From assembly GCA_022826965.1 (NCBI GenBank), contig JAJDTU010000005.1, forward strand, positions 372,001 to 436,000: a stretch of DNA of 64,000 nucleotides. Direction: 5' to 3'. The position numbers and the translations under genes were made by a program. A model generated the notes under the pieces. The model ran no database searches, had not been told where the DNA came from, and saw only the letters and a program-made list of their open reading frames with translations. The stretch is from Dehalococcoidia bacterium. Its GTDB lineage: Bacteria > Chloroflexota > Dehalococcoidia > Bin125. Positions 1 through 64,000 of the stretch are shown one piece after another; the first letter of the stretch is position 1, and each line of letters starts with the position of its first letter.

Positions 1-414
1 CGCGAACGCGGCGGTCGCTCGATTGCGCATCCCGTCGCCGGAACCGATATGGCGACGCTGCGAGCTGAGATTGAGCAGCACGTCAAGCCAGGCGCGACGA
101 TCTACACGGACGAGCACGGTGGCTACAACGACTTGCCGGACTACCTGCGCGGAACCGTCGCTCACTCGCTCGGCGAGTACGTCGGCCCCGGCGATGTGCA
201 CATCAACTCGGCCGAGTCGATGTGGGCTGTGCTCAAGCGCAGCATTCACGGAACCTGGCACTCCGTCTCTGTCAAGCACCTTGAGCGCTACGTCCACGAG
301 GCGATGTTCCGGCTCAACGAGGGCAACGTCAGGATTCACACGCTGGACCGGCTGGCCGCGTTCGCTGACCACGCGTTCACAACTCGGATCACATACAGGG
401 AGTTGACGGCATGA
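1..414 (+). CDS. IS1595-family transposase, 3' part (5' end outside window)
   Basis: The reading frame is open from the first base, so the gene starts upstream of the window. The visible 137 residues are the C-terminal part of an ISXO2/IS1595-like DDE transposase. They show an IYTDEHGGY block carrying a catalytic Asp, a central HSLGEYV stretch, and the characteristic H-x-N-x-x-E-S-x-W-x-x-x-K-R block followed by KHLERYVHEAMFRLN. These residues form the RNase H-fold strand-transfer domain that cuts and joins the element ends. The stop codon overlaps the start of the next small ORF (ATGA). The N-terminal zinc-ribbon region of the family cannot be seen here. Whether the element is intact cannot be judged from this end alone, and I did not find a terminal inverted repeat downstream. 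Confidence 0.85.
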   Translation, partial: RERGGRSIAHPVAGTDMATLRAEIEQHVKPGATIYTDEHGGYNDLPDYLRGTVAHSLGEYVGPGDVHINSAESMWAVLKRSIHGTWHSVSVKHLERYVHEAMFRLNEGNVRIHTLDRLAAFADHAFTTRITYRELTA

Positions 415-668
415 CCAACGTTCCTGAGCTCGATCAGTTCACCGACAGAGTGCTAGCGTATGGGGCAGAGAATCATAAGGAGGTGGACGTGAACGGAACT
501 ATCTGGTTCACGCTCCCGGAGCCGATCCGGGCCACGGTGACGATTGAACACGGGCCAACTGAATCCCAGCACGAAGAGCCTTCCGCAGATGCTCCGCCTG
601 CTTCTGATTCAGTTGAAACTCCAGAGACATCGGACCGGCGCCTCGAACGCCCAAGCGACTCGCCTTGA
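411..668 (+). CDS. Small hypothetical protein coupled to the transposase
   Basis: This 85-residue ORF starts in an ATGA overlap with the transposase stop, which suggests translational coupling. No family is recognised. The first half looks like ordinary protein with a short beta-rich segment (TIWFTLPEPIRATVTIE). The second half is a low-complexity acidic/proline/serine tail. It may be a passenger or accessory protein of the insertion sequence. It overlaps the oppositely oriented small ORF at 508-774, and probably not both overlapping parts are functional. Confidence rests on the coupling, not on homology. Confidence 0.45.
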   Translation: MTNVPELDQFTDRVLAYGAENHKEVDVNGTIWFTLPEPIRATVTIEHGPTESQHEEPSADAPPASDSVETPETSDRRLERPSDSP

Positions 669-774
669 TCGTCAGCAAGAATCCCTCGCTTGATTCATCC
701 ATGCTGATACCAACCCTCTGAACCCCAATCTCGTATCGCTCTCTGCCTTCGTCGTCTACGTGATGAGACATCAT
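508..774 (-). CDS. Small hypothetical protein
   Basis: This 88-residue ORF has a strong purine-rich ribosome-binding stretch (AGGAGAAGGAGAAC) immediately before its ATG, which is the main support for expression. The sequence has an amphipathic region (residues about 28-70) and a proline/glycine tail. No domain is recognised. It lies directly downstream of the restriction endonuclease gene on the same strand, 21 bases from that gene's stop codon, so it may be the last gene of the restriction-modification operon. Its 3' half is antisense to the small transposase-linked ORF. Confidence 0.45.
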   Translation of the reverse strand: MMSHHVDDEGRERYEIGVQRVGISMDESSEGFLLTIKASRLGVRGAGPMSLEFQLNQKQAEHLRKALRAGIQLARVQSSPWPGSAPGA

Positions 775-795
775 GTTCTCCTTCTCCTATTGGAT

Positions 796-1407
796 CTACG
801 GTTCGACGCCGATCATCCACAGAGGAACGGCTGGCACGCCACGTCCCTGGCGCAGGACATTGACTAAATCGCGCTCGTAGTACGGAACTCCGCTCGACAT
901 CTCGCGCTCCATCGTCTTCATCGGCAGAATCTCGATCCCGACGTCGATCGCGTCCGAGACGTAGAAGTGAAGGTGCTTGACGAAGAGATCGTGCGCGACG
1001 AAGGCGTACTTGCCGAACTGGACTTCGACCGCAACGCGCTCCTTCACGAAGTCGATTTGGTTGTACGAGAAGATCGGCTCCAAGCCCGCAGCTTGAATCT
1101 GGGCTCGCTGCTCATTTGCTGGGAGACTGTGAATCCCACGCACTAGCCGCTCGTCGCTGGTCACCCAGAATTGGATCCGTCGGTCTTGCCAACCGCGTTT
1201 GACGAACCCGAGTTTGAAGGCCTGATTCAGCGCTGGCGGAGAGAACAGCATCCGGCCCACCATGCCCCGCTCCCGCGATCTCTTCGTACGCAGAGAGTCG
1301 GCGTCCACTGAGCCGATCACTTCTAACACTTCCGCGTGGAGAGCTGGTCTGTGCACCAGCAAGTACTCCTCACCGTTCAGGTGGGAGTAAGTGGCTCCGA
1401 TCTGCAT
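796..1407 (-). CDS. Type II restriction endonuclease, BglII-like
   Basis: A 203-residue protein close to BglII in size (about 223 residues). Residues 116-130 (NQIDFVKERVAVEVQ) contain D119, E128 and Q130. BglII uses D84, E93 and Q95 in its variant PD-(D/E)XK active site, with exactly this D-x8-E-x-Q spacing and Gln in place of the usual Lys. Further family-like stretches are EVQFGKYAFVAHD and the later IDVGIEILPMK. The ATG overlaps the stop of the methyltransferase by one base (TGATG), giving methylase-first translation from one message. It should cut unmodified DNA inside the cell. The recognition sequence is not provable from sequence; AGATCT, as for BglII, is the natural hypothesis. Confidence 0.8.
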   Translation of the reverse strand: MQIGATYSHLNGEEYLLVHRPALHAEVLEVIGSVDADSLRTKRSRERGMVGRMLFSPPALNQAFKLGFVKRGWQDRRIQFWVTSDERLVRGIHSLPANEQRAQIQAAGLEPIFSYNQIDFVKERVAVEVQFGKYAFVAHDLFVKHLHFYVSDAIDVGIEILPMKTMEREMSSGVPYYERDLVNVLRQGRGVPAVPLWMIGVEP

Positions 1408-2252
1408 CAGTGACCGCCGTTTGGCCGCGTCGGGTCGTACACCGGCTTGCCCATTGGCCGCGTGCGTAATGTGCCAGCTTCAAGCTCTGCGATTCGCTGG
1501 CGTGCGATATCGACGTATTCCTGCTCAATGTCGCAACCGTAGGCCTCGCGCTCATGTTTGAGCGCGGCGATCAGCGAGGAGCCAACTCCCATGTACGGGT
1601 CAAGCACGATATCGCCCGGATCCGTCATCGAGAGCACCAACCGCTCGACCAGCTCTACCGGGAACTGGCAGGGGTGAACCGTCTTCTCGATGTGGTTGTT
1701 CTTGACGTTGGGAATCTCCCAAACGTCGCTCGGATTCTTGCCGCGGGGGTTGCCCGACAGTTGCCCGGCCTTCGGCCCTTTGAAGTGCCGCTTGTTCGGA
1801 TACTTGGACGGCACGCGGATCGGGTCAAGATGCCAGGTGTAATCGGCACTCTTCGTCCACCAGTTGATCGTCTCATACCGGCCCGAGAGCCGCTTGCTGG
1901 CATGCAAGCCGTGGCCGTAGTGCCAGATGATCCGATTGCGGAGCTGCAAGCCGTGAGACTGGAAGATCGGCCAGAGCGCGATATCGAGCGGGACGATCTC
2001 GCCGTTGTTCACGTAGTTGCCGACTTGCCAGCAGAGCGAGCCTTGGGGACGGAGAGTGCGGACGCATTCCGCGATCACACTCGATTGCGCGTCGAGATAG
2101 GCATCAAGCGATGAGCGCTGCTCATAGGCCTTGCCGAGGTTGTATGGTGGCGATGTGACGGCGAGCTGGACGCTCTCATCGCTGAGCCCGCTGAGGAAGT
2201 CGAGGTTGTCGCCGTGGAAGAGAATTCGGTTCGGGAGTGCCTGCGTGACCAT
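1407..2252 (-). CDS. Site-specific DNA methyltransferase (beta class, N4C/N6A)
   Basis: A 281-residue methyltransferase with the catalytic motif TSPPYN at about residues 33-38 and the SAM-binding motif DPYMGVGSS near residue 218. The order catalytic motif first, SAM motif last is that of beta-class enzymes, and SPPY is usual for N4-cytosine or beta-class N6-adenine methylases. M.BglII itself is an N4-cytosine enzyme. Other conserved blocks are LCWQVGNYV and the VHPCQFPVELVERLV segment that precedes the SAM motif. It is the upstream gene of a two-gene restriction-modification unit, so host DNA is protected before the nuclease appears. GC content is lower than in the core genes to the right, consistent with acquisition. 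Confidence 0.9.
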   Translation of the reverse strand: MVTQALPNRILFHGDNLDFLSGLSDESVQLAVTSPPYNLGKAYEQRSSLDAYLDAQSSVIAECVRTLRPQGSLCWQVGNYVNNGEIVPLDIALWPIFQSHGLQLRNRIIWHYGHGLHASKRLSGRYETINWWTKSADYTWHLDPIRVPSKYPNKRHFKGPKAGQLSGNPRGKNPSDVWEIPNVKNNHIEKTVHPCQFPVELVERLVLSMTDPGDIVLDPYMGVGSSLIAALKHEREAYGCDIEQEYVDIARQRIAELEAGTLRTRPMGKPVYDPTRPNGGH

Positions 2253-2290
2253 GATGCGCGCAGTGTCGCACGCTGACCACGTGGAGTCAA

Positions 2291-2542
2291 CTACTTAGTT
2301 CCCAATCGAAAGGCGCTTTCTTGGTCTGCTGAAGCTTCCAGGCAATCTGTCAAGACGTCCTGAGACACACTGCCAGGGACTCCCTCTGAGTATCCCAGCC
2401 ATTGCAAACTCGCGTAGTCAAAGCACCACGCAGCGACCCGTTCAGATCCGCTTGCGTGATAGACGACGGCCAGTGAAACGAGGATCCCGCCCAGCGCCAG
2501 CAACAAGATGCGCAGGCCCTGGCGACGGAAAGATGACTCCAT
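2291..2542 (-). CDS. Small single-span membrane protein, unknown
   Basis: An 83-residue ORF with an N-terminal positive patch (RRQGLR) and a hydrophobic segment at about residues 10-28 (ILLLALGGILVSLAVVY), followed by a short polar domain with two Cys. It would be anchored in the inner membrane with its C-terminus outside. A GGAGAAGG stretch precedes the ATG. No family is recognised. It lies between the restriction-modification genes and the SelW-like gene on the same strand. Confidence 0.5.
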   Translation of the reverse strand: MESSFRRQGLRILLLALGGILVSLAVVYHASGSERVAAWCFDYASLQWLGYSEGVPGSVSQDVLTDCLEASADQESAFRLGTK

Positions 2543-2569
2543 CGGCCTTCTCCACCATCACCAATCGCC

Positions 2570-2821
2570 CTAATCGAGGTAGCCGTAGACGAGTTCTCGG
2601 AGTTCGTCCATGTCGGGGAAGCGGCCCATGGCGGCTTTGCTGAAGACGAGGTCTCCGTTGACGGACCACTCGAAGAGGCCCTTGGTGTCGGGGACCAGTT
2701 TGACGTCCGAGACCAGGTGCTGGATGTCGCTCATCAGCTCTCCGAGCATCCAGGAGGTTCGGGGCCAGTAGCCGCAGTCGGCGCAGTAGACGACTTCGAT
2801 GGCGATCTGCTTCTCGGACAT
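2570..2821 (-). CDS. SelW/Rdx-family thioredoxin-like protein (Cys form)
   Basis: An 83-residue protein of the SelT/SelW/SelH (Rdx) family. The redox motif is C13-A-D-C16 after the first beta strand (IAIEVVYCADCGY), with the family's later ...GLFEWSVNGDLVFSK strand-turn and FPDMDELRELV helix. Both redox positions are cysteine, so this copy does not need selenocysteine even though a selB gene lies in the window. The protein is cytosolic and probably has a thiol-disulfide function. It ends close upstream of no other minus-strand partner but follows the LLM oxidoreductase start region in the opposite direction of reading: the spacing between its ATG and the stop of that gene is 9 bases, so the two form one transcription unit. 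Confidence 0.85.
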   Translation of the reverse strand: MSEKQIAIEVVYCADCGYWPRTSWMLGELMSDIQHLVSDVKLVPDTKGLFEWSVNGDLVFSKAAMGRFPDMDELRELVYGYLD

Positions 2822-2830
2822 CGTTGAGTC

Positions 2831-3829
2831 CTAGCTGCCCACGTATTGCTCGAGGCGGCGGCCGACATCCATAGTGTCGCCGGCGGGTAGGGGGATCATC
2901 TGGAGGTCGGCGCCGGCGTCGGAGCGGGCCTGGAGTTGCTCGGGGACTGACTCGATCGGTCCGATGACCTGGATCTCGCGAACCATGCTCTCGGAGAAGG
3001 CCATGAGCGCGCCTTCGGAGTCGCGGTCGGCCCAGGCGGCGCGGGATTCGTTGATCTCGGACTCGTAGCCGGAGCGCGAGAGCATCTGCCAGTAGAAAGA
3101 GCCCATGCGGTTGGTGTAGTGGAAGAGCGGCTGTCGGGCGTTGCGCCAGACCTGCTCGTCGTCGCCCTCGCCGGTGACGTAGACGTTGGTGAAGGGGGCG
3201 ACGGTGACGGAGTCCTCGGGGCGGCCGGCGTCGCGCGATGCACCGCCGAGCTGGCGCTTGAGCGGCTCGAAGGCGCGCCTGGGCCAGTGGATCGGGTAGA
3301 TGCCGTCGGCGATCTCGCCGGTCTGTTGGATCGAGCGGGGGGTGATGGCGGCGATCCAGACGGGCATGTCCTCGCGCACGGGTTCGTAGCCGAGCAGGCG
3401 GAAGCCTCGTTGGAGGGTGTAGATCTCGCCCTCGTACTGAAGGCGCTGGCCGCTGAGCAGCATCTTGATGATCTCGGTGTACTCGCGGATGCGGCGCAGG
3501 GGTCGGTCGAACTCGACGCCGTGGAAGCCCTCGATGACGAGGTTGCCGGAGGAGCCGAGTCCGCAGACCATGCGTCCGCCGGAGATGGTTTCCAGCGTGG
3601 CGAACTCCTGGGCGATGGCGGCGGGCGAACGGGAGAAGGTGTTGAGGATGCCGGTGCCGATCTGCACCCTTGAGGTGTTGGCGGCGATCACGGTGAGCCA
3701 GGGGAGGACGGAGTGTCCCCAGGCCTCGCCGGTGGAGACCATCTCGTAGCCGAGATCTTCGGCGATTTTGATTTTCTCAAGGGTGTCTTGCCAGTTGGCG
3801 TCGAATCCGGCGAGGATTCCGAGTCGCAT
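2831..3829 (-). CDS. LLM-class flavin/F420-dependent oxidoreductase
   Basis: A 332-residue luciferase-like TIM-barrel protein. It begins with beta strand 1 (MRLGILAGF) and has the EDLGYEMVSTGEAWGHS block, the VQIGTGILNTFSRSPA block (cofactor-phosphate region), and FATLETISGGRMVCGLGSSG, all typical of F420-dependent reductases of the mer/LLM group. A C-terminal AFTNVYVTG strand and EQLQARSDAGADLQMI helix complete the barrel. It should catalyse hydride transfer with F420 or FMN. The substrate cannot be told. The stop codon lies 9 bases before the SelW-like gene. A REP-like repeat fills the upstream intergenic space. Such enzymes are strongly expanded in SAR202 Chloroflexota. Confidence 0.9.
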   Translation of the reverse strand: MRLGILAGFDANWQDTLEKIKIAEDLGYEMVSTGEAWGHSVLPWLTVIAANTSRVQIGTGILNTFSRSPAAIAQEFATLETISGGRMVCGLGSSGNLVIEGFHGVEFDRPLRRIREYTEIIKMLLSGQRLQYEGEIYTLQRGFRLLGYEPVREDMPVWIAAITPRSIQQTGEIADGIYPIHWPRRAFEPLKRQLGGASRDAGRPEDSVTVAPFTNVYVTGEGDDEQVWRNARQPLFHYTNRMGSFYWQMLSRSGYESEINESRAAWADRDSEGALMAFSESMVREIQVIGPIESVPEQLQARSDAGADLQMIPLPAGDTMDVGRRLEQYVGS

Positions 3830-3856
3830 GTTGGTGGCCTTTCAAACGGTGGGGGC

Positions 3857-3933
3857 CAGGCCCTCACCCTAGCCCTCTCCCTCGGGGAGAGGGAATCTCT
3901 GGAGATCTCTCCGTCGGAGAGCGGGGGGAGAGA
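3857..3933. repeat. REP-like GC-rich palindromic element
   Basis: Contains CCCTCACCCTAG followed by a 9-bp stem at 3873-3881/3885-3893 (CCCTCTCCC-TCG-GGGAGAGGG) and a second weaker palindrome. The same CCCTCACCCTAA and CTCTCCCTCGGGGAGAGGG strings recur at 43977-44036. It fills the space between RidA and the LLM oxidoreductase. Confidence 0.75.
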
Positions 3934-3938
3934 GGTCG

Positions 3939-4400
3939 CTATTCGATTTCGACGATCATTTCGATTTCGACGGACATGCCCATGGGGAGGGATTGCATGC
4001 CGACGGCGGAGCGGGCGTGGCGGCCGCTTTCGCCGAAGAGTTCGACGAGGAGGTCGGAGGCTCCGTTGGCGACGCCGGGATGGTTGCCGAAGTCGGGGGT
4101 GCAGTTGACCATGCAGAGCAGCTTGACGATGCGCGAGACGCGGTCGAGGGAGCCGATCTCGGCTCGGAGCGAGCCGAGGAGCTGGACCATGACGGCGCGG
4201 GCGGCCTGATAGCCGGCGTCAACGTCGAGGTCTGCGCCGAGCTTGCCGCGGATCAGCTCGCCGTCCTGGAAGGGTCCGTGCCCGGAGAGGTAGACGAGGT
4301 TGCCGGTCCTGACCGCCGGCACATAGTTGGCCAGCGGCGGATTGGTGGACAGGTCGAGTCCCATCTCCAACGCTTTGGCGTCGGCGCTGTGTGCTGACAT
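3939..4400 (-). CDS. RidA/YjgF-family protein
   Basis: A 153-residue member of the RidA (YjgF/YER057c) family, trimeric enamine/imine deaminases and relatives. Visible family blocks are the ANYVPAVRTGNLVYLSGHGP strand region at about residues 24-43, the PDFGNHPGVAN loop, the RSAVGMQSLPMG block with the Arg that binds substrate carboxylate in active members, and the closing VEIEMIVEIE strand. The family removes reactive 2-aminoacrylate or acts on related imines; this subgroup's substrate is unknown. It is separated from the LLM gene by a REP-like element and from the VOC gene upstream by about 50 bases, all on the same strand. Confidence 0.88.
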   Translation of the reverse strand: MSAHSADAKALEMGLDLSTNPPLANYVPAVRTGNLVYLSGHGPFQDGELIRGKLGADLDVDAGYQAARAVMVQLLGSLRAEIGSLDRVSRIVKLLCMVNCTPDFGNHPGVANGASDLLVELFGESGRHARSAVGMQSLPMGMSVEIEMIVEIE

Positions 4401-4452
4401 CGCAAGCTCCTTTGGTCAGAGGTTGTCGGTGGTCAGGCTATCGCAGCATGGG

Positions 4453-4842
4453 CTAATCGCCGGGATAGGCACGGAGTTCGATCTCGTTGCCGTCGGGGTC
4501 GCGGATGTAGAGTCCGTCGGCCATGCCTCGGGCGCCGAAGAGGGCGAAGTCGGGATCCCGGACGATGTCGAAGTCGGCGGAGCGGCGGACTTCGTCCATG
4601 CTCTGCGGTGTGACGACGACGCAGAAGTGGTCGAGGTTTCGAGCGTCGTGGTCGACGTTTCCGTCGATGAGGTCGATGATCGTTTCGCTCGAGACGCGTA
4701 CGGAGGGGAAGGGGCAGTAGCCGGCTCGCCACTCCTCGGCGCGGACCGGTTCGAGACCGAGTTTGCTGGTGTACCAATCCAGCGAGCGCTGCACGTCGGA
4801 GACGCGCAGGACGATGTGATCTACAGCGACTACTTCAACCAT
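4453..4842 (-). CDS. VOC-family (glyoxalase/dioxygenase-like) protein
   Basis: A 129-residue vicinal-oxygen-chelate protein with two beta-alpha-beta-beta-beta modules. The likely metal ligands are H9 (VDHIVLRV), H72 (LDHFCVVV) and E122 (DPDGNEIELR), which are the usual His/His/Glu positions of metal-dependent members, so it is probably an active enzyme. The IRDPDGNEIEL signature near the C-terminus is typical of glyoxalase I-like and fosfomycin-resistance-like proteins. The substrate is unknown. It is divergently transcribed from the MoaD-like gene across about 110 bases. Confidence 0.88.
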   Translation of the reverse strand: MVEVVAVDHIVLRVSDVQRSLDWYTSKLGLEPVRAEEWRAGYCPFPSVRVSSETIIDLIDGNVDHDARNLDHFCVVVTPQSMDEVRRSADFDIVRDPDFALFGARGMADGLYIRDPDGNEIELRAYPGD

Positions 4843-4953
4843 GATCGACCTCCCGTTACGTCAAGGAGAGGATAGGCATCGTGAGGAGGGCTCACAGATG
4901 ATGCCCAATCTCGGACAAGTGTACTAAGCTCGGACTGGTTCGGAAAGGTGATG

Positions 4954-5280
4954 ATGGGCATCGAGGTACATCTGGCGCGAGGATTGCGTGTTCATGTCGA
5001 AGCGCCTGCGACGGTCGCGGTGTCGGGCGAGAGTGCGCGCGAGGTGATCGATGATCTGGTCCGCCTGCACCCGGGGCTGGACAGGTTCGTGCTCGACGAT
5101 GCGCGGCGTCTGAGACGGCATGTCAACATCTTCATCAACGACGAGCAGATCGCGGATCGGGACCGACTTTCCGATCCGGTGAGCGACGGCGATCGAATCC
5201 ACATTCTGCCGGCTGTTTCGGGCGGCACTGGTGAGGAACCACACGAACTCAGGAGTACACATGGCTGCACACATGGCTGA
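4954..5280 (+). CDS. MoaD/ThiS-like beta-grasp protein with C-terminal extension
   Basis: A 108-residue protein. Start chosen at the third in-frame start codon (ATG 4954), 5 bases after GGAAAGG. The fold is ubiquitin-like: a first strand pair (GIEVHLARGLRVHVEAP), a central helix (AREVIDDLVRLHPGL), then RHVNIFINDEQI and the DGDRIHILPAVSGG end strand. In ThiS/MoaD the chain ends at Gly-Gly, which is adenylated and thiocarboxylated. Here Gly90-Gly91 is followed by 17 more residues, so the tail must be removed for canonical activation, or the protein does something else. The last 20 bases overlap the next gene, including its start. No E1-like moeB/thiF gene is nearby. The link to the following BNR protein suggests one operon. 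Confidence 0.75.
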   Translation: MGIEVHLARGLRVHVEAPATVAVSGESAREVIDDLVRLHPGLDRFVLDDARRLRRHVNIFINDEQIADRDRLSDPVSDGDRIHILPAVSGGTGEEPHELRSTHGCTHG

Positions 5281-6343
5281 AACGGGTCTGTTGGTCAGTA
5301 CGCGGAAGGGCCTTCTGATTGGACGGAGTTCGGCCGGTCGGTCCGAATGGGAGTGGTCTGGGCTTCAGTTCTCGGGCTGGGTGATCGACTATACCGTTCG
5401 CGACCCGCGGAGCGGGGCGATCTGGTGCGCAGCGCATCACGAGCAATGGGGCGCTCGGCTGCACCGTTCCGACGATGACGGCGCGACGTGGCGCGAGGCG
5501 GGGACGCCGGCCTTTGCCGACGGCGAGCGCTCGCTGGAGAGCGTCTGGACGATTGAGCCCGGGGCGCGGGACGGTCTCTTGTTCGCCGGCGTCATGCCCG
5601 CCGCGCTATTCCAGTCGGACGATGACGGCGCGAGTTGGCGCGAGATCGAGTCGCTGTCCAGTCACCCGTTCTCGGAGTACTGGATGCCGGGTGCGGCGGG
5701 GTTGATGTTTCACCACCTGAATGTGGACCAGAACGACCCCGATCGGCTGGTCGTTGGCGGCTCGGCCACCGGAATCTTCGCGTCCTACGACGGCGGGGAG
5801 AGCTGGGAGTCTCGGAACTCGGGGATTCGCTCCGATCACATGCCTCCCGATCTGCAGCACATGGCGCCCTGCGTTCACTCGATGTTTGCCCATCCGAAAC
5901 AACGCGGTCGGATCTGGCAGCAGGGACATTTCGGTCAATATCGCTCGGATGACGACGGCGAGAGTTGGATCGAGGTCGGGGAGGGACTGCCGGGGGAGTT
6001 CGGCTTTGCTTCGGCGATTGACCCGAGTGATCCGGACGTGTGCTACTACATTCCGCTCGATTCCGATCAGTCGCGAATGCCGCGCGACGGCTCGCTGGGG
6101 GTCTACCGGACGTCGGACGCCGGGGAGACGTGGGAGCGGCTGTCGGCCGGGCTGCCGCAGTCGGGATTCCACCAGGGCATTTTCCGGCAGGCGCTGGGGC
6201 AGGACGGTGGCGATCCGCTTGGTCTGTACATGGGCTCCAGCGGGGGCGAGCTGTACGCATCGAACGACGCCGGTGCGCACTGGAGCTTGATCCGTTCGCA
6301 TCTTGCGCCGGTCACGGCGGTGCGGGCGTGGCGGATGGATTAG
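5261..6343 (+). CDS. BNR/Asp-box beta-propeller protein (sialidase-like fold)
   Basis: A 360-residue protein. Start chosen at ATG 5261 because AGGAG lies 5 bases before it. It has six Asp-box motifs of the S-x-D-x-G-x-x-W type: SDDDGATW, SDDDGASW, SYDGGESW, SDDDGESW, TSDAGETW and SNDAGAHW. They are spaced as turns of a beta-propeller. There is no signal peptide or membrane segment, so it is predicted to be cytosolic, unlike secreted sialidases. The arginine triad of true sialidases is not evident, so glycosidase activity should not be assumed. Photosystem assembly factor Ycf48-like and other scaffold propellers use the same fold. It overlaps the MoaD/ThiS-like gene by 20 bases, pointing to coupled synthesis. 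Confidence 0.85.
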   Translation: MAAHMAETGLLVSTRKGLLIGRSSAGRSEWEWSGLQFSGWVIDYTVRDPRSGAIWCAAHHEQWGARLHRSDDDGATWREAGTPAFADGERSLESVWTIEPGARDGLLFAGVMPAALFQSDDDGASWREIESLSSHPFSEYWMPGAAGLMFHHLNVDQNDPDRLVVGGSATGIFASYDGGESWESRNSGIRSDHMPPDLQHMAPCVHSMFAHPKQRGRIWQQGHFGQYRSDDDGESWIEVGEGLPGEFGFASAIDPSDPDVCYYIPLDSDQSRMPRDGSLGVYRTSDAGETWERLSAGLPQSGFHQGIFRQALGQDGGDPLGLYMGSSGGELYASNDAGAHWSLIRSHLAPVTAVRAWRMD

Positions 6344-6349
6344 GCGGAG

Positions 6350-6387
6350 GGCCCTCACCCCCCGCCTTCGCGGGGGTCTCGGGACGG
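6350..6387. repeat. REP-like GC-rich element (partial)
   Basis: GCCCTCACCCCCCGCC followed by TTCGCGGGGGT: the CCCTCACCC head seen in the elements at 3857 and 43977, with a CCCCCGC/GCGGGGG-type stem. It occupies the spacer between the BNR gene and the EamA transporter gene. Confidence 0.6.
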
Positions 6388-6422
6388 ACAGGGATGAGCG
6401 GAGGCGCTTGTATCTTCTCGGT

Positions 6423-7361
6423 GTGTCCACCACGTCATCGGATCTGGCTTCGGGGTTGGAGGTTCGCCGGCCGCTGACGCTGCGGGCCGGGGCGCTGGCG
6501 ATGCTGCTGGTTCTGCTCTGGGGCGGACAGCCGGCGGCGATCAAGGCGGGACTGGAGGAGGGGGTCGGACCTCTCAGGCTCAGTGCGATTCGGATGGCGC
6601 TGGGCGGCGTGGTTGTGATCGGCTACGCGATTGTCACACGGACGCCGCTACGCCCGACTCGCAGCGAGTTGCGACCGCTCTATGGCCTCGGGGTGCTGTT
6701 CGTGGTGCAGACGATGCTGATGTACGTGGGCGCCGACAACACGAGCTCGGGCCACGCGTCGGTGCTGATTTTCTCGTTCCCGCTGTGGACGGCGGTGCTG
6801 GGCCACCTGTTCGTGCCCGGCGATCGGATGTCGATGCGGCGGACGGCGGGGTTGCTGGTCGCGTATGCGGGCGTGGTGGTCGTGTTCGTCGGGGGCTTCA
6901 GCGCGCCAGGGGCGACGGTCTGGGGCGATCTGATGACGGTGATCTCGGCTTCGCTGCTGGCGGCGCGACAGGTGTATCTCTCGCACTTCTCACAGAGCAT
7001 CCATCCTGCCCGACTGCTGATGACGCAGTCCGTGGCGGCCGTGCTGATCTTCGGGCTAGCGGGCCTGTTCCTCGAGTCAGGCGGAATCTCCTGGACCAAC
7101 GAGTTCATCATCGCGCTGCTGTACCAGGGCGTCGTAATCGGAGGATTCGGGTTCATCGGCAATACGTGGTTGGTGAAGCGGCATTTCCCGTCGCAGGTGT
7201 CGGCGACGATGCTGTTCGCGCCGATCTTCGGCGTGATCTTTAGCTGGGCGATCCCGGGGGAGTCGCTGGGATACGAGGTGCTTGTTGGAGTCGTGCTGCT
7301 GGTGGTTGGGAGTTCGTTCGTGCAGTTGAGGCGTCAACCGGCGGTGGAGTACTCGGGGTAG
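6423..7361 (+). CDS. EamA/DMT-family transporter
   Basis: An inner-membrane protein of about 312 residues with ten hydrophobic segments arranged as two EamA repeats. The first repeat begins with LAMLLVLLWGGQPAAIKAGL and contains the family-typical LRLSAIRMALGG stretch. The second spans the region from the WGDLMTVISASLLAARQVYL segment to the C-terminal SLGYEVLVGVVLLVVGSSF segment. Such proteins export or import metabolites such as amino acids or nucleotide-sugar precursors. The GTG at 6423 is preferred because earlier in-frame codons fall in a REP-like repeat and encode arginine-rich sequence. No good Shine-Dalgarno site sits at normal spacing, so the start is uncertain. It is convergent with the CMD-family gene. 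Confidence 0.85.
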   Translation: MSTTSSDLASGLEVRRPLTLRAGALAMLLVLLWGGQPAAIKAGLEEGVGPLRLSAIRMALGGVVVIGYAIVTRTPLRPTRSELRPLYGLGVLFVVQTMLMYVGADNTSSGHASVLIFSFPLWTAVLGHLFVPGDRMSMRRTAGLLVAYAGVVVVFVGGFSAPGATVWGDLMTVISASLLAARQVYLSHFSQSIHPARLLMTQSVAAVLIFGLAGLFLESGGISWTNEFIIALLYQGVVIGGFGFIGNTWLVKRHFPSQVSATMLFAPIFGVIFSWAIPGESLGYEVLVGVVLLVVGSSFVQLRRQPAVEYSG

Positions 7362-7401
7362 AGACGGTTTGCAGGGAGAATCCACGGGGGATCGCCGTCT
7401 A

Positions 7402-7457
7402 GCCGGAGCCCCCCTCTGCCTTCGGCATATCCCCCCGCTAGCGCGGGGGGAGAGGGG
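7402..7457. repeat. REP-like element with three-way-junction potential
   Basis: An outer stem CCCCTCT/AGAGGGG encloses two hairpins, TGCC-TTC-GGCA and CCCCCCGC-TAGC-GCGGGGGG. The same architecture with small sequence changes occurs at 39413-39459. It lies between two convergent genes and might also work as a bidirectional terminator. Confidence 0.8.
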
Positions 7458-7510
7458 TTCGGAGCTAGGGGCTGGGGACTCGTTGGATTCGGGGCCTGAA
7501 CGGGCTGGGC

Positions 7511-8116
7511 CTAGTCGGAGAAGGGGGCTTCGACGCCGGGGGGCATTGCGACGTTGAAGGTGTTGAGGCCGATGGAGACGAGTGCGTAGTAGCCCATGAC
7601 GGAGGCGACCTCGAAGACTCCGCGCTCGCCGAGCATGTCCTTGAGGGTTTCGTAGGTTTCGTCGGAGACGCGCTGGTTCTCGATCAGGTCGCGGCCGAAC
7701 CGGTAGACCGCCTGCTGGCGCTCGTCGCCGAAGAAGGGCTGTTCACCGTCTCGTATGGCGTCGATTGCGCCCTCGGAGACACCGGCGCTCTGGGCCAGCC
7801 GGGCGTGGGCCCAGAACTCGAAGTTGGCCCTCCAGTGACCGCCCATCGTGCAGATCGCGACCTCAAGTAGATCGGCGGGCAAGGACGTGCCGTAGCGAAT
7901 CGAGGCGCCGAGCTTCTGGATTGCGTCGCCGACGTCGGGCGACTGGAAGAGCGCGTTGAAGGGTCCGATCAGCGCGTCGTCGGGTCCGGCCAAACCGCCG
8001 TGTTCTCGGTCGGGGTTGCCGCGCGGACCGGTCGTGATGTTGTCCCAGAGAACGCGTTGGTCGTCGGTGAGGGTGTCGAAGGTTTGCGGTTCGAGTCTGG
8101 GCGCGCTCATGGTCAT
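7511..8116 (-). CDS. Carboxymuconolactone decarboxylase (CMD)-family protein
   Basis: A 201-residue all-helical protein of the CMD/AhpD superfamily. The core helix pair has LLEVAICTMGGHWRANFEFWAHA, where AhpD-type members carry a C-x-x-C pair. Here no redox cysteine pair is present, so the protein is more like gamma-carboxymuconolactone decarboxylase-type members than a peroxidase partner. The FGRDLIENQRVSDETYETL helix and MGYYALVSIGLNTFNV closing helix are also typical. Its ATG overlaps the stop of the CoA-transferase gene (ATGA), so the two are co-translated. It probably acts in the same ring- or lactone-degrading pathway as its neighbours, but the substrate is unknown. Confidence 0.85.
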   Translation of the reverse strand: MTMSAPRLEPQTFDTLTDDQRVLWDNITTGPRGNPDREHGGLAGPDDALIGPFNALFQSPDVGDAIQKLGASIRYGTSLPADLLEVAICTMGGHWRANFEFWAHARLAQSAGVSEGAIDAIRDGEQPFFGDERQQAVYRFGRDLIENQRVSDETYETLKDMLGERGVFEVASVMGYYALVSIGLNTFNVAMPPGVEAPFSD

Positions 8117-10707
8117 GATTCCTTGTCGTTGGTCGCGGTGGTTCGTCGGAGATGCGGGGGCAGGAGATGGTCGGGATATGCGGTCCCGACTAGGCCACTG
8201 CGCTCCAACTCCGCGAGCTGATCCTCGGAGTAGCGGAGCAGATCACAGTAGATCTCACGGTTGTGCTCGCCCAGCTTGGGCGGCGGCGTGCGGAGTTGAT
8301 TCGGGGTTCGGCTCATGGTGAAGGTGAGACCGGGATAGCGATGCGTGCCGACTCCATCGACGTCCATCTGCTCGAAGAAGCCGACCTCGCGCAGATGCCG
8401 ATCGGACAGGGCGTCGAACGGATCGTTCAAGGGGGCGGCGCAGATACCAGCGAGCTGGAGCTTGTGGAAGAGGTCTTCCTTGTTCCAAACGATGGTCTCC
8501 TCGGAGATCAGGGAGTCCAGCACCGCCGAGTTGGCCTTGCGCGCTTCGGCGTGGGAGAAGCGGGTGTCGAGCGGCGCGTGCGCGAGGTTGGATTGCACTG
8601 ACGCTTCGCCGGGTCCAGCGGCGAGCGCGTCGCAGAGGGCGACGAACTCGGCGTCGGAGGCGACATCAATGGCGATCCACTGATCGTCGCCGCGACAGGG
8701 GTAGACGCCGTAGGGAGCGTGATACTGATGGCTGTTGCCTTGCGACGGCGGGTTGTCGCCGTTCATGGAGCGCTGGAAGAGGTACTCGGCGAGCGTGGGG
8801 ATGAAGCCCTCGTTGAGCGGCATTTCGATCATCTGGCCCTGGCCGGTCTGTTCGCGGTGGCGCAAGGCCATGAGGACGGCGACCGCGCCTTGAATGCCAG
8901 ACATGCCGTCGCTGGCGAGCGTCTCGCCGATGGCCTCAGGTCCACGGTCGGGATATCCGCGCAGGTGAGTGTGGCCGACCATCGCCTCGACGTGCAGACC
9001 GAAGGCGCGGTAGGAGGCGTACGGTCCCTCGAGTCCGAAGGCCGGCATGCGCAGCATGATGAGCCGGGGATTGATCTTGCGCAGTTCTTCCCAGCCGATG
9101 CCCGCCTTGTCAATGGTGGTCGGCACGTTGTTCTCGACCAACACGTCGCACTGTTCGATCAGCTTGAGGAACGCTTCTTTACCTTCGGGCGACATGATGT
9201 CGCAGGTCATCGAGCGCTTGTTGCGTGCGTGGGAGTTGAACGAGGCGAAGCGGTTCCACGGATCGTCGCCCGGCTCGGAATCGGGGTACTGGGGCTGGAC
9301 GCCGATCTCCGCGCCGCGGAGCATGGCGTCGCGGGTCGGGACGTTCTCTGCGCCGCGCGTGTAGGGCTGCATTCGGTTGACGGGCTCGACATTGATCACG
9401 TCGGCGCCCCACTCGGCCAGCAGTTGGGTCACGTGGGGTCCGGCCCAGACGACGGTGATCGCGGCGACGCGCAGGCCCTCGAGGGGCAGATGCAGCGAGC
9501 TCGAGGGTCCATGCGGGAGGGGATGGCGGAGGTTTTCGATCGGGTCGGGCGGGGTGAGGTCGAGGACGACGCGTGAATGCTCGCCGAGTCTGGGCGAGCG
9601 TTTCGGCGGATTAGGTGGGGACTCGGACATGCGGAAAGGGAAGCCCGGGTAGGGCAACTCGGTGCCGTGCCAGTGGGTGATGCGATGCCACCAGTCGCGG
9701 GCGGCGAGCTGCGGGTCGTCGAGGACGTCGGCGACGGTCATGACCGCGCCGGCGAGCAGCCCTTGCGCCTGCGCCTCCGCCACGACATCGATCTTCTTCT
9801 TGTCGGCGAGATACGAGTCCACGGCCTGATCGACCCGAGCGCCGAAGCCGGAGCCGGGTCGGGGCCCGGACAGATAGTCGTCGTCTTCGAGCAGATCCTC
9901 GCGGCCGATCCAGCGCACGAGCCTGGGCAGACGATTGCCCGCGCCCATGATGTTGACGAAACCGTCGGCGCAGGGATAGATGCCGAAGCCGACGAGTCGG
10001 CGCTCGGGTATTGCGCGTCCCGGTGCGACGCCGCTGTATTCGGCGGCGAGCAACTGGATCGTGCGTCGGTCGCGGCAGCCGGCCTGGCAGCGATAAAGGG
10101 AGATATCGATCCAGTCGCCAGCCATGCGGTCGGTTGAGACGCGCTTGTGGGCGAGGAGGATGGCGAAGGCAGCGGTCGCGCCGGCGTGGTAGCTGGCGTA
10201 ATGCCCGGCGAGCTTGATCGGCTCGCGGTCGGCTGCGCCGGTCGCGTGGAGGGGACCGCCGATGGCCTGCATGGTGAGTTCGGATCCTCGGTAGTCGCGG
10301 TAGGGGCCGCTCTGTCCGAATGGCGTGATGGAGCAGAGGATCAGGCGCGGGTTGATCGAGTGCAGGATCTCCCAACCCCAGCCGGCGGCTTCGGGCTCGC
10401 CGGGTTGCAGGTCTTCGACGACCACATCGACCAGTTGGGCGAGGCGTCTGACGGTGGCTGCGCCATCGTCGGTGTGGGGGTCGAGCACGATCGACTGCTT
10501 GTTGGTGTTGAGGTGCATGAAGATGCCGGAGGCCTCGAGGTTGTGCTCGTTGTTGGGGAAGGGACCGAAGCGGCGCGAGGGATCGCCGCCGCGCGGCTCT
10601 GCCTTGATCACCCTCGCCCCGTAGTCGGCCAACAACTTGGTCGCATACGGACCCGTGACCGTACGGGTCAGGTCAAGTACGACGATCCCCTCCAACGGTC
10701 CGGCCAT
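8113..10707 (-). CDS. Two-domain CaiB/BaiF CoA-transferase (family III)
   Basis: 864 residues, about twice the family's usual 400, made of two fused CaiB/BaiF domains. Domain 1 (about 1-395) starts LEGIVVLDLTRTVTGPYATK; domain 2 (about 405-864) starts LEGLRVAAITVVWAGPHVTQ. The start at 10707 (MAGPLEG) matches the family start; upstream in-frame sequence is unlike protein and antisense to the next gene. Family III enzymes move CoA between acids through an Asp. Domain 2 keeps it at D600 (LASDGMSG), while the aligned domain 1 position is S172 (HYASYHAG), so domain 1 may be non-catalytic or use another mechanism. The gene follows a flavin hydroxylase/acyl-CoA dehydrogenase homologue and precedes the CMD gene on the same strand. 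Confidence 0.88.
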   Translation of the reverse strand: MAGPLEGIVVLDLTRTVTGPYATKLLADYGARVIKAEPRGGDPSRRFGPFPNNEHNLEASGIFMHLNTNKQSIVLDPHTDDGAATVRRLAQLVDVVVEDLQPGEPEAAGWGWEILHSINPRLILCSITPFGQSGPYRDYRGSELTMQAIGGPLHATGAADREPIKLAGHYASYHAGATAAFAILLAHKRVSTDRMAGDWIDISLYRCQAGCRDRRTIQLLAAEYSGVAPGRAIPERRLVGFGIYPCADGFVNIMGAGNRLPRLVRWIGREDLLEDDDYLSGPRPGSGFGARVDQAVDSYLADKKKIDVVAEAQAQGLLAGAVMTVADVLDDPQLAARDWWHRITHWHGTELPYPGFPFRMSESPPNPPKRSPRLGEHSRVVLDLTPPDPIENLRHPLPHGPSSSLHLPLEGLRVAAITVVWAGPHVTQLLAEWGADVINVEPVNRMQPYTRGAENVPTRDAMLRGAEIGVQPQYPDSEPGDDPWNRFASFNSHARNKRSMTCDIMSPEGKEAFLKLIEQCDVLVENNVPTTIDKAGIGWEELRKINPRLIMLRMPAFGLEGPYASYRAFGLHVEAMVGHTHLRGYPDRGPEAIGETLASDGMSGIQGAVAVLMALRHREQTGQGQMIEMPLNEGFIPTLAEYLFQRSMNGDNPPSQGNSHQYHAPYGVYPCRGDDQWIAIDVASDAEFVALCDALAAGPGEASVQSNLAHAPLDTRFSHAEARKANSAVLDSLISEETIVWNKEDLFHKLQLAGICAAPLNDPFDALSDRHLREVGFFEQMDVDGVGTHRYPGLTFTMSRTPNQLRTPPPKLGEHNREIYCDLLRYSEDQLAELERSGLVGTAYPDHLLPPHLRRTTATNDKES

Positions 10708-10828
10708 GCGACTCCCAAACGAACGCGACGGATGTCGAACGGGAACACGAGCCCGCTCGCCACACAGACTGCGGCCATGGTAAGCCACACTTACAGATTT
10801 CCCGCCACCGCGCGTTCGGAGCCTTGAC

Positions 10829-11989
10829 CTAACGAGCGCGGCGGGGCTCCATGCCGAGCTGGGCGCGTACGCCGGCGTCAAGGTTCCAGTCCAGGGCAGC
10901 TCCGTGTTGGCGTGCAGTCTGCAGGTCTCGCCAGCGGCGTTCGAGGGTCCAGCCGCGCCGGGCGGCGTTGGTTCCGCCGGCGCGGAAGAGGCGTTCAACG
11001 GCGTCGGCGCAAGAATGAACGGCATGGACGTTGGCGAGTCGGCAGCGACCGAGGAGCGCCAGATCGGGTTGGCCGCGTTCGACCAACGGCCAGGCCCGGA
11101 TCCAGGCTTCCTGGACGAAGGATCGGGCGGATGAGACTTCGGCCTGGGCCCGGGCGTACTCGAGGCGGAACGTCTCTCGATCGCGGAGGGGAGCCGAATC
11201 GCCGGTGGTCGACTCGGATGCGTGTTGGGCCAGATCGTCGAGTGCGCCCTGAGCCGTGCCGACGGCGTGGCCGGCGTTGGCGATCCAGGCAACGAGCGAG
11301 CGGTCGGGGACTCGCCAGTGCGGGCCGTCTGCCGCGGGTGGATCGAGCGCGGCCCAGGTGTGTCCCTGCTGGACGAAGGCGTCCTGGAGTTCCCAATCGT
11401 GGCTGCCGGTGCCCTGCAGACCCATGGCGTCCCAGGTCTCGATGACGGTTCCGGCGCGTTGCGGCAGGAGGGCGAAGCGGACCTGATCGTCGAAGTCGAT
11501 GAAGGTCGCGACGATGTGGGTCGCGTGCTCGACGCCGCTGACGAAGTTCAGGCGACCGCTGAGGCGATAACCGGAGACATCCGGGGCTGCGGTCGTCATC
11601 ACGCGTGAGGATCCGACGATGCGGCAGCGGGGGCCGCCGGGCTCCTCGCCGCCGATCATCTGACTGAGGACGGCGTTGGGCAGCCAGGCCGCGAGGAGCG
11701 AGACCTCGCTGGCGATCATGACGACCCAGGCTGTGGAGGCGTCGGCGTGAGCGAGCGCCTCGATTGCGTGGAAGACGACCAGCGGATGAGCCTGCTCGCC
11801 GTAGCTGCGCGTGGGGATGTTGAGGCGGAACAGTCCGCGGTCGGTGATGGCGTCGATCAGGCTGGACGAGACGCTGCCGCGCGCTTCGATCTCGTTCGCG
11901 CAGGCGCGGATCATCGGTTGTAGCTCTCGCGCCCCTTCGACGAGCGGATGTTCCTCATACTCCGGGAAGGGGTGGCGGGCTTTGGACAT
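10829..11989 (-). CDS. Acyl-CoA dehydrogenase-fold flavin hydroxylase
   Basis: 386 residues of acyl-CoA dehydrogenase fold, most like the group D flavin monooxygenases (HsaA, DszC and 4-hydroxyphenylacetate hydroxylase type). Evidence is the N-terminal helical domain with ITDRGLFRLNIPTRSYGE, the ADASTAWVVMIASEVSLLAAW segment, the beta domain with YRLSGRLNFVSGVEHATH, and the C-terminal helix bundle. The usual acyl-CoA dehydrogenase catalytic Glu is not evident. It probably oxygenates or dehydrogenates a bulky or cyclic substrate with reduced FMN/FAD. It precedes the CoA-transferase gene by 121 bases on the same strand and is divergent from the aminotransferase gene. The ribosome-binding site is weak. 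Confidence 0.82.
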   Translation of the reverse strand: MSKARHPFPEYEEHPLVEGARELQPMIRACANEIEARGSVSSSLIDAITDRGLFRLNIPTRSYGEQAHPLVVFHAIEALAHADASTAWVVMIASEVSLLAAWLPNAVLSQMIGGEEPGGPRCRIVGSSRVMTTAAPDVSGYRLSGRLNFVSGVEHATHIVATFIDFDDQVRFALLPQRAGTVIETWDAMGLQGTGSHDWELQDAFVQQGHTWAALDPPAADGPHWRVPDRSLVAWIANAGHAVGTAQGALDDLAQHASESTTGDSAPLRDRETFRLEYARAQAEVSSARSFVQEAWIRAWPLVERGQPDLALLGRCRLANVHAVHSCADAVERLFRAGGTNAARRGWTLERRWRDLQTARQHGAALDWNLDAGVRAQLGMEPRRAR

Positions 11990-12055
11990 GAACGCAGGGT
12001 AGAGGCGGGCCTAGACTGCGTCGCGATACGGATCTCCGAGTGAGTGAGGGACGAG

Positions 12056-13300
12056 ATGACGACTGAACGATCACGATCGGCCGACGGAGCGCTGCGCGAG
12101 CGGGCGAGCGCTGTGATTCCGAACGGCATGTACGGCCACCAGAACGCGGCGATTTTGCCGAAGAACTTCCCGCAGTTCTTCGCCCGCGGCGAGGGCTCGC
12201 ATCTGTGGGATGTCGACGGCAACGAGTACATCGACTACCTGTGCGCGTACGGACCGATCCTGCTGGGGTACCAGCATCCGGCGGTCGATGAGGCTGCGGC
12301 CGAGGCGCAGGGCGCGGGCGACTGCTTCAATGGTCCCTCGCCGAAGATGGTCGAACTGGCCGAGTTGCTGGTCGAGATCACGCCATGGGCGGACTGGGCC
12401 TGGATGGCCAAGAACGGCACTGATGCGACGGTGTACGCGGCGTCGGTGGCTCGCAGTGCCACCGCGCGCGGCACGATCGTGCGCGCGCACGGCGGCTATC
12501 ACGGCGCCTCGCCGGCCTGGATGAACCCCGAGGACATGTACGCCCAGACCGATGGCACGATCGAGTACGAGTACAACGACCTGGAGTCGGTACGGGCCGC
12601 CGTCGACGCTGCGGAAGGCGACGCGGCCGCGATCATCGTTTCGGCGTTCAAGCACGACGTCGGCATCGACCAGGAGCTGCCGACGCTTGAGTTTGCCCGG
12701 GGCGTCCGCGAGCTTTGCGACGCCAACGGCATGGTGCTGATTCTGGACGACGTGCGGGGTGGGTTCCGGATCGACATGGCCGGAAGCTGGGCTCCGCTTG
12801 GGGTCGACCCCGATCTGAGCGCGTATTGCAAGGCGATTGGCAACGGTCACCCGATTTCGGCGCTGATGGGTCGAGAGAGTCTGAGCGAAGCAGTGGCCAA
12901 GACCTTTGCGACCGGGTCATATTGGTTCACCGGCGCGCCGATGGCGGCGGCGCAGGCGACGATTGAGACGATGCTGGAAACCGACGGCATTGCCCACCTG
13001 GAGCGGGTCGGCACCGCGCTGCGCAATGGCTGGCAGCGGGCCGCCGATGCGCACGGCGTCGGCATCCGTCAGACCGGTCCGGTGTCGATCCCGCTGATGC
13101 TGTTCGACGGGGACGATTTCTCGACGCGGGACGTGCCGCGCGCCTATCGATTTTCGGCGGAACTGGCGGAACGGGGTGTCTACCTGCATCCTGTCCACAA
13201 CGGGTTCCTCTCGACGGCGTTGAGCGACGATGATGTCGCGCACACGCTGGAGGCGTCGGAGGAGGCGTTCGCGGTGGTGGCGTCGGAGTTTGGCGACTAA
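12056..13300 (+). CDS. Class III aminotransferase (glutamate-1-semialdehyde aminomutase-like)
   Basis: 414 residues of PLP fold-type I, related to HemL and other class III aminotransferases. Landmarks are FARGEGSHLWDVDGNEYIDY near the N-terminus, GYHGASPAW, the LILDDVRGGFR block carrying the Asp that binds the pyridine nitrogen, and K259 in AYCKAIGNG, which forms the Schiff base. The start is ATG 12056, with GAGGGAC just upstream; an in-frame GTG 12 bases earlier is possible. A dedicated porphyrin role is not supported by the context: its divergent neighbours are degradative genes, so an amino-acid or amine transaminase role is more likely. Confidence 0.85.
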   Translation: MTTERSRSADGALRERASAVIPNGMYGHQNAAILPKNFPQFFARGEGSHLWDVDGNEYIDYLCAYGPILLGYQHPAVDEAAAEAQGAGDCFNGPSPKMVELAELLVEITPWADWAWMAKNGTDATVYAASVARSATARGTIVRAHGGYHGASPAWMNPEDMYAQTDGTIEYEYNDLESVRAAVDAAEGDAAAIIVSAFKHDVGIDQELPTLEFARGVRELCDANGMVLILDDVRGGFRIDMAGSWAPLGVDPDLSAYCKAIGNGHPISALMGRESLSEAVAKTFATGSYWFTGAPMAAAQATIETMLETDGIAHLERVGTALRNGWQRAADAHGVGIRQTGPVSIPLMLFDGDDFSTRDVPRAYRFSAELAERGVYLHPVHNGFLSTALSDDDVAHTLEASEEAFAVVASEFGD

Positions 13301-13377
13301 CAAACAGCATCTAGCACCTACCAAGCCCATAGCGGCTTTGCGCGAGCAACTCTTCGCAAGGAAGTGGAGACCTGTGC

Positions 13378-14229
13378 ATGGTTTCGGCACGGATCGCAAT
13401 CTTGACGTTCACGGCTCTAGTCGTGGCGCTCCTGGGCCTCTTGTTCGCCGCGTGCAGCTGCGAATGTCCCGGACCTCCAAGCGTTGCGCCCGTTCAAGAA
13501 CTGGCGCAGCAGTCGCCAGAAGGTGATGACGTTGTCCAGTCAGAGATTCAGACGCAGGCGGCAATGCAAGTAGATCAGCCAGCGACGATGGACGATGTCT
13601 TCAACATCGATGACCCCATCGATGCAGGAGTTCGCTTGAACGGACTCCACGAAATTTTGGCCGATGGCAACCCGGTCCACAACCGTATTGGGTGGGCAAA
13701 GGCTGGAGTTGCGGCACAGCGCATAGAATTGATCTGTTCGGATCTGGAACTCGCGGTGGAGCTCGACCCCTCCTGCGACAAACTGCTGTCAGCCATCGGC
13801 TCGCCTTTCGCACAGAGCACGCAGATATTGTCGGAAGCTCTCGATGAGCTGAGGGATGTTGTGTCGCGACGTGACTTCCTGTCGCATCCGGGTTCCAGTC
13901 GTTGGGACTCAGACATCAAGGGCTACGAGATTCCCTATCCGCTGTTACAGGCCTCATTGACGATTGGGGATCGCATTGATGGGGCTGGCTATATCGTCGG
14001 AGCTCACAGTTGGTCAAATGATAGGGACGCGTTTTCTGAGGCTCTCCTAGCGGCTGTCAGTCAGGATGATGCTGCAGGATTGATCACATCGATAGCGTTT
14101 GCTGATCTCTGGGAGGAGATTCAAGCGTGGAAACCGAGAAGTATTCGACTTTCGGCCGCCGAGATTGAACTTGGTAGACAACGGATCGTCAGTGAACTGG
14201 ACCGCTTAGGAGTTGCGACCGATGACTAA
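13378..14229 (+). CDS. Orphan lipoprotein, unknown function
   Basis: 283 residues. The N-terminus has a hydrophobic segment (IAILTFTALVVALLGLLF) followed by A-A-C26, compatible with a lipoprotein signal, then a Cys-rich start (CSCEC). The mature part is acidic and mostly helical with no recognised domain. A paired stretch of aspartates and the EIELGRQRIVSELDRLG C-terminal helix are visible. Base composition is clearly less GC-rich than the flanking genes, which suggests recent acquisition. It is convergent with the MFS transporter gene, overlapping it by four bases at the stops. Confidence 0.7.
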   Translation: MVSARIAILTFTALVVALLGLLFAACSCECPGPPSVAPVQELAQQSPEGDDVVQSEIQTQAAMQVDQPATMDDVFNIDDPIDAGVRLNGLHEILADGNPVHNRIGWAKAGVAAQRIELICSDLELAVELDPSCDKLLSAIGSPFAQSTQILSEALDELRDVVSRRDFLSHPGSSRWDSDIKGYEIPYPLLQASLTIGDRIDGAGYIVGAHSWSNDRDAFSEALLAAVSQDDAAGLITSIAFADLWEEIQAWKPRSIRLSAAEIELGRQRIVSELDRLGVATDD

Positions 14230-16079
14230 CGGTCTCGGTAGCGAGGATAGACAAGCAACAGCGCCAGCCCGACACCGGCGCCAATCATCACAGCGGCAAG
14301 GATGGAGCGGCGCAAAGACCGCACAGCTTCTCGGCCACCCTCATAGGACCCCGGCCGTGCTTGCGGCGCGGACTGTTGACGCAGTTCCAAGTCGAATACC
14401 TCAATGGCACCGTTGAGCAGGAGCAGGTCCCCGCTCGGCGGCGGGGACGGGAGGGGGACGGACGCGGGCGCCGAGTCCGGGCGTTCGATGCTGACAGCGG
14501 GCGGTAGTTCGGCGCTGCGGAGGCGGATTTCCTTCATTCTCAGGATCGCGAGCACAGAAATGAAGACGATGGCGGCGGCGAGGAGGAAGTTGTCGGTGAT
14601 GGCGGTGGCTACGGCCGTCTGCACCTGGGGTTCAGCGACTGACCAGACTTCGGGTCCTAGGTCTTCCACCAATCCTTCTCGGAACAGGGGATCGACCAGC
14701 TTTTCCGGTTGAATCCGATCGACCAGATCGGGGCTGAGTCGCTCCATGAGTCCCCCGGCCAGGCGAGCGTTGAAGAGTGCGCCAATCACTCCGATCCCAA
14801 TCACGCCGCCGACCTGCTGGAAGAACTGGGTGAAGGCCGAGACGATGCCGAGGAATTTCTGCGGCGCTGCGTTCTGAGAGGCGATCGACATGACCGGCAT
14901 CATCAGGCCCATGCCTGCGCCGAAGAGGAACATGCGGCCGAGGACGCCGGGGATGGTGGTCTCGCGAGTCATGGTCGAGAGCAGGAGCATCGAGCCGAGC
15001 ATCATCAGCGAGCCGGTCGCGGCGAGGATCTTGTAGCGGCCGGTGCGCGACATGATCTGCCCGGAGACGACGGAGGCGGCAACCGAGACGAGGATCATCG
15101 GTCCCATGACCAGACCGGCGGTTGCGGCATCGACGCCGATCCCGACCTGCAGGTAGAACTGCAGGTAGACGAAGACGCCCATCATGCCGACGCCGATGAA
15201 GAAGTTGACCACAGCGGCGGTCGCGATGGTGTGAATGCGGAACAGATGCAGGGGGACGATTGGTTGCTCGGCGCGCTGCTCGATGCGGATGAAGAGCACG
15301 AGCGCGATCGCGGACATTGCGAACAGCCCGAGCGTTTGCGGAGCGAACCAGCCCCACTGGGAGGCCAGGCTGAGGGAGATGAGCGCCGGGATCAGCGTGA
15401 CCGAGAGGGTCAGTACGCCGGCGACATCGACGTTGAACTCTCGCTTCGGCGGGCGCAGCCAGGGCACCTTGAGCGCCACGACAGCGATCACAACAGGGCC
15501 GAGGATCAGCATGATCCAGAAGACCCAGCGCCAGGACAGGGTCTCGGTGAGGACGCCGCCGATCGGCGCGCCGATCAGGCTCGAGAGCGCGAACACGCCG
15601 CCGAACAGGCCGATGAAGCGTCCCCGCTCGGCCGGGGCGTAGAGGTCGCCGACGACCGAGAACGAGGAAGTCATGAGGATCGCCGCACCGACGCCCTGGA
15701 CGGCGCGGAAGGCGATTAACTCGTAGATGCCGGGCGCGAAGCCGCAGAGTGCGGAACCAACGAGGAAGATTGCCATACCGCTGAGTAGCAGCGGCTTGCG
15801 GCCGAACATATCGCCGAGCGTGCCGGCGATCGGGATCGTGACGACCTGGGCCATGATGAACGACTGGATCAGCCAGGGGTACAGCTCGAGCCCGCCGAGA
15901 TCGGAGACGATCTGGGGCATGGCAGGGCTGACCACGCTCTGCTCGAGAGCGGCCATGAACATGCCCAGCAGCGCGCCGAAGATGATCAGGCGCTTGGTCC
16001 GGCGAGGGAGGTCGATGCCGAGCGGACGCTGATCGTCGGGCGAAGCGGCTGGGTCGGCTGTGGTGGTTCGAAGGGCCAC
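14226..16079 (-). CDS. MFS multidrug exporter, DHA2 (EmrB/QacA) type
   Basis: 617 residues with 14 predicted transmembrane helices, as in the DHA2 drug:H+ antiporters, plus one extra hydrophobic segment at the extreme C-terminus (ILAAVMIGAGVGLALLLVY). Motif A appears as GTLGDMFGRKPLLL after helix 2, and motif C-like glycine-rich sequence (GGVFALSSLIGAPIGGVL) in helix 5. The long proline-rich cytoplasmic stretch between helix 14 and the terminal segment is unusual. No TetR-type regulator or membrane-fusion partner is adjacent, so it appears to act alone in the inner membrane. Substrate unknown. Confidence 0.9.
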   Translation of the reverse strand: MALRTTTADPAASPDDQRPLGIDLPRRTKRLIIFGALLGMFMAALEQSVVSPAMPQIVSDLGGLELYPWLIQSFIMAQVVTIPIAGTLGDMFGRKPLLLSGMAIFLVGSALCGFAPGIYELIAFRAVQGVGAAILMTSSFSVVGDLYAPAERGRFIGLFGGVFALSSLIGAPIGGVLTETLSWRWVFWIMLILGPVVIAVVALKVPWLRPPKREFNVDVAGVLTLSVTLIPALISLSLASQWGWFAPQTLGLFAMSAIALVLFIRIEQRAEQPIVPLHLFRIHTIATAAVVNFFIGVGMMGVFVYLQFYLQVGIGVDAATAGLVMGPMILVSVAASVVSGQIMSRTGRYKILAATGSLMMLGSMLLLSTMTRETTIPGVLGRMFLFGAGMGLMMPVMSIASQNAAPQKFLGIVSAFTQFFQQVGGVIGIGVIGALFNARLAGGLMERLSPDLVDRIQPEKLVDPLFREGLVEDLGPEVWSVAEPQVQTAVATAITDNFLLAAAIVFISVLAILRMKEIRLRSAELPPAVSIERPDSAPASVPLPSPPPSGDLLLLNGAIEVFDLELRQQSAPQARPGSYEGGREAVRSLRRSILAAVMIGAGVGLALLLVYPRYRDR

Positions 16080-16215
16080 GCAGATATGTTTCGGATACTC
16101 GAACTACCCGTCAAGGTACGCTCGCGAGTCGGACTGCTCAACGCATCAGGGAGTTCGGCTCGACTGCTAACCTGATTACATCTGAAACGGTCTCGCCCGC
16201 TGGAAGGGAAACGCC

Positions 16216-17397
16216 ATGGCTGAGATGATTTGCGACCGGATCAAGGTGATCGACTCCGACACGCACGTCTCCGAACCGGAGACCCTGTGGACCGACCGGA
16301 TTTCGACGAAGAAGTGGGGCGAACTCGTGCCTCACGTGATCTTCGACCCGGAGATCAACGAGGACCGCTGGGTGATGGGCGGCAAGAAGTTCATGCCCAC
16401 CGCCGGCGCTGCGATGGCCGGCTGGAAGTCGCCGCCGCCGAACCATCCGCCGAGCCTGAAGGACGCCGACCACGGCAGCTGGGAAATCCGCGAACGACTC
16501 GAGCGGATGGACGAGTACGGCATGTACGCCCAGGTCGTCTACCCGAATGTGGGCGGCTTCGGCTCGGGCAACTTCCTGCAGATGACCGATGACGAGCTGC
16601 GTCTCGACTGCGTCCGCGCTTACAACGACTTCCTGGTCGAGTGGACCTCGGTGGAGCCGAAGCGGTTTATCCCGATCATGGCGATGCCGTTCTGGGACGT
16701 GCAGGCCTGTGTTGACGAGATGCAGCGCGCCTATGACCGAGGTCACCGCGGCGTGTTGATGACCAATCAGCCGCATACCTTCGACCTGCCGCGGATCACG
16801 GAGGACCACTGGGATCCGATCTGGCACCAGGCTCAGGACATGGGTTTGTCGATCAACTTCCACATCGGCTCGGGCGACCTGACCGAGTTGCGCAACGTGA
16901 CGGTCGACAACGGCCGCCAGGCGGCGTATGCGAAGTCGACCGTCAAGCTGTTCCTGGACAATTCGAATGCGATCCTCGACATCATCCTGTCGGGCATGTG
17001 CCACCGCTTCCCGGAGCTGAAGTTTGTCTCGGTTGAGTCGGGCGTCGGCTGGATTCCGTACCTGCTCGAGGCGATGGACTGGCAGTGGAAGAACTCCGGC
17101 TGTTTCGAGGAGCACCCCGAGATGGACCTGCTCCCATCCGAGTACTTCAAGCGCCAGTGCTACGGCTGCTTCTGGTTCGAGGAAGAGTCGGTCGTCAAAG
17201 CGATCGAGAATCTCGGTTCCGAGAACTTCATGTTTGAGACCGACTTCCCGCACCCGACCTCGATGTCGCCGGGCCCGAACTCGGTTGCGCGCAACCCGAA
17301 GGAGCACGTCGAAGAAGTGCTGAGCGTGCTGCCCGAGGAGGACCTGCTCAACGTGCTGCAGCGCAACGCGATGAAGGTCTACAACTTCGAGGTGTAG
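16216..17397 (+). CDS. Amidohydrolase family protein (ACMSD-like)
   Basis: 393 residues of the amidohydrolase-2 group, a TIM barrel with a mononuclear metal site. Strand 1 carries a D-x-D-x-H motif (VIDSDTHVSEP) instead of the classical HxH. A metal-ligand His is in NFHIGSG, and the FETDFPHPTS block near the C-terminus carries the catalytic Asp of this family. Relatives decarboxylate aromatic acids (ACMSD, gamma-resorcylate decarboxylase) or hydrolyse lactones. Here the reaction cannot be named. It stands alone with a stem-loop after the stop. SAR202-type genomes carry many such copies. Confidence 0.88.
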   Translation: MAEMICDRIKVIDSDTHVSEPETLWTDRISTKKWGELVPHVIFDPEINEDRWVMGGKKFMPTAGAAMAGWKSPPPNHPPSLKDADHGSWEIRERLERMDEYGMYAQVVYPNVGGFGSGNFLQMTDDELRLDCVRAYNDFLVEWTSVEPKRFIPIMAMPFWDVQACVDEMQRAYDRGHRGVLMTNQPHTFDLPRITEDHWDPIWHQAQDMGLSINFHIGSGDLTELRNVTVDNGRQAAYAKSTVKLFLDNSNAILDIILSGMCHRFPELKFVSVESGVGWIPYLLEAMDWQWKNSGCFEEHPEMDLLPSEYFKRQCYGCFWFEEESVVKAIENLGSENFMFETDFPHPTSMSPGPNSVARNPKEHVEEVLSVLPEEDLLNVLQRNAMKVYNFEV

Positions 17398-17421
17398 ACC
17401 TCAGGGCCATCGGAAGACCAA

Positions 17422-17463
17422 CCGCCGCGCCGGGCTTCTCAGGGAGTCCGGCGCAGCGGTGTT
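17422..17463 (+). terminator. Possible terminator after the amidohydrolase gene
   Basis: A 12-bp stem with one mismatch (CCGCCGCGCCGG at 17422-17433 pairing with CCGGCGCAGCGG at 17448-17459) followed by TGTTTGG. The T-tract is weak, so this is tentative. Confidence 0.35.
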
Positions 17464-17526
17464 TGGCCATTCTTCGCGACGACCAGTGCGGAACGGTAGC
17501 CTGATCGTCGGAGAGCGCGTGACGGA

Positions 17527-18081
17527 ATGACCACCGAGACCAATCTGCTGACAGCCGACGACCTGCTGCGCCTGCACAGCGAAGGTGTGCGCGGCGAGCT
17601 GATTCAGGGGGCGCTGTGCGAAACCATGTCCACAGGAGTTGAGCATGGCGAGATCGTGATGGAACTGGGTCGGCATCTTGGGAACTTCATTGCTCCTCAG
17701 CGACTCGGCCGTCTGATCGGCTCTGACTCCGGCGTCCGGTTGGAGCGCGCGCCGGACACGGTGCGGGAACCGGACATCGGTTTCATTTCTGCCGATCGCA
17801 TGCCCTTAGGCGAGCGGATTACTACCTACTCGGATGTCGTGCCCGACCTGGTCGTCGAGATCGTCTCGCCCAACGATGACGCGGACAACGTCTTCAACAA
17901 AGCGCGGATGTGGTTGAGTTTTGGCGTGCGGCTGGTCTGGGTGGTGCAACCGGAAACTCGCAGTGTGGAAGTGCATCGGTCCGGGCAGCCCGTCGAGACC
18001 GTTGCCGAAGATGAGCAGTTGGACGGCATCGATGTCCTGCCTGGCTTCAGCTGTACGGTGGCGTCGATCTTCGGTTCCTAA
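17527..18081 (+). CDS. Uma2-family (DUF820) putative endonuclease
   Basis: 184 residues of the Uma2/DUF820 PD-(D/E)XK family. Typical elements are the N-terminal LTADDLLRLHSEGVRGELIQGAL helix-strand with its Glu, the VREPDIGFISADR block (the PD motif), the VPDLVVEIVSPNDD strand with the E-x-(V/I) half of the motif, and VWVVQPETRSVEVH. These proteins are abundant in cyanobacteria and Chloroflexota and often linked with mobile DNA; their role is poorly known. This copy stands alone between the amidohydrolase and thiolase genes, with no toxin-antitoxin partner visible. Confidence 0.85.
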   Translation: MTTETNLLTADDLLRLHSEGVRGELIQGALCETMSTGVEHGEIVMELGRHLGNFIAPQRLGRLIGSDSGVRLERAPDTVREPDIGFISADRMPLGERITTYSDVVPDLVVEIVSPNDDADNVFNKARMWLSFGVRLVWVVQPETRSVEVHRSGQPVETVAEDEQLDGIDVLPGFSCTVASIFGS

Positions 18082-18174
18082 CCGGCGTACTCGAATTCGC
18101 CGGGCATTCGCTACACTGCCGACTGAACCACAGCGACGGGGCGCATGCGCGCCTTACAGAGAGGAAACTGAACG

Positions 18175-19479
18175 ATGGAAATGCAGAATGTCGTCATCGT
18201 TGACGGCGTGCGTTCCGCCTTCACCCGTGGCGGACGCGGCGCGTTTACGGCGACACGGCTGGACACCATTGGCGTCCAGGTGCTCCAGGAGTTGCTGGGC
18301 CGCTACCCGCAGCTTTCCCCGACCGAGATTGAGGACGTGGGCATGGGCTGCGTCGGCGGCGTGGCTGAGCTCGCCGGCATCGGCGCGAACCACATCGTGC
18401 GACTGGCCGGCCTGCCCGAGTCCGTCTGCACCTTCGACTCCAACCGCCAGTGCGGCTCCTCGATGGAGACCATGCACCGCGTGGCGCAGGAGATCATGGT
18501 CGGCGCGATTGACGTCGGCGTGGCGCTCGGCGTCGAGCGCATGGGCCGCCAGCTTGGTGGCGGCGGCGGCGCGGAACCGAACCGGATCACCGAGTTCAAC
18601 TCGGACCGGCACAACATGAACGAGACCCAGCGCAACCTTGCGCACGACCACGGGCTCGACTTCAGCGTGCCGATTCCGGACGCGATCCTCGACTCGTCGC
18701 CCGTGACCTCGATGTTGCAGACCGCCCAGAACGTGGCCGAGATGTACGACATCTCGCGCGAGACGCTGGACGAGTTCGCGGTCGAGTCGCACCGCAAGTA
18801 CGGCGAGGCGCTGGCCTCCGGCTTCTACGAGGGCGAAATCGTCCCGATCGAGGTCGAGCGGCCCGTCTTCGACGAAGAAGGCAACCTGCTGCTCGACGAG
18901 CGCGGCGAGAAGACCGTCGTGACCGTTGACGAGGGCTACCGCCCGGGCACGAACTTCGAGGGTCTGAGTGGTCTGCGCACGGTGCGCGGCACCGTCTCGC
19001 ACACGCAGAGCGAGATCCGAATCACGGCGGGCAACAGCTGCCCGACCAACGACGGCTTCACCGCGGCGCTGTTGATGAGCGAGCGCAAGGCGGACGAGCT
19101 CGGTCTCGAGCCGCTGGCCCGGATCGCCGGCTTCGGCGTTGGCGGGGTCAAGCCGCAGGTCATGGGTCTGGGTCCGATCCCGGCGACTCGCAAGGCGCTG
19201 GCCCACGCGGGCGTGGACGCTTCGCAGATCGACCGTGTCGAGTTCAACGAAGCCTTCGCCGCTCAGGTGATTCCGTCGGTCCAGGAACTGGGCATCCCGA
19301 TGGAGAACGTGAACGTCAACGGCGGCTCGCTGGCCATCGGTCACCCGCTGGGCGCCACCGGCACCCGCCTGGTCACCACGGTCGCTCGTGAGCTCAAGCG
19401 CTCGGGCGGCCAGTACGGTCTGGCCACGCAGTGCATCGGCGCCGGCATGGGCATCAGCACGATCATCGAGGCGGTCTAG
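18175..19479 (+). CDS. Acetyl-CoA acetyltransferase (thiolase)
   Basis: 434 residues, slightly longer than the usual 390-400. The thiolase triad is present: nucleophile C93 in NRQCGSS, H390 in GHPLGATG and C420 in TQCIGAGMG. The FNEAFAAQV block is also intact. It should condense or cleave acyl-CoAs in beta-oxidation or acetoacetyl-CoA metabolism. An AGAGGAAA site precedes the ATG. It is a single-gene unit: a Uma2 gene lies upstream on the same strand, and a strong intrinsic terminator follows the stop by about 35 bases. A beta-oxidation or degradative role fits the neighbouring CoA-transferase cluster but is not proven by linkage. Confidence 0.93.
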   Translation: MEMQNVVIVDGVRSAFTRGGRGAFTATRLDTIGVQVLQELLGRYPQLSPTEIEDVGMGCVGGVAELAGIGANHIVRLAGLPESVCTFDSNRQCGSSMETMHRVAQEIMVGAIDVGVALGVERMGRQLGGGGGAEPNRITEFNSDRHNMNETQRNLAHDHGLDFSVPIPDAILDSSPVTSMLQTAQNVAEMYDISRETLDEFAVESHRKYGEALASGFYEGEIVPIEVERPVFDEEGNLLLDERGEKTVVTVDEGYRPGTNFEGLSGLRTVRGTVSHTQSEIRITAGNSCPTNDGFTAALLMSERKADELGLEPLARIAGFGVGGVKPQVMGLGPIPATRKALAHAGVDASQIDRVEFNEAFAAQVIPSVQELGIPMENVNVNGGSLAIGHPLGATGTRLVTTVARELKRSGGQYGLATQCIGAGMGISTIIEAV

Positions 19480-19513
19480 GGTCAACTGACCCCCAGACAG
19501 CCCGATCGCAATC

Positions 19514-19545
19514 AAAGGGCACGGGGATTCTCCCCGTGCCCTTTT
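19514..19545 (+). terminator. Rho-independent terminator of the thiolase gene
   Basis: A perfect 14-bp stem (AAAGGGCACGGGGA pairing with TCCCCGTGCCCTTT) with a TTC loop and a short run of T. It is one of the clearest terminators in the window. Confidence 0.88.
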
Positions 19546-19623
19546 GCGTGTTCCCGAACTGCCACTAGCCTGTTCCAAGTTAAGAACGGCAATGAGTGAA
19601 GCCATTCATTGGAAGGCGGCGAC

Positions 19624-20907
19624 ATGCTCGGGAACAAATGGAGGCTGTTAAGCCTTGCGTTGATTGCGGTGATCGGCATCATTGCCGGGGGCGTCTACGC
19701 GGTCCATCACGGGGATACGGAGGTTCGGGTCGCGGTTCAGCGGCACGACGACGGCCGCGTGGAGGTTGCGGTCCAGCAACGCGACGCAAACGGCGGTTGG
19801 GGCGAGCGGGAGCTTCCTCCAGCTCGATTCCTGCCGGCTGATGTCACTGGGGAATGGCGCGTGTCGACGCCGGTGAGCGTCGGCGAGGCGCATGCGGCCG
19901 ATGACATGATGGGCGAGCCGATGCCGGAGGCGTCGATGCCGTCGGACGGCACGGCGGAGTTGTACTGCGTCATACACCATGGGGCTGACACTGATCCGTT
20001 CTGGTTCGCGTTCAATCAGGCGGCGCGCGGCAGCGCCCTGGCGCTGGGCTTGACCAATGTCGAAGTGTCGGGCGAGCCGGACGTGGCGGCGCACGCTGCT
20101 GCGATCACGGATTGCGTCGAGCGCGGCGCGCTTGGCATCGCCTCGACGATTCCGGACCTGGCCGGCCTGCAAGATGCGCTGACGGCGGCTCGTGGCAGCG
20201 CGTTCCTGATCACCTTCAACTCCGGCGCGGATGTTGCCGGTCTGGTGGGCTCGACGGTGCACTACGGGCTGGACGACCGGACAGCCGGATCGCTCGCCGG
20301 CGGCGAGTTCAACGCCGCGGGTGTGACGGGGACCGTGCTCTGCGTCATCCACGAAGAGGTGAACATCGGCCTCAACGACCGCTGTGACGGGCTGGAGGAC
20401 AGTTACGGCGGCTCGGTCGAGCGCGTCAATCTGAGCGCTGGGGACTTGATTGATCTGGCCTACCACAGGCAAGCGGGCGCCGAGATCGCCGGCGCGATCA
20501 TGGCGAACGAGGCTGCGGGCGTCCTGGTCCTCAACGGCGCGCTGGCCCAGACGGCCACCGGAACCGTGGCCGCTATCGGTAGCGAGGCCAAGGTCGGCGT
20601 GATCGGGGCGGCGGTGGCGGCGCCGTTCCTGGTTGACGAGGGCGACCTGCTGTTCGCCATCGCCGACGGGTCGCAGGAACAGGCGACTCACGTGCTGCTG
20701 GCGCTGAAGAACGTTGACGCGAATCCCGGCGCACGCGCGCTGCTGACCCTGTCGGCGAGTCAGGCGCAGGCGACGACGACCATGCTGATACGTCCGATTG
20801 TGCTAAACCAGGACTACATCAGCAACTTCCCGCCCGACTGGAGGGTCCAAGCCTGCGCGCTGGCCAAGCAGTTCTCGGCGGCAGCGGTCTCAGGGTTCTG
20901 CGAGTAG
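19624..20907 (+). CDS. Membrane-tethered periplasmic-binding-like protein, copy 1
   Basis: 427 residues; ATG 19624 chosen with GGAAGGCGG upstream. An N-terminal hydrophobic anchor (residues about 6-26) has no lipobox or clear cleavage site. A module of about 45 residues follows (VRVAVQRHDDGRVEVAVQQR ... WGERELPPARFLP ... EWRVSTPV), then a type I periplasmic-binding domain from about residue 115 with HHGADTDPFWFAFNQ, LITFNSGADVAGL and CVIHEEVNIGLNDRCDGL. The fold binds sugars, purine-like or autoinducer-like ligands outside the membrane. No ABC permease, ATPase or kinase is adjacent, so it may be a sensor or orphan receptor rather than a transporter subunit. A close paralogue follows in tandem and a third lies at 32018. 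Function is inferred from fold only. Confidence 0.78.
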   Translation: MLGNKWRLLSLALIAVIGIIAGGVYAVHHGDTEVRVAVQRHDDGRVEVAVQQRDANGGWGERELPPARFLPADVTGEWRVSTPVSVGEAHAADDMMGEPMPEASMPSDGTAELYCVIHHGADTDPFWFAFNQAARGSALALGLTNVEVSGEPDVAAHAAAITDCVERGALGIASTIPDLAGLQDALTAARGSAFLITFNSGADVAGLVGSTVHYGLDDRTAGSLAGGEFNAAGVTGTVLCVIHEEVNIGLNDRCDGLEDSYGGSVERVNLSAGDLIDLAYHRQAGAEIAGAIMANEAAGVLVLNGALAQTATGTVAAIGSEAKVGVIGAAVAAPFLVDEGDLLFAIADGSQEQATHVLLALKNVDANPGARALLTLSASQAQATTTMLIRPIVLNQDYISNFPPDWRVQACALAKQFSAAAVSGFCE

Positions 20908-20934
20908 CTCCCGCGTCAAAGAGCGGCAAGAACG

Positions 20935-20968
20935 GAGGGCGGGCCATGGGGCCCGCCCTCGACCGTTT
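20935..20968 (+). terminator. Stem-loop terminator after copy 1
   Basis: An 11-bp perfect stem (GAGGGCGGGCC / GGCCCGCCCTC) with an ATGG loop, followed by GACCGTTT. An almost identical stem follows copy 2, so the terminator was duplicated with the gene. Confidence 0.6.
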
Positions 20969-21071
20969 AACCTTCCAGTCGTCCCCAGCAGGCGAGATTG
21001 GCCCCCGGGTTCGCTAGTGACCCGTTCTGGATTTTGCGTGTCCGATTCAGGGGACTTAGTCTTCCTTCGAT

Positions 21072-21101
21072 GATGATCTCCTGTAAGTTATGTGGATCAT
21101 C
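21072..21101. promoter_or_regulatory. Inverted repeat upstream of copy 2 (possible operator)
   Basis: GATGATC (21072-21078) and its inverted copy GATCATC (21095-21101) flank a 16-base AT-rich spacer, 27 bases before the chosen start of copy 2. It overlaps a region that could hold a promoter. There is no matching repeat upstream of copy 1, so binding by a regulator is only a suggestion. Confidence 0.3.
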
Positions 21102-21127
21102 ACGTTCAACCGACATTGGGAGACGAC

Positions 21128-22408
21128 ATGTTGCGAGATAAGTGGCGATTGTGCTGTCTGGTCCTCCTGGGCGCGATTGGGATCGTTGCCGGCGCGGTGT
21201 ATGCCGCGCAGAGCGGCGAGACGGAAGTACGAGTCGCGGTACAGCGGCACGACGACGGCCGCGTGGAAGTGGCCGTGCAGCAACGCGAGGCCGACGGCGG
21301 CTGGGGCGATCGACAACTTCCCACGGCGCGCTTCCTGCCGCCCGGCGTGAGCGGCGAGTGGCGGGCGTCGTCGCCGGTGAGCGTGGGCGTCGGGCCGGCG
21401 ATGTCGGACGGCGCGATGCCGCACGGATCGATGCCGTCGGGCGACGGTCCAGGCGAGCCGTACTGCGTGGTTCACCACGGAGCGGATACCGATCCCTTCT
21501 GGTTCGCATTCAACCAGACGGCGCTCGGCAGTGCCGCGGCGCTTGGGCTGACCAACGTGGAGGTAAAGGGCGAGCCGGACGTGGCCGCGCACGCCGCCGC
21601 GATCGACGACTGCGTGAAGCGTGGCGCGCTTGCCATCGCCACGACGATTCCTGACCCAGACGGTTTGCGCGATTCGCTGGTAGCGGTCCGCGGCAGCGCC
21701 TTCCTGATTACTTTCAACTCCGGCGCGGAAGTCGCCGGGCTTGTCGGATCGACGGTCCACTACGGTCTGAATGACCGAGTTGCGGGTGCGTTGGCCGGCG
21801 GCGAGTTCAATGCCGCTGGAGTGACCGGCACCGTCCTCTGCGTGCTACACGAGCCGGTGAACATCGGACTAAGGGATCGCTGCGACGGCCTTGAATCCAG
21901 CTACGGCGGCTCGGTCGAGCGCGTCAGGATCACTGCCGGCGATCTGACCGATCGGGCCTCTCACATCGCTGCGGGCCGCGAGATCGCGGCCGCCATCATG
22001 GCGAGCCAGGCCGAGGGCGTCGTGGTCCTCAATGGGGCGCTGGCCCAGACGGCCACGGGAACTGTGGCTGCTATCCGTAGCGAGGCCAAGGTCGGAGTGA
22101 TTGGGGCTGCAGTGGCAGCGCCGTTCCTCGTCGACGACGGCGCGCTCTTGTTCGCCATCGCTGATGGCTCTCAGGAGCAGGCGACGCACGTGCTGCTGGC
22201 GCTGAAGAACATCGACGTGAATCCTGCCGCCCGCGCGCTGCTAAGCCTGTCGGCAGCCCAGGCCCAGGCGACGACCACAATGCTGATTCGCCCCGTGGTC
22301 CTGAACCAGGCCTACATCAGCAACTTCCCGCCGAACTGGAGGGCCCAGGCCTGCGCGCTGGCGCAACAGTTCGCCGCCCAACTGGTCTCAGAGTTCTGCC
22401 CCGAATAG
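21128..22408 (+). CDS. Membrane-tethered periplasmic-binding-like protein, copy 2
   Basis: 426 residues; ATG 21128 chosen because GGGAG lies just before it and the sequence then aligns with copy 1 from the first residue. Anchor, DDGRVEVAVQQR module and binding domain are the same as in copy 1. Most changes fall in the linker at about residues 90-112. Core ligand-site segments such as ITFNSGAEVAGLVGSTVHYG and QEQATHVLLALKN are nearly unchanged, which points to a shared ligand. The tandem arrangement, and the duplicated terminator, show a segmental duplication. Each copy has its own upstream region, so expression could differ. Confidence 0.78.
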   Translation: MLRDKWRLCCLVLLGAIGIVAGAVYAAQSGETEVRVAVQRHDDGRVEVAVQQREADGGWGDRQLPTARFLPPGVSGEWRASSPVSVGVGPAMSDGAMPHGSMPSGDGPGEPYCVVHHGADTDPFWFAFNQTALGSAAALGLTNVEVKGEPDVAAHAAAIDDCVKRGALAIATTIPDPDGLRDSLVAVRGSAFLITFNSGAEVAGLVGSTVHYGLNDRVAGALAGGEFNAAGVTGTVLCVLHEPVNIGLRDRCDGLESSYGGSVERVRITAGDLTDRASHIAAGREIAAAIMASQAEGVVVLNGALAQTATGTVAAIRSEAKVGVIGAAVAAPFLVDDGALLFAIADGSQEQATHVLLALKNIDVNPAARALLSLSAAQAQATTTMLIRPVVLNQAYISNFPPNWRAQACALAQQFAAQLVSEFCPE

Positions 22409-22433
22409 CCAGGAACAAGGAGAGTAACTCCCG

Positions 22434-22462
22434 AGGGCGGGCCAATCGGCCCGCCCTATTTT
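22434..22462 (+). terminator. Rho-independent terminator after copy 2
   Basis: A 10-bp perfect stem (AGGGCGGGCC / GGCCCGCCCT) with an AATC loop, followed by ATTTT. It matches the stem after copy 1. Confidence 0.78.
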
Positions 22463-22521
22463 GGTTTCCGGCTCTACGGAGGAAGATTCCTCCAAACAGC
22501 ACTGCGAATCGGCGAAGGCCG

Positions 22522-23154
22522 TCAGGTGCAGCGGGTGCAGTGAACGGAGGGCGGCGCGTTAGCAGCTGTACCGATTAGATCTGTGATTCTGGTCAGATCC
22601 GATAGAAACCAATCGTCATCTCGAGCTATTCGCTCGCAGAGTTGTACATGTACGGAATCCCCGGACCGCCTGCACCATGCGACCCAGAGCTGCGCAATCG
22701 GATGTACCCCGCGCTGAACATTCTTGGGGTCCTCAGCCAAGAGAGCGTAGGCATGTAGCTGCCTCGCAACAAACAGGGAACTGAACTCGCTTCGCGTGGC
22801 GGTCGACGGCCTAATCAGGGCGAACCCTCCGGTTGCCAACTTGAGAGGCACTGGAAGCTCACCCGAAACCACAACCGGCTCGGGATACGAACCCAAGGTG
22901 AACGGCTCTGTCGACAGGCGAAGAGCCGCGCTCTGAAACGTTCCCAACGGGAGCTGAGCGCTCACATCAAGAGACGAGAGGCCAGCGAAGGCGCGATTAG
23001 CTCGGTAGCGAGTGCGCGTGCGCTTGCCTCGGTGGTCGGCCGCGGCGAGGTCTTCGCCATCGCGCCAGAATCTTTGAATGCAGCGGTCACAACTGGCGTA
23101 AGAGGCCAGCTCTGAGACCTTGAACCGCAGGGTTGCGGAAAACGGACTATTCAC
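22522..23154 (-). CDS. Hypothetical protein, degenerate PD-(D/E)XK (Cas4/RecB-like) candidate
   Basis: 210 residues, lower GC than neighbours. The ends carry C-x-x-C pairs (C22-D-R-C25 and a CTRC near the C-terminus). The N-terminal FKVSELASYASCDRCIQRFW resembles the start of RecB/Cas4-type nucleases, and ARQLHAYALLAE resembles the conserved helix after the catalytic strand. At the expected G-x-x-D and (D/E)-x-K positions the sequence reads SGELP and GGFALIRPST, so the catalytic acids and Lys seem to be missing. If the relationship is real, this is an inactive nuclease that may bind DNA or a metal cluster. The assignment is by eye and weak; the protein may be unrelated. It precedes no recognisable defence gene. 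Confidence 0.5.
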   Translation of the reverse strand: MNSPFSATLRFKVSELASYASCDRCIQRFWRDGEDLAAADHRGKRTRTRYRANRAFAGLSSLDVSAQLPLGTFQSAALRLSTEPFTLGSYPEPVVVSGELPVPLKLATGGFALIRPSTATRSEFSSLFVARQLHAYALLAEDPKNVQRGVHPIAQLWVAWCRRSGDSVHVQLCERIARDDDWFLSDLTRITDLIGTAANAPPSVHCTRCT

Positions 23155-23301
23155 TGAAATCCCCGTTCATGCAGAGGGTGCGAGTCGTGAAATCGCATCA
23201 GAGAACGGAGACCTTGAGGCGTCAAGACCATCGGACTAGACTTGCCATGGCTGCAGCGCGGGGGCTAGGTTTGCAAGCACAGCCCCGGAGCCGCGTCCTC
23301 T

Positions 23302-23331
23302 GAGCGATCTCCCACGAGGTCGCTCATTTTG
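23302..23331 (+). terminator. Intrinsic terminator without an obvious upstream gene
   Basis: A 10-bp stem with one G-T wobble (GAGCGATCTC pairing with GAGGTCGCTC), loop CCAC, followed by ATTTTGCTT. It lies in the 285-base space between two minus-strand genes and points the other way. A GGGGCT/AGCCCC stem lies about 40 bases upstream. Confidence 0.55.
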
Positions 23332-23439
23332 CTTCCCTGTAGACGCTAGTACCTGTTTACGAACTCACCAGGGGGAATGAGCTACAGGCGCGGGCCTTGC
23401 CCGTCAGTTTCGTTTTCGACTTTTCGTGTCTCTCGCATT

Positions 23440-24108
23440 TCACTCGAATGGCAGATCGCCAGATTCGACCTTCGTTGGAGGCCCTGCAGCACTCGAAGAA
23501 TCTGCCGGCGCTTCCTCGCGACTCGGTATCGGCTCTCCGTCCAGCATTCGGAACATGCTGGGTCCCGCCTTCGTGAACCGCTCACTCTTTCCAAGGTGGT
23601 AGTACAGAGATGCCTGGGCTGTTGCCGTGTTTCTGTACCTGTCGGGAGCAAGCGTCAGCACGTGCTCGGCGAATTCGTGCAAGGGAATGGTGCCTTCATG
23701 CGCAGATGCGAACGCGGCGGCCTCCTTCACGATGTCCACCTGCTCGGCTCCATCGCCGACAAGTTTTCTCCGCACTCTCGGCTTTCCTGAGGCTGGGTGG
23801 CGTCGCGTAATGTCTCGCTCGAGTTCCCTTTGTCGTTCAACGGACCGGAGTTCGCGGAGCGCTCTCTCTGCCCGTACCAGAGGGTCGCGGATGCCTATGA
23901 AGCCCCGCTCCGCTGACTGCTGCGGCTGATGAGCAGCGCCTTCAAGGGATACTGCTGCTCCTTCCAGTGTTCTCTGTTCTTCCAGCAGACGTACCAACTC
24001 CTCGAGATCCTGTATGGCGCTTGTAGTCTGCGCATGAATCGCGGGGCTAAGTGAACGAGCCTTCTCACGCAACACTCTCACTGCGGTTCGATCGTTTCTG
24101 TCCATCAT
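23440..24108 (-). CDS. HARE-HTH-like helical protein, unknown function
   Basis: About 222 residues. Start taken at ATG 24108; an upstream TTG is possible. The N-terminal half is a charged helical, coiled-coil-like region ([29 protein letters not shown]). The C-terminal half (about 140-200) has IPLHEFAEHVLTLAPDRYRN followed by ASLYYHLGKSERFTKAGP and MFRML. This resembles the HARE-HTH winged helix found in ASXL proteins and in some bacterial restriction and DNA-binding proteins. A DNA-linked role is therefore possible. The gene is lower in GC than neighbours, and together with the preceding hypothetical gene forms a small island. Confidence in the domain match is moderate. Confidence 0.55.
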   Translation of the reverse strand: MMDRNDRTAVRVLREKARSLSPAIHAQTTSAIQDLEELVRLLEEQRTLEGAAVSLEGAAHQPQQSAERGFIGIRDPLVRAERALRELRSVERQRELERDITRRHPASGKPRVRRKLVGDGAEQVDIVKEAAAFASAHEGTIPLHEFAEHVLTLAPDRYRNTATAQASLYYHLGKSERFTKAGPSMFRMLDGEPIPSREEAPADSSSAAGPPTKVESGDLPFE

Positions 24109-24254
24109 GTCCCTGTCCAATTGCTGTGAGTCATTCTCTAAGAGGCCTATATCAGTCTAGCAGTTCGGAACACGTTTCGTCGGAGCCATCCGCCGCCGAC
24201 GCCGCTCTGTTAACCTCGATGCATACCGCATCCGAAACGGGAGGATCGCTCCGC

Positions 24255-26243
24255 ATGGTTACCGAGACACGACCTACGACACTGGTTGGCGTTAGCCATC
24301 CGCTTGACCCCTTGACCGCTGATGAGATTTCGGCGGCTTCTCAGATTGCCTCCTCGCACGAGGCTCGGGATGGGTGGCGATTTCCCCTAGTGGCTCTGGA
24401 CGAGCCGGCCAAGGATGTGGTTCGCGGATTTTCGGAGGGGGACGCGATTGAACGGCGGGCTCTGGTCCTGCTGCATGACATCACGACCGGGGACTCGGTC
24501 GAGTGCGTGGTTGACCTGGGCTCGGAGTCGGTGGTTCGCTGGACTCCTCTGGAGGGGCAGCAGCCGTTTCCGTTGATGGAGGAGTTTGGGCGGGCGGTGG
24601 AGGCGGTTCGCTCGGACTCTCGCTGGCTGGCGGCGATGAAGTCCCGCGGGTTCAGCGATGAGCAGATCGAGCTGATCCAGATCGACCCCTGGCCGGGCGG
24701 CAACTTCGGCACCGCCTGGGAGAACGAGCACCGCACGCTCAAGGCGATCTCGTACCTGCGCGATTCGGAGGAGTCGAACGGGTACGGGCGGCCAATCGAG
24801 CATGTGATGGCCGTGGTCGACCTGGTCGCGAACAAGGTGATCGACGTCGTCGACGAGCCCGGTCCGCCGGCGCCGGAGACCTCGCTCGACTACCGCTACA
24901 ACGACATCGCGCCGCGCGAGGGCCTGCAGGCGCTCGACATCGTCCAGCCGGACGGCGTCTCGTTCACCCTCGACGGCCATCTGCTGTCCTGGCAGAAGTG
25001 GCAGATGCGCGTCTCGCTGCATCCGCGCGAGGGTCTGGTCCTGCACCAGATCGCCTACAACGACGACGGCGAGTTGCGGCCGATCTGTTACCGGGCGTCG
25101 ATGACCGAGATGGTCGTGCCTTACGGCGACGCATCGCCTACGCAGTACTTCAAGAACGCGTTCGACTCGGGCGAGGTTGGCGGGCTGGGCCGGCTGAGCA
25201 ACTCGCTCGAGCTGGGTTGCGACTGCCTCGGCGAAATCGTCTACCTGGACGGTTATGTGACGAACGAGTTCGGCGGTTCGCGCACGATCAAGAACGCGGT
25301 CTGCATCCACGAGGAAGACTTCGGCATCAACTGGAAGCACACTCGAGTCGAGAACGACATCCCGGTCTCCGAGGTGCGGCGTACGCGGCGGCTGGTGGTG
25401 TCGGCGATCGCCACGGTTGGCAACTACGACTACGGCTTCTACTGGACGTTCTACCCGGACGGCTCGTGGGAGCAAGAGGTCAAGGCGACCGGGATCGTGC
25501 AGACGATCGCCGCCGACCCCGACGACCCGCAGATCACGCGTCACATGATCGCGCCCGGTCTGGCCGCGCCGATCCATCAGCACTTCCTCTGCTTCCGGAT
25601 GGACATGGAGGTCGACGGTGGGACGAACACCGTCTACCAGGTCGACACGCAGCCGCTGCCGGCGGGTCCGGAGAATCCCCACAATAACGCGTTCACGGCG
25701 GTTGCGAAGCCGCTGCTGAGCGAGACCGATGGCGAGGGCGTGGTCAACGCGGCTTCGGCGCGTCACTGGCGGATCGCCAACACGAACAAGGTCAATCACG
25801 TCGGCCATGCGCCGGCCTACCTGTTGGTCCCCGGCGAGACGGTCGCAATGATGGCCGGTCCAGAGGCGGCAGTCCGTGGTCGCGCCGGCTTCACCCAGAA
25901 GCAGCTCTGGGTGACGCCTTACGACGATTCGGAGTTTTATCCCGCGGGCAACTACCCGAATCAGAGTCTGCCGGGCGAGGGCATACCCGCCTGGGTCGCG
26001 GCCGACCGCGAGATCGCGGACGAGGATGTCGTGCTCTGGTACACGGTGGGGATGAATCACATCGTGGTGCCCGAGGACTGGCCGGTCGCGCCGGTGCATC
26101 GCAGCGGATTCAAGCTGCGCCCGTCGGGCTTCTTCAGCCATAACCCGGCACTCGACCTGCCGGCTCCCGACCACTGCGCGCACGACATGGAGCATGAGGG
26201 CCACGAGCACTCGAACCACGTTGGCCACAACGGTCACAGCTAG
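24255..26243 (+). CDS. Copper-containing primary-amine oxidase, copy 1
   Basis: 662 residues, close in sequence to the bacterial phenylethylamine/histamine oxidases of Arthrobacter type. ATG 24255 has GGAGG upstream. Key residues: catalytic base D304 (FDSGE), the topaquinone precursor Y391 (GNYDYG), and copper ligands H441, H443 and H602. The N-terminal N2 and N3 domains and the large beta-sandwich are all represented. The enzyme oxidises primary amines to aldehydes with release of ammonia and H2O2, and forms its own cofactor from Y391 and copper. The last 25 residues are very His-rich, which may help load copper. No signal peptide is visible. A second copy follows 8 bases after the stop. Confidence 0.95.
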   Translation: MVTETRPTTLVGVSHPLDPLTADEISAASQIASSHEARDGWRFPLVALDEPAKDVVRGFSEGDAIERRALVLLHDITTGDSVECVVDLGSESVVRWTPLEGQQPFPLMEEFGRAVEAVRSDSRWLAAMKSRGFSDEQIELIQIDPWPGGNFGTAWENEHRTLKAISYLRDSEESNGYGRPIEHVMAVVDLVANKVIDVVDEPGPPAPETSLDYRYNDIAPREGLQALDIVQPDGVSFTLDGHLLSWQKWQMRVSLHPREGLVLHQIAYNDDGELRPICYRASMTEMVVPYGDASPTQYFKNAFDSGEVGGLGRLSNSLELGCDCLGEIVYLDGYVTNEFGGSRTIKNAVCIHEEDFGINWKHTRVENDIPVSEVRRTRRLVVSAIATVGNYDYGFYWTFYPDGSWEQEVKATGIVQTIAADPDDPQITRHMIAPGLAAPIHQHFLCFRMDMEVDGGTNTVYQVDTQPLPAGPENPHNNAFTAVAKPLLSETDGEGVVNAASARHWRIANTNKVNHVGHAPAYLLVPGETVAMMAGPEAAVRGRAGFTQKQLWVTPYDDSEFYPAGNYPNQSLPGEGIPAWVAADREIADEDVVLWYTVGMNHIVVPEDWPVAPVHRSGFKLRPSGFFSHNPALDLPAPDHCAHDMEHEGHEHSNHVGHNGHS

Positions 26244-26251
26244 GAGCGGCG

Positions 26252-28210
26252 GTGGTCACGGAAGCTGCAACGGGGACGCATTTCCTCGACCCGCTGTCGG
26301 CAGATGAGATCGTTCGCGCATCGACGATCATCAGCGAGCACCTCGGCTCGCCGGATTCCTTGCGCTTTCTCCTGGTCGCCGCCCTCGAACCACGGAAGGG
26401 CGCCGAGGCAACGCCGCGCTGCGCAGAGGCCGTCTGCATCGACATCGGGACGGGCCTGACCACAGAGGTGGTCGCCGACCTTGAAGCGGGTGTCGTGACA
26501 TCGGTCACCGAGCGTGCGGATGTGCAGCCACCGGCATTATTCGAGGAATACGAACGGGCAGACGCGACGATTCGCGCGGACGACGGTTGGCGCTCGGCGA
26601 TGCGCGGTCGCGGACTCAGCGACGAGCAGATCGATCTGTCCTTTATCCACCTCTGGCCGACCGGCAACTTCGGCTCCCGTTGGGAGATGGAGCACCGCAT
26701 CCTCAAGGGCATCGTCTACCTGCGCGACGAACCGGAGGACAACGCCTACGGGAGGCCGGTCGAGGGCCTTATCGCGATCGTCGACCTGGCCGCGGATTGT
26801 GTGCTCGAAGTGGTCGACGAACTGTCACCAGCGCCGGCGATCTCATCGCTCCGCTTCGACCACGACCACGGCGGACCGCCTCGAGAAGATTTGAAACCGC
26901 TCGACATCGTCCAACCTGACGGACCGTCGTTCACGCTTGAGGGTCACCTGCTCAAGTGGCAGAAGTGGCAGATGCGCGTTTCCCTGCATCCGCGCGAGGG
27001 ACTGGTGCTGCACAAGATCGGATACGAAGACAGCGGCCGATTGCGGCCGATCTGTTATCGCGCGTCATTGGCCGAAATGGTCGTGCCCTACGGAGACGCT
27101 TCGGTCGGGCACTACTTCAAGAACGCATTCGACTCGGGTGAGTGCGGCATCGGACGGTTGGTCAACTCGCTGGAGCTTGGCTGCGACTGTCTGGGTGAGA
27201 TTGTGTACCTCGACGGTGTCGTCACCGACGAACGCGGTGGCGCGAGGACAATTACGAACGCGATTTGCATCCACGAAGAGGATGCCGGGTTGCTCTGGAA
27301 GCACACCTATCGGCATCCCGACGAACGCGGGACTCAATCCTGGCTGCGGCGCTCGCGGCGGCTGGTGATCTCGACGATCGCCACGGTCGACAACTATGAC
27401 TACGGCTTCTACTGGTACTTCTACCAGGATGGTTCATGGGAGCACGAAGTCAAAGCGACCGGCATCATCCAGACGATGGCCATCGAAGACGACGACCCAC
27501 AGGTCACGCGCCACAGGATCGGTCCGCGGTTGGCCGGTGTACATCATCAGCACTTCCTCAGTTTCAGGCTGGACATGGAGGTCGACGGACCCCAGAACAC
27601 GGTCTACGAGGTTGACACCGTGCCGTTGCCGCCGGGTCCGGAGAATCCCTACCACAACGCCTTCACGGCGCAGGCGACCCCGATCCGCGACGAGTCGCAG
27701 AGCGGTCGAGAAGTCGAATCCGCCGCGGCTCGCCACTGGCGGATCGCGAACGACTCGATCAGCAATCCGATCGGGGAGCCGACAGCCTATGTGCTCACAC
27801 CCGGCGCCACGGTTTCGATGATGGCGGGCGAGCAGTCGATGATCGCGCAGCGGGCTGCGTTCGCGCGCAAGCAGCTCTGGGTGACGGCCTACGAACCGGC
27901 GCAGCGCTTTCCGGCCGGCGACTATCCCGCACAGAGCGAGCCAGGACTTGGGATTCCAGCGTGGGTTGCCGAGAATCGCCCGCTCGAGCAGGCCGACATC
28001 GTGCTCTGGTACACGGTCGGCATGAATCACCTCGTCCGACCCGAGGACTGGCCAGTGATGCCGGTCCAGCGGGCCGGCTTCGGCATGAAACCGTGGGGGT
28101 TTTCCGACCGCAACCCTGGTCTCGATGTGCCACCGCCGGACCACTGTGAACGTGACACGGCGCTCGGGTCGAGTCAGCACGCTCATCACTCGCACAACAG
28201 TCACTGTTAG
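26252..28210 (+). CDS. Copper-containing primary-amine oxidase, copy 2
   Basis: 652 residues; GTG 26252 chosen because the encoded start (MVTE) matches copy 1 and an AGGAG site precedes it. Active-site residues: base D294 (FDSGE), topaquinone precursor Y382 (DNYDYG), and copper ligands H432, H434 and H593. It has a His-rich tail like copy 1 but shorter. Both copies therefore look catalytically complete and were kept after duplication. They could differ in amine preference, since the loops around the active site vary. The pair is followed on the same strand by the EctB-like gene. Confidence 0.95.
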   Translation: MVTEAATGTHFLDPLSADEIVRASTIISEHLGSPDSLRFLLVAALEPRKGAEATPRCAEAVCIDIGTGLTTEVVADLEAGVVTSVTERADVQPPALFEEYERADATIRADDGWRSAMRGRGLSDEQIDLSFIHLWPTGNFGSRWEMEHRILKGIVYLRDEPEDNAYGRPVEGLIAIVDLAADCVLEVVDELSPAPAISSLRFDHDHGGPPREDLKPLDIVQPDGPSFTLEGHLLKWQKWQMRVSLHPREGLVLHKIGYEDSGRLRPICYRASLAEMVVPYGDASVGHYFKNAFDSGECGIGRLVNSLELGCDCLGEIVYLDGVVTDERGGARTITNAICIHEEDAGLLWKHTYRHPDERGTQSWLRRSRRLVISTIATVDNYDYGFYWYFYQDGSWEHEVKATGIIQTMAIEDDDPQVTRHRIGPRLAGVHHQHFLSFRLDMEVDGPQNTVYEVDTVPLPPGPENPYHNAFTAQATPIRDESQSGREVESAAARHWRIANDSISNPIGEPTAYVLTPGATVSMMAGEQSMIAQRAAFARKQLWVTAYEPAQRFPAGDYPAQSEPGLGIPAWVAENRPLEQADIVLWYTVGMNHLVRPEDWPVMPVQRAGFGMKPWGFSDRNPGLDVPPPDHCERDTALGSSQHAHHSHNSHC

Positions 28211-28326
28211 CAATCAATGACAGAGCAGCGCAGGACGTTGGCCTCGAAATCGGGCATAGTGGAGGTAGTGGCTTCCGGCGGGGCGCCTGATTGTGAGGGT
28301 CGTGGATGGTCTCCGGGGTCTCTGCG

Positions 28327-29577
28327 ATGAGCGGACTTGAAGCGTTCGAGGAGTTGGAATCCGAGGTCCGGTCGTATGTGCGGGCCTGGCCGGCGGTCTG
28401 GTCGCGGGCGCACGGTGCGTCGCTGTGGGACGAAGCCGGGCGGGAGTATCTCGATTTCTTTTGCGGCGCCGGCGGTCTGAACTACGGGCACAACGACAAC
28501 GCGATGATCGAGGCGCTGACTCGATATCTGCGGTCGCAGGGGATCGTCCACTCGCTGGACATGGCGACAACCGCCAAGCGCGATTTCCTCGAGCGATTCA
28601 ACGACGTGATTCTTAAGCCGCGCGGGATGTCGTACAAGGTGATGTTCCCGGGCCCGACCGGGACGAACGCGGTGGAAGCATCGCTCAAGCTGGCGCGCAA
28701 GGTGACGGGACGGCAGGACATCGTCTCGTTCACCAACGCCTTTCACGGGATGACCCTGGGCGCGTTGGCGTTGAGCGGCAACGTGGTCAAGCGGGAGTCG
28801 GCGGGGATCCCCCTGGAACACCAGATCACCGCTCCGTACGACGGCGAACTTGGCGCGGATGTCGACAGCGTTTCGGTGCTGGACGCGATGCTGGCCGACG
28901 ACGGTACGTCGGTGGCGGGCGTGATTGTCGAGACAGTGCAAGGCGAAGGCGGGTTGCACAGCGCAGATGTTGGCTGGCTGCAGCGGTTGGCGGAGTGCTG
29001 CAAGCGGCACGAGGTCCTGCTAATCGTGGACGACATCCAGGCCGGATGCGGTCGGACGGGGACATTTTTTTCCTTCGAGCCGGCCGGGATTCAGCCTGAT
29101 CTGATCTGCCTGTCCAAGTCGATCTCGGGCAGCGGCCTACCGATGTCGCTGACGCTGATTCGACCCGATCTCGACGTCTGGTCGCCGGGCGAGCACAACG
29201 GGACGTTCCGCGGCAACAATGCGGCGTTCGTGACGGCAACTGAAGCGCTGAACTGGTGGGTGGATGACTCGCTCGCGGAGGATGTGCATCGCAAGTCGGC
29301 GATGATTCGAGCGGAGCTGGCGTCGATCGCGGCCGAGCACGAGTCGATGCGGGCGACGGTTCGCGGACGCGGGTTCCTGCAGGGCCTGCACACGCCGATC
29401 GAGGGTCTGGCGTCGAGGATCTGCGCTGCAGCGTTTGAGCGCGGCCTGCTGATGGAGACCTCCGGAGGCTCAGCCTCGGACGTGGTCAAGCTGATGCCCC
29501 CGCTGACGATCGAAGACGCGGAGCTTGAGCGCGGTTTGGCCATCCTGCGCGCCAGCGTCGAGACAGTCGCGCCCTAG
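28327..29577 (+). CDS. Diaminobutyrate aminotransferase (EctB)-like class III aminotransferase
   Basis: 416 residues that match the EctB group very closely: FEELESEVRSY at the N-terminus, GAGGLNYGHNDN, GIVHSLDMATTAKRDF, FPGPTGTNAVEASLKLAR, SFTNAFHGMTLG, DDIQAGCGRTG and SKSISGSGLPMS with Schiff-base K264, then WSPGEHNGTFRG. EctB transfers an amino group from glutamate to aspartate semialdehyde to make 2,4-diaminobutyrate, the first step to ectoine. No ectA or ectC gene lies in the window, so a diamine role with the preceding amine oxidases is also possible. The second in-frame ATG (28327) is preferred because it gives the usual short leader before FEELESE. It overlaps the penicillin-acylase gene by four bases at the stops. 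Confidence 0.88.
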   Translation: MSGLEAFEELESEVRSYVRAWPAVWSRAHGASLWDEAGREYLDFFCGAGGLNYGHNDNAMIEALTRYLRSQGIVHSLDMATTAKRDFLERFNDVILKPRGMSYKVMFPGPTGTNAVEASLKLARKVTGRQDIVSFTNAFHGMTLGALALSGNVVKRESAGIPLEHQITAPYDGELGADVDSVSVLDAMLADDGTSVAGVIVETVQGEGGLHSADVGWLQRLAECCKRHEVLLIVDDIQAGCGRTGTFFSFEPAGIQPDLICLSKSISGSGLPMSLTLIRPDLDVWSPGEHNGTFRGNNAAFVTATEALNWWVDDSLAEDVHRKSAMIRAELASIAAEHESMRATVRGRGFLQGLHTPIEGLASRICAAAFERGLLMETSGGSASDVVKLMPPLTIEDAELERGLAILRASVETVAP

Positions 29578-31835
29578 CTGGGACTCAGCGTCAGGCTGCC
29601 CTCGCTGTGGGCCTCGATGTCGTCCCACTCGATGTAGAGCGGGAAGTACTCCATCTCGAGCCACTTGTGGATGTGGTCGTTGTAGTGCGGGCTGTCGGGA
29701 CGGCCAGAGTTGCCCGGCGGTAGGACGATTCGCGCCCCGTTGAGATTGGACAGATCGAAGATCTGGCGATAGCTGACGCCGTGGTCGGCCGGCTTGTTGA
29801 TCAGTCCTGTGGCGTTGTTCGGCGTGTTGCCGTCGCCGCCTTTGGGGAAGTCGCCCACGTTGAAGCGAGCGGCGCGCTCGGGGTCTCGGCCGAGGTTGTG
29901 ACGCCAGGTGACGGGATGCACGTCGCCGTACTTCCATCGGGTTGGGTCACTGCCGTGGCGTTCGCTGAGCACGGTCGCGGTGCTCGCCAGGGCCTCGCCA
30001 ATGGCGTCGTCCCACGATTGACCGTCCGCCAATGCGAGCGAGCTGTCGCTCTTGAGTTGCTCGTGCAGGATTCGCATCTCCTCGTAGGAGCTCTCGGGAA
30101 CTCTCGATGGCGCGTTGAAGTAGGGCCGAACGGTCAGGCCGATCAGTTGCTCGCAGAACTCGTAGTAGACCAGGGCCGCCGCGGAATCGATGGCCATATG
30201 CCCGTCCCAGTTCGCGAGCAACGAGTGCAGCTCGGGGCTGGTCCCGTTGCCGAGCCTGGCCCGGCCGACGCGTTCTGCGATGAATCTGGCGTGCAGGCTG
30301 GTCTGGTCTGACTGGATAGTCGGCATATCGTCCGGCGACCAGTCGTCTCGGCCTTGCAGCAGTTCGCGCAACCGGTCGGCGCGATACGGGGTCTGGCTAA
30401 AGCTGAGGTAGTACGGGTAGTCGTCGGTGGTGGTGCGGTTGTTGGCGGTGATGATCACGCCGTTGGCGGGATTCAGGTCCTGCGGCAGCTCATCGGCGGG
30501 GATATCGCCGATCCACTCGTGCTCGCCGTCCCAGCCCTTGACCGGGGTGAGGTTGGCCTCGCGAATCGGAATCCGGCCGGTGTACTGATAGCCGATGTCG
30601 CCCTGCTGGTCGGCGAAGCAGAAGTTGCCCGAGATTGAGTCGTAGCGGCGGAAGCCCTCTCGGGCGTCATGGATGTTGTCGGCGGTGAAGATCGTCAGCA
30701 TGCCGTCGAAGTCGTGGCACGGATCTGACAGACCGAATCGAGCGGTCAGGACTTCGTCGTCCGTTTGCGGATCACCGTGCACGACCGGACCGTGTCGGGT
30801 CGACCAGACGGTTTGCGTGACCGATTCCTCACCACGGATCTCGATGACCTCATCCCGGCGCTGCAGCGGCTCGGAGTCGTCGAGCCACTCCGCCTCGGGA
30901 CCTGCTCCGTTGCGCACGATCCGCTCCCGGTAGACATCCCAACGGTCGCCCTGGGCGTGGGTCATGGTCCAACCGATTTGTGTGTTGTGTCCGTAGTAGA
31001 CCGGACCTGGATAGCCAGGACTGCATGGTCCGGCGACGGTGAACTCCGGGCACTGCATGTGCATCACGTACCACTGCGGGGGAACGCTGAAGGCGAGGTG
31101 CGGATCGCCGACGACCAGCGGTTTGCCGCTGGCCGTGTGCGCGCCATCGATGACCCAACAGTTGGAGCCGTCGAGTCCTCCGCGCCGGGTTCCGGGCTCT
31201 GCCTCCAGGTCGGCGAGCGCGCCTGCGAAGGCATGCGCGCCATTGGTCCACGAGGCGCCCGCCGGGGCGATCAAGGCGGAATCTGCAGGGACATCGGGGA
31301 TCAGCGCCTGCAGCGCTTCGACTCCCAGCCGAGCGGCGACCTCTCCGTTGCCGATCTTGGTCGCCCAGTGGACGTTGGCCGAGACCATCTTGAGGATGGC
31401 GAGCGAATCGACCGGCGACCAGGGCTGCATTTCGTGGTCGAGCAATCCGAACTCGACGGGAGCGGGTCCAGCAGCGATGGCGGCGTTGATGCCGTCGGCG
31501 TAGGCCTGGAGGATTAATCGCGCCTCGTCCGACTGCTCTTCCCACTCGCGCGCAGCATCGCGGCCGAAGCCGAGGGCGCGGTTCATCCTGTCGATTCGCA
31601 ACAGGCCCTTGTTCAAGAGCGAGGCGGCGCGTCCGTGCGCCATGTGGCGGTAGAGTTCCAGCTGCCAACCGCGGTCCTGGCCGAGGCAGAATCCCTGAGC
31701 GAAGAAGGCGTCGCGGACAGATTGCGCCTCGGCGTGAGGGACGCCCCAACGGTCGCGGACAATGCGTACGGGGCGCTCCAGGCCCTCGGCCTGCAGTTCA
31801 CCGTCGATCTGGGGAAGTGTGAGCTGTTTCGTCAT
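29574..31835 (-). CDS. Penicillin acylase (Ntn hydrolase) family protein
   Basis: 753 residues of the penicillin G acylase family, which hydrolyse amide bonds in beta-lactams, acyl-homoserine lactones, polyamine-acyl compounds or other N-acyl compounds after self-cleavage into alpha and beta chains. The likely nucleophile is S224, the N-terminal residue of the beta chain after cleavage (GLDGSNCWVIDG), preceded by a spacer of the usual kind. Other family blocks: DRWGVPHAEA at the start, GQDRGWQLE, VGDPHL and YYGHNTQIGW. No signal peptide is seen, unlike exported family members, so the protein is probably cytosolic. ATG 31835 is favoured over a GTG 9 bases upstream. Confidence 0.92.
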   Translation of the reverse strand: MTKQLTLPQIDGELQAEGLERPVRIVRDRWGVPHAEAQSVRDAFFAQGFCLGQDRGWQLELYRHMAHGRAASLLNKGLLRIDRMNRALGFGRDAAREWEEQSDEARLILQAYADGINAAIAAGPAPVEFGLLDHEMQPWSPVDSLAILKMVSANVHWATKIGNGEVAARLGVEALQALIPDVPADSALIAPAGASWTNGAHAFAGALADLEAEPGTRRGGLDGSNCWVIDGAHTASGKPLVVGDPHLAFSVPPQWYVMHMQCPEFTVAGPCSPGYPGPVYYGHNTQIGWTMTHAQGDRWDVYRERIVRNGAGPEAEWLDDSEPLQRRDEVIEIRGEESVTQTVWSTRHGPVVHGDPQTDDEVLTARFGLSDPCHDFDGMLTIFTADNIHDAREGFRRYDSISGNFCFADQQGDIGYQYTGRIPIREANLTPVKGWDGEHEWIGDIPADELPQDLNPANGVIITANNRTTTDDYPYYLSFSQTPYRADRLRELLQGRDDWSPDDMPTIQSDQTSLHARFIAERVGRARLGNGTSPELHSLLANWDGHMAIDSAAALVYYEFCEQLIGLTVRPYFNAPSRVPESSYEEMRILHEQLKSDSSLALADGQSWDDAIGEALASTATVLSERHGSDPTRWKYGDVHPVTWRHNLGRDPERAARFNVGDFPKGGDGNTPNNATGLINKPADHGVSYRQIFDLSNLNGARIVLPPGNSGRPDSPHYNDHIHKWLEMEYFPLYIEWDDIEAHSEGSLTLSPS

Positions 31836-32017
31836 GCCTGCCACTCCGTGGTCTGGTTCCGCTGTTCGCCATGAATGGTAGTCCCGCCCCTTGTGGGTGA
31901 GGCTCCCCTACCTGACGCCCATTGCTGCGCCCGCGGCGTTGCGGGTTATGTCGCGGACTGTTCAACGTTATGCTCGTGAGCAGTTTCGATTATGAACCTA
32001 GTTCCTTTGGGGGCAGC

Positions 32018-33277
32018 ATGAAGCATCTCGGTAAATCGCACCTGGTGACGTTGCTCATCGGACTGGTGCTGGGAGCGATCGCGCTAGGCGCCGTTCAGGC
32101 TGCGATCAGCGTGACGAGCGACGTACGGATCGGCGTCAAGCGACTCGACGACGGCCGTGTCGAGGTCAAGCTGCAGCAGCTCGATGAAGAGGCCTGGGTC
32201 GACCTTGACGCCGCTGACGCTCGGTTCCTCCCGACGGACGCAGAGGTCGATCGGTGGCGCTACAGCTCGTCAATCGCGGTGGTTGGGACGGTTGAGACAG
32301 AGCCCGTGGTCCGAGCGGATCCGCCTGTGATGTGCGTGCATGGTCACGCGCATCCTCGCGACGATCGATTCTGGCGCTGGGCGCTCGCGGCGTCCGACGT
32401 GGCTACGTTCCAGTACGGCGTCGACGTGCGGCTGTACGGCGCCACCGATGCCGAGCAGCACGTCAACGGCATCCGGGACTGCATCTCGCATGATCCAATC
32501 ACGATCGCCACATCGCTTCCGTACGCGGAAGAGTTGGAAGAGGTGTTGGCCGAGGCGAGGGCTGCGGGCATTCACGTCGTGACCTTCAACTCCGGCGCGG
32601 ACGACGCGGCGACGGTGGGTTCGTTGGTGCACATCGGACTCGACGACTTCGGCGGCGGCGAGCGCGCGGGCGACGAATTTAACCGGCAGGGCGTGAGCGG
32701 CACGTTGCTCTGTGTCGTGCACGAGGAGGACAACGTCGGCCTGCACGACCGCTGCGACGGCATTGGCGAGACGTACGAGGGCGGCGATGTCGAACGGATC
32801 TCCGTGGATCTGACGACTGCCGAGGCGCTTGGCGCGGGCCATGCCGAACACTCGCGGCCCGAGCACTTGCAGACATTGATCGCCGAGCGCATCGCTGAGG
32901 GCGGTGTCGGCGCCATCCTGACGCTCAACCACGACAGCGCTGTTGCCGCGATGTCGGCGATCGAAGAAGCGCAAGCCGAGATCGCGCTGGCGAGCTTCGG
33001 ATTCAGCGACACTCTGGCCGATGCGGTCCGCGATGGGCAAATGCGGTTTGTGGTCTGGGATCACCCGGTAGCGCAGGGTTACCTGGCGGTTTCCGGGATG
33101 GCCATGGCTTACACGCTGGAGCTAAGTCAGCTCAATCCCGGAGTCTTCCTGAATGGAGCGAAGATTCTGATCGAGCCGACCCTCGCGAACCAGGAGCGCG
33201 CCGCCGAGCTGAAGTCGATGTTCGCCGGTCCGCCGCCGAGTCCTCCGGATGAATCGGACGAGGCCGAGGGCAACTGA
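32018..33277 (+). CDS. Membrane-tethered periplasmic-binding-like protein, divergent third paralogue
   Basis: 419 residues; ATG 32018 with a GGGGG stretch upstream. It has the same plan as the tandem pair: N-terminal membrane anchor (LVTLLIGLVLGAIALGAV), the module VRIGVKRLDDGRVEVKLQQ ... ADARFLPTD ... RWRYSSS, then a type I binding domain with VVTFNSGADDAATVG, GLDDFGGGERAGDEFN and CVVHEEDNVGLHDRCDGI. The ligand-binding region differs more, so it may bind a different ligand. The C-terminus is a proline/acidic tail (PPPSPPDESDEAEG). No transporter or kinase gene lies beside it. Confidence 0.75.
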   Translation: MKHLGKSHLVTLLIGLVLGAIALGAVQAAISVTSDVRIGVKRLDDGRVEVKLQQLDEEAWVDLDAADARFLPTDAEVDRWRYSSSIAVVGTVETEPVVRADPPVMCVHGHAHPRDDRFWRWALAASDVATFQYGVDVRLYGATDAEQHVNGIRDCISHDPITIATSLPYAEELEEVLAEARAAGIHVVTFNSGADDAATVGSLVHIGLDDFGGGERAGDEFNRQGVSGTLLCVVHEEDNVGLHDRCDGIGETYEGGDVERISVDLTTAEALGAGHAEHSRPEHLQTLIAERIAEGGVGAILTLNHDSAVAAMSAIEEAQAEIALASFGFSDTLADAVRDGQMRFVVWDHPVAQGYLAVSGMAMAYTLELSQLNPGVFLNGAKILIEPTLANQERAAELKSMFAGPPPSPPDESDEAEGN

Positions 33278-33315
33278 GGCATCGGCTGAGGGAATCGGTC
33301 TCGGAGCATCGGAGG

Positions 33316-33345
33316 CGCGGCTGGTCTGCTTGATCAGCCGCGCTT
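33316..33345 (+). terminator. Possible terminator after the third paralogue
   Basis: An 8-bp stem CGCGGCTG / CAGCCGCG with an 11-base loop, followed by CTTCGCATT. There is no T-run, so it is weak. Confidence 0.3.
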
Positions 33346-33423
33346 CGCATTACAGACTGGTCAGACTGGTCGGACTGACGCCGTCAGACGCGGTGGAACG
33401 CCGACAACAAGCGGGACAAGAGC

Positions 33424-34422
33424 ATGCGATACATCATCTACGGCGCGGGCGGGATCGGCGGCGGGATTGGCGCATTGCTGCAGCTTGCCGGTTGCGATGT
33501 CGTGTTGATCGCACGGGGGGCGCACCTGGAGGCGATGCAACAGCATGGATTGCTGGTGCGCCGTCCGGGAAGTGAGCAGCGGGTACCGGTTGAGGCTGTG
33601 GGGCATCCCTCCGAGTTGACGCTGGGCGAGGGCGATGTCGTCATCCTGACGATGAAGGGACAGGACACGGCGGGTGCGCTGGACGACCTCGAGCGCTGCG
33701 CCGGACCGGAGATACCGATTGTCTGCGGCCAGAACGGCGTCGCCAACGAGCCCGCTGTGGCGCGTCGATTTGCCAATGCCTACGGAATGCTGGTCGTGAT
33801 GCCGGCGACGTTCCTTGTCCCGGGTGAGATCGCGCTGTTCGGCGAGCCAAAAGCGGGGCTGTTGGACAGCGGGCGCTATCCGCGCGGCGTGGACGAGACG
33901 ATCACTCAGCTTTGCGCCGACCTGTCAGCGGCCGGGTTCAATGCGCAGCCCGACGCCAACGTGATGCGACTGAAGCACGGCAAGCTGCTTGACAACCTGG
34001 GCAACGCGGTCGGTGCGCTTTGCGGCGTGGAGGCGCTGCGCACGGCCCGCGACGACGCTCGAGCCTTCATGGGGCGGATGCGCGAGGAAGCGCTCGCCTG
34101 CTACGCAGCGGCCGAAATCGAGTATGCCTCGCGGTCGGAGGTCGGTGAGCGGCGGGCCGCGACGTTCACGTCCGGTGATATTCCCGGCGTTGAGCGGGGC
34201 GGGAGTTCGACCTGGCAGTCGTTCCGACGAGGACGGCCGGCGATTGAGACGGACTGGCTGAACGGGGAGATCGTCCTGCTCGGACTGGCACACGATCTAC
34301 CCACACCGGCCAACCGAGCGCTGCAACTGATGGCGAAGCGGGCACTGCGGGCGGGCCTGCGCGAAGGGGCGGTGCCGCTGGAGGAGATTGTCGCGCTCGA
34401 GGAACAGCTGGCGGCCTCGTAG
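33424..34422 (+). CDS. Ketopantoate reductase (ApbA/PanE) family protein
   Basis: 332 residues. The N-terminal Rossmann fold has YGAGGIGGGIGALL (NADPH-binding glycine-rich loop), and the MKGQDTAGAL and VVCGQNGVANE-type blocks follow (the latter reads IVCGQNGVANEP). The C-terminal helical domain has the catalytic Lys in MRLKHGKLLDNLGN and the SSTWQSFRRGRPAIETDWLNGEIV signature. Family members reduce 2-dehydropantoate to pantoate for CoA synthesis. Without a panB or panC neighbour, a degradative or other reductase role remains possible. It is convergent with the YbaK gene. Confidence 0.88.
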   Translation: MRYIIYGAGGIGGGIGALLQLAGCDVVLIARGAHLEAMQQHGLLVRRPGSEQRVPVEAVGHPSELTLGEGDVVILTMKGQDTAGALDDLERCAGPEIPIVCGQNGVANEPAVARRFANAYGMLVVMPATFLVPGEIALFGEPKAGLLDSGRYPRGVDETITQLCADLSAAGFNAQPDANVMRLKHGKLLDNLGNAVGALCGVEALRTARDDARAFMGRMREEALACYAAAEIEYASRSEVGERRAATFTSGDIPGVERGGSSTWQSFRRGRPAIETDWLNGEIVLLGLAHDLPTPANRALQLMAKRALRAGLREGAVPLEEIVALEEQLAAS

Positions 34423-34428
34423 GCCTCG

Positions 34429-34932
34429 CTAGCCGGCCAGTCCCTCGACCACGCGCGCGTTGGGCAGACGGGCCAGCTCGTCGGCCTTCACGCCCAGCTT
34501 GAGCGAACGGCTGCCGCCGCCCAACCACATCACGGCGTCGCCGCTGATCCGGGCATCGATCAATATGGGAATCTCAGCGGGCAGATCGAACGGGGTGACG
34601 CCGCCGGAGAGCATGCCGGTGACCGCTTCTGTCTCCTCGAACGAGGCGAATGAGCATTTCCGTACGCCCATTTCCTTGCGCACCGTGCGGTTGACGTCGA
34701 GTCGTGTGTTGGCGAGCACGAGGCAGGCGGCATAGCTCTTCGGTTCCTTCTTCGAGGCCACCAGGATGGTGTTGACCGACGCCTCGTGCGGAATACCGAA
34801 GACCTCACAGAAGACAGCGGTGTCCGCCTGGTCGGGTCGGCAGGCGATGGTCTCGTAGCTGATCTGGTTGTCGGCCAGGAATTTGCGGACCCTGGCTTCA
34901 ATCGCGTCGGCGGCTGGGTCGGAGTCGGTCAT
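34429..34932 (-). CDS. YbaK/aminoacyl-tRNA deacylase domain protein
   Basis: 167 residues of the YbaK/ProX-type editing domain, which removes misacylated amino acids (usually Ala or Cys) from tRNA. Typical features are the VSFxxx-type strand region EASVNTILVASKKEPKSYAACLVLANTRLDV with the conserved Lys, and VTPFDLPAEIPILIDARI and LGGGSRSLKLGV near the C-terminus. The start at 34932 (MTDSDP) has a modest purine-rich stretch upstream. It is a free-standing editing factor acting in the cytosol. It is divergent from the ABC importer operon. Confidence 0.85.
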   Translation of the reverse strand: MTDSDPAADAIEARVRKFLADNQISYETIACRPDQADTAVFCEVFGIPHEASVNTILVASKKEPKSYAACLVLANTRLDVNRTVRKEMGVRKCSFASFEETEAVTGMLSGGVTPFDLPAEIPILIDARISGDAVMWLGGGSRSLKLGVKADELARLPNARVVEGLAG

Positions 34933-34947
34933 CTGGGGTCCCAAAGT

Positions 34948-34976
34948 GTGCAATCTGGGTTACGAAGGGTTATATT
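34948..34976 (+). promoter_or_regulatory. Candidate promoter of the first ABC importer operon
   Basis: A TATATT hexamer at 34971-34976 with GTGCAA 17 bases before it, inside an AT-rich patch in otherwise GC-rich DNA, 75 bases before the binding-protein start. It resembles a sigma70-type site with a poor -35 box. Confidence 0.35.
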
Positions 34977-35050
34977 ACGCGGACGCGTATTGCCGACACC
35001 GCGGAATCGTGTCCGACGGCTGTCCGGCCGTAGCCACTGAGGAGCGAAAC

Positions 35051-37096
35051 ATGGAAGAGCGAAACTACTGGAAGCGGATGCAGCGCAAGCGGCTCAGTCG
35101 TCGGTCCCTGATGTCAGCCTCAGCACGGGCGGGCGTCGGCGCGGCCGGTTTGGCGCTGGTCGGTTGTGGTGACGACGATGACGACGCCCAGCCCGCCGCG
35201 GCGCAGGCCCAGCCGCAGCAACAGCAGCAGGCGCAGCCACAGCCGGCGCAACAGCAACAGACTGCCGCCCAGCAGCAGGCTCAACAGGCTGCCGCGCAGC
35301 AGGCGACGACTCAGCAAGAGGTACAAGAGGAGGAAGCGGTCGCCCTGCTCCCCGGTCAGTTGACGGCCGAGGAAGAGGCGATGTCGCTGACGCCGGAAGA
35401 AGAGTGGCGACTGCGCTTCCACTGGTCCAAGCTGCAAAACCTGCCCGGTCAAGCGGATGGCCCGCGCTACGGCGGCGAGTGGACGTTGGCTCACCTGCCG
35501 GTGGCGAACTGGAACGTGGTGGGACCGCAGGCGAACATCATGGCCGCCTTCGCGCCCATGTTCTACAACCAGCTCGTCGTCTTCCCGATGGACGACTGGG
35601 CGAACGCGCACTACTACGAGATCGAAGGCGACGTTGCCAAGGCCTGGGAAGTCCCGGACGACACGACCATTGTGTTCACGATTCACGATGGGGTGCAGTG
35701 GCAGGACAAGCCGCCGCTGAACGGTCGCACGTTGACCGCTGAAGACGTCAAGATCGCATATGACGCGCTTCGAGACGGTTCGTTCCTGGCCCACGAGGGT
35801 GAAGTTGACCCGGTCCCGGTGCAGGCATCGTCCTACACCGCAGTCAAAGACATCGACTTCGACAACGCGTCGAACACGGTGCGCTTCAACCTGTTGGAGC
35901 CGGCGGCATATCTGCTCAACAACATGCTGAACCCGTTCCACCAGATTGCGGCGCCGGAGTTCATTACCACCGACTACACGGTGCTCGATGACTGGCGCAA
36001 CACGGTTGGGACCGGTCCGTTCATTCTCGACTTCGTCGAGCAGGGGGCGGAATGGAAGGCGTCGAGGAATCCGAACTACTTCAAGCTGGATCCACGAACG
36101 GGCAAGCAACTTCCGTATCTCGACGCTCTGCACGGTCCAGACTTCGTCAACCAGCGCGAGTCGGAGTGGGCGGCCTGGGAAAGCGGCGTGATCGACCGTC
36201 TGACGATCCAGGACATCGCCGACTACGAACGCGCCCTGGATACGCAGCCCGACACGGTTGTACAGGTCACGGCGCCGCCGCCAGGGTGGCAGCCCTATCT
36301 GTCCTTCCACAACCTCGACGAACCGCCCTTCAACGACATCCGCGTTCGCCAGGCACTCGCACTCGGCCTGAACCGCGAGGAGCAGAAGCTCGGCGTCTAC
36401 GACGGCCTCGCCGCTGCCGGATACGGTCAGAACTGGACATTCTTCCGCGACGACGATTCGCCGTGGGGATTCCGTGAGTGGCCATGGACGCCGGCGGAGC
36501 TGGGTGAGTTCGGCGACTTCGATGCCGCCAAGGGTCGGCAGTTGCTCGACGCCGCCGGCTACAACGAAGACAATCAGCTTGAGTTCGAAGCGACGTTCCA
36601 CGCCGTCGCCGGTGTGTACCTGAACCTCTTCGAGCTCTGCCGCCAGCAGTGGAACACGAACCTCGGCATCCAGGTCAACCACTTCCAGGTTGACCTCGAG
36701 ACCTGGCTGGGGCGGCTCGTCACCCGCGACTTCAAGGACTCGCTGTTCACCTGGCTGATCGGCGCAGAAATGGATGCCGACGGACTGGCCTACGGCAAGC
36801 TGCATAGTGAAAGTCCCGGCAACTTCTACGGCATCTCCGAACCGGACGTTGACGAGTGGTGCATCCAACAGCGCCAGGAACTCGACGTCGACAAGCGATC
36901 GGAGATTCTTGAGAAGATCCGCGTGCGCGAACTCGAGAACATGTGGCGCATCTTCGCCGTCAACCCGTATCGGATTGCCGGGCGTCGTGGTTACCTGTTC
37001 AACGAGATGGACACGTACAACGCCTGGAACCCGGGCTGGGGCGCCACAAACACGGAGCGGATCTGGGAGAACAACCCCGACTTCCCGCGTGCGTAG
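35051..37096 (+). CDS. ABC transporter substrate-binding protein, family 5 (peptide/nickel type)
   Basis: 681 residues. ATG 35051 has GAGGAG five bases before it. The N-terminus has a twin-arginine pattern (LSRRSLMS, R17-R18) and a lipobox ending at C39 (LALVGC), so it is probably a Tat-exported lipoprotein. Residues about 48-95 are a Q/A/P-rich low-complexity linker that holds the domain off the membrane. The binding domain shows YNQLVVF, AWEVPDDTTIVFTIHDGVQW, LTAEDVKIAYDAL and GTGPFILD, all family-5 landmarks. It binds a peptide, opine or other small molecule and passes it to the following permeases. The first gene of an operon of three. Confidence 0.92.
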   Translation: MEERNYWKRMQRKRLSRRSLMSASARAGVGAAGLALVGCGDDDDDAQPAAAQAQPQQQQQAQPQPAQQQQTAAQQQAQQAAAQQATTQQEVQEEEAVALLPGQLTAEEEAMSLTPEEEWRLRFHWSKLQNLPGQADGPRYGGEWTLAHLPVANWNVVGPQANIMAAFAPMFYNQLVVFPMDDWANAHYYEIEGDVAKAWEVPDDTTIVFTIHDGVQWQDKPPLNGRTLTAEDVKIAYDALRDGSFLAHEGEVDPVPVQASSYTAVKDIDFDNASNTVRFNLLEPAAYLLNNMLNPFHQIAAPEFITTDYTVLDDWRNTVGTGPFILDFVEQGAEWKASRNPNYFKLDPRTGKQLPYLDALHGPDFVNQRESEWAAWESGVIDRLTIQDIADYERALDTQPDTVVQVTAPPPGWQPYLSFHNLDEPPFNDIRVRQALALGLNREEQKLGVYDGLAAAGYGQNWTFFRDDDSPWGFREWPWTPAELGEFGDFDAAKGRQLLDAAGYNEDNQLEFEATFHAVAGVYLNLFELCRQQWNTNLGIQVNHFQVDLETWLGRLVTRDFKDSLFTWLIGAEMDADGLAYGKLHSESPGNFYGISEPDVDEWCIQQRQELDVDKRSEILEKIRVRELENMWRIFAVNPYRIAGRRGYLFNEMDTYNAWNPGWGATNTERIWENNPDFPRA

Positions 37097-37116
37097 TCGC
37101 AGCAGAATCTAGACGG

Positions 37117-37152
37117 CACAACATCCCAAACCGCCTGGTTTGGGATGTTGTG
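37117..37152 (+). promoter_or_regulatory. Perfect 16-bp hairpin between binding protein and permease genes
   Basis: CACAACATCCCAAACC and its exact inverted copy are separated by GCCT. There is no T-run after it. It lies 20 bases after the binding-protein stop and 34 bases before the first permease start. Such hairpins often stabilise the upstream message or partly terminate, giving more binding protein than permease. Confidence 0.7.
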
Positions 37153-37186
37153 ACTGTACGAAAGCGGAGACGGGAGGCGCCACAGC

Positions 37187-38149
37187 ATGTCCGGCTACAT
37201 CGTCCGCCGTTTGATTGGTGTGGTAGTCGTCGTCTTCCTGCTCTCCGTGATCTCGTTCATGTTGGTCAACGCCTTCCCCGGCAGCACCGCTGAGCGATTG
37301 CTATCGGAGAGTCCGCAGGGTGGGGCGCTCACTCAAGATCTCATTGACCGCTTCAACAGAGAGTTGGGGCTGGACCGGCCGGTCATCGAACGGTACGGCG
37401 ACTGGTTGTGGAACGCACTGCAGGGCGACCTGGGCCGCTCGTTCGCGACGTCCGAGAGCGTCCTCAACGAACTCAAGATTCGCTTACCTCGGAGCATCGA
37501 GCTGGTGATCATCGCCAGCCTGCTCTCGTTCTTGATCGCAATTCCCGTGGGCGTCATCTCAGCCGTCAGACAGAACACCCCGGCGGACTACGCCGGGCGC
37601 ATCTTCACGATCCTGGGATTGGCGATCCCAAATTTCCTGTTGGGCATCCTTGTGGTGTCGTTTGTGGCCAAGTGGATCGGCGTTTCGCTGGCGACATTAC
37701 CGTCGCCGTATATCTGGGATGACCCGATCACCAACCTCGAGGCATTCATCGCGCCCTCATTGGTGCTCGCCGCCTCGCTGATGGCGACGCTGATGAGAAT
37801 GCAACGATCGCAGCTTCTGGAAGTCGTGCATGAGGACTATGTGCGCACCGCGCGAGCAAAAGGCCTGTCAGAGCGCGTGGTCGTCATGCGCCATGCTCTG
37901 CGCAACTCGTTCATTCCGGTGCTGACGATCTTCGCCAATCAGTTCGCCTTCCTGATCTCAGGGGCTGTGATCGTCGAGTACATCTTCCGCATCAATGGTG
38001 TGGGAGCGCTGCTTGTGACTTCCATTCGACGCGCCGACTTCCCGCTCGTGGTCGGTGTCGTGGTCGTGATTGGCTTCGGGGTGGTCCTGATCAACCTCAT
38101 CACGGATCTCAGCTACGCGTGGATCGACCCGCGGATTCGGTACGGCTAG
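37187..38149 (+). CDS. ABC transporter permease, DppB type
   Basis: 320 residues with six transmembrane helices. The N-terminus YIVRRLIGVVVVVFLLSVISFML is typical of DppB/OppB, and a long periplasmic loop (about 35-100) precedes helix 2. The EAA-loop region reads VHEDYVRTARAKGLSERVVVMRHALRNSFIPVLT, which contacts the ATPase subunit. GGGAGG precedes the ATG. It pairs with the next gene as a heterodimer channel for the upstream binding protein. No ATPase is encoded nearby. Confidence 0.93.
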   Translation: MSGYIVRRLIGVVVVVFLLSVISFMLVNAFPGSTAERLLSESPQGGALTQDLIDRFNRELGLDRPVIERYGDWLWNALQGDLGRSFATSESVLNELKIRLPRSIELVIIASLLSFLIAIPVGVISAVRQNTPADYAGRIFTILGLAIPNFLLGILVVSFVAKWIGVSLATLPSPYIWDDPITNLEAFIAPSLVLAASLMATLMRMQRSQLLEVVHEDYVRTARAKGLSERVVVMRHALRNSFIPVLTIFANQFAFLISGAVIVEYIFRINGVGALLVTSIRRADFPLVVGVVVVIGFGVVLINLITDLSYAWIDPRIRYG

Positions 38150-38161
38150 GAGTAACGAACC

Positions 38162-39118
38162 ATGGCCTCAGCGATCGGTTCCGCAGACGAGATTGTCGAA
38201 GCTCTGCCCAGCCGGGGACGCAATCGCATGCGCCGGCTCGGCCATCTGGCACGACAGCGACCACTTGGGGCGCTCGGTGCGGTGATTATCTTCATCCTGG
38301 TCGTGGCTGCATTGTTCGGCCAGGACATCTCGGCCTACGGCAACACGATCGTCCCCGGCTTCGCTCCACATCCGGCCGAGCGAGCAGATCCGATCAACAA
38401 GCTGCAGGGCCCGACCTGGCCAGACCATATCGCCGGCACTGACGTGATCGGTCGTGATCTCTTCAGTCGCATCATTTTCGGCGCGCGCACGGCGATGATT
38501 ATCGGAATCGCCGCGACGGGAATCGGGATCGCTATCGGAACGCTGATCGGTACCGTCTCTGCCTATGTCGGTGGGTTTGGCGACCTGTTCATCCAACGTG
38601 TATCCGACTCGATGCAAGCGCTGCCACCGTTGGTGTTGATGATGGTGCTGGTGACCATGCTGTCGCCCGGCATTGGGACGGTGGTGTTTGTCATTGTGAT
38701 CTTCCTGGTACCGGGGACTCAACGTGTCATTCGCGGCACGGTCTTATCGATCAAGGAGTTCACGTACATCGAGGCGGCCCGTTCCGTTGGAGCCACCGCG
38801 CCGCGGATCGTCCTCAGACACATCGTTCCCAACATCGTGGCGCCGATCATGGTGCTCGCGACGATCACGATCGGCGGGACCATCCTGGCTGAGGCCGCGT
38901 TGTCGTTCCTCGCGCTGGGCGCGAACTCAGCCGAGAACCCGACCTGGGGATTCGTGCTCTACGAGGCGACGCAGCGCGGCAATCTCACCCGTTGGCCGTG
39001 GTTGGCCTTGACGCCGGGCGCGGCGATCACGCTCGTCGTCTTCGCCTTCAACGTGTTCGGCGATGCGATTCGTGACATTCTCGACCCTCGGCTCCGGGGA
39101 ACCGGAGCGGGCGCGTAG
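38162..39118 (+). CDS. ABC transporter permease, DppC type
   Basis: 318 residues with six helices. The N-terminal cytoplasmic tail precedes PLGALGAVIIFILVVAALFG. A periplasmic HIAGTDVIGRDLFSRIIFGARTA block follows, a DppC/OppC landmark (GTDxxGRDxxSRxxxGxRxS). The EAA region IKEFTYIEAARSVGATAPRIVLRHIVPN is present. AGGAG precedes the ATG. The gene is the last of the operon and is followed by a strong stem-loop terminator. Confidence 0.93.
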   Translation: MASAIGSADEIVEALPSRGRNRMRRLGHLARQRPLGALGAVIIFILVVAALFGQDISAYGNTIVPGFAPHPAERADPINKLQGPTWPDHIAGTDVIGRDLFSRIIFGARTAMIIGIAATGIGIAIGTLIGTVSAYVGGFGDLFIQRVSDSMQALPPLVLMMVLVTMLSPGIGTVVFVIVIFLVPGTQRVIRGTVLSIKEFTYIEAARSVGATAPRIVLRHIVPNIVAPIMVLATITIGGTILAEAALSFLALGANSAENPTWGFVLYEATQRGNLTRWPWLALTPGAAITLVVFAFNVFGDAIRDILDPRLRGTGAGA

Positions 39119-39270
39119 GCGTCGGGAACCTTTTGGCGGTCTCCGTCGTTTGATCTATCGGAGGGACCGAGTGGTCAGACGGTAGAAACTGTCACCCCGC
39201 CCGCCCACCGATGTCCGCATGTGAGACATCGGACAACTCTCCGACTGGCCGCCCTCCAGCTGCCTGTGTT

Positions 39271-39300
39271 GCGCCCCCGCCGAACGGCGGGGGCGCTTCC
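39271..39300 (+). terminator. Terminator of the first ABC importer operon
   Basis: An 11-bp perfect stem (GCGCCCCCGCC / GGCGGGGGCGC) with a GAAC loop, followed by TTCC and then TTTG. Confidence 0.65.
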
Positions 39301-39304
39301 TTTG

Positions 39305-39460
39305 CAGACCGAAGGCTCCCCCCTGGGAAAAACCGATGCATTCTCCGCTCCCCCCTCTGGGGGAAGCTGCCGAAGGCTGAAGGGGGTCCCGGTGTCGCTA
39401 ACTGCTGGGTGGCCCCCTCTGCCTACGGCATCTCCCCCCGCGGGGCGGGGGGAGAGCGGA
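39305..39460. repeat. REP-like element cluster with three-way-junction copy
   Basis: At 39413-39459 the sequence reads as CCCCCTCT, then TGCC-TAC-GGCA, then CCCCCCG-CGGG-CGGGGGG-like stem, then AGAGCGG. This is the same architecture as the element at 7402-7457. To the left, CTCCCCCCTCTGGGGGA and GCTGCCGAAGGCTGA form related short stems. Confidence 0.75.
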
Positions 39461-39511
39461 GCAGAGAGCTCGCTTCGGTCTCCGTTGCAAGACGCTTGAG
39501 AAGGCGAGAGG

Positions 39512-40390
39512 TCACACGCCGATCTTGTTGAGCAGACGGTTGGTGTCGACGACGTGGCGGGTGAGGCCGAGCTTCTCGGGGGCGAGGCCCATCGCCAGAC
39601 CGAGGAGTTGGGGCACGTGGAGGATGGGCAGGTTGAGGTTGCGGTCGATCACCTTGGCGGCGTCGGGCTGCTGGGCGTCGAGGTTGAGGTGGCAAAGCGG
39701 GCAGGGCGTGACGAGTGCGTCGGCGCCCTTGGACTGGGCTTCATCGAGGTGAGTGCCGGCCATCGTCAGTGAGTTCTGCTTGTTCATCGTCAGGATCGGG
39801 AAGCCGCAGCACTTGGTCATGCCGTCGTAGGTGACGGTCGTGGCGCCGAGAATCTCGATCAGCTGCTCCAGGCTGTCGCGACGGGTCGGATGGGCGTCGA
39901 ACTCCAGCGTGCGTTCGGGACGGACGAGGTAGCAGCCGTAGAACGGTCCGAGGTTGAGCTCCTCCAGCGGCCGCGTGATCTTCGAGTTGATCTTGTCGAT
40001 GCCGACATCCTCGAGCACGATCCAGAGCAGATGACGCGGGTCGACGGAGCCGCGGTACTCGATGCCTTCGGGCGCGAGATGGTGGTTGATGCGAATGCGG
40101 TAATCGACGTCACGCAGCTTCTCGGCGGCGAGACGGTGGACGCCGACGCAGGTCGAGCAAATGTCCATCAAGGGCAGGTCCATCTGCTCGGCCATGGCCA
40201 TGGTGCGGGCGTTGAGCACATCCTGCAGGTACGGTTCGCCGTCGGAGATGATCCCGGCGCCGGTACAGGCGGCGGCCTCGAGTTCGACAAGGTCCATACC
40301 GAGATGCTCGGCGACGGCGAGCGTGGACGTGTACAGCTCGGGCGCCGCGCCCTGCGCCACACAGCCGGGCCAGAATGCGTACTTGCTCAT
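39512..40390 (-). CDS. HdrB/SdhE-like CCG-domain subunit of succinate dehydrogenase/fumarate reductase
   Basis: 292 residues with two CCG (cysteine-rich) domains as in heterodisulfide reductase HdrB and the SdhE-type subunit of archaeal and some bacterial succinate dehydrogenases. The second domain has the full pattern: GCYLVRP, TKCCGFPIL and TPCPLCHLN. In the first, WPGC10 and CSTC are present but the CC pair reads AC (EAAACTGAG), so one ligand is missing. It would carry a special 4Fe-4S cluster and link the complex to a quinone or thiol partner in place of the usual cytochrome b anchor. It is the third gene of the sdh unit, 57 bases after sdhB. Confidence 0.85.
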   Translation of the reverse strand: MSKYAFWPGCVAQGAAPELYTSTLAVAEHLGMDLVELEAAACTGAGIISDGEPYLQDVLNARTMAMAEQMDLPLMDICSTCVGVHRLAAEKLRDVDYRIRINHHLAPEGIEYRGSVDPRHLLWIVLEDVGIDKINSKITRPLEELNLGPFYGCYLVRPERTLEFDAHPTRRDSLEQLIEILGATTVTYDGMTKCCGFPILTMNKQNSLTMAGTHLDEAQSKGADALVTPCPLCHLNLDAQQPDAAKVIDRNLNLPILHVPQLLGLAMGLAPEKLGLTRHVVDTNRLLNKIGV

Positions 40391-40446
40391 GATCTCTGCG
40401 TCTCCCGCTCTACCGTGCCGGTGCCGTGGTGTGCAGGGTCGATGGC

Positions 40447-41502
40447 CTAGTGGCCGCCGATCGCGGTTTCGAACTCGGCGCCGAACGCCTCGGCGTCGAC
40501 GTCGTGGTGATGCTTCTCGGCCTCGACTTCTTCGAAGATGCGCTCGATTTGCTCGCGGCCATCAGCATTCGCGCCGTGCCGCTGGGCGATCGTGAGGAGT
40601 TTGCGCGACTTGAGCAGCCGGATCGCGCCGGGTGTGTAGTCCATCATCTCCTTGTGCGCGGCGAGGTTGCCGGTGAGCAGTCTGCCAATACCGACCGACT
40701 GGACCGGCAGCATCATCTCGTCGAGACGGCCTCGCTTGCGCACACCGGACATGAAGCCCTTGTGGTGCCGGACGCCATGATTGTTGACGTGTCCGGCTTC
40801 GATCGCGAGGGTGCGCAGCTCCATGATCGCGTCCATCGGCAGGACATCCTTGGGGCACGCCTGGACGCACATGTAGCAGCGCGTGCAATCCCAGATACCG
40901 CCCTGTTCCTCGGAGAGGAACTGGAGCCGTTCCTCGCGTTTCGAATCGCGGCTGTCCATGACGAAGCGGTAGGCCTTGGCCAATGCCGCCGGTCCGAGGA
41001 AGTTCTCGTCGACGGCAGCGACCGTGCAGTCCGAGTAGCAGGCGCCGCAGTGGATGCAGGTCGAGGCGTGCGACCAGTGGTCGAACTCTTCGACCTTCTG
41101 GCGGTACTCGCGTTCCGGCGGTTCTTGGTCCTCGTAGGGCTCGAGCCAGGTCTCGGCGCGCTCGAACTGGTTGAGGAACTTGTTGACGTCCACGACCAGG
41201 TCTTTGATCACGTTCTGGTTGCCCTGCGGCCCGACGCGGATCGGGTCACCGCGCTCGGCGGCGGCGTCGACCTGGGTCTGACAGGAGAGCATCGACTGTC
41301 CGTTGACCTTCATCGCGCAAGAGCCGCAGATCGCGTGTCGGCAGGACATGCGGAACGAGAGCGTGCCGTCCTGGTCCCACTTGATCGCGTTGAGGCTGTC
41401 GAGCACCGTCTGACCGGGCTGGACATCGACGTTGAACGACTCCTCGTACGACTCATCGGTGTCGGGGTTGTAGCGCTCGATGATGAACTCTTGCTGGGCC
41501 AT
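40447..41502 (-). CDS. sdhB: Succinate dehydrogenase/fumarate reductase iron-sulfur subunit
   Basis: 351 residues, about 100 longer than usual because of a C-terminal extension. The 2Fe-2S domain shows SCRHAICGSCAM and a final Cys in SMLSC. Two later clusters are C-x2-C-x2-C-x3-C type: CIHCGACYSDC and CTRCYMCVQACP. Where classical SdhB has a 3Fe-4S pattern with a Ser or other residue, this protein has full Cys patterns, as expected for the E-type enzymes. Electrons pass from SdhA to the HdrB-like subunit. The N-terminal IIERYNPDTDESYEESFNV strand is the family start. Confidence 0.92.
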   Translation of the reverse strand: MAQQEFIIERYNPDTDESYEESFNVDVQPGQTVLDSLNAIKWDQDGTLSFRMSCRHAICGSCAMKVNGQSMLSCQTQVDAAAERGDPIRVGPQGNQNVIKDLVVDVNKFLNQFERAETWLEPYEDQEPPEREYRQKVEEFDHWSHASTCIHCGACYSDCTVAAVDENFLGPAALAKAYRFVMDSRDSKREERLQFLSEEQGGIWDCTRCYMCVQACPKDVLPMDAIMELRTLAIEAGHVNNHGVRHHKGFMSGVRKRGRLDEMMLPVQSVGIGRLLTGNLAAHKEMMDYTPGAIRLLKSRKLLTIAQRHGANADGREQIERIFEEVEAEKHHHDVDAEAFGAEFETAIGGH

Positions 41503-41558
41503 GGGTCCGCGCCTGTTCGTTGGTACTCGCTCTGGTTCGGATTCGTTCGCCGCTGGCG

Positions 41559-43298
<1,740 letters not shown>

Positions 43299-43389
43299 CG
43301 TGCTGTCTCCCCCGTCATGAGAGCATGGCGGATACCACGCTCAGTTTCGCACCAATCGCCATTCGGTGGTAGTCGCCTGAGCAGCAGGC

Positions 43390-43974
43390 TTACTCCTGAC
43401 CTCGGTAGTGCCTGACGATCTTGCGTCCCAGCGGGCCGACGGCCTGGAGCGCCAGGTACTGGAGCAGAATGACCGACTTGGCGTCGATGATTTCCCCCGC
43501 CTCGACCAATTCGATCGCCTCTCCGAGCGGCTTCCACTCGACGATCAGTTCTTCGTCCTCGTCGGCCTCGAGGGGCGATTCGGCGCAATCGCGGGCGATG
43601 AAGCCGTGGAGGAACTCGTCGGCGAACCCGGGGGCCACGTAGAAGCCGCGGGCGAAATCGAGGCGGGCGGGGTCGAGACCGACCTCCTCACGCAACTCGC
43701 GACGCGCGGTCTGCTCCGGTGATTCGCCGGGATCGAGGCGGCCCGCAGGGAGCTCCAGCAGCGGCCGACCCGTCGGATGGCGCCATTGTCGGACGAAGGC
43801 GATGTTGCCGTCGTCGCGGAGGGCAAGGATGACAACGGCGTCGGGATGCTCGACGACCTCGCGTCGGGCGCGGCGGCCGTCGGCCATGGCGACCTCATCC
43901 ACGCGGACGTTGATCCGTGAGCCGCTGAAGACTTGCTCGGAGGTGAGCACGGTCTCCTTGAGCGGATCTGGCAT
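43390..43974 (-). CDS. Nudix hydrolase, ADP-ribose pyrophosphatase type
   Basis: 194 residues with a complete Nudix box (GRLDPGESPEQTARRELREEVG: G-x5-E-x7-R-E-L-x-E-E-x-G), preceded by ELPA. The N-terminal strand GSRINVRVDEVAMADGRRARREVVEHPDAV and FVRQWRHPTGRPLLELPAG fit ADP-ribose pyrophosphatases. It hydrolyses nucleoside diphosphate sugars to AMP plus sugar phosphate. Start at 43974 (MPDPLKE); upstream sequence falls in a REP-like element. The stop is 91 bases before sdhA. Confidence 0.9.
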   Translation of the reverse strand: MPDPLKETVLTSEQVFSGSRINVRVDEVAMADGRRARREVVEHPDAVVILALRDDGNIAFVRQWRHPTGRPLLELPAGRLDPGESPEQTARRELREEVGLDPARLDFARGFYVAPGFADEFLHGFIARDCAESPLEADEDEELIVEWKPLGEAIELVEAGEIIDAKSVILLQYLALQAVGPLGRKIVRHYRGQE

Positions 43975-43976
43975 GG

Positions 43977-44036
43977 GCCTCACCCTAACTCCCGGCATTC
44001 GCGGGGACAGGCTCTCTCCCTCGGGGAGAGGGGACT
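43977..44036. repeat. REP-like GC-rich palindromic element
   Basis: CCTCACCCTAACTCCCGGC with a CTCTCCC-TCG-GGGAGAG stem; the same strings as at 3857-3933. It fills the space between the GNAT and Nudix genes. Confidence 0.75.
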
Positions 44037-44038
44037 TG

Positions 44039-44632
44039 CTACGTGTTGAGCCTGTCGCGCAGGTCGATGGTGACGGCGATTTCGTCGCAGGCGTTGTACT
44101 TGGGACAGCGGAAGCACTCGTTCCAGACTTTACGGGGGAAGGCGGAGACGCCTGAGATACGGAATCCCAGCCGCTCGAAAAACGCGGGTGTGGTCGTCAG
44201 CGCGAAGACGGTCTTGAGGCCCATTTCGACCGCCTCGCCGAGGCAGGCGTCGACGACGATGCGTCCGAGTCCCTTGCCCTGGGTGCCGGGATCGACGACC
44301 AGCGACTTGATCTCGGCCAGATCTCGCCACTCGACATGAAGCGCGCCTGCGGCCAGGAGACGGTTGCCGTTGGGATCCCGAATCACGACGAAGTCGCGGA
44401 TGGTCTCGTAGATCTCGCCCTCGGTGCGGGGCAGGACATCGCCGGTCGCCTCGAACCAGTATTGGATCAATCGATGGATCTCTGCTGCGTCTGCGACCAC
44501 GGCCTTCTCGGCCAGCAGGGGTGAATCGACCGGTGTACGGCGATCGAGCGTGATGTCCTCGAGGGCGTGGACTTCCGATTCGCGTTGGCGCAAGGTAGCG
44601 GCCGGGGTCGGGCCGATGGCTTCGGAGGTCAT
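44039..44632 (-). CDS. GNAT N-acetyltransferase, ArgA-like
   Basis: 197 residues. The acetyl-CoA pyrophosphate-binding loop is VDPGTQGKGLGRIVVDACLGE, and the later TTTPAFFERLGFRISG and FPRKVWNECFRCPKYNACDE blocks are typical of the amino-acid N-acetyltransferase (N-acetylglutamate synthase) group. About 45 residues precede the GNAT domain. An arginine-biosynthesis role is likely but not confirmed by other arg genes. Its ATG overlaps the recN stop by four bases. Confidence 0.82.
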   Translation of the reverse strand: MTSEAIGPTPAATLRQRESEVHALEDITLDRRTPVDSPLLAEKAVVADAAEIHRLIQYWFEATGDVLPRTEGEIYETIRDFVVIRDPNGNRLLAAGALHVEWRDLAEIKSLVVDPGTQGKGLGRIVVDACLGEAVEMGLKTVFALTTTPAFFERLGFRISGVSAFPRKVWNECFRCPKYNACDEIAVTIDLRDRLNT

Positions 44633-46344
44633 GATGCAACCGCCGCGTGCAACAGGTCGGTGGCGCTGGCCCGGTTGGCGTCGCTGACACCGCCGAGCAT
44701 CTCGGCCAGTTCGACGATACGGTCCTCTTCGGACAGCATGCGCACATCGACCGTGGTCCGGCTCGTGTCGGACGATTTCGAGACGGTGATGTGTTGCGCC
44801 GCTCGCGCTGCGACCTGGGGCAGATGCGTGATGCAGATCACCTGACGATGCTCTCCGAGGCGAGCAAGGCGCTCGCCGATCATTCCGCCGCTGCGTCCTC
44901 CGAGTCCGACATCGACCTCGTCGAAGACCATCAGCGGTACCACATCACTTTCGCCCAATACGGCCTTGATTGCCAACGTCAAGCGCGCCGTTTCACCGCC
45001 CGAGGCTACTCGCTGTAACGGACGCGTCGGCGAATCCGGATTGAAGGCCACATGAAGCTGGACCCTGTCGATGCCGGTCTGGTCGAAACCTACCTGCGCT
45101 CCGGCGACGTTGAGCGACCTGGCCTGCTCCGGCGCCGGAATCTGCCCGAACTCGAACTCGACCCTGGCATTCGCCAAGCGCAGGCTTTCGCACTCGTGGG
45201 TGACGGCCGCCGCCAGTTCCTCCGCGGCCTGCCGGCGTCGTTGGCTGAGTTCGGTTGCGGCGGCCGTGACGTTTGCTGCGAGTTGCTCGGCCTCTGCCGC
45301 GAGTGTGTCGATGTCGGCGGTTTCCTGTTCCAGACGGTTCGCCTCGGCCTCGGCGCGTTCGCCGTAGGCGATCACCTCGGCGACGGTGTCTCCCCAGCGG
45401 CGTTTCATCTCGCCGATCAGTGATAGCCGCGATTCGACCTCGCCGAGACGGTTCGGATCGAGCTCCAGCTCGTCGGCATAGACCCTGAGCGCACGTACGG
45501 CCTCCGATGCCTGCTCGAGCGCCGACTCGATTGCCTGGGCGATTGGTTCGGCGGACTCGTCGACACTGGCAATTCGGCGGGATGCAGCGAGCGCCTCGCC
45601 GAGGACATCCTGGCCCAACGCTTCCCGAGCAACCTCGGCGTCGGCGGCGAGCGTCTGGGCGTTGACCAATCGGCGATGTAGCGCCTGGAGCTGTTCTTCC
45701 TCATCGGGCTGGAGGCCGGCGGCTGCGATCTCCGATGCCTGATGACGCAGCAGCGCGATTCTCCTTGCGCGTTCGCGCTCGCCTGTTCTGACGTCGCTCA
45801 GCCGGCGATCGAGCGTGTTCAGACGTCTGACCTTCGCTGCGATCGCATCGCGCTGGTGATCGGCGACTGCGAAGCGATCCAGCATGGCGAGTTGTTCGCC
45901 TGGTCTCAGCAGGGAGAGATGTTCTCGTTGTCCGTGGATGTCGGCGAGCGTGGGCGCCAGTTCTCGCAGGAGGGTCGTCGTGGCGGCGCGGTCGTTGACG
46001 CGGATGCGTCCGCCGAGACGCTGTGAGCCGGGTTGCGGTCGGCTGAGGCTGCGGCGCAGAATGAGCTCGCCGTCGAACGGCAGATCGGCGTCGGACATTG
46101 TCCGGGCGACGAGTCCGTAGGCGTCGGAATCCATGAGATCGAAGACCGCTTCGACCTCCGCAGCATCGGCGCCGGGCCGGATCATCTCCGAGTCGGCCGG
46201 GGAACCGAGGGCGAAGGCGAGCGCCTGGATGAGGACGCTCTTGCCGGCTCCGGTTTCGCCGGTGATGACGCTGAATCCGCCGTCCAGCGTGAGGTCCACT
46301 CGATCGGCCAGCGCGAAGTCACGCAGATGCAGGCCGATCAGCAC
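44629..46344 (-). CDS. recN: DNA repair protein RecN
   Basis: 571 residues, usual length. Walker A GETGAGKSVLI, a long coiled-coil region, the ABC signature-like ASGGETARLTLAIK, and Walker B VPLMVFDEVDVGLGGRSG, all in SMC-like order. RecN is a cohesin-like ATPase that brings together DNA ends and sister duplexes during double-strand break repair. It stands in an operon with the upstream nadK, tlyA and clpX and the downstream GNAT gene. Confidence 0.95.
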   Translation of the reverse strand: MLIGLHLRDFALADRVDLTLDGGFSVITGETGAGKSVLIQALAFALGSPADSEMIRPGADAAEVEAVFDLMDSDAYGLVARTMSDADLPFDGELILRRSLSRPQPGSQRLGGRIRVNDRAATTTLLRELAPTLADIHGQREHLSLLRPGEQLAMLDRFAVADHQRDAIAAKVRRLNTLDRRLSDVRTGERERARRIALLRHQASEIAAAGLQPDEEEQLQALHRRLVNAQTLAADAEVAREALGQDVLGEALAASRRIASVDESAEPIAQAIESALEQASEAVRALRVYADELELDPNRLGEVESRLSLIGEMKRRWGDTVAEVIAYGERAEAEANRLEQETADIDTLAAEAEQLAANVTAAATELSQRRRQAAEELAAAVTHECESLRLANARVEFEFGQIPAPEQARSLNVAGAQVGFDQTGIDRVQLHVAFNPDSPTRPLQRVASGGETARLTLAIKAVLGESDVVPLMVFDEVDVGLGGRSGGMIGERLARLGEHRQVICITHLPQVAARAAQHITVSKSSDTSRTTVDVRMLSEEDRIVELAEMLGGVSDANRASATDLLHAAVAS

Positions 46345-46430
46345 CGCCGCACTCCTTTAGTCCCTGCAGATCCAGGTGGTTCTTCGAGCACATGTTCATC
46401 GTAACGGAAACGGTCGCGTTCCCTCGGTGG

Positions 46431-47339
46431 CTAGGCGGGATCGGCGTTCTTGGCGTCGAATGCTTCTATCCCCGTGCGGGAAACGGCTTCGATCCGACGC
46501 TCGTCGAGCCAGGCGAGACGCTTCCCGAGTTGCGGGAAGAAGGAACGCTCGGCGAAACGGACCAGCCGCGCCAGCGACTCGCTACGTTGCACGTGAACGC
46601 CGCCGCCAGGCTTGAGCGCGTATGGTCGCTGGCCATCGACGGAGAGCGAACCGGGATGTTCGCGTCCGAGGCGCAGTTCGATCTCGGCGTCACCGGGCAA
46701 GACCATCGGAGCGGCCTGGGCGAGGTGCGGCGCCACCGGGGTGAGGACCACGCTGCGAGCCTGGGGATGCAGGATCGGCCCGCCGGCGGAGAGGGAGTAT
46801 CCGGTGCTGCCGGTCGCGGAAGCCACGACGACGGCATCGGCCCGCACGACTCCGACCAGGTCTTCTCCGACCCAGACGGCGATGTAGGCCGGCTGCCCGA
46901 GGCTGCCCCGGCCGATCATGACGTCGTTGAGCGCGGTCAACGTGCTGGGCGCCTCGCCGTCGACACCGACCGGTTGGGCTTCCAGCATCGCGCGATCCTC
47001 AACGACGAAGTTCCCGTTGAACAGGTCGGGAATGTGCTCGTCCAGTTGCTCGGGAAGCAGTTCAGTCAGAAACGCCTGCCGGCCGAGGTCGACGCCGAGG
47101 ATGAGACAGTCGAAGCCCGCGCTGGCTCGCGCGGCTCGGAGGATGGTGCCGTCGCCGCCGAGGCAGATCAGCAGGTCTGTGTGGGCCAAATGCTCGGTCG
47201 AGCGGTCCGGTTCCCAGGGCATCGAGGTCCAGACGTCGACGCCGTGGGCCTTCAGCTTCCTGGCCAGTTCGTCGGCTGAGTTCCTCGCCTCGTCGAGGCG
47301 GGGGTGGTAGTAGATGCCGACGCACTGAATGTCACTCAC
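46431..47339 (-). CDS. nadK: NAD kinase
   Basis: 302 residues. GGDGTILRAAR (the GGDG phosphate-binding motif) and GSTGYSLSAGGPILHP are both diagnostic. The enzyme phosphorylates NAD to NADP. GTG 47339 is preferred because it gives a four-base GTGA overlap with the tlyA stop and a usual N-terminus (VSDIQCVGIYYHP). Confidence 0.93.
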   Translation of the reverse strand: MSDIQCVGIYYHPRLDEARNSADELARKLKAHGVDVWTSMPWEPDRSTEHLAHTDLLICLGGDGTILRAARASAGFDCLILGVDLGRQAFLTELLPEQLDEHIPDLFNGNFVVEDRAMLEAQPVGVDGEAPSTLTALNDVMIGRGSLGQPAYIAVWVGEDLVGVVRADAVVVASATGSTGYSLSAGGPILHPQARSVVLTPVAPHLAQAAPMVLPGDAEIELRLGREHPGSLSVDGQRPYALKPGGGVHVQRSESLARLVRFAERSFFPQLGKRLAWLDERRIEAVSRTGIEAFDAKNADPA

Positions 47340-48087
47340 GGCGTACGCAGCCAGACGAACCACTCATAATTGCCCGCCGGACCGACGAGCGGCGACCTGA
47401 GGACACCGCCTGTCCGCCATCCCTGCTCGAGTGCCCAGCCGACGACGCTGCTCACCGCCCTGCCCTGAGCGAGCCGATCGTTGACAACGCCTCGCTGATC
47501 GACATCGTCGGGGGGGCACTCGAACTGCGGCTTGACGAGGGCAACAACGTCGGATTGCGGCGCGACGGCTCGCGCAATGCAGGGCAGGACTTGCCGCAGT
47601 CCGATGAAGGAGACATCAACGGTGGCGAGGTCAGGGGGGTTGGACAGAGGCGGCAGATCGCAGATGTGCGTGCGTTCGAGCACCGTCACGCGTGAGTCTC
47701 GACGGAGGGCATCCGAGAGTTGGCCGTAGCCAACGTCGACCGCATGGACGTGCAGGGCGTCGCGGCGCAGCAGCACGTCCGTGAAGCCGCCGGTTGACGC
47801 GCCGACATCGAGGCAGATTCGGCCGTCAATGGGAATCGGCCAGACATCGAGCGCGGCGGAGAGTTTCTCACCGCCGCGTGACGCATATGGTCGCGCACCA
47901 CGGACGCCAATCTCCGCATCGCCGTCGACCTGCATTCCGGCCTGGGAATAGCGCTTGCCGCCGCCGTGAACGCGACCGGCCATGATCAGCGCCCGCGCGG
48001 TCAGCAGGTCTGGGGCTGCGCCTCGTTGTACCAGGAGGTCGTCGACTCGAACTCGACGGGATGTCGTGAGCGCCGACCGGCGTGACA

Positions 48088-48088
<1 letters not shown>
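47336..48088 (-). CDS. tlyA: TlyA-family rRNA 2'-O-methyltransferase
   Basis: 250 residues. An S4 RNA-binding domain at about 10-65 (RRVRVDDLLVQRGAAPDLLTARALIMAGRV) is followed by a FtsJ-like methyltransferase with the SAM motif DVGASTGGFTDVLL and later ATVDVSFIGL and LVKPQFE. TlyA methylates ribose 2'-OH of cytidines in 16S and 23S rRNA. Start at ATG 48088, which overlaps the clpX stop (TGATG); a longer in-frame leader is arginine-rich and lies inside clpX. Confidence 0.9.
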
Positions 48089-49419
<1,331 letters not shown>

Positions 49420-49522
49420 CAGCTTCCGCCTCTCTGCTTCGTCTCAGTGCTCCGGTAGTGGAGCCATGTTGAGAGCCGAGTCGAACGACAAGGACAGCTC
49501 GGGCAGGTACCCCGCTCAGATA

Positions 49523-50179
49523 CTAAGCGCCTGCGGCCGCGGCTGCATCTCCGGCGGCCTCGCTGGAGAGCACCGAGTCGACGAGTCCGTACTCCTGCGC
49601 CTGTTCGGCGTCGAGGTAGAAGTCGCGGTCGGTGTCAGCCGCGATGCGATCCAGCGGCTGACCGGTGTGCCGGGCCAGAATCTCCCGAATCGTCTCGTTG
49701 TTGCGCAAGATTTCGCGAGCAGCGATCTCGATGTCGGAAGCCTGACCACGAGCGCCGCCGAGGGCCTGGTGCATGTGGATCGTGGCGTGCGGTAGCGCGA
49801 ATCGCTTGCCGTCAGCGCCGGCCGAAAGCAGGACCGTGCCCATTGAGGCCGACATGCCGACGCAGATGGTCGAGACGTCCGCCTTGATCAGCTGCATCGT
49901 GTCGTAGATGGCCAGACCGGCGGTGATCACGCCGCCGGGGGAGTTGACGTAGAGCTGGATGTCGCGGTCGGGGTCCTCGCGGTCGAGGTAGAGCAACTGG
50001 GCGACGATCACGTTCGCGATCTGGTCGTCGATCGGGGTGCCCAGGAAGATGATGCGCTCGCGCAGGAGCAGGGAGTAGATGTCGTAGGCGCGCTCACCGC
50101 GGTTGGTCGTCTCGACAACCATCGGGATGATGTCGCTGGGGCGGGTCGTGGAGTTGCTTAAGGGGTGACTCAGGGTCAT
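49523..50179 (-). CDS. clpP: ATP-dependent Clp protease proteolytic subunit ClpP
   Basis: 218 residues. Active-site Ser112 (SASMGTVLL), His137 (IHMHQALGG) and an Asp in the C-terminal [17 protein letters not shown] region. The [14 protein letters not shown] start and [17 protein letters not shown] are also typical. ClpP forms double heptameric rings with ClpX. Its C-terminal tail is Ala-rich, longer than in many species. It lies between tig and clpX. Confidence 0.96.
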
Positions 50180-50277
50180 GGAACCCTCCTTCGCGGATTA
50201 AGTGTAGTCACGTTTGGGGGTTGCGCGATTGCGCAGCCAACAGCAGCGGACAGAAGTGGCTGGCATATCGGAAGCGG

Positions 50278-51681
50278 TTATTCGTCCTCGTCGGACGGTT
50301 CTTCGGCGTCCTCGATGTCCTCGACATCCTCGAGTTCGTCGACTGAAACGTCCTCGTCCGATTCATCCTCGTCGGATGCCTCGTCCTCATCCGAGACGCC
50401 GGCTGCGTGGTTGGTCAGGGCGATCTGCTGGAGCCGCTCGATGGTCCGCGCGCGTACCAGTCGGGCCTGGACGTTGGCGCGAATGCCTTCGTCCTCCAAC
50501 ATCTGCTCGGCCTGCTCCGGGTCGGTCGTGGGCATGCCGGCGAGCATTTGCTGGAGGTCGGCGGTGACCTCGTCGTCCAGCACCTCGATGTCTTCGGCCT
50601 CGCTGATGTTCTGTAGGACCAGCGTGTTGATCACCCGTTCGTTGGCCTGAGTGCGAAAGCTGGCCAGGAGCTGTTCGCCCTGTTCGCCGCCGTCGCGCAG
50701 GAAGGTGGCCGGATCCTGGCCCATCTGACGTGCGAAGTCCTGGCGCATGTGCTCGATCTCGTGCTCGACCAGCGCCGGCGGATATTCGAGCGTCGCCCGA
50801 TCGACGACGGCTTTCATCACTTCCTGGCTGAACAGTTCCTCGGCCTGTCGATCGGTCTGTTCGCGTAGACCACTGTCGACTCGTTCGCGCAGGTCGGCAA
50901 AGGTCTCGAACTCCTCCGAGACTTCCATCGCGAAATCGTCGTCGGCCTCGGGCAGCTCCTCGGCCTTGACGTCGTGGATGGTGACGGTGAACGTGACCGT
51001 CTTACCCGCGACTTCGTCGTCGTCCCAGTCTTCATCGACGTCGATCGGAATGACGTGTTCGTCACCGACAGCGACGCCGACGAGTTGCTCGCACAGTCCG
51101 GGGACGCCGACGACGGCGCCTTCGCGGAGGTGGAACTCGGCGCCTGGCTGATCAAGAATCTGTTCGCCGTCGACTTCGGCGCGGACGTCGGCCGTGACGC
51201 GGTCGTTCAGTTCAGGCGAGCGTTCGACGGGTTCGAGCAGCGCGTGCTGGCGGCGGAGTTCGAGCAGACGCTCTTCCAGCATTTCGTCCGAGTACTCGCT
51301 CTCAGGCTTGGCTACCGAAATCATGCGGTAGTCGCCCAACTCGACGACGGGCTCCAGCGGCACTGTCGCGGTGAACGTCACCGGCTCGCGCTCGGTAATC
51401 TCAACGCTCGGCTGCGCGACGGGCTCGAGGCCTTCCTGCTCCAGCGCCTCGGTCAAGGCCTGGGGGATCATCCGCTCGGCCGCTTCCTCGAAGACGGCGT
51501 CGGGACCGAGCGCGCTCTCGACGACGCGTCGGGGAGCTTTGCCCTGTCGGAACCCGGGAATGCGAAAGCGCTGTGAGAGTCGGCGAGCGGCCTGGTCGAG
51601 CGATTTCTTGACGCGGGCGTCGTCGAGCTCGATTTCGAGCAGCATCTGCGCCTCGGGGATGCGTTCGGCGGTAACTTTCAT
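50278..51681 (-). CDS. tig: Trigger factor
   Basis: 467 residues. The N-terminal ribosome-binding domain has a form of the GFRxGKxP signature (FRIPGFRQGKAPRRVVE). A PPIase-like middle domain (about 155-240) and a helical C-terminal domain follow, and the protein ends in an unusually long acidic tail rich in D, E and S. It folds new proteins as they leave the ribosome and may catalyse prolyl isomerisation. The order tig-clpP-clpX is the common one. Confidence 0.95.
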   Translation of the reverse strand: MKVTAERIPEAQMLLEIELDDARVKKSLDQAARRLSQRFRIPGFRQGKAPRRVVESALGPDAVFEEAAERMIPQALTEALEQEGLEPVAQPSVEITEREPVTFTATVPLEPVVELGDYRMISVAKPESEYSDEMLEERLLELRRQHALLEPVERSPELNDRVTADVRAEVDGEQILDQPGAEFHLREGAVVGVPGLCEQLVGVAVGDEHVIPIDVDEDWDDDEVAGKTVTFTVTIHDVKAEELPEADDDFAMEVSEEFETFADLRERVDSGLREQTDRQAEELFSQEVMKAVVDRATLEYPPALVEHEIEHMRQDFARQMGQDPATFLRDGGEQGEQLLASFRTQANERVINTLVLQNISEAEDIEVLDDEVTADLQQMLAGMPTTDPEQAEQMLEDEGIRANVQARLVRARTIERLQQIALTNHAAGVSDEDEASDEDESDEDVSVDELEDVEDIEDAEEPSDEDE

Positions 51682-51754
51682 GGATCAACCTTCATGGCCC
51701 AACCCTGCGAGCATGGCTGCGCCCACGATATCAGCGGATCGGGCTTGCCCTGCG

Positions 51755-52921
51755 TTATCTGAGACGGGGGTTCAGGACGTCCGTGATCGCGTCGCCCAAC
51801 AGGTTGAACGCCAACAGGATCGGCAGCACGAACAACGTCGGCACGAGGAGCATCCACGGGTATTGAGTGAGCGAGGTGAAGCCGCCTGCGGCCGCGACCA
51901 TCGTACCGAACGACGGAGTGGGGGCAGTGATGCCGATGCCCAACCAGGTCAGCACGACCTCCGCACCGGCCATCGCCCCCATCGCCGCACTGAATCCGAC
52001 AACGAACCAAGGCATCACGCCGGGAAACAAGTGACGCACAAGGATCCGCGGGGTCCTCGCGCCAATCGTCTCTGCGGCGAGGATGAAGTCCCGTTCGCGC
52101 AGGGACAGCACCTGGCCGCGATAGAAGCGCGCCGCTCCGGCCCAACCCAGCAGCGACGTCGCCGCCACTATCAGCACATAGTCGTCCACACCCTGGGCAA
52201 TCAGCCAGTCCGCTCCGGTCGACTCCTCTAACGCCCGGAACCACTCCGTGACCCGATCACGGAACACCGCGACGATCACAATCAGGTACACCAGGCCGGG
52301 CATCGCCAGGACCAGGTCGGCCAGCCGCATGATCGCCGAATCCAACCGACCGCCTCGATAGCCGGAGAGCAGCCCCAACCCCAAACCAATCACGAAGTCG
52401 CCGAGTATCACTGCGATCACCGTGATAATCACTGTCGTGCGCAGCGAGAACAGCGAGCGCGAGAAGAGATCGCGACCAGTCCGATCCGTTCCGAACCAGT
52501 GCCTGGACGAGGGCGGTTGCAGCGTCTCATCCACACCCAGCACGATCTCGGTTTGCCCTGGAAGCACTGTGCTTGGCGTCAGGGGGCCGAATTGCTCCGC
52601 CAGATCAGGATTCAACTCGCTGATCAGGGCGATATCGACGGCGAGTCGTTCTGCGAACACGCCCAGCGACTCTGGCTCCCCGTCGACTATGCGCGTCGAG
52701 CGCCGCTCGCTCAGGTTCGTCTTGGTCGGATCCTGCAAGCCCGTGTCCACGCCAAACGCGTCCAGGAAGGTGTATGTGCCTGCCCCGTAGAGGACGAAGA
52801 TGACCAGGATCGAGACGACGGCGACTCGCTTATGCAGGAGCGCCCTCAGACCGCGACGGAAGGGCGTCTCCGGACGATCGGGCATGGCCCAGGTATCGGT
52901 GTGTTCCGATCGCGCGGTCAC
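51755..52921 (-). CDS. ABC transporter permease, OppC/DppC type
   Basis: 388 residues, about 80 longer than usual because of an insert after helix 1 (about 55-130). GTDRTGRDLFSRSLFSLRTT is the OppC landmark. Six hydrophobic helices and the EAA region LRERDFILAAETIGARTPRILVRHLFPG are visible. The start overlaps the stop of the OppB-type gene by four bases, so the two are coupled. No ATPase gene follows. Confidence 0.92.
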   Translation of the reverse strand: MTARSEHTDTWAMPDRPETPFRRGLRALLHKRVAVVSILVIFVLYGAGTYTFLDAFGVDTGLQDPTKTNLSERRSTRIVDGEPESLGVFAERLAVDIALISELNPDLAEQFGPLTPSTVLPGQTEIVLGVDETLQPPSSRHWFGTDRTGRDLFSRSLFSLRTTVIITVIAVILGDFVIGLGLGLLSGYRGGRLDSAIMRLADLVLAMPGLVYLIVIVAVFRDRVTEWFRALEESTGADWLIAQGVDDYVLIVAATSLLGWAGAARFYRGQVLSLRERDFILAAETIGARTPRILVRHLFPGVMPWFVVGFSAAMGAMAGAEVVLTWLGIGITAPTPSFGTMVAAAGGFTSLTQYPWMLLVPTLFVLPILLAFNLLGDAITDVLNPRLR

Positions 52922-53904
52922 GCGATTCGCTCCGTGAAGCGAATCCTCGGGTCGATGAATATGTAGACCACGTCGATCAAGGCGTTCGCGACAATGATTA
53001 GAGTGGCGACCAGGAGTGTGAAGCCGAGAATGACGTTCCAGTCGCGCTGCGTGATCGATTCGAAGATGAACGCTCCGACGCCGGGAATGCCGTAGCGGGT
53101 CTCAATCACGATGGAACCGGCGATCACACCGACGACCGCGAGTCCGAAGTTGGTGGAGAGGGGCAGCAAGCCGTTGCGCAGCACGTGCCGATAGAGGATG
53201 TAGCGCTCGTTCAGTCCCTTGGCGCGAGCCGTACGGACGTAGTCTTCGTCCATAGTCGCGAGCATGCTGATGCGGACGAAGCGTCCCATGCCGCCGAACG
53301 CGCCGATCGACAGTGCAACCAGCGGCACGATGTAGGACGCCGGATCGCCCGGCGTCCAGGCAGCGGGCACATTGAAGCCGAAGAAGTTGAAGAACGGCGC
53401 CAGGAACTCCACCATCAACCAGACGACGAGCACGATCATGATTGGTGACGGAACGGAATCGAAAATCTTGAGGAAGCCAATCGTCGCCGGATCCTTCCAG
53501 GTTCCGCGATTGACTGCGACGTAGACGCCGATTGGGATGCCCAGGCCGAAGATCAAAGCGAGCACCATCAGGTTGATGTGCGCTGAGACCCAGATGCGCT
53601 CGCCTAACAGCTCCTGGACGCTGCGCTTGGGCGATCGGTAGTAGTAGGACGGGCCGAGGTCTCCCTCGCTGACGACGCCCCAGACATAGCGCCCGAAGCG
53701 CTCGGCGTAGCTGCCATGCAGGCCGAACTCCTCGCGAATCAGTTCAGCCTGTTCCGGATCTACCTGGCGGGCGCCACCAATGATTTTGACCGGGTCGCCG
53801 GGCGCCACATGTGTCAACGCATAGGTCGCCGCCGCAACGACAAAGACCAGGATCGGGACAAGCGCGAGGCGGCGCAAGAGAATCGGGAGCGGCCCGTAGC
53901 CCAT
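52918..53904 (-). CDS. ABC transporter permease, OppB/DppB type
   Basis: 328 residues with an N-terminal ILLRRLALVPILVFVVAAATYALTHV helix, a large periplasmic loop, and the EAA region MDEDYVRTARAKGLNERYILYRHVLRNGLLP. It forms the channel with the next gene. It follows the binding-protein gene by 42 bases on the same strand. Confidence 0.93.
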   Translation of the reverse strand: MGYGPLPILLRRLALVPILVFVVAAATYALTHVAPGDPVKIIGGARQVDPEQAELIREEFGLHGSYAERFGRYVWGVVSEGDLGPSYYYRSPKRSVQELLGERIWVSAHINLMVLALIFGLGIPIGVYVAVNRGTWKDPATIGFLKIFDSVPSPIMIVLVVWLMVEFLAPFFNFFGFNVPAAWTPGDPASYIVPLVALSIGAFGGMGRFVRISMLATMDEDYVRTARAKGLNERYILYRHVLRNGLLPLSTNFGLAVVGVIAGSIVIETRYGIPGVGAFIFESITQRDWNVILGFTLLVATLIIVANALIDVVYIFIDPRIRFTERIA

Positions 53905-53946
53905 GCTCCGCCCTCCTCGTTCAGGCGCTTGGAATCGAGCTAGCCC

Positions 53947-55770
53947 CTACTCCTCGATGCTGACGAAGCGGAGGTGGGGGATTACCATCCTGGTCGGTAC
54001 GTAGTCTTGCACGTAGGGTTTGACGACCTCGTGGGCAACCGAGTAGTAGAGCGGCACCCAGATCGCGTCCTCGACCAACATGCGATCGACTTCCTGATAG
54101 GTGCTGGTCCTCAGCTCGTGGTCGAAGGAGTAGCGCGCGTCCTCGAGCAGGGCGTCGATTTCGGCGCTGTCGAGCTGGGTGTCGTTGCCGAGCGAAGCGC
54201 TGTGGAACTTGTAGTCGAGCACATTGTGCGGGTCGGGGTAGTCGAGGCTCCAGCCGAGCGAGAAGAAGCCATACAGACCGCGGTCGATCTCGGAGATGAA
54301 CGTCGCGAACTCCACCTGTTGGATCTCGATCTCGAGACCGAGATGCTGTCGCCACATGTCCTGGATCGCTTCGAAGACTGAGCCCGGTGTCGCGCCGGCG
54401 CCCGGAATGGTCAGGCGGATGTTCTCGATCTCCCTCGTGCCCGCGTACCGAGACTGCGCCAGCAACTCCTGCGCCAGCTCAGGATCGAAGACGATGCCGC
54501 GGTACTCCGGATCGTGAGCCGCCAACCCGGGCGGGACGATCTGATAGGCGGCGACAAGCAAGTCGTCAAGCACGTCCTCAACGATGGTCGTCTTGTCGAT
54601 CGCGTGGGCCAGGGCGAGTCGAACGTTGGGGTCGTCGAACGGCGGCAGCGTGACGTTGAAGGCCAGATAGAAGATCGACAGCTCGGAACGGGACACATAG
54701 AGCTCGTTCAGCTCGGACGCCGGGTCGCGGACCCGCTCGATGTCGTTGAGCCCGATAAACGCCTGATCGAGTTCGTCGTTCTCAAACTGCTCAACGGCTC
54801 CGCCGGCGAAGCGGACGGAGACCTTACGTACCTTGGCAGGTTCGAGGTGGTAATCGTCGAAGCGTTCGAGGGTCAGGCCTTCGCCCAGTTGCCACTCGGT
54901 CAGCCGGAAGGGTCCGCTACCGTTGGGGGCCAGTGCCCAGCGCTCCGGGTCGGCCTCAACCTGGGCTCGATCAAGTACGTAGGCGGTCGGATAGGTGAGC
55001 TTGTAGAGGAACACCGGTGTCGATTGCAGGATCGTGATGTCCAGCGTCTGATCATCGACCACCTGGATACCGACCACCTCATCCGCTCGTCCGCGGGTGT
55101 ATTCGCGCGCGCCGACGATGTCGCCGAGGAAGTCGGGCGCGGTGGGCGAGAGGGTTTCGGGGTGCAGGTTGCGCTCCAGGCTCCACTTGAAGTCCTCGGC
55201 AGTGATCCGCTTGCCGTCGTGGAACGTGGCGTTGTCGCGGATGGTGAAGCGGTAGGTGACGGTGCCATCGTCGTTCGGCATCGGACCGGGAACGGACTCG
55301 GCCAGGTCGGGTGAGATTCTCAGATCCCGATCGAGCACCAGCAGGCCGCCGAAGACTTCAACCGCGATGACCGCGGAAGTCACATCGGTAATCTGCGCCG
55401 GGTCGAGGTTGATCGGCTCTCCGCGGGCGATGCGGAACTCGCCGCGCTCTCTCGGCGCGACAGGCGCGGCCGTTTGCTGTTGATCGGTCCCGACTTGCTG
55501 TTGCTGTTCCTGCTGCTGGATCGTCGCCTGGCGATCGCGGCGCTGCTGCTCCTCGTCTGCTTGCTGTTGCTGCTCCTCGGTCTGGGCTCGGTCGGCTCGA
55601 GCGCTGCGCTGAGACTGTTCTTCCTGTTGTGTTCCGCCGTCGCCTGAACAGGCTGCGAATCCGATTGCAACGCACAGGACGAATGCCGCCAGTAACGTCT
55701 TCCAATGCGAGGAGTCGTACACCGATCCGTTTAGTCGTTGCGCCCAACGTGTGAATCGCACCACAGACAC
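53947..55770 (-). CDS. ABC transporter substrate-binding protein, family 5
   Basis: 607 residues; GTG 55770 with AGAGGATT upstream. The N-terminal hydrophobic segment ends in a lipobox at C41 (GFAAC). Residues about 48-105 form a Q/E/R-rich low-complexity linker. The binding domain has ISPDLAESVP, TVTYRFTIRDNATFHDGKRITAEDFKWSLER and NGSGPFRLTEW, typical of oligopeptide-binding proteins. It is the first gene of a three-gene unit with the two permeases. Another such protein is at 35051 with a different linker, so the two importers are distinct. Confidence 0.92.
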   Translation of the reverse strand: MSVVRFTRWAQRLNGSVYDSSHWKTLLAAFVLCVAIGFAACSGDGGTQQEEQSQRSARADRAQTEEQQQQADEEQQRRDRQATIQQQEQQQQVGTDQQQTAAPVAPRERGEFRIARGEPINLDPAQITDVTSAVIAVEVFGGLLVLDRDLRISPDLAESVPGPMPNDDGTVTYRFTIRDNATFHDGKRITAEDFKWSLERNLHPETLSPTAPDFLGDIVGAREYTRGRADEVVGIQVVDDQTLDITILQSTPVFLYKLTYPTAYVLDRAQVEADPERWALAPNGSGPFRLTEWQLGEGLTLERFDDYHLEPAKVRKVSVRFAGGAVEQFENDELDQAFIGLNDIERVRDPASELNELYVSRSELSIFYLAFNVTLPPFDDPNVRLALAHAIDKTTIVEDVLDDLLVAAYQIVPPGLAAHDPEYRGIVFDPELAQELLAQSRYAGTREIENIRLTIPGAGATPGSVFEAIQDMWRQHLGLEIEIQQVEFATFISEIDRGLYGFFSLGWSLDYPDPHNVLDYKFHSASLGNDTQLDSAEIDALLEDARYSFDHELRTSTYQEVDRMLVEDAIWVPLYYSVAHEVVKPYVQDYVPTRMVIPHLRFVSIEE

Positions 55771-55843
55771 GTACCAATCCTCTGTTTTGCTATGTCACCC
55801 AGACACCGCTATGTCCTATATGAATCGAAGATTATCACCGAAC

Positions 55844-57667
55844 TCAGGAGGCGGAGGGCCCGTTGATCTTCAGATGCAACTCCTCCAGTTGTTCGTCCGC
55901 GATCTCCATCGGCGCGCCGGTCATCGGGTCGGAGGCGGACATCGTCTTCGGGAACGCGATCACCTCGCGGATGTTCTCGGTTCCGGCCAACAGCATGGCG
56001 ACGCGGTCGATGCCGAATGCGAAGCCGCCGTGCGGCGGCGCGCCGTACTCGAACGCGTTGAGCATGTGACCGAATCGCCGTTGCGCCTCGTCGGCGCCGA
56101 CGCCCAGCAACTCGAACACGCGCATCTGTAGATCGCGCTCGTGAATCCGGATCGAGCCAGAGCCGAGTTCGAATCCGTTGCAGATCGTGTCGTAGGCCCG
56201 TGCGCGTATGTTGGCCGGGTCGCTGTCGAGCAGATGCGCGTCCTCGGCCTGCGGAGCCGTGAACGGGTGATGCAGCGCGTCCCAGCGCTGCTCGCCTTCG
56301 TCCCACTCGACGAGCGGGAAGTCGGTGACGAAACCGAATTGAAGTATCGAATCGTCGACCAGGTCGAGACGCCTGGCGAGTTCACGTCGAATGCCGTCGA
56401 GCACCGTCGAGACCATGCCCGAGTCGCCGGCGGCGAGCAGCACGAGGTCGCCGGCGGATGCGCCGCAGCGTTCGCCGATCTTGCGAGCGTCATCGATGCC
56501 GATGTGCCGCAGGACGGGGGAGCGGACATCGTCCTCCGTCGCCGAGGCAGGTTTGGCGCTGAACTGGAGCGAGACGAGTCCCGGCGCGCCCATTGTCTTC
56601 GCGAGATTGGTGAAGCCATCGACCTCGCGGCGTGAGAGCGACGCGCCGCCCGGCATGACGATGCCACGAACCCGGCCTCCACCGGCCACGGTCGACGAGA
56701 ACACGCCGAAGCCGGATGTGGCGGCAATATCGGAACAGTCGGACAATTCCAGCCCGTAGCGCAGGTCGGGCTTGTCGGAGCCGTATCTCTCCATGGCCTC
56801 GTGCCAGGAGAGACGCGGGAACGGTCTGGGCACCTTAAGGTCGGGTCGCAGCGCCTCGGCGACGCCTACGAAGAGATCTTCCAGCAATGTCAGGATGTCC
56901 TCTTCCTCGCAGAAGGACCATTCAAGATCGAGCTGGACGAACTCCGGCTGACGGTCGGCTCGCAGGTCTTCGTCGCGGAAGCAGCGAGCGATCTGGAAGT
57001 AGCGCTCGACGCCGGCAACCATCAGCAGCTGCTTGAACTGCTGAGGCGCCTGGGGCAAGGCGTAGAACGCGCCAGGCGTGAGACGGCTGGGAACCACGTA
57101 GTCACGGGCGCCTTCGGGAGTTGCCGCGACGAGGATCGGGGTCTCGACCTCGAGGAACCCGCGCCCGGTCATGAAGTAGCGAATGAACTGGTTGAGTCGG
57201 TGGCGAAGCTCGAGCGAGGCGATCATCGCCGGACGGCGCAGGTCAATGTAGCGGTACTGCATGCGCACCAACTCGTTGACCTCGTCGTCTTCGCTGACCG
57301 AGAACGGAGGCGTCTTGGCCGGGTTCAGCACCTCGACCGAGTTGGCCACGACTTCGATGTCGCCGGTGGGGATGTTCGGGTTGCGGGTCGCTTGCGAACG
57401 CTCGACGACTTCGCCGCTGATTCGAAGCACGTACTCTCCGCGCACGTCATTGGCGGCGTCATACGACTCGGGATGGTCATCGGGCCGCACGACGACCTGG
57501 ACAATGCCGTCCCGATCGCGCAGATCGATGAAGATCAACTGACCATGATCGCGTCGTCGGTGGACCCAGCCGGCCAGGGTGACCGACTCGCCCGCGTTCG
57601 ACGCTCGCAGTGAGCCGCAACCGTGTGTCTTGAGCACCGACGCCTCCCAACGCTTGAACGGATTCAC
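55844..57667 (-). CDS. aspS: Aspartyl-tRNA synthetase
   Basis: About 607 residues, bacterial-type. The N-terminal OB fold has GWVHRRRDHGQLIFIDLRDRDG; class II motifs include the FMTGRGFLEVETPIL block, QLDLEWSF and the C-terminal GGFAFGIDRVAMLLAG block. The insert domain of bacterial enzymes (about 290-410) is present. It charges tRNA-Asp (and possibly tRNA-Asn in non-discriminating forms). The start is uncertain: GTG 57667 is chosen, while a TTG 27 bases upstream and a later GTG are also possible. No gatCAB genes lie nearby to settle discrimination. Confidence 0.94.
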   Translation of the reverse strand: MNPFKRWEASVLKTHGCGSLRASNAGESVTLAGWVHRRRDHGQLIFIDLRDRDGIVQVVVRPDDHPESYDAANDVRGEYVLRISGEVVERSQATRNPNIPTGDIEVVANSVEVLNPAKTPPFSVSEDDEVNELVRMQYRYIDLRRPAMIASLELRHRLNQFIRYFMTGRGFLEVETPILVAATPEGARDYVVPSRLTPGAFYALPQAPQQFKQLLMVAGVERYFQIARCFRDEDLRADRQPEFVQLDLEWSFCEEEDILTLLEDLFVGVAEALRPDLKVPRPFPRLSWHEAMERYGSDKPDLRYGLELSDCSDIAATSGFGVFSSTVAGGGRVRGIVMPGGASLSRREVDGFTNLAKTMGAPGLVSLQFSAKPASATEDDVRSPVLRHIGIDDARKIGERCGASAGDLVLLAAGDSGMVSTVLDGIRRELARRLDLVDDSILQFGFVTDFPLVEWDEGEQRWDALHHPFTAPQAEDAHLLDSDPANIRARAYDTICNGFELGSGSIRIHERDLQMRVFELLGVGADEAQRRFGHMLNAFEYGAPPHGGFAFGIDRVAMLLAGTENIREVIAFPKTMSASDPMTGAPMEIADEQLEELHLKINGPSAS

Positions 57668-57732
57668 TGTGTCACCAAGTCGGAGCGCGGGCAATCAGCT
57701 TGGACACTGACGTAGAGACATACACTCGTGGC

Positions 57733-58914
57733 GTGAACGATTCTCCGCTCGGTTTCTACGTGCATGTGCCGTTCTGCACGGTCAAGTGCTCCTACTGCGA
57801 CTTCAACTCGTACGCCGGCATTGAAGACATGCAAGCGGAGTGGCTGGCCGCCGCGCTCGTCGAAGCGAAGCTGTGGGCGCCCCGGCTGATGGGTCGACGG
57901 GTGTCAACCATCTTCATCGGCGGAGGCACACCCAGCCTGCTCTCCGGGGATTCAGTGAGCCGCCTGCTGGACGAGATTCGCCGACGGATCGACATCGACC
58001 AGGATGCCGAAATCACGCTCGAGGCGAATCCCGAGAGCGTCGAGCCGGAACGACTGAACGCATATCGGGAGGCGGGCGTCAACCGTATCTCGATGGGCGT
58101 GCAGTCGCTCGACGCTTCCGAGTTGGTGTTCCTTGACCGCATTCACAGCGCCGCGCGTGCGGAGTGGGCGTTCGAGACGATTCGCTCGGCAGGCTTCGAC
58201 AACGTCAATCTGGACCTGATCTACGGCCTGCCGTGCCAATCGCTGGAGACGTGGCAATCGACGGTCGAACGGGTCCTCGGCTGGAACGGCCACGGACCGG
58301 ATCATCTCTCCTGCTATGCGCTGACGGTCGAGGAAGGGACGCCGCTCGCGGCCCGAGTGACGGCCGGACGAGTCATCGAGGCCGACCCCGATCTGGTCGC
58401 CGACATTGCCGATTGGACTTCGGAGCGACTCATGCGGGCGGGGTTCGAGCAATACGAGACATCCAACTACGCGCGTGACGGACTGCGGTGCGAGCACAAT
58501 CTGATCTACTGGCGCAACCAGGAGTACGCGGCGATCGGACCCGGCGCGCATGGGTTTGTCGATGGTGCGCGCTACCAGGTCGTGCGGAGCCCGCGAGTCT
58601 ACATTGACCGTCTGCGCCCGGACCACGAGCTGGGGCAAGTACCTGAAGGGCTGCCGTCACCGGCCATCGTCGGAGCGGAGCGACCGAGCGAGCGGGAGAA
58701 CCTGATCGACACGTTGACGTCGGGTCTGCGGCTGATGGAAGGCGTCGACGAATCGTCTCTGCCCGACACGTACGACGAGTTCCGGCCGACGCTCGATTGG
58801 GCGGTGGACAGCGGGTTGGCGCGACGCGCCGATGGTCGGCTCAGCCTGACCAGGCGAGGGCACGCCGTGGCGAACGAAATCTTCGTGCGCCTGCTCGAGG
58901 TTGCGCCGGCCTAG
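57733..58914 (+). CDS. hemW: Radical SAM protein HemW (CPO-like, heme chaperone)
   Basis: About 393 residues. The radical SAM motif is C15-x3-C19-x2-C22 (FCTVKCSYCDF). FIGGGTPSLL and VNRISMGVQSLDASEL follow. GTG 57733 gives the usual start PLGFYVHVPFC. HemW inserts heme into respiratory enzymes rather than acting as a coproporphyrinogen oxidase; it lacks the extra HemN N-terminal part. It is divergent from aspS and convergent with the quinone-oxidoreductase gene. Confidence 0.9.
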   Translation: MNDSPLGFYVHVPFCTVKCSYCDFNSYAGIEDMQAEWLAAALVEAKLWAPRLMGRRVSTIFIGGGTPSLLSGDSVSRLLDEIRRRIDIDQDAEITLEANPESVEPERLNAYREAGVNRISMGVQSLDASELVFLDRIHSAARAEWAFETIRSAGFDNVNLDLIYGLPCQSLETWQSTVERVLGWNGHGPDHLSCYALTVEEGTPLAARVTAGRVIEADPDLVADIADWTSERLMRAGFEQYETSNYARDGLRCEHNLIYWRNQEYAAIGPGAHGFVDGARYQVVRSPRVYIDRLRPDHELGQVPEGLPSPAIVGAERPSERENLIDTLTSGLRLMEGVDESSLPDTYDEFRPTLDWAVDSGLARRADGRLSLTRRGHAVANEIFVRLLEVAPA

Positions 58915-59918
58915 TCCTCCGACAGTTCGTCGATATCGATGCAGTCGAGCAGGATCTTACCGAAGTTCTGGTTCTCCTGCATGTAGGCGTGGGCCTCGGC
59001 CGCTTTGCTCAGTGGGAACACCGAATCGATGACTGGCTTCATGTCCCCGTTGACGATGGCGGGTTCCAGGTGCTGCTGGTAGTCGCGCGTGATCTCCGCG
59101 CGGTCGATCAGCGGGCGCGAGCGCATCACGGTTCCATGCACTCGGAGCCGCTTCTGCATCAGCAGCCCGAGATTGGTTTCGGCAACGGCGCCGCCCATCA
59201 GGCCGACCAGCACCAGGCGTCCGGAGACGGCCAGCGATTTCAGATTGGCGTCCCAGTAGTCGCGACCGATCACATCGAGGATGACGTCGACGCCTCGCCC
59301 GTCGGTCTGTTCGCGAACAACGTCCGCAAAGTCCTGCTCCCGGTAGTTGATCGCGAGATCGGCGCCGAGTTCGCGGGCGCGCTCGCACTTCTCCTCGGAA
59401 CCGGCGGTGATCCAGACCTCAGCGCCGATCAGACGCCCGATCTGGATCGCGGCGATGCCGACGCCGCTGCCGCCGGCGTGGACCAGGAGCCGTTCGCCCG
59501 GCAGGGTCTGGCCGAGCGTGCGCACTGCGGTGTTGGCGGTGAAGAAGACTTCGGGGATCGAGGCGGCCTCGTGGTAGGTCAGTTCGTCCGGGATCGGCAT
59601 CGCGAGCGATTCGTGGAGCGTGGCCAGTTCACCGTATCCGCCGCCGCCCGAGAGGCCATAGACGCGGTCGCCGACGGAGAGTTCGCGCACCCGCGAGCCG
59701 GCCTCAATCACTTCGCCCGAGAGTTCCAGTCCGAGGATCTCGGACGCGCCGTGTTGTGGTGGGTAGCCGCCCATGCGCTGCATGATGTCGGCGCGATTGA
59801 GCGCCGTGGCGTGGACCCGGATCAGCACCTCTTCATCGCCTGGTTGCGGATCGGGCACCTCAGCCAGTCGGAGCGAATCGACAGTCTTGCCGGGCGGGTC
59901 AACAACGATCGCTTTCAT
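58911..59918 (-). CDS. NAD(P)H:quinone oxidoreductase, PIG3-type
   Basis: 335 residues of the medium-chain dehydrogenase/quinone oxidoreductase family. ATG 59918 has GGAGG 8 bases upstream. The catalytic domain carries TALNRADIMQRMGGYPP (typical of PIG3-type). The cofactor domain has HAGGSGVGIAAIQIGRLIGAEVW (AGGSGVG NADPH loop). There are no zinc-ligand Cys residues of the alcohol-dehydrogenase kind. It reduces quinones or enones with NADPH in the cytosol. It overlaps hemW by four bases at the stops. Confidence 0.9.
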   Translation of the reverse strand: MKAIVVDPPGKTVDSLRLAEVPDPQPGDEEVLIRVHATALNRADIMQRMGGYPPQHGASEILGLELSGEVIEAGSRVRELSVGDRVYGLSGGGGYGELATLHESLAMPIPDELTYHEAASIPEVFFTANTAVRTLGQTLPGERLLVHAGGSGVGIAAIQIGRLIGAEVWITAGSEEKCERARELGADLAINYREQDFADVVREQTDGRGVDVILDVIGRDYWDANLKSLAVSGRLVLVGLMGGAVAETNLGLLMQKRLRVHGTVMRSRPLIDRAEITRDYQQHLEPAIVNGDMKPVIDSVFPLSKAAEAHAYMQENQNFGKILLDCIDIDELSED

Positions 59919-59991
59919 CGCACATATCCTCCGCAGTAGGCATGTCGGCAAGCGTGCCGGCAGTCATGGCAGCAAGGCTCAGGGTAGACGC

Positions 59992-61860
59992 GTGTATGTG
60001 ATCGGCACCGCGGGCCACGTGGACCACGGCAAGAGCGCCCTCGTCCAGGCGCTGTCCGGCATCGACCCCGACCGCTGGGCCGAGGAAAAGGCGCGCGGGC
60101 TGACGATCGACCTGGGCTTCGCCTGGTGCGAGCTGCCCTCCGGCCGCGCGGTGAGCATCGTCGACGTTCCCGGTCACGAACGCTTCATCAAGAACATGCT
60201 GGCTGGCGTCGGAGGGATCAATCTCGCGCTACTGGTGATCGCCGCCGACGAGGGCGTGATGCCGCAGACGCGCGAGCACCTCGACATCCTCGACCTACTC
60301 GATGTAGACCGCGGCATCGTGGCGCTGACGAAGATCGATCTCGTAGACGAAGAATGGATCGCGCTGGTCGAGGAAGAGATTGTGGAACTGTTGGCCGACA
60401 CTGCGCTCGCCGGCTCAGCAATCGCGCCGGTCTCGGCGCTGACGGGCGACGGAATCGAAGATCTGCGCAACCGCATCGATCATGCCATCAACGATCTGCC
60501 GCCGATTCCCGACCAGGGACGGCCGCGAATGCCGATCGACCGCTCGTTCTCCATCTCCGGGTTCGGCGCGGTGGTCACGGGAACATTGCTCGACGGCGAG
60601 TTGACGGTGGGCGATGCCGTGGTGGTCGAGCCGGGCCGGATCGAGTGCCGCGTGCGCGGGTTGCAGTCTCACGAGGAATCGCTCGATGTCGCGCCGCCCG
60701 GCGCTCGCACTGCGGTCAACCTGAGCGGGGTCTCAGCGAACGATCTCGAGCGCGGGATGGTGTTGACGTCGCCGGGTTGGCTGGAGCCGACCAGCGCGGT
60801 CGACATTCGCTTGCGGGCGGTGCGAGACGCGCCCCGGGGCTTGCCACACAATGCGACCCGCACCCTGCACGTCGGAGCGGATGAGGTGCAGGCGCGCGTC
60901 AGGCTGCTGGAGGGCGATTCGTTGGGGCCGGGCGCGTCGACCTGGGCGCAGCTCCGCCTCGAGCGACCAATCGCGGCTGCACGCGGCGATCACTTCGTGC
61001 TTCGCTCAGCCGACTCGACCGTGGCCGGCGGGCGGATCGTCGACACTCGGCCGCGCCGCCATCATCGCAACGACGCGTCGACGCTCGAGGCATTGCAGCG
61101 CCTGCTCGACGGCTCGCCCGACGACACGCTGCTGACGGTTCTGCAGCGGATGGAGCCGGTTCGTTGGAGCGAACTGCTGGCCCGAAGCGAACTGGCAATC
61201 GATGAAGCGACGGCAGCGATCGAGCGACAGATCGCCGATGGCTCGGTCGTCGTGCTCGACGACGGCGGTCTCTCGGACTCCGCCACGTTGATGTCGGATG
61301 CCGGATTGGGCGCGCTTGCCGCCCGAGCCGAAGCGACAGTGGAAGATTATGTCAAGCAGTTTCCGCTTCGGGCTGGATTGCCGCGCGAGGACCTGCGGAG
61401 TCGCGTCGGTCTGCTGCAACGCGCGTTCACGGTGCTGCAGCAACAGTTGATTGACGACGGGCGGTTGATCCTGAATGACGGCGCGTTCGACGTGCCCGGC
61501 CGGCGGGTGGAGCTCTCACAGGCGCAACAGTCGCAGGTGAGCACCCTCCTCCAGCGGCTGAAGGAACAGGGCGTCCGACCGGAGGCGGACTCGCAATCGG
61601 ATCCGGAACTGCTCGAGTATCTCGAGGCGCAGCATCTGATCGTTCAGCTCAAGGGCGGGGTCAACCTGGATCGCTCGGTCTACGACGGGATGGTGGCCGA
61701 GACGCGGGCGCTGTTGGAGGAGCAGGAGCGGGCGACGTTGGCCGATGTGCGCGACCGCCTCGGGACCAGCCGCAAGGTCGCGCAGGCCTTTCTCGAACAC
61801 CTGGATACGAACCGGATCACCCGGCGAGTCGGCGACGCTCGGGTGCTGAGACGGGGATAG
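59992..61860 (+). CDS. selB: Selenocysteine-specific elongation factor SelB
   Basis: 622 residues; GTG 59992 is the only start that lets the protein begin at [16 protein letters not shown]1 is [12 protein letters not shown]3 [15 protein letters not shown] and G4 [27 protein letters not shown] is the SelB-type switch region. Domains II and III follow (260-440), and the C-terminal half carries winged helices (about 450-620) that bind the SECIS hairpin of selenoprotein mRNAs. It brings Sec-tRNA to UGA codons at the ribosome. No selA, selC or selD is present in this window. It is convergent with secF. Confidence 0.92.
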
Positions 61861-61867
61861 GGCGCGG

Positions 61868-63070
61868 TTAGACGCGGCGCTCGACGCGTCGGACGACCCG
61901 ACGCTCGCCGCCTCGACGCAGCAGCCGCGGCAGGGTTCCGTCCTGCCACAGGAAGACGATCTGGCTGGCCACGGCGATCGACGAGTACGTGCCGGCAACC
62001 GTACCGATGAACAGCACGACGACGAACGGACGAATCGTCACGCCGCCGATTAACAGCAGCGCCAGGAGCGCGAGCACGACGGTGATCGAGGTGTTGAGCG
62101 AGCGTCCCAGCGACTGCGTGATGGCGGCATTGACGACGCGGCGGAAGTCCTCGCGCGGATCGAGCAACAGGTTTTCGCGGATGCGGTCGAAAACAACGAT
62201 GGTGTCGTTGACGCTGTACCCGATGATCGCGAGCAGCGCGGTGACGAACATGGCATTGACTTCGAGGCCGGCGACCTGCCCGCCGATCGCGAATGCGCCC
62301 GCGACGATGGTGATGTCGTGCAGCAGCGCGACGATGGCCGCGGAGCCGTAGAGGACCGGGTTGGGTAGTCGGCGGAAGGCCAGCGAGATGTAGATCAGGA
62401 TCGCCACCGCTGCGACGGCCAGGGCAACACCTGCGTCACGCGCGATCTCGACCGAGAGCGTTCCCGAGACGGACGAGCTCTGCAGAACCTCGATCCGGCC
62501 GATCTCGCTGCGCAGCGACTCGTTAATCCGTTGGCGCAGACGCTCCAGGTCGCCGTCGGCCGGCTGCTCGACTCTGAGGCGGAAAGCGGAGTCGGCCGTG
62601 GCCTGGATTCTCGCGCCGCCCAGCCCGACGGTTTCCAGCGCGGCGCGGACCTCATCCTGCGTGACGTTGCCGGGGAACCAGAACTCGCTGCGCACCTGCG
62701 ATTCCTCAACATCGAGGTCGAGGCTGATGCTGGCCGGGAGCGAAGCGCCGAGCGTGCTGCCGAGCAGATCGGTGAGCGCGAACGCGTCGTCCAGCGAGGG
62801 CGGACTTATTGATCCGGTGACCACGAACGAGCCGCCTTCACCCTCGCTGACGCTGAAATCGGTACCGACGGGTACGTCCTCGATCGCATCAAGGGCCTGG
62901 ATCACGTCCTCGCGATCGGTGTCGCCGAGGAAGCGGACCTCGGTCTCGAGGCCGCCGGCGAAGTCGAGGCCGGCTTCGAACTGCCAAATGGCGAGCCCAA
63001 TCAGGGAAGGCACAATCATGAGTAGCGAGACGATGGCGTAGATGCGGCGGCGGCCGACGAAGTCAATCAT
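61868..63070 (-). CDS. secF: Protein-export membrane protein SecF
   Basis: 400 residues, longer than the usual 300-320 owing to a large first periplasmic domain. Landmarks: LDFAGGLETEVRF (the GGxxxx block after helix 1), and the C-terminal five-helix part with GYSVNDTIVVFDRIRENL, the most diagnostic motif of SecF. SecD and SecF use the proton-motive force to help pull proteins through SecYEG. The ATG overlaps the secD stop (ATGA). The C-terminal tail is arginine-rich. Confidence 0.95.
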   Translation of the reverse strand: MIDFVGRRRIYAIVSLLMIVPSLIGLAIWQFEAGLDFAGGLETEVRFLGDTDREDVIQALDAIEDVPVGTDFSVSEGEGGSFVVTGSISPPSLDDAFALTDLLGSTLGASLPASISLDLDVEESQVRSEFWFPGNVTQDEVRAALETVGLGGARIQATADSAFRLRVEQPADGDLERLRQRINESLRSEIGRIEVLQSSSVSGTLSVEIARDAGVALAVAAVAILIYISLAFRRLPNPVLYGSAAIVALLHDITIVAGAFAIGGQVAGLEVNAMFVTALLAIIGYSVNDTIVVFDRIRENLLLDPREDFRRVVNAAITQSLGRSLNTSITVVLALLALLLIGGVTIRPFVVVLFIGTVAGTYSSIAVASQIVFLWQDGTLPRLLRRGGERRVVRRVERRV

Positions 63071-64000
63071 GCGGTCGCGCCCCCTTCACCGCCGCTGCTC
63101 GCCCCGCCGGCCCGCGGCTGGATGGTCATCCGACGCACGCCGAACGGTCTGAGTCCCCGTACCCAACCCGTGCTGACCGCGATGGTCATGAAGTTGCGCG
63201 TGACGAAGATCACGGTGACGAAGCTGAAGCCGGTGCCGACCAACAGCGCCAGGGCGAACGACTTGATCAGGTTCTGATTGAGCGCGTCGGCAAAGAGCCA
63301 GAGGATCGCGACGGTAATGATCGTGGAGACGTTGCCGTCACGGATCGCGGGCCAGGCTCGGGCCCAGGCGGTCTCGACCGCACCCGAGAGGCTGCGGCCG
63401 AGGCGCAGCTCCTCCTTGAGCCGCTCGAAGATCAGCACGTTGCCGTCTACGGCGAAGCCGATCGACAACACCAGGCCGGCCACGCCGGCGAGGGTCAGCG
63501 TGATCGGCACCAGCTTGAACGTCGCCATGACGCCGGCCGCGTAGACGATCAGGGCCAGCGCCGCGACGACGCCGGGTACGCGGTAATAGATCATCATGAA
63601 GACCACGATTGCGACGAAGGCGACCACGCCGGCCTGCACGGTGTCGATCACCGAGTCTTCGCCGAGGGTGGCTGCGACCTCGGTGCTCTGCAGGACGCGC
63701 AGGTTGATCGGCAGGGCGCCGGCGCGGAGCTGACGCCTGAGCGTAATCGCGTCCTCCTCCGAGAGACCGTTGATGATCCCGCTGTCGGAAATGACGGCGT
63801 TGACCGAGGGACTGGAAATCAGTCGCCCGTCGACGAAGATGCCGAGCGGGGCGCGGTTCTCGAATAGCCGGCGGGTGATCTGCTCCATCAGCCGCGCGCC
63901 CTCGTCGTCGAGCGCGAAGGTCAGCGCCGGCGTACCGCCCTGCTCGATCGTGCGGGAGATCGAGTCGGCGATCAGGTGGCGGCCGGTCAGTTGCACGGTC
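63067..64000 (-). CDS. secD: Protein-export membrane protein SecD, C-terminal part (5' end outside window)
   Basis: The frame runs open to the right edge, so the N-terminal part lies beyond the window. The visible 310 residues include the P1 head region with FALDDEGARLMEQITRR and APLGIFVDGRLISSPSVNAVISD, then the transmembrane half with GFAVDGNVLIFERLKEELRLG, the SecD signature. It works with SecF in one complex; the stop overlaps the secF start. The end of the protein has a Gly/Ala-rich tail. Confidence 0.93.
   Translation of the reverse strand, partial: TVQLTGRHLIADSISRTIEQGGTPALTFALDDEGARLMEQITRRLFENRAPLGIFVDGRLISSPSVNAVISDSGIINGLSEEDAITLRRQLRAGALPINLRVLQSTEVAATLGEDSVIDTVQAGVVAFVAIVVFMMIYYRVPGVVAALALIVYAAGVMATFKLVPITLTLAGVAGLVLSIGFAVDGNVLIFERLKEELRLGRSLSGAVETAWARAWPAIRDGNVSTIITVAILWLFADALNQNLIKSFALALLVGTGFSFVTVIFVTRNFMTIAVSTGWVRGLRPFGVRRMTIQPRAGGASSGGEGGATA

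Follow-up and report, generated by a model that had tools for sequence, protein, structure and literature searches.

Binding-protein genes and their surroundings

Within the window (the whole 64-kb stretch of DNA analysed, from a Dehalococcoidia assembly of 3.0 Mb), three genes encode P0001, P0002 and P0003 (Table 1), each with the same order of parts: a short positive start, a hydrophobic segment, a module of ~52 residues (DDGRVEV...ARFLP...W in all three), a linker and a Peripla_BP_4 domain (SBP4), as found in substrate-binding proteins (SBPs). That these are real paralogues with a sugar-binding-like domain, as the first-pass annotation had proposed, was borne out by the open reading frames and by domain searches (Peripla_BP_4 E values of 8e-8, 6e-8 and 7e-22), with P0003 scoring above the PF13407 gathering score of 35.1 (78.7 bits) and P0001 and P0002 slightly under it (32.6 and 33.0). 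P0001 has 79% identity to P0002 and 36% to P0003. Relative to orthologues, dN and dS were 0.227 and 1.014 for P0001 (dN/dS ~0.22, against the L110 orthologue), 0.086 and 0.511 for P0002, and 0.055 and 0.523 for P0003 (~0.1); all three genes are under purifying selection (dN/dS about 0.1-0.2), which rules out pseudogenes. A tblastn search of plasmid records with P0001 returned ordinary SBP matches and nothing else.

Table 1. Features of the binding-protein region, in window coordinates (export signals and their possible signal peptidase I sites are called from sequence)
Feature	Positions	Strand	Description
Orphan module-SBP 1 (P0001)	19624-20907	+	427 aa; export signal, module, Peripla_BP_4 domain
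P0001 N-terminal export signal	19624-19701	+	no lipobox; possible site VYA, then V
P0001 module	19717-19881	+	profile A1, E 8.0e-26
P0001 Peripla_BP_4 domain	19990-20658	+	Pfam PF13407, E 7.8e-8
Orphan module-SBP 2 (P0002)	21128-22408	+	426 aa; tandem paralogue of P0001
P0002 N-terminal export signal	21128-21205	+	no lipobox; VYA, then A
P0002 module	21221-21385	+	profile A1, E 1.0e-25
P0002 Peripla_BP_4 domain	21488-22114	+	PF13407, E 6.1e-8
Copper amine oxidase, first of tandem pair	24051/24294-26243	+	between SBP genes
Copper amine oxidase, second of tandem pair	26252-28210	+	between SBP genes
Class III aminotransferase	28306-29577	+	context
Penicillin amidase	29574-31844	-	context
Orphan module-SBP 3 (P0003)	32018-33277	+	419 aa; best PDB fold 4ru1
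P0003 N-terminal export signal	32018-32101	+	no lipobox; VQA, then A
P0003 module	32120-32281	+	profile A1, E 1.6e-21
P0003 Peripla_BP_4 domain	32360-33100	+	PF13407, E 6.9e-22
Peptide-type SBP_bac_5 lipoprotein and two BPD_transp_1-type permeases	34868-39118	+	downstream of P0003

The records closest to P0001 are L110 ('Chloroflexota bacterium isolate RHO2_bin_60'; 79% identity) and L111 ('Dehalococcoidia bacterium isolate jk18x25bins.9'; 63%), and gene order around P0001-P0003 is largely kept in both, including the first copper amine oxidase. The isolate code RHO2 suggests, on our assumption, that this member of the genus is a sponge metagenome-assembled genome. With the penicillin amidase and the aminotransferase, the two oxidases form a conserved amine/amide catabolic locus; further neighbours include an amidohydrolase, a thiolase and an MFS transporter.

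An independently shuffled extracytoplasmic module

A profile of the module (A1, built from 21 copies) found 28 copies genome-wide in the source genome at E <= 1e-3 and 29 at E <= 0.1 (best E 8e-26), a pattern that is not due to chance. Nine module+SBP4 repeats are spread over eight proteins of this genome; the three genes described at the outset are thus members of a larger, lineage-specific family, and a system of three proteins only is ruled out. Each of the 15 genus genomes has the module (10-49 copies), as do 36 of the 393 genomes of a class-wide sample, spanning several families (16 candidates per genome were scored, making copy counts there lower bounds), and 5 of the 400 genomes of a phylum-wide sample, one of them outside the class. 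Searched against Pfam and NCBIfam, 21 diverse copies gave no match below E 0.1, nor did the profile match the PDB (best E 0.17).

Module-bearing proteins are diverse in architecture. An SBP4 domain is present in 85 of the 144 module open reading frames from the fetched loci; the other partners include LIV-type (Peripla_BP_6) and iron-type (SBP_bac_6) binding domains, sCache_2/dCache_2, Cu/Zn superoxide dismutase (SOD; Sod_Cu), Thioredoxin_4, trypsin-like proteases (Trypsin_2), a metallo-beta-lactamase fold (Lactamase_B), bacterial alpha-2-macroglobulin (A2M), LRR, RCC1 and Cadherin-like domains, and one partner has a weak M23 match under the cut-off. Two modules occur in 31 of the 144, close tandems among them, and a single one in the remainder. 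The usual position is directly after the export signal, with C-terminal or deep internal placement in about seven sampled proteins (L092, L094, L135, L181, L186, L130 and L170). R and S positions are near-invariant and a W is common, across very different partner domains. Because partners, copy number and position all vary, the module is a domain in its own right, outside the SBP: an independently shuffled extracytoplasmic domain of one Chloroflexota clade (class Dehalococcoidia). The suspicion that the N-terminal module might be a separate domain was therefore correct, given its unrelated fusions, and it has no counterpart among described families in Pfam, NCBIfam or the PDB; an exclusive tie to binding proteins did not hold, since enzymes and repeat proteins carry it too.

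Several of these architectures were observed in unusual forms. Two alpha-2-macroglobulin proteins of ~2140 aa (L152, 1185-7628, called by Pfam; L153, 3503-9916, called by homology) each begin with two modules. At L010 (5807-9104; C7:139.8-143.1 kb), ~135 extra residues lie between module and SBP in two SBP4 proteins and look like part of a second SBP lobe (LCLVDPKESTLGAMCEGIGETF); similar pairs occur in many genus genomes. The module-Cu/Zn SOD gene at L098 (4746-5534) and its equivalents at L145, L176, L183, L184, L185 and L187 have an ABC ATPase gene within ~0.4-1.1 kb in all seven loci. The gene at L095 (from 4637; C13:106636-107769) combines two modules with a DsbA-like Thioredoxin_4 domain and has an in-frame TGA at the catalytic position (UPNC), as do its orthologues (L204-L216) at the same place in loci from thirteen genus genomes, source included; its product is probably a secreted selenoprotein. 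A second cluster, at L218 (C6:106000-117000) and its genus equivalents, consists of roughly three to five Thioredoxin-like genes in tandem per genome; every gene has a single in-frame TGA, located in the homologous stretch and, in those that were read, at the UxxC site. The window itself encodes SelB (59773-61860; 347.5 bits, above the curated cut-off), and no tRNA-Sec was found within its 64 kb.

Structure prediction served the binding domain better than the module. The P0003 model (mean pLDDT 64.9) has a two-lobe type I SBP fold over the SBP part (mostly 60-93) and matches 4ru1 (TMt 0.86), RbsB and other ribose-binding proteins. For the P0003 module, a few beta strands (32-42, 48-56, 59-63 and 86-90) were predicted at low confidence, and AlphaFold with six sequences did not fold the module with confidence (pLDDT mostly <60 in both models); at this confidence the fold offers no structural analogue that would support polymer binding.

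Export signals and a possible role in surface retention

In monoderms, substrate-binding proteins are usually lipidated. The first-pass annotation saw no usable lipobox in the three proteins, and this extends to the family: none of the 87 module-bearing SBPs (four SBP families, fetched loci) has one, as against at least 21 of the 36 SBPs from these families that have no module (Fisher p 2e-14, uncorrected for kinship between sequences), a lower bound in that the lipobox regular expression missed true lipoproteins (GVACGG, FAACSG). Module and lipobox are mutually exclusive. The same split is seen between neighbours: at the Liv locus of three genomes, a module LIVBP lies beside module-less LIVBPs with a lipobox or lipobox-like cysteine, and at an iron-type locus of the source genome a module-less lipoprotein lies beside a module paralogue that has no lipobox.

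How the N-terminus behaves after export bears on what the module might do. The hydrophobic run ends in an A-x-A-like motif in 113 of the 126 module proteins, compared with 156 of the 236 control transmembrane segments; this enrichment suggests that signal peptidase I cleaves many of the N-termini. The median uncharged N-terminal run of 20 residues is long enough for a transmembrane helix; overall, a membrane tether appears no likelier than a cleaved signal peptide. The membrane anchor attributed to the three proteins thus stands as a hydrophobic N-terminus common to all of them; a lasting tether was not established, the A-x-A enrichment favouring cleavage. Signalling through such an anchor, also suggested at first, is unlikely and was set aside: with about 5-10 residues ahead of the hydrophobic segment, the proteins have no cytoplasmic domain.

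If the N-terminus is cleaved and no lipid anchor is present, another retention device would be needed, or the protein would be lost. From lipobox exclusion and probable cleavage together, which bear on the point indirectly, we infer that the module may be a surface-retention domain that replaces lipidation. In such a mechanism, the export signal would be removed from many module proteins, which carry no lipid anchor, and the module would bind a component of the cell envelope, keeping the protein at the surface. Two points weigh against this: the mutual exclusion may only reflect that module and lipobox both occupy the mature N-terminus, and some N-termini could be uncleaved anchors, with the module a mere stalk.

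The latter point grows into a distinct explanation, in which the N-terminal anchor stays uncleaved and the module is a juxtamembrane spacer that sets the height of the binding or catalytic domain. It would account for the module lying shortly after the hydrophobic segment in most proteins and for the length of the uncharged run; a spacer fits poorly with the C-terminal and internal placements, the close tandems, the enriched cleavage-like motifs, and the conservation of R, S and W across unlike partners, and we regard it as unlikely. Surface retention by the module, extended to the whole exported complement, leads to a broader reading that we hold only tentatively: the module could be the targeting part of an undescribed lipid- and SLH-independent surface-display system of sponge-associated Chloroflexota, addressed to one envelope ligand. 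Tens of exported proteins per genome might then be clients, possibly with the orphan SBPs as the largest client family and with nutrient receptors, SOD, seleno-DsbA, proteases, alpha-2-macroglobulin, and LRR and RCC1 proteins conceivably among them.

Transport, ligand and relation to known systems

We assessed by profile searches whether ABC ATPases or permeases accompany the module SBPs. No CUT2/LIV permease lies within 5 kb of the SBP4 module genes (0 of 85 loci; the sequence extends 5 kb to either side at 47 of them, and the search is incomplete for the remainder), and an ABC ATPase lies within 5 kb at 2 of the 85; a regular-expression match to an ABC ATPase within the window was RecN and was rejected as false. 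The transporter-less state of the SBP4 module family is conserved. The first-pass claim that no ABC permeases lie nearby thus holds for the CUT2/LIV type and fails for the peptide type, a cluster of which begins 1.6 kb downstream of P0003 (with a permease 3.4-3.8 kb downstream of the P0003 orthologue in five other genomes, by synteny). That cluster is of another transporter class and has its own lipoprotein SBP; no ATPase gene was seen adjoining it. All four LIV-type module proteins lie beside LivHM-type permeases, so consistent adjacency to ABC genes, absent for SBP4 members, is present for this group. The module is accordingly no mark of a missing transporter, a property that these proteins rule out, and its presence has no bearing on the transport mechanism.

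A candidate partner for the orphan SBPs is encoded elsewhere. The source genome has one RbsC-type permease (C2:530.8 kb), accompanied by an ATPase and by two SBP4 proteins that have no module, only one of which carries a lipobox; an orthologue of this CUT2 permease occurs in all 15 genus genomes (89-100% identity). In the source genome, the module SBPs and both SBPs of the CUT2 locus have a pocket signature in common (HG..DFW, N.G, H or Y, HE..N..GL..RC, Q). These two observations favour a hand-over of ligand to the shared CUT2 permease as a plausible and the most economical reading of the sequences; such delivery is also the best of the three roles first offered for the binding domain, namely stand-alone signalling, carriage of ligand to shared transporters, and sequestration. 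With the two SBPs encoded at its locus, the CUT2 transporter does not need the orphan ones. One genus genome, G012, has no P0001-type match at E <= 1e-25, the only one of which this is true, and its CUT2 permease frame has an in-frame TAG, a coincidence in a fragmented assembly that is only suggestive. As to the ligand, the best NCBIfam match of all three proteins is a rhizopine SBP model (NF052284; E 7e-14 to 1e-20, at 51-74 bits against a cut-off of 420); rhizopine is an inosamine. The amine/amide gene context, together with CUT2 and rhizopine SBPs as the closest models, leads us to guess at an amine- or cyclitol-type ligand.

Two other roles for the SBPs were weighed against shared transport. 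They might be sensors, a loaded SBP docking on a histidine kinase or chemoreceptor encoded at a distance and so controlling catabolic genes such as the amine oxidase locus. XylFII with LytS is a precedent for an SBP docking on a membrane histidine kinase, and the XylFII-LytSN complex (5xsj) is among the structural matches; the missing dedicated permease at 85 loci and the position kept in an amine/amide catabolic neighbourhood would also suit a sensor. The annotated neighbours include no kinase or receptor gene, and other SBP4 module paralogues sit in different neighbourhoods, which leaves sensing improbable in our view. Nor do we expect, at a comparably low probability, that the SBPs sequester or buffer a ligand at the surface, such as cyclitols or amines from the host, for use outside the cell or in host interaction with no uptake: the pocket signature is common to transporter SBPs and purifying selection is as in ordinary receptors, even with the module present on host-interaction-style proteins (LRR, RCC1, A2M and Cadherin-like) and an apparently sponge-associated genome in the genus. 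Shared transport, combined with retention by the module, would run as follows: the binding domain would capture a small polyol- or amine-type ligand, which might be passed to the shared CUT2 permease or concentrated for neighbouring enzymes (amine oxidases, amidase). Envelope retention and the shared-transporter reading, taken jointly, seem to us about evenly poised between right and wrong.

What is new is the module and its wide use; the binding domains are of a known kind. The module defines a domain family outside the curated libraries searched, one that marks surface and exported proteins in an uncultured clade whose members are probably animal-associated. Should it be a retention domain, it would show a monoderm lineage displaying proteins without lipidation, and one profile would list its surface proteins. 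The nine transporter-less receptor copies per genome pose a testable question, since a single conserved candidate permease exists.

Among known systems, SLH, LysM, SH3b and CW_binding are short surface-attachment modules, often in tandem, that a single lineage spreads over unrelated exported proteins. The module described here resembles them in size, tandems and shuffling; it matches none of them in Pfam or NCBIfam, and its binding is putative. The best solved relative by both sequence (E 1.8e-20) and fold is 4ru1 (ACEI_1806), a CUT2 monosaccharide/cyclitol SBP, which has D-F-W, FN.G and L..RC in common with the module SBPs and lacks their HE..N. Compared with CUT2 SBPs, the module SBPs add the N-terminal module, are without a lipobox, include proteins with two module+SBP repeats, and have no permease or ATPase of their own, departing from the class norm of being encoded with an RbsC-type permease and an RbsA-type ATPase (0 of 85 within 5 kb). 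An amine-type cyclitol, as for the rhizopine SBP, would fit the amine oxidase neighbourhood, but the scores are far under that model's cut-off and no rhizopine transporter genes were seen nearby. The titles and abstracts listed in literature searches on orphan SBPs and sponge Dehalococcoidia SBPs contain no account of this module-SBP family. Encoding of a sugar-type SBP apart from permease and ATPase is described for Synechococcus MsBP, thought to use shared transporters (PMC8938411); MsBP is a cluster D SBP encoded by a single gene, whereas the proteins described here are type I SBPs, form a family of nine repeats and have the module in addition.
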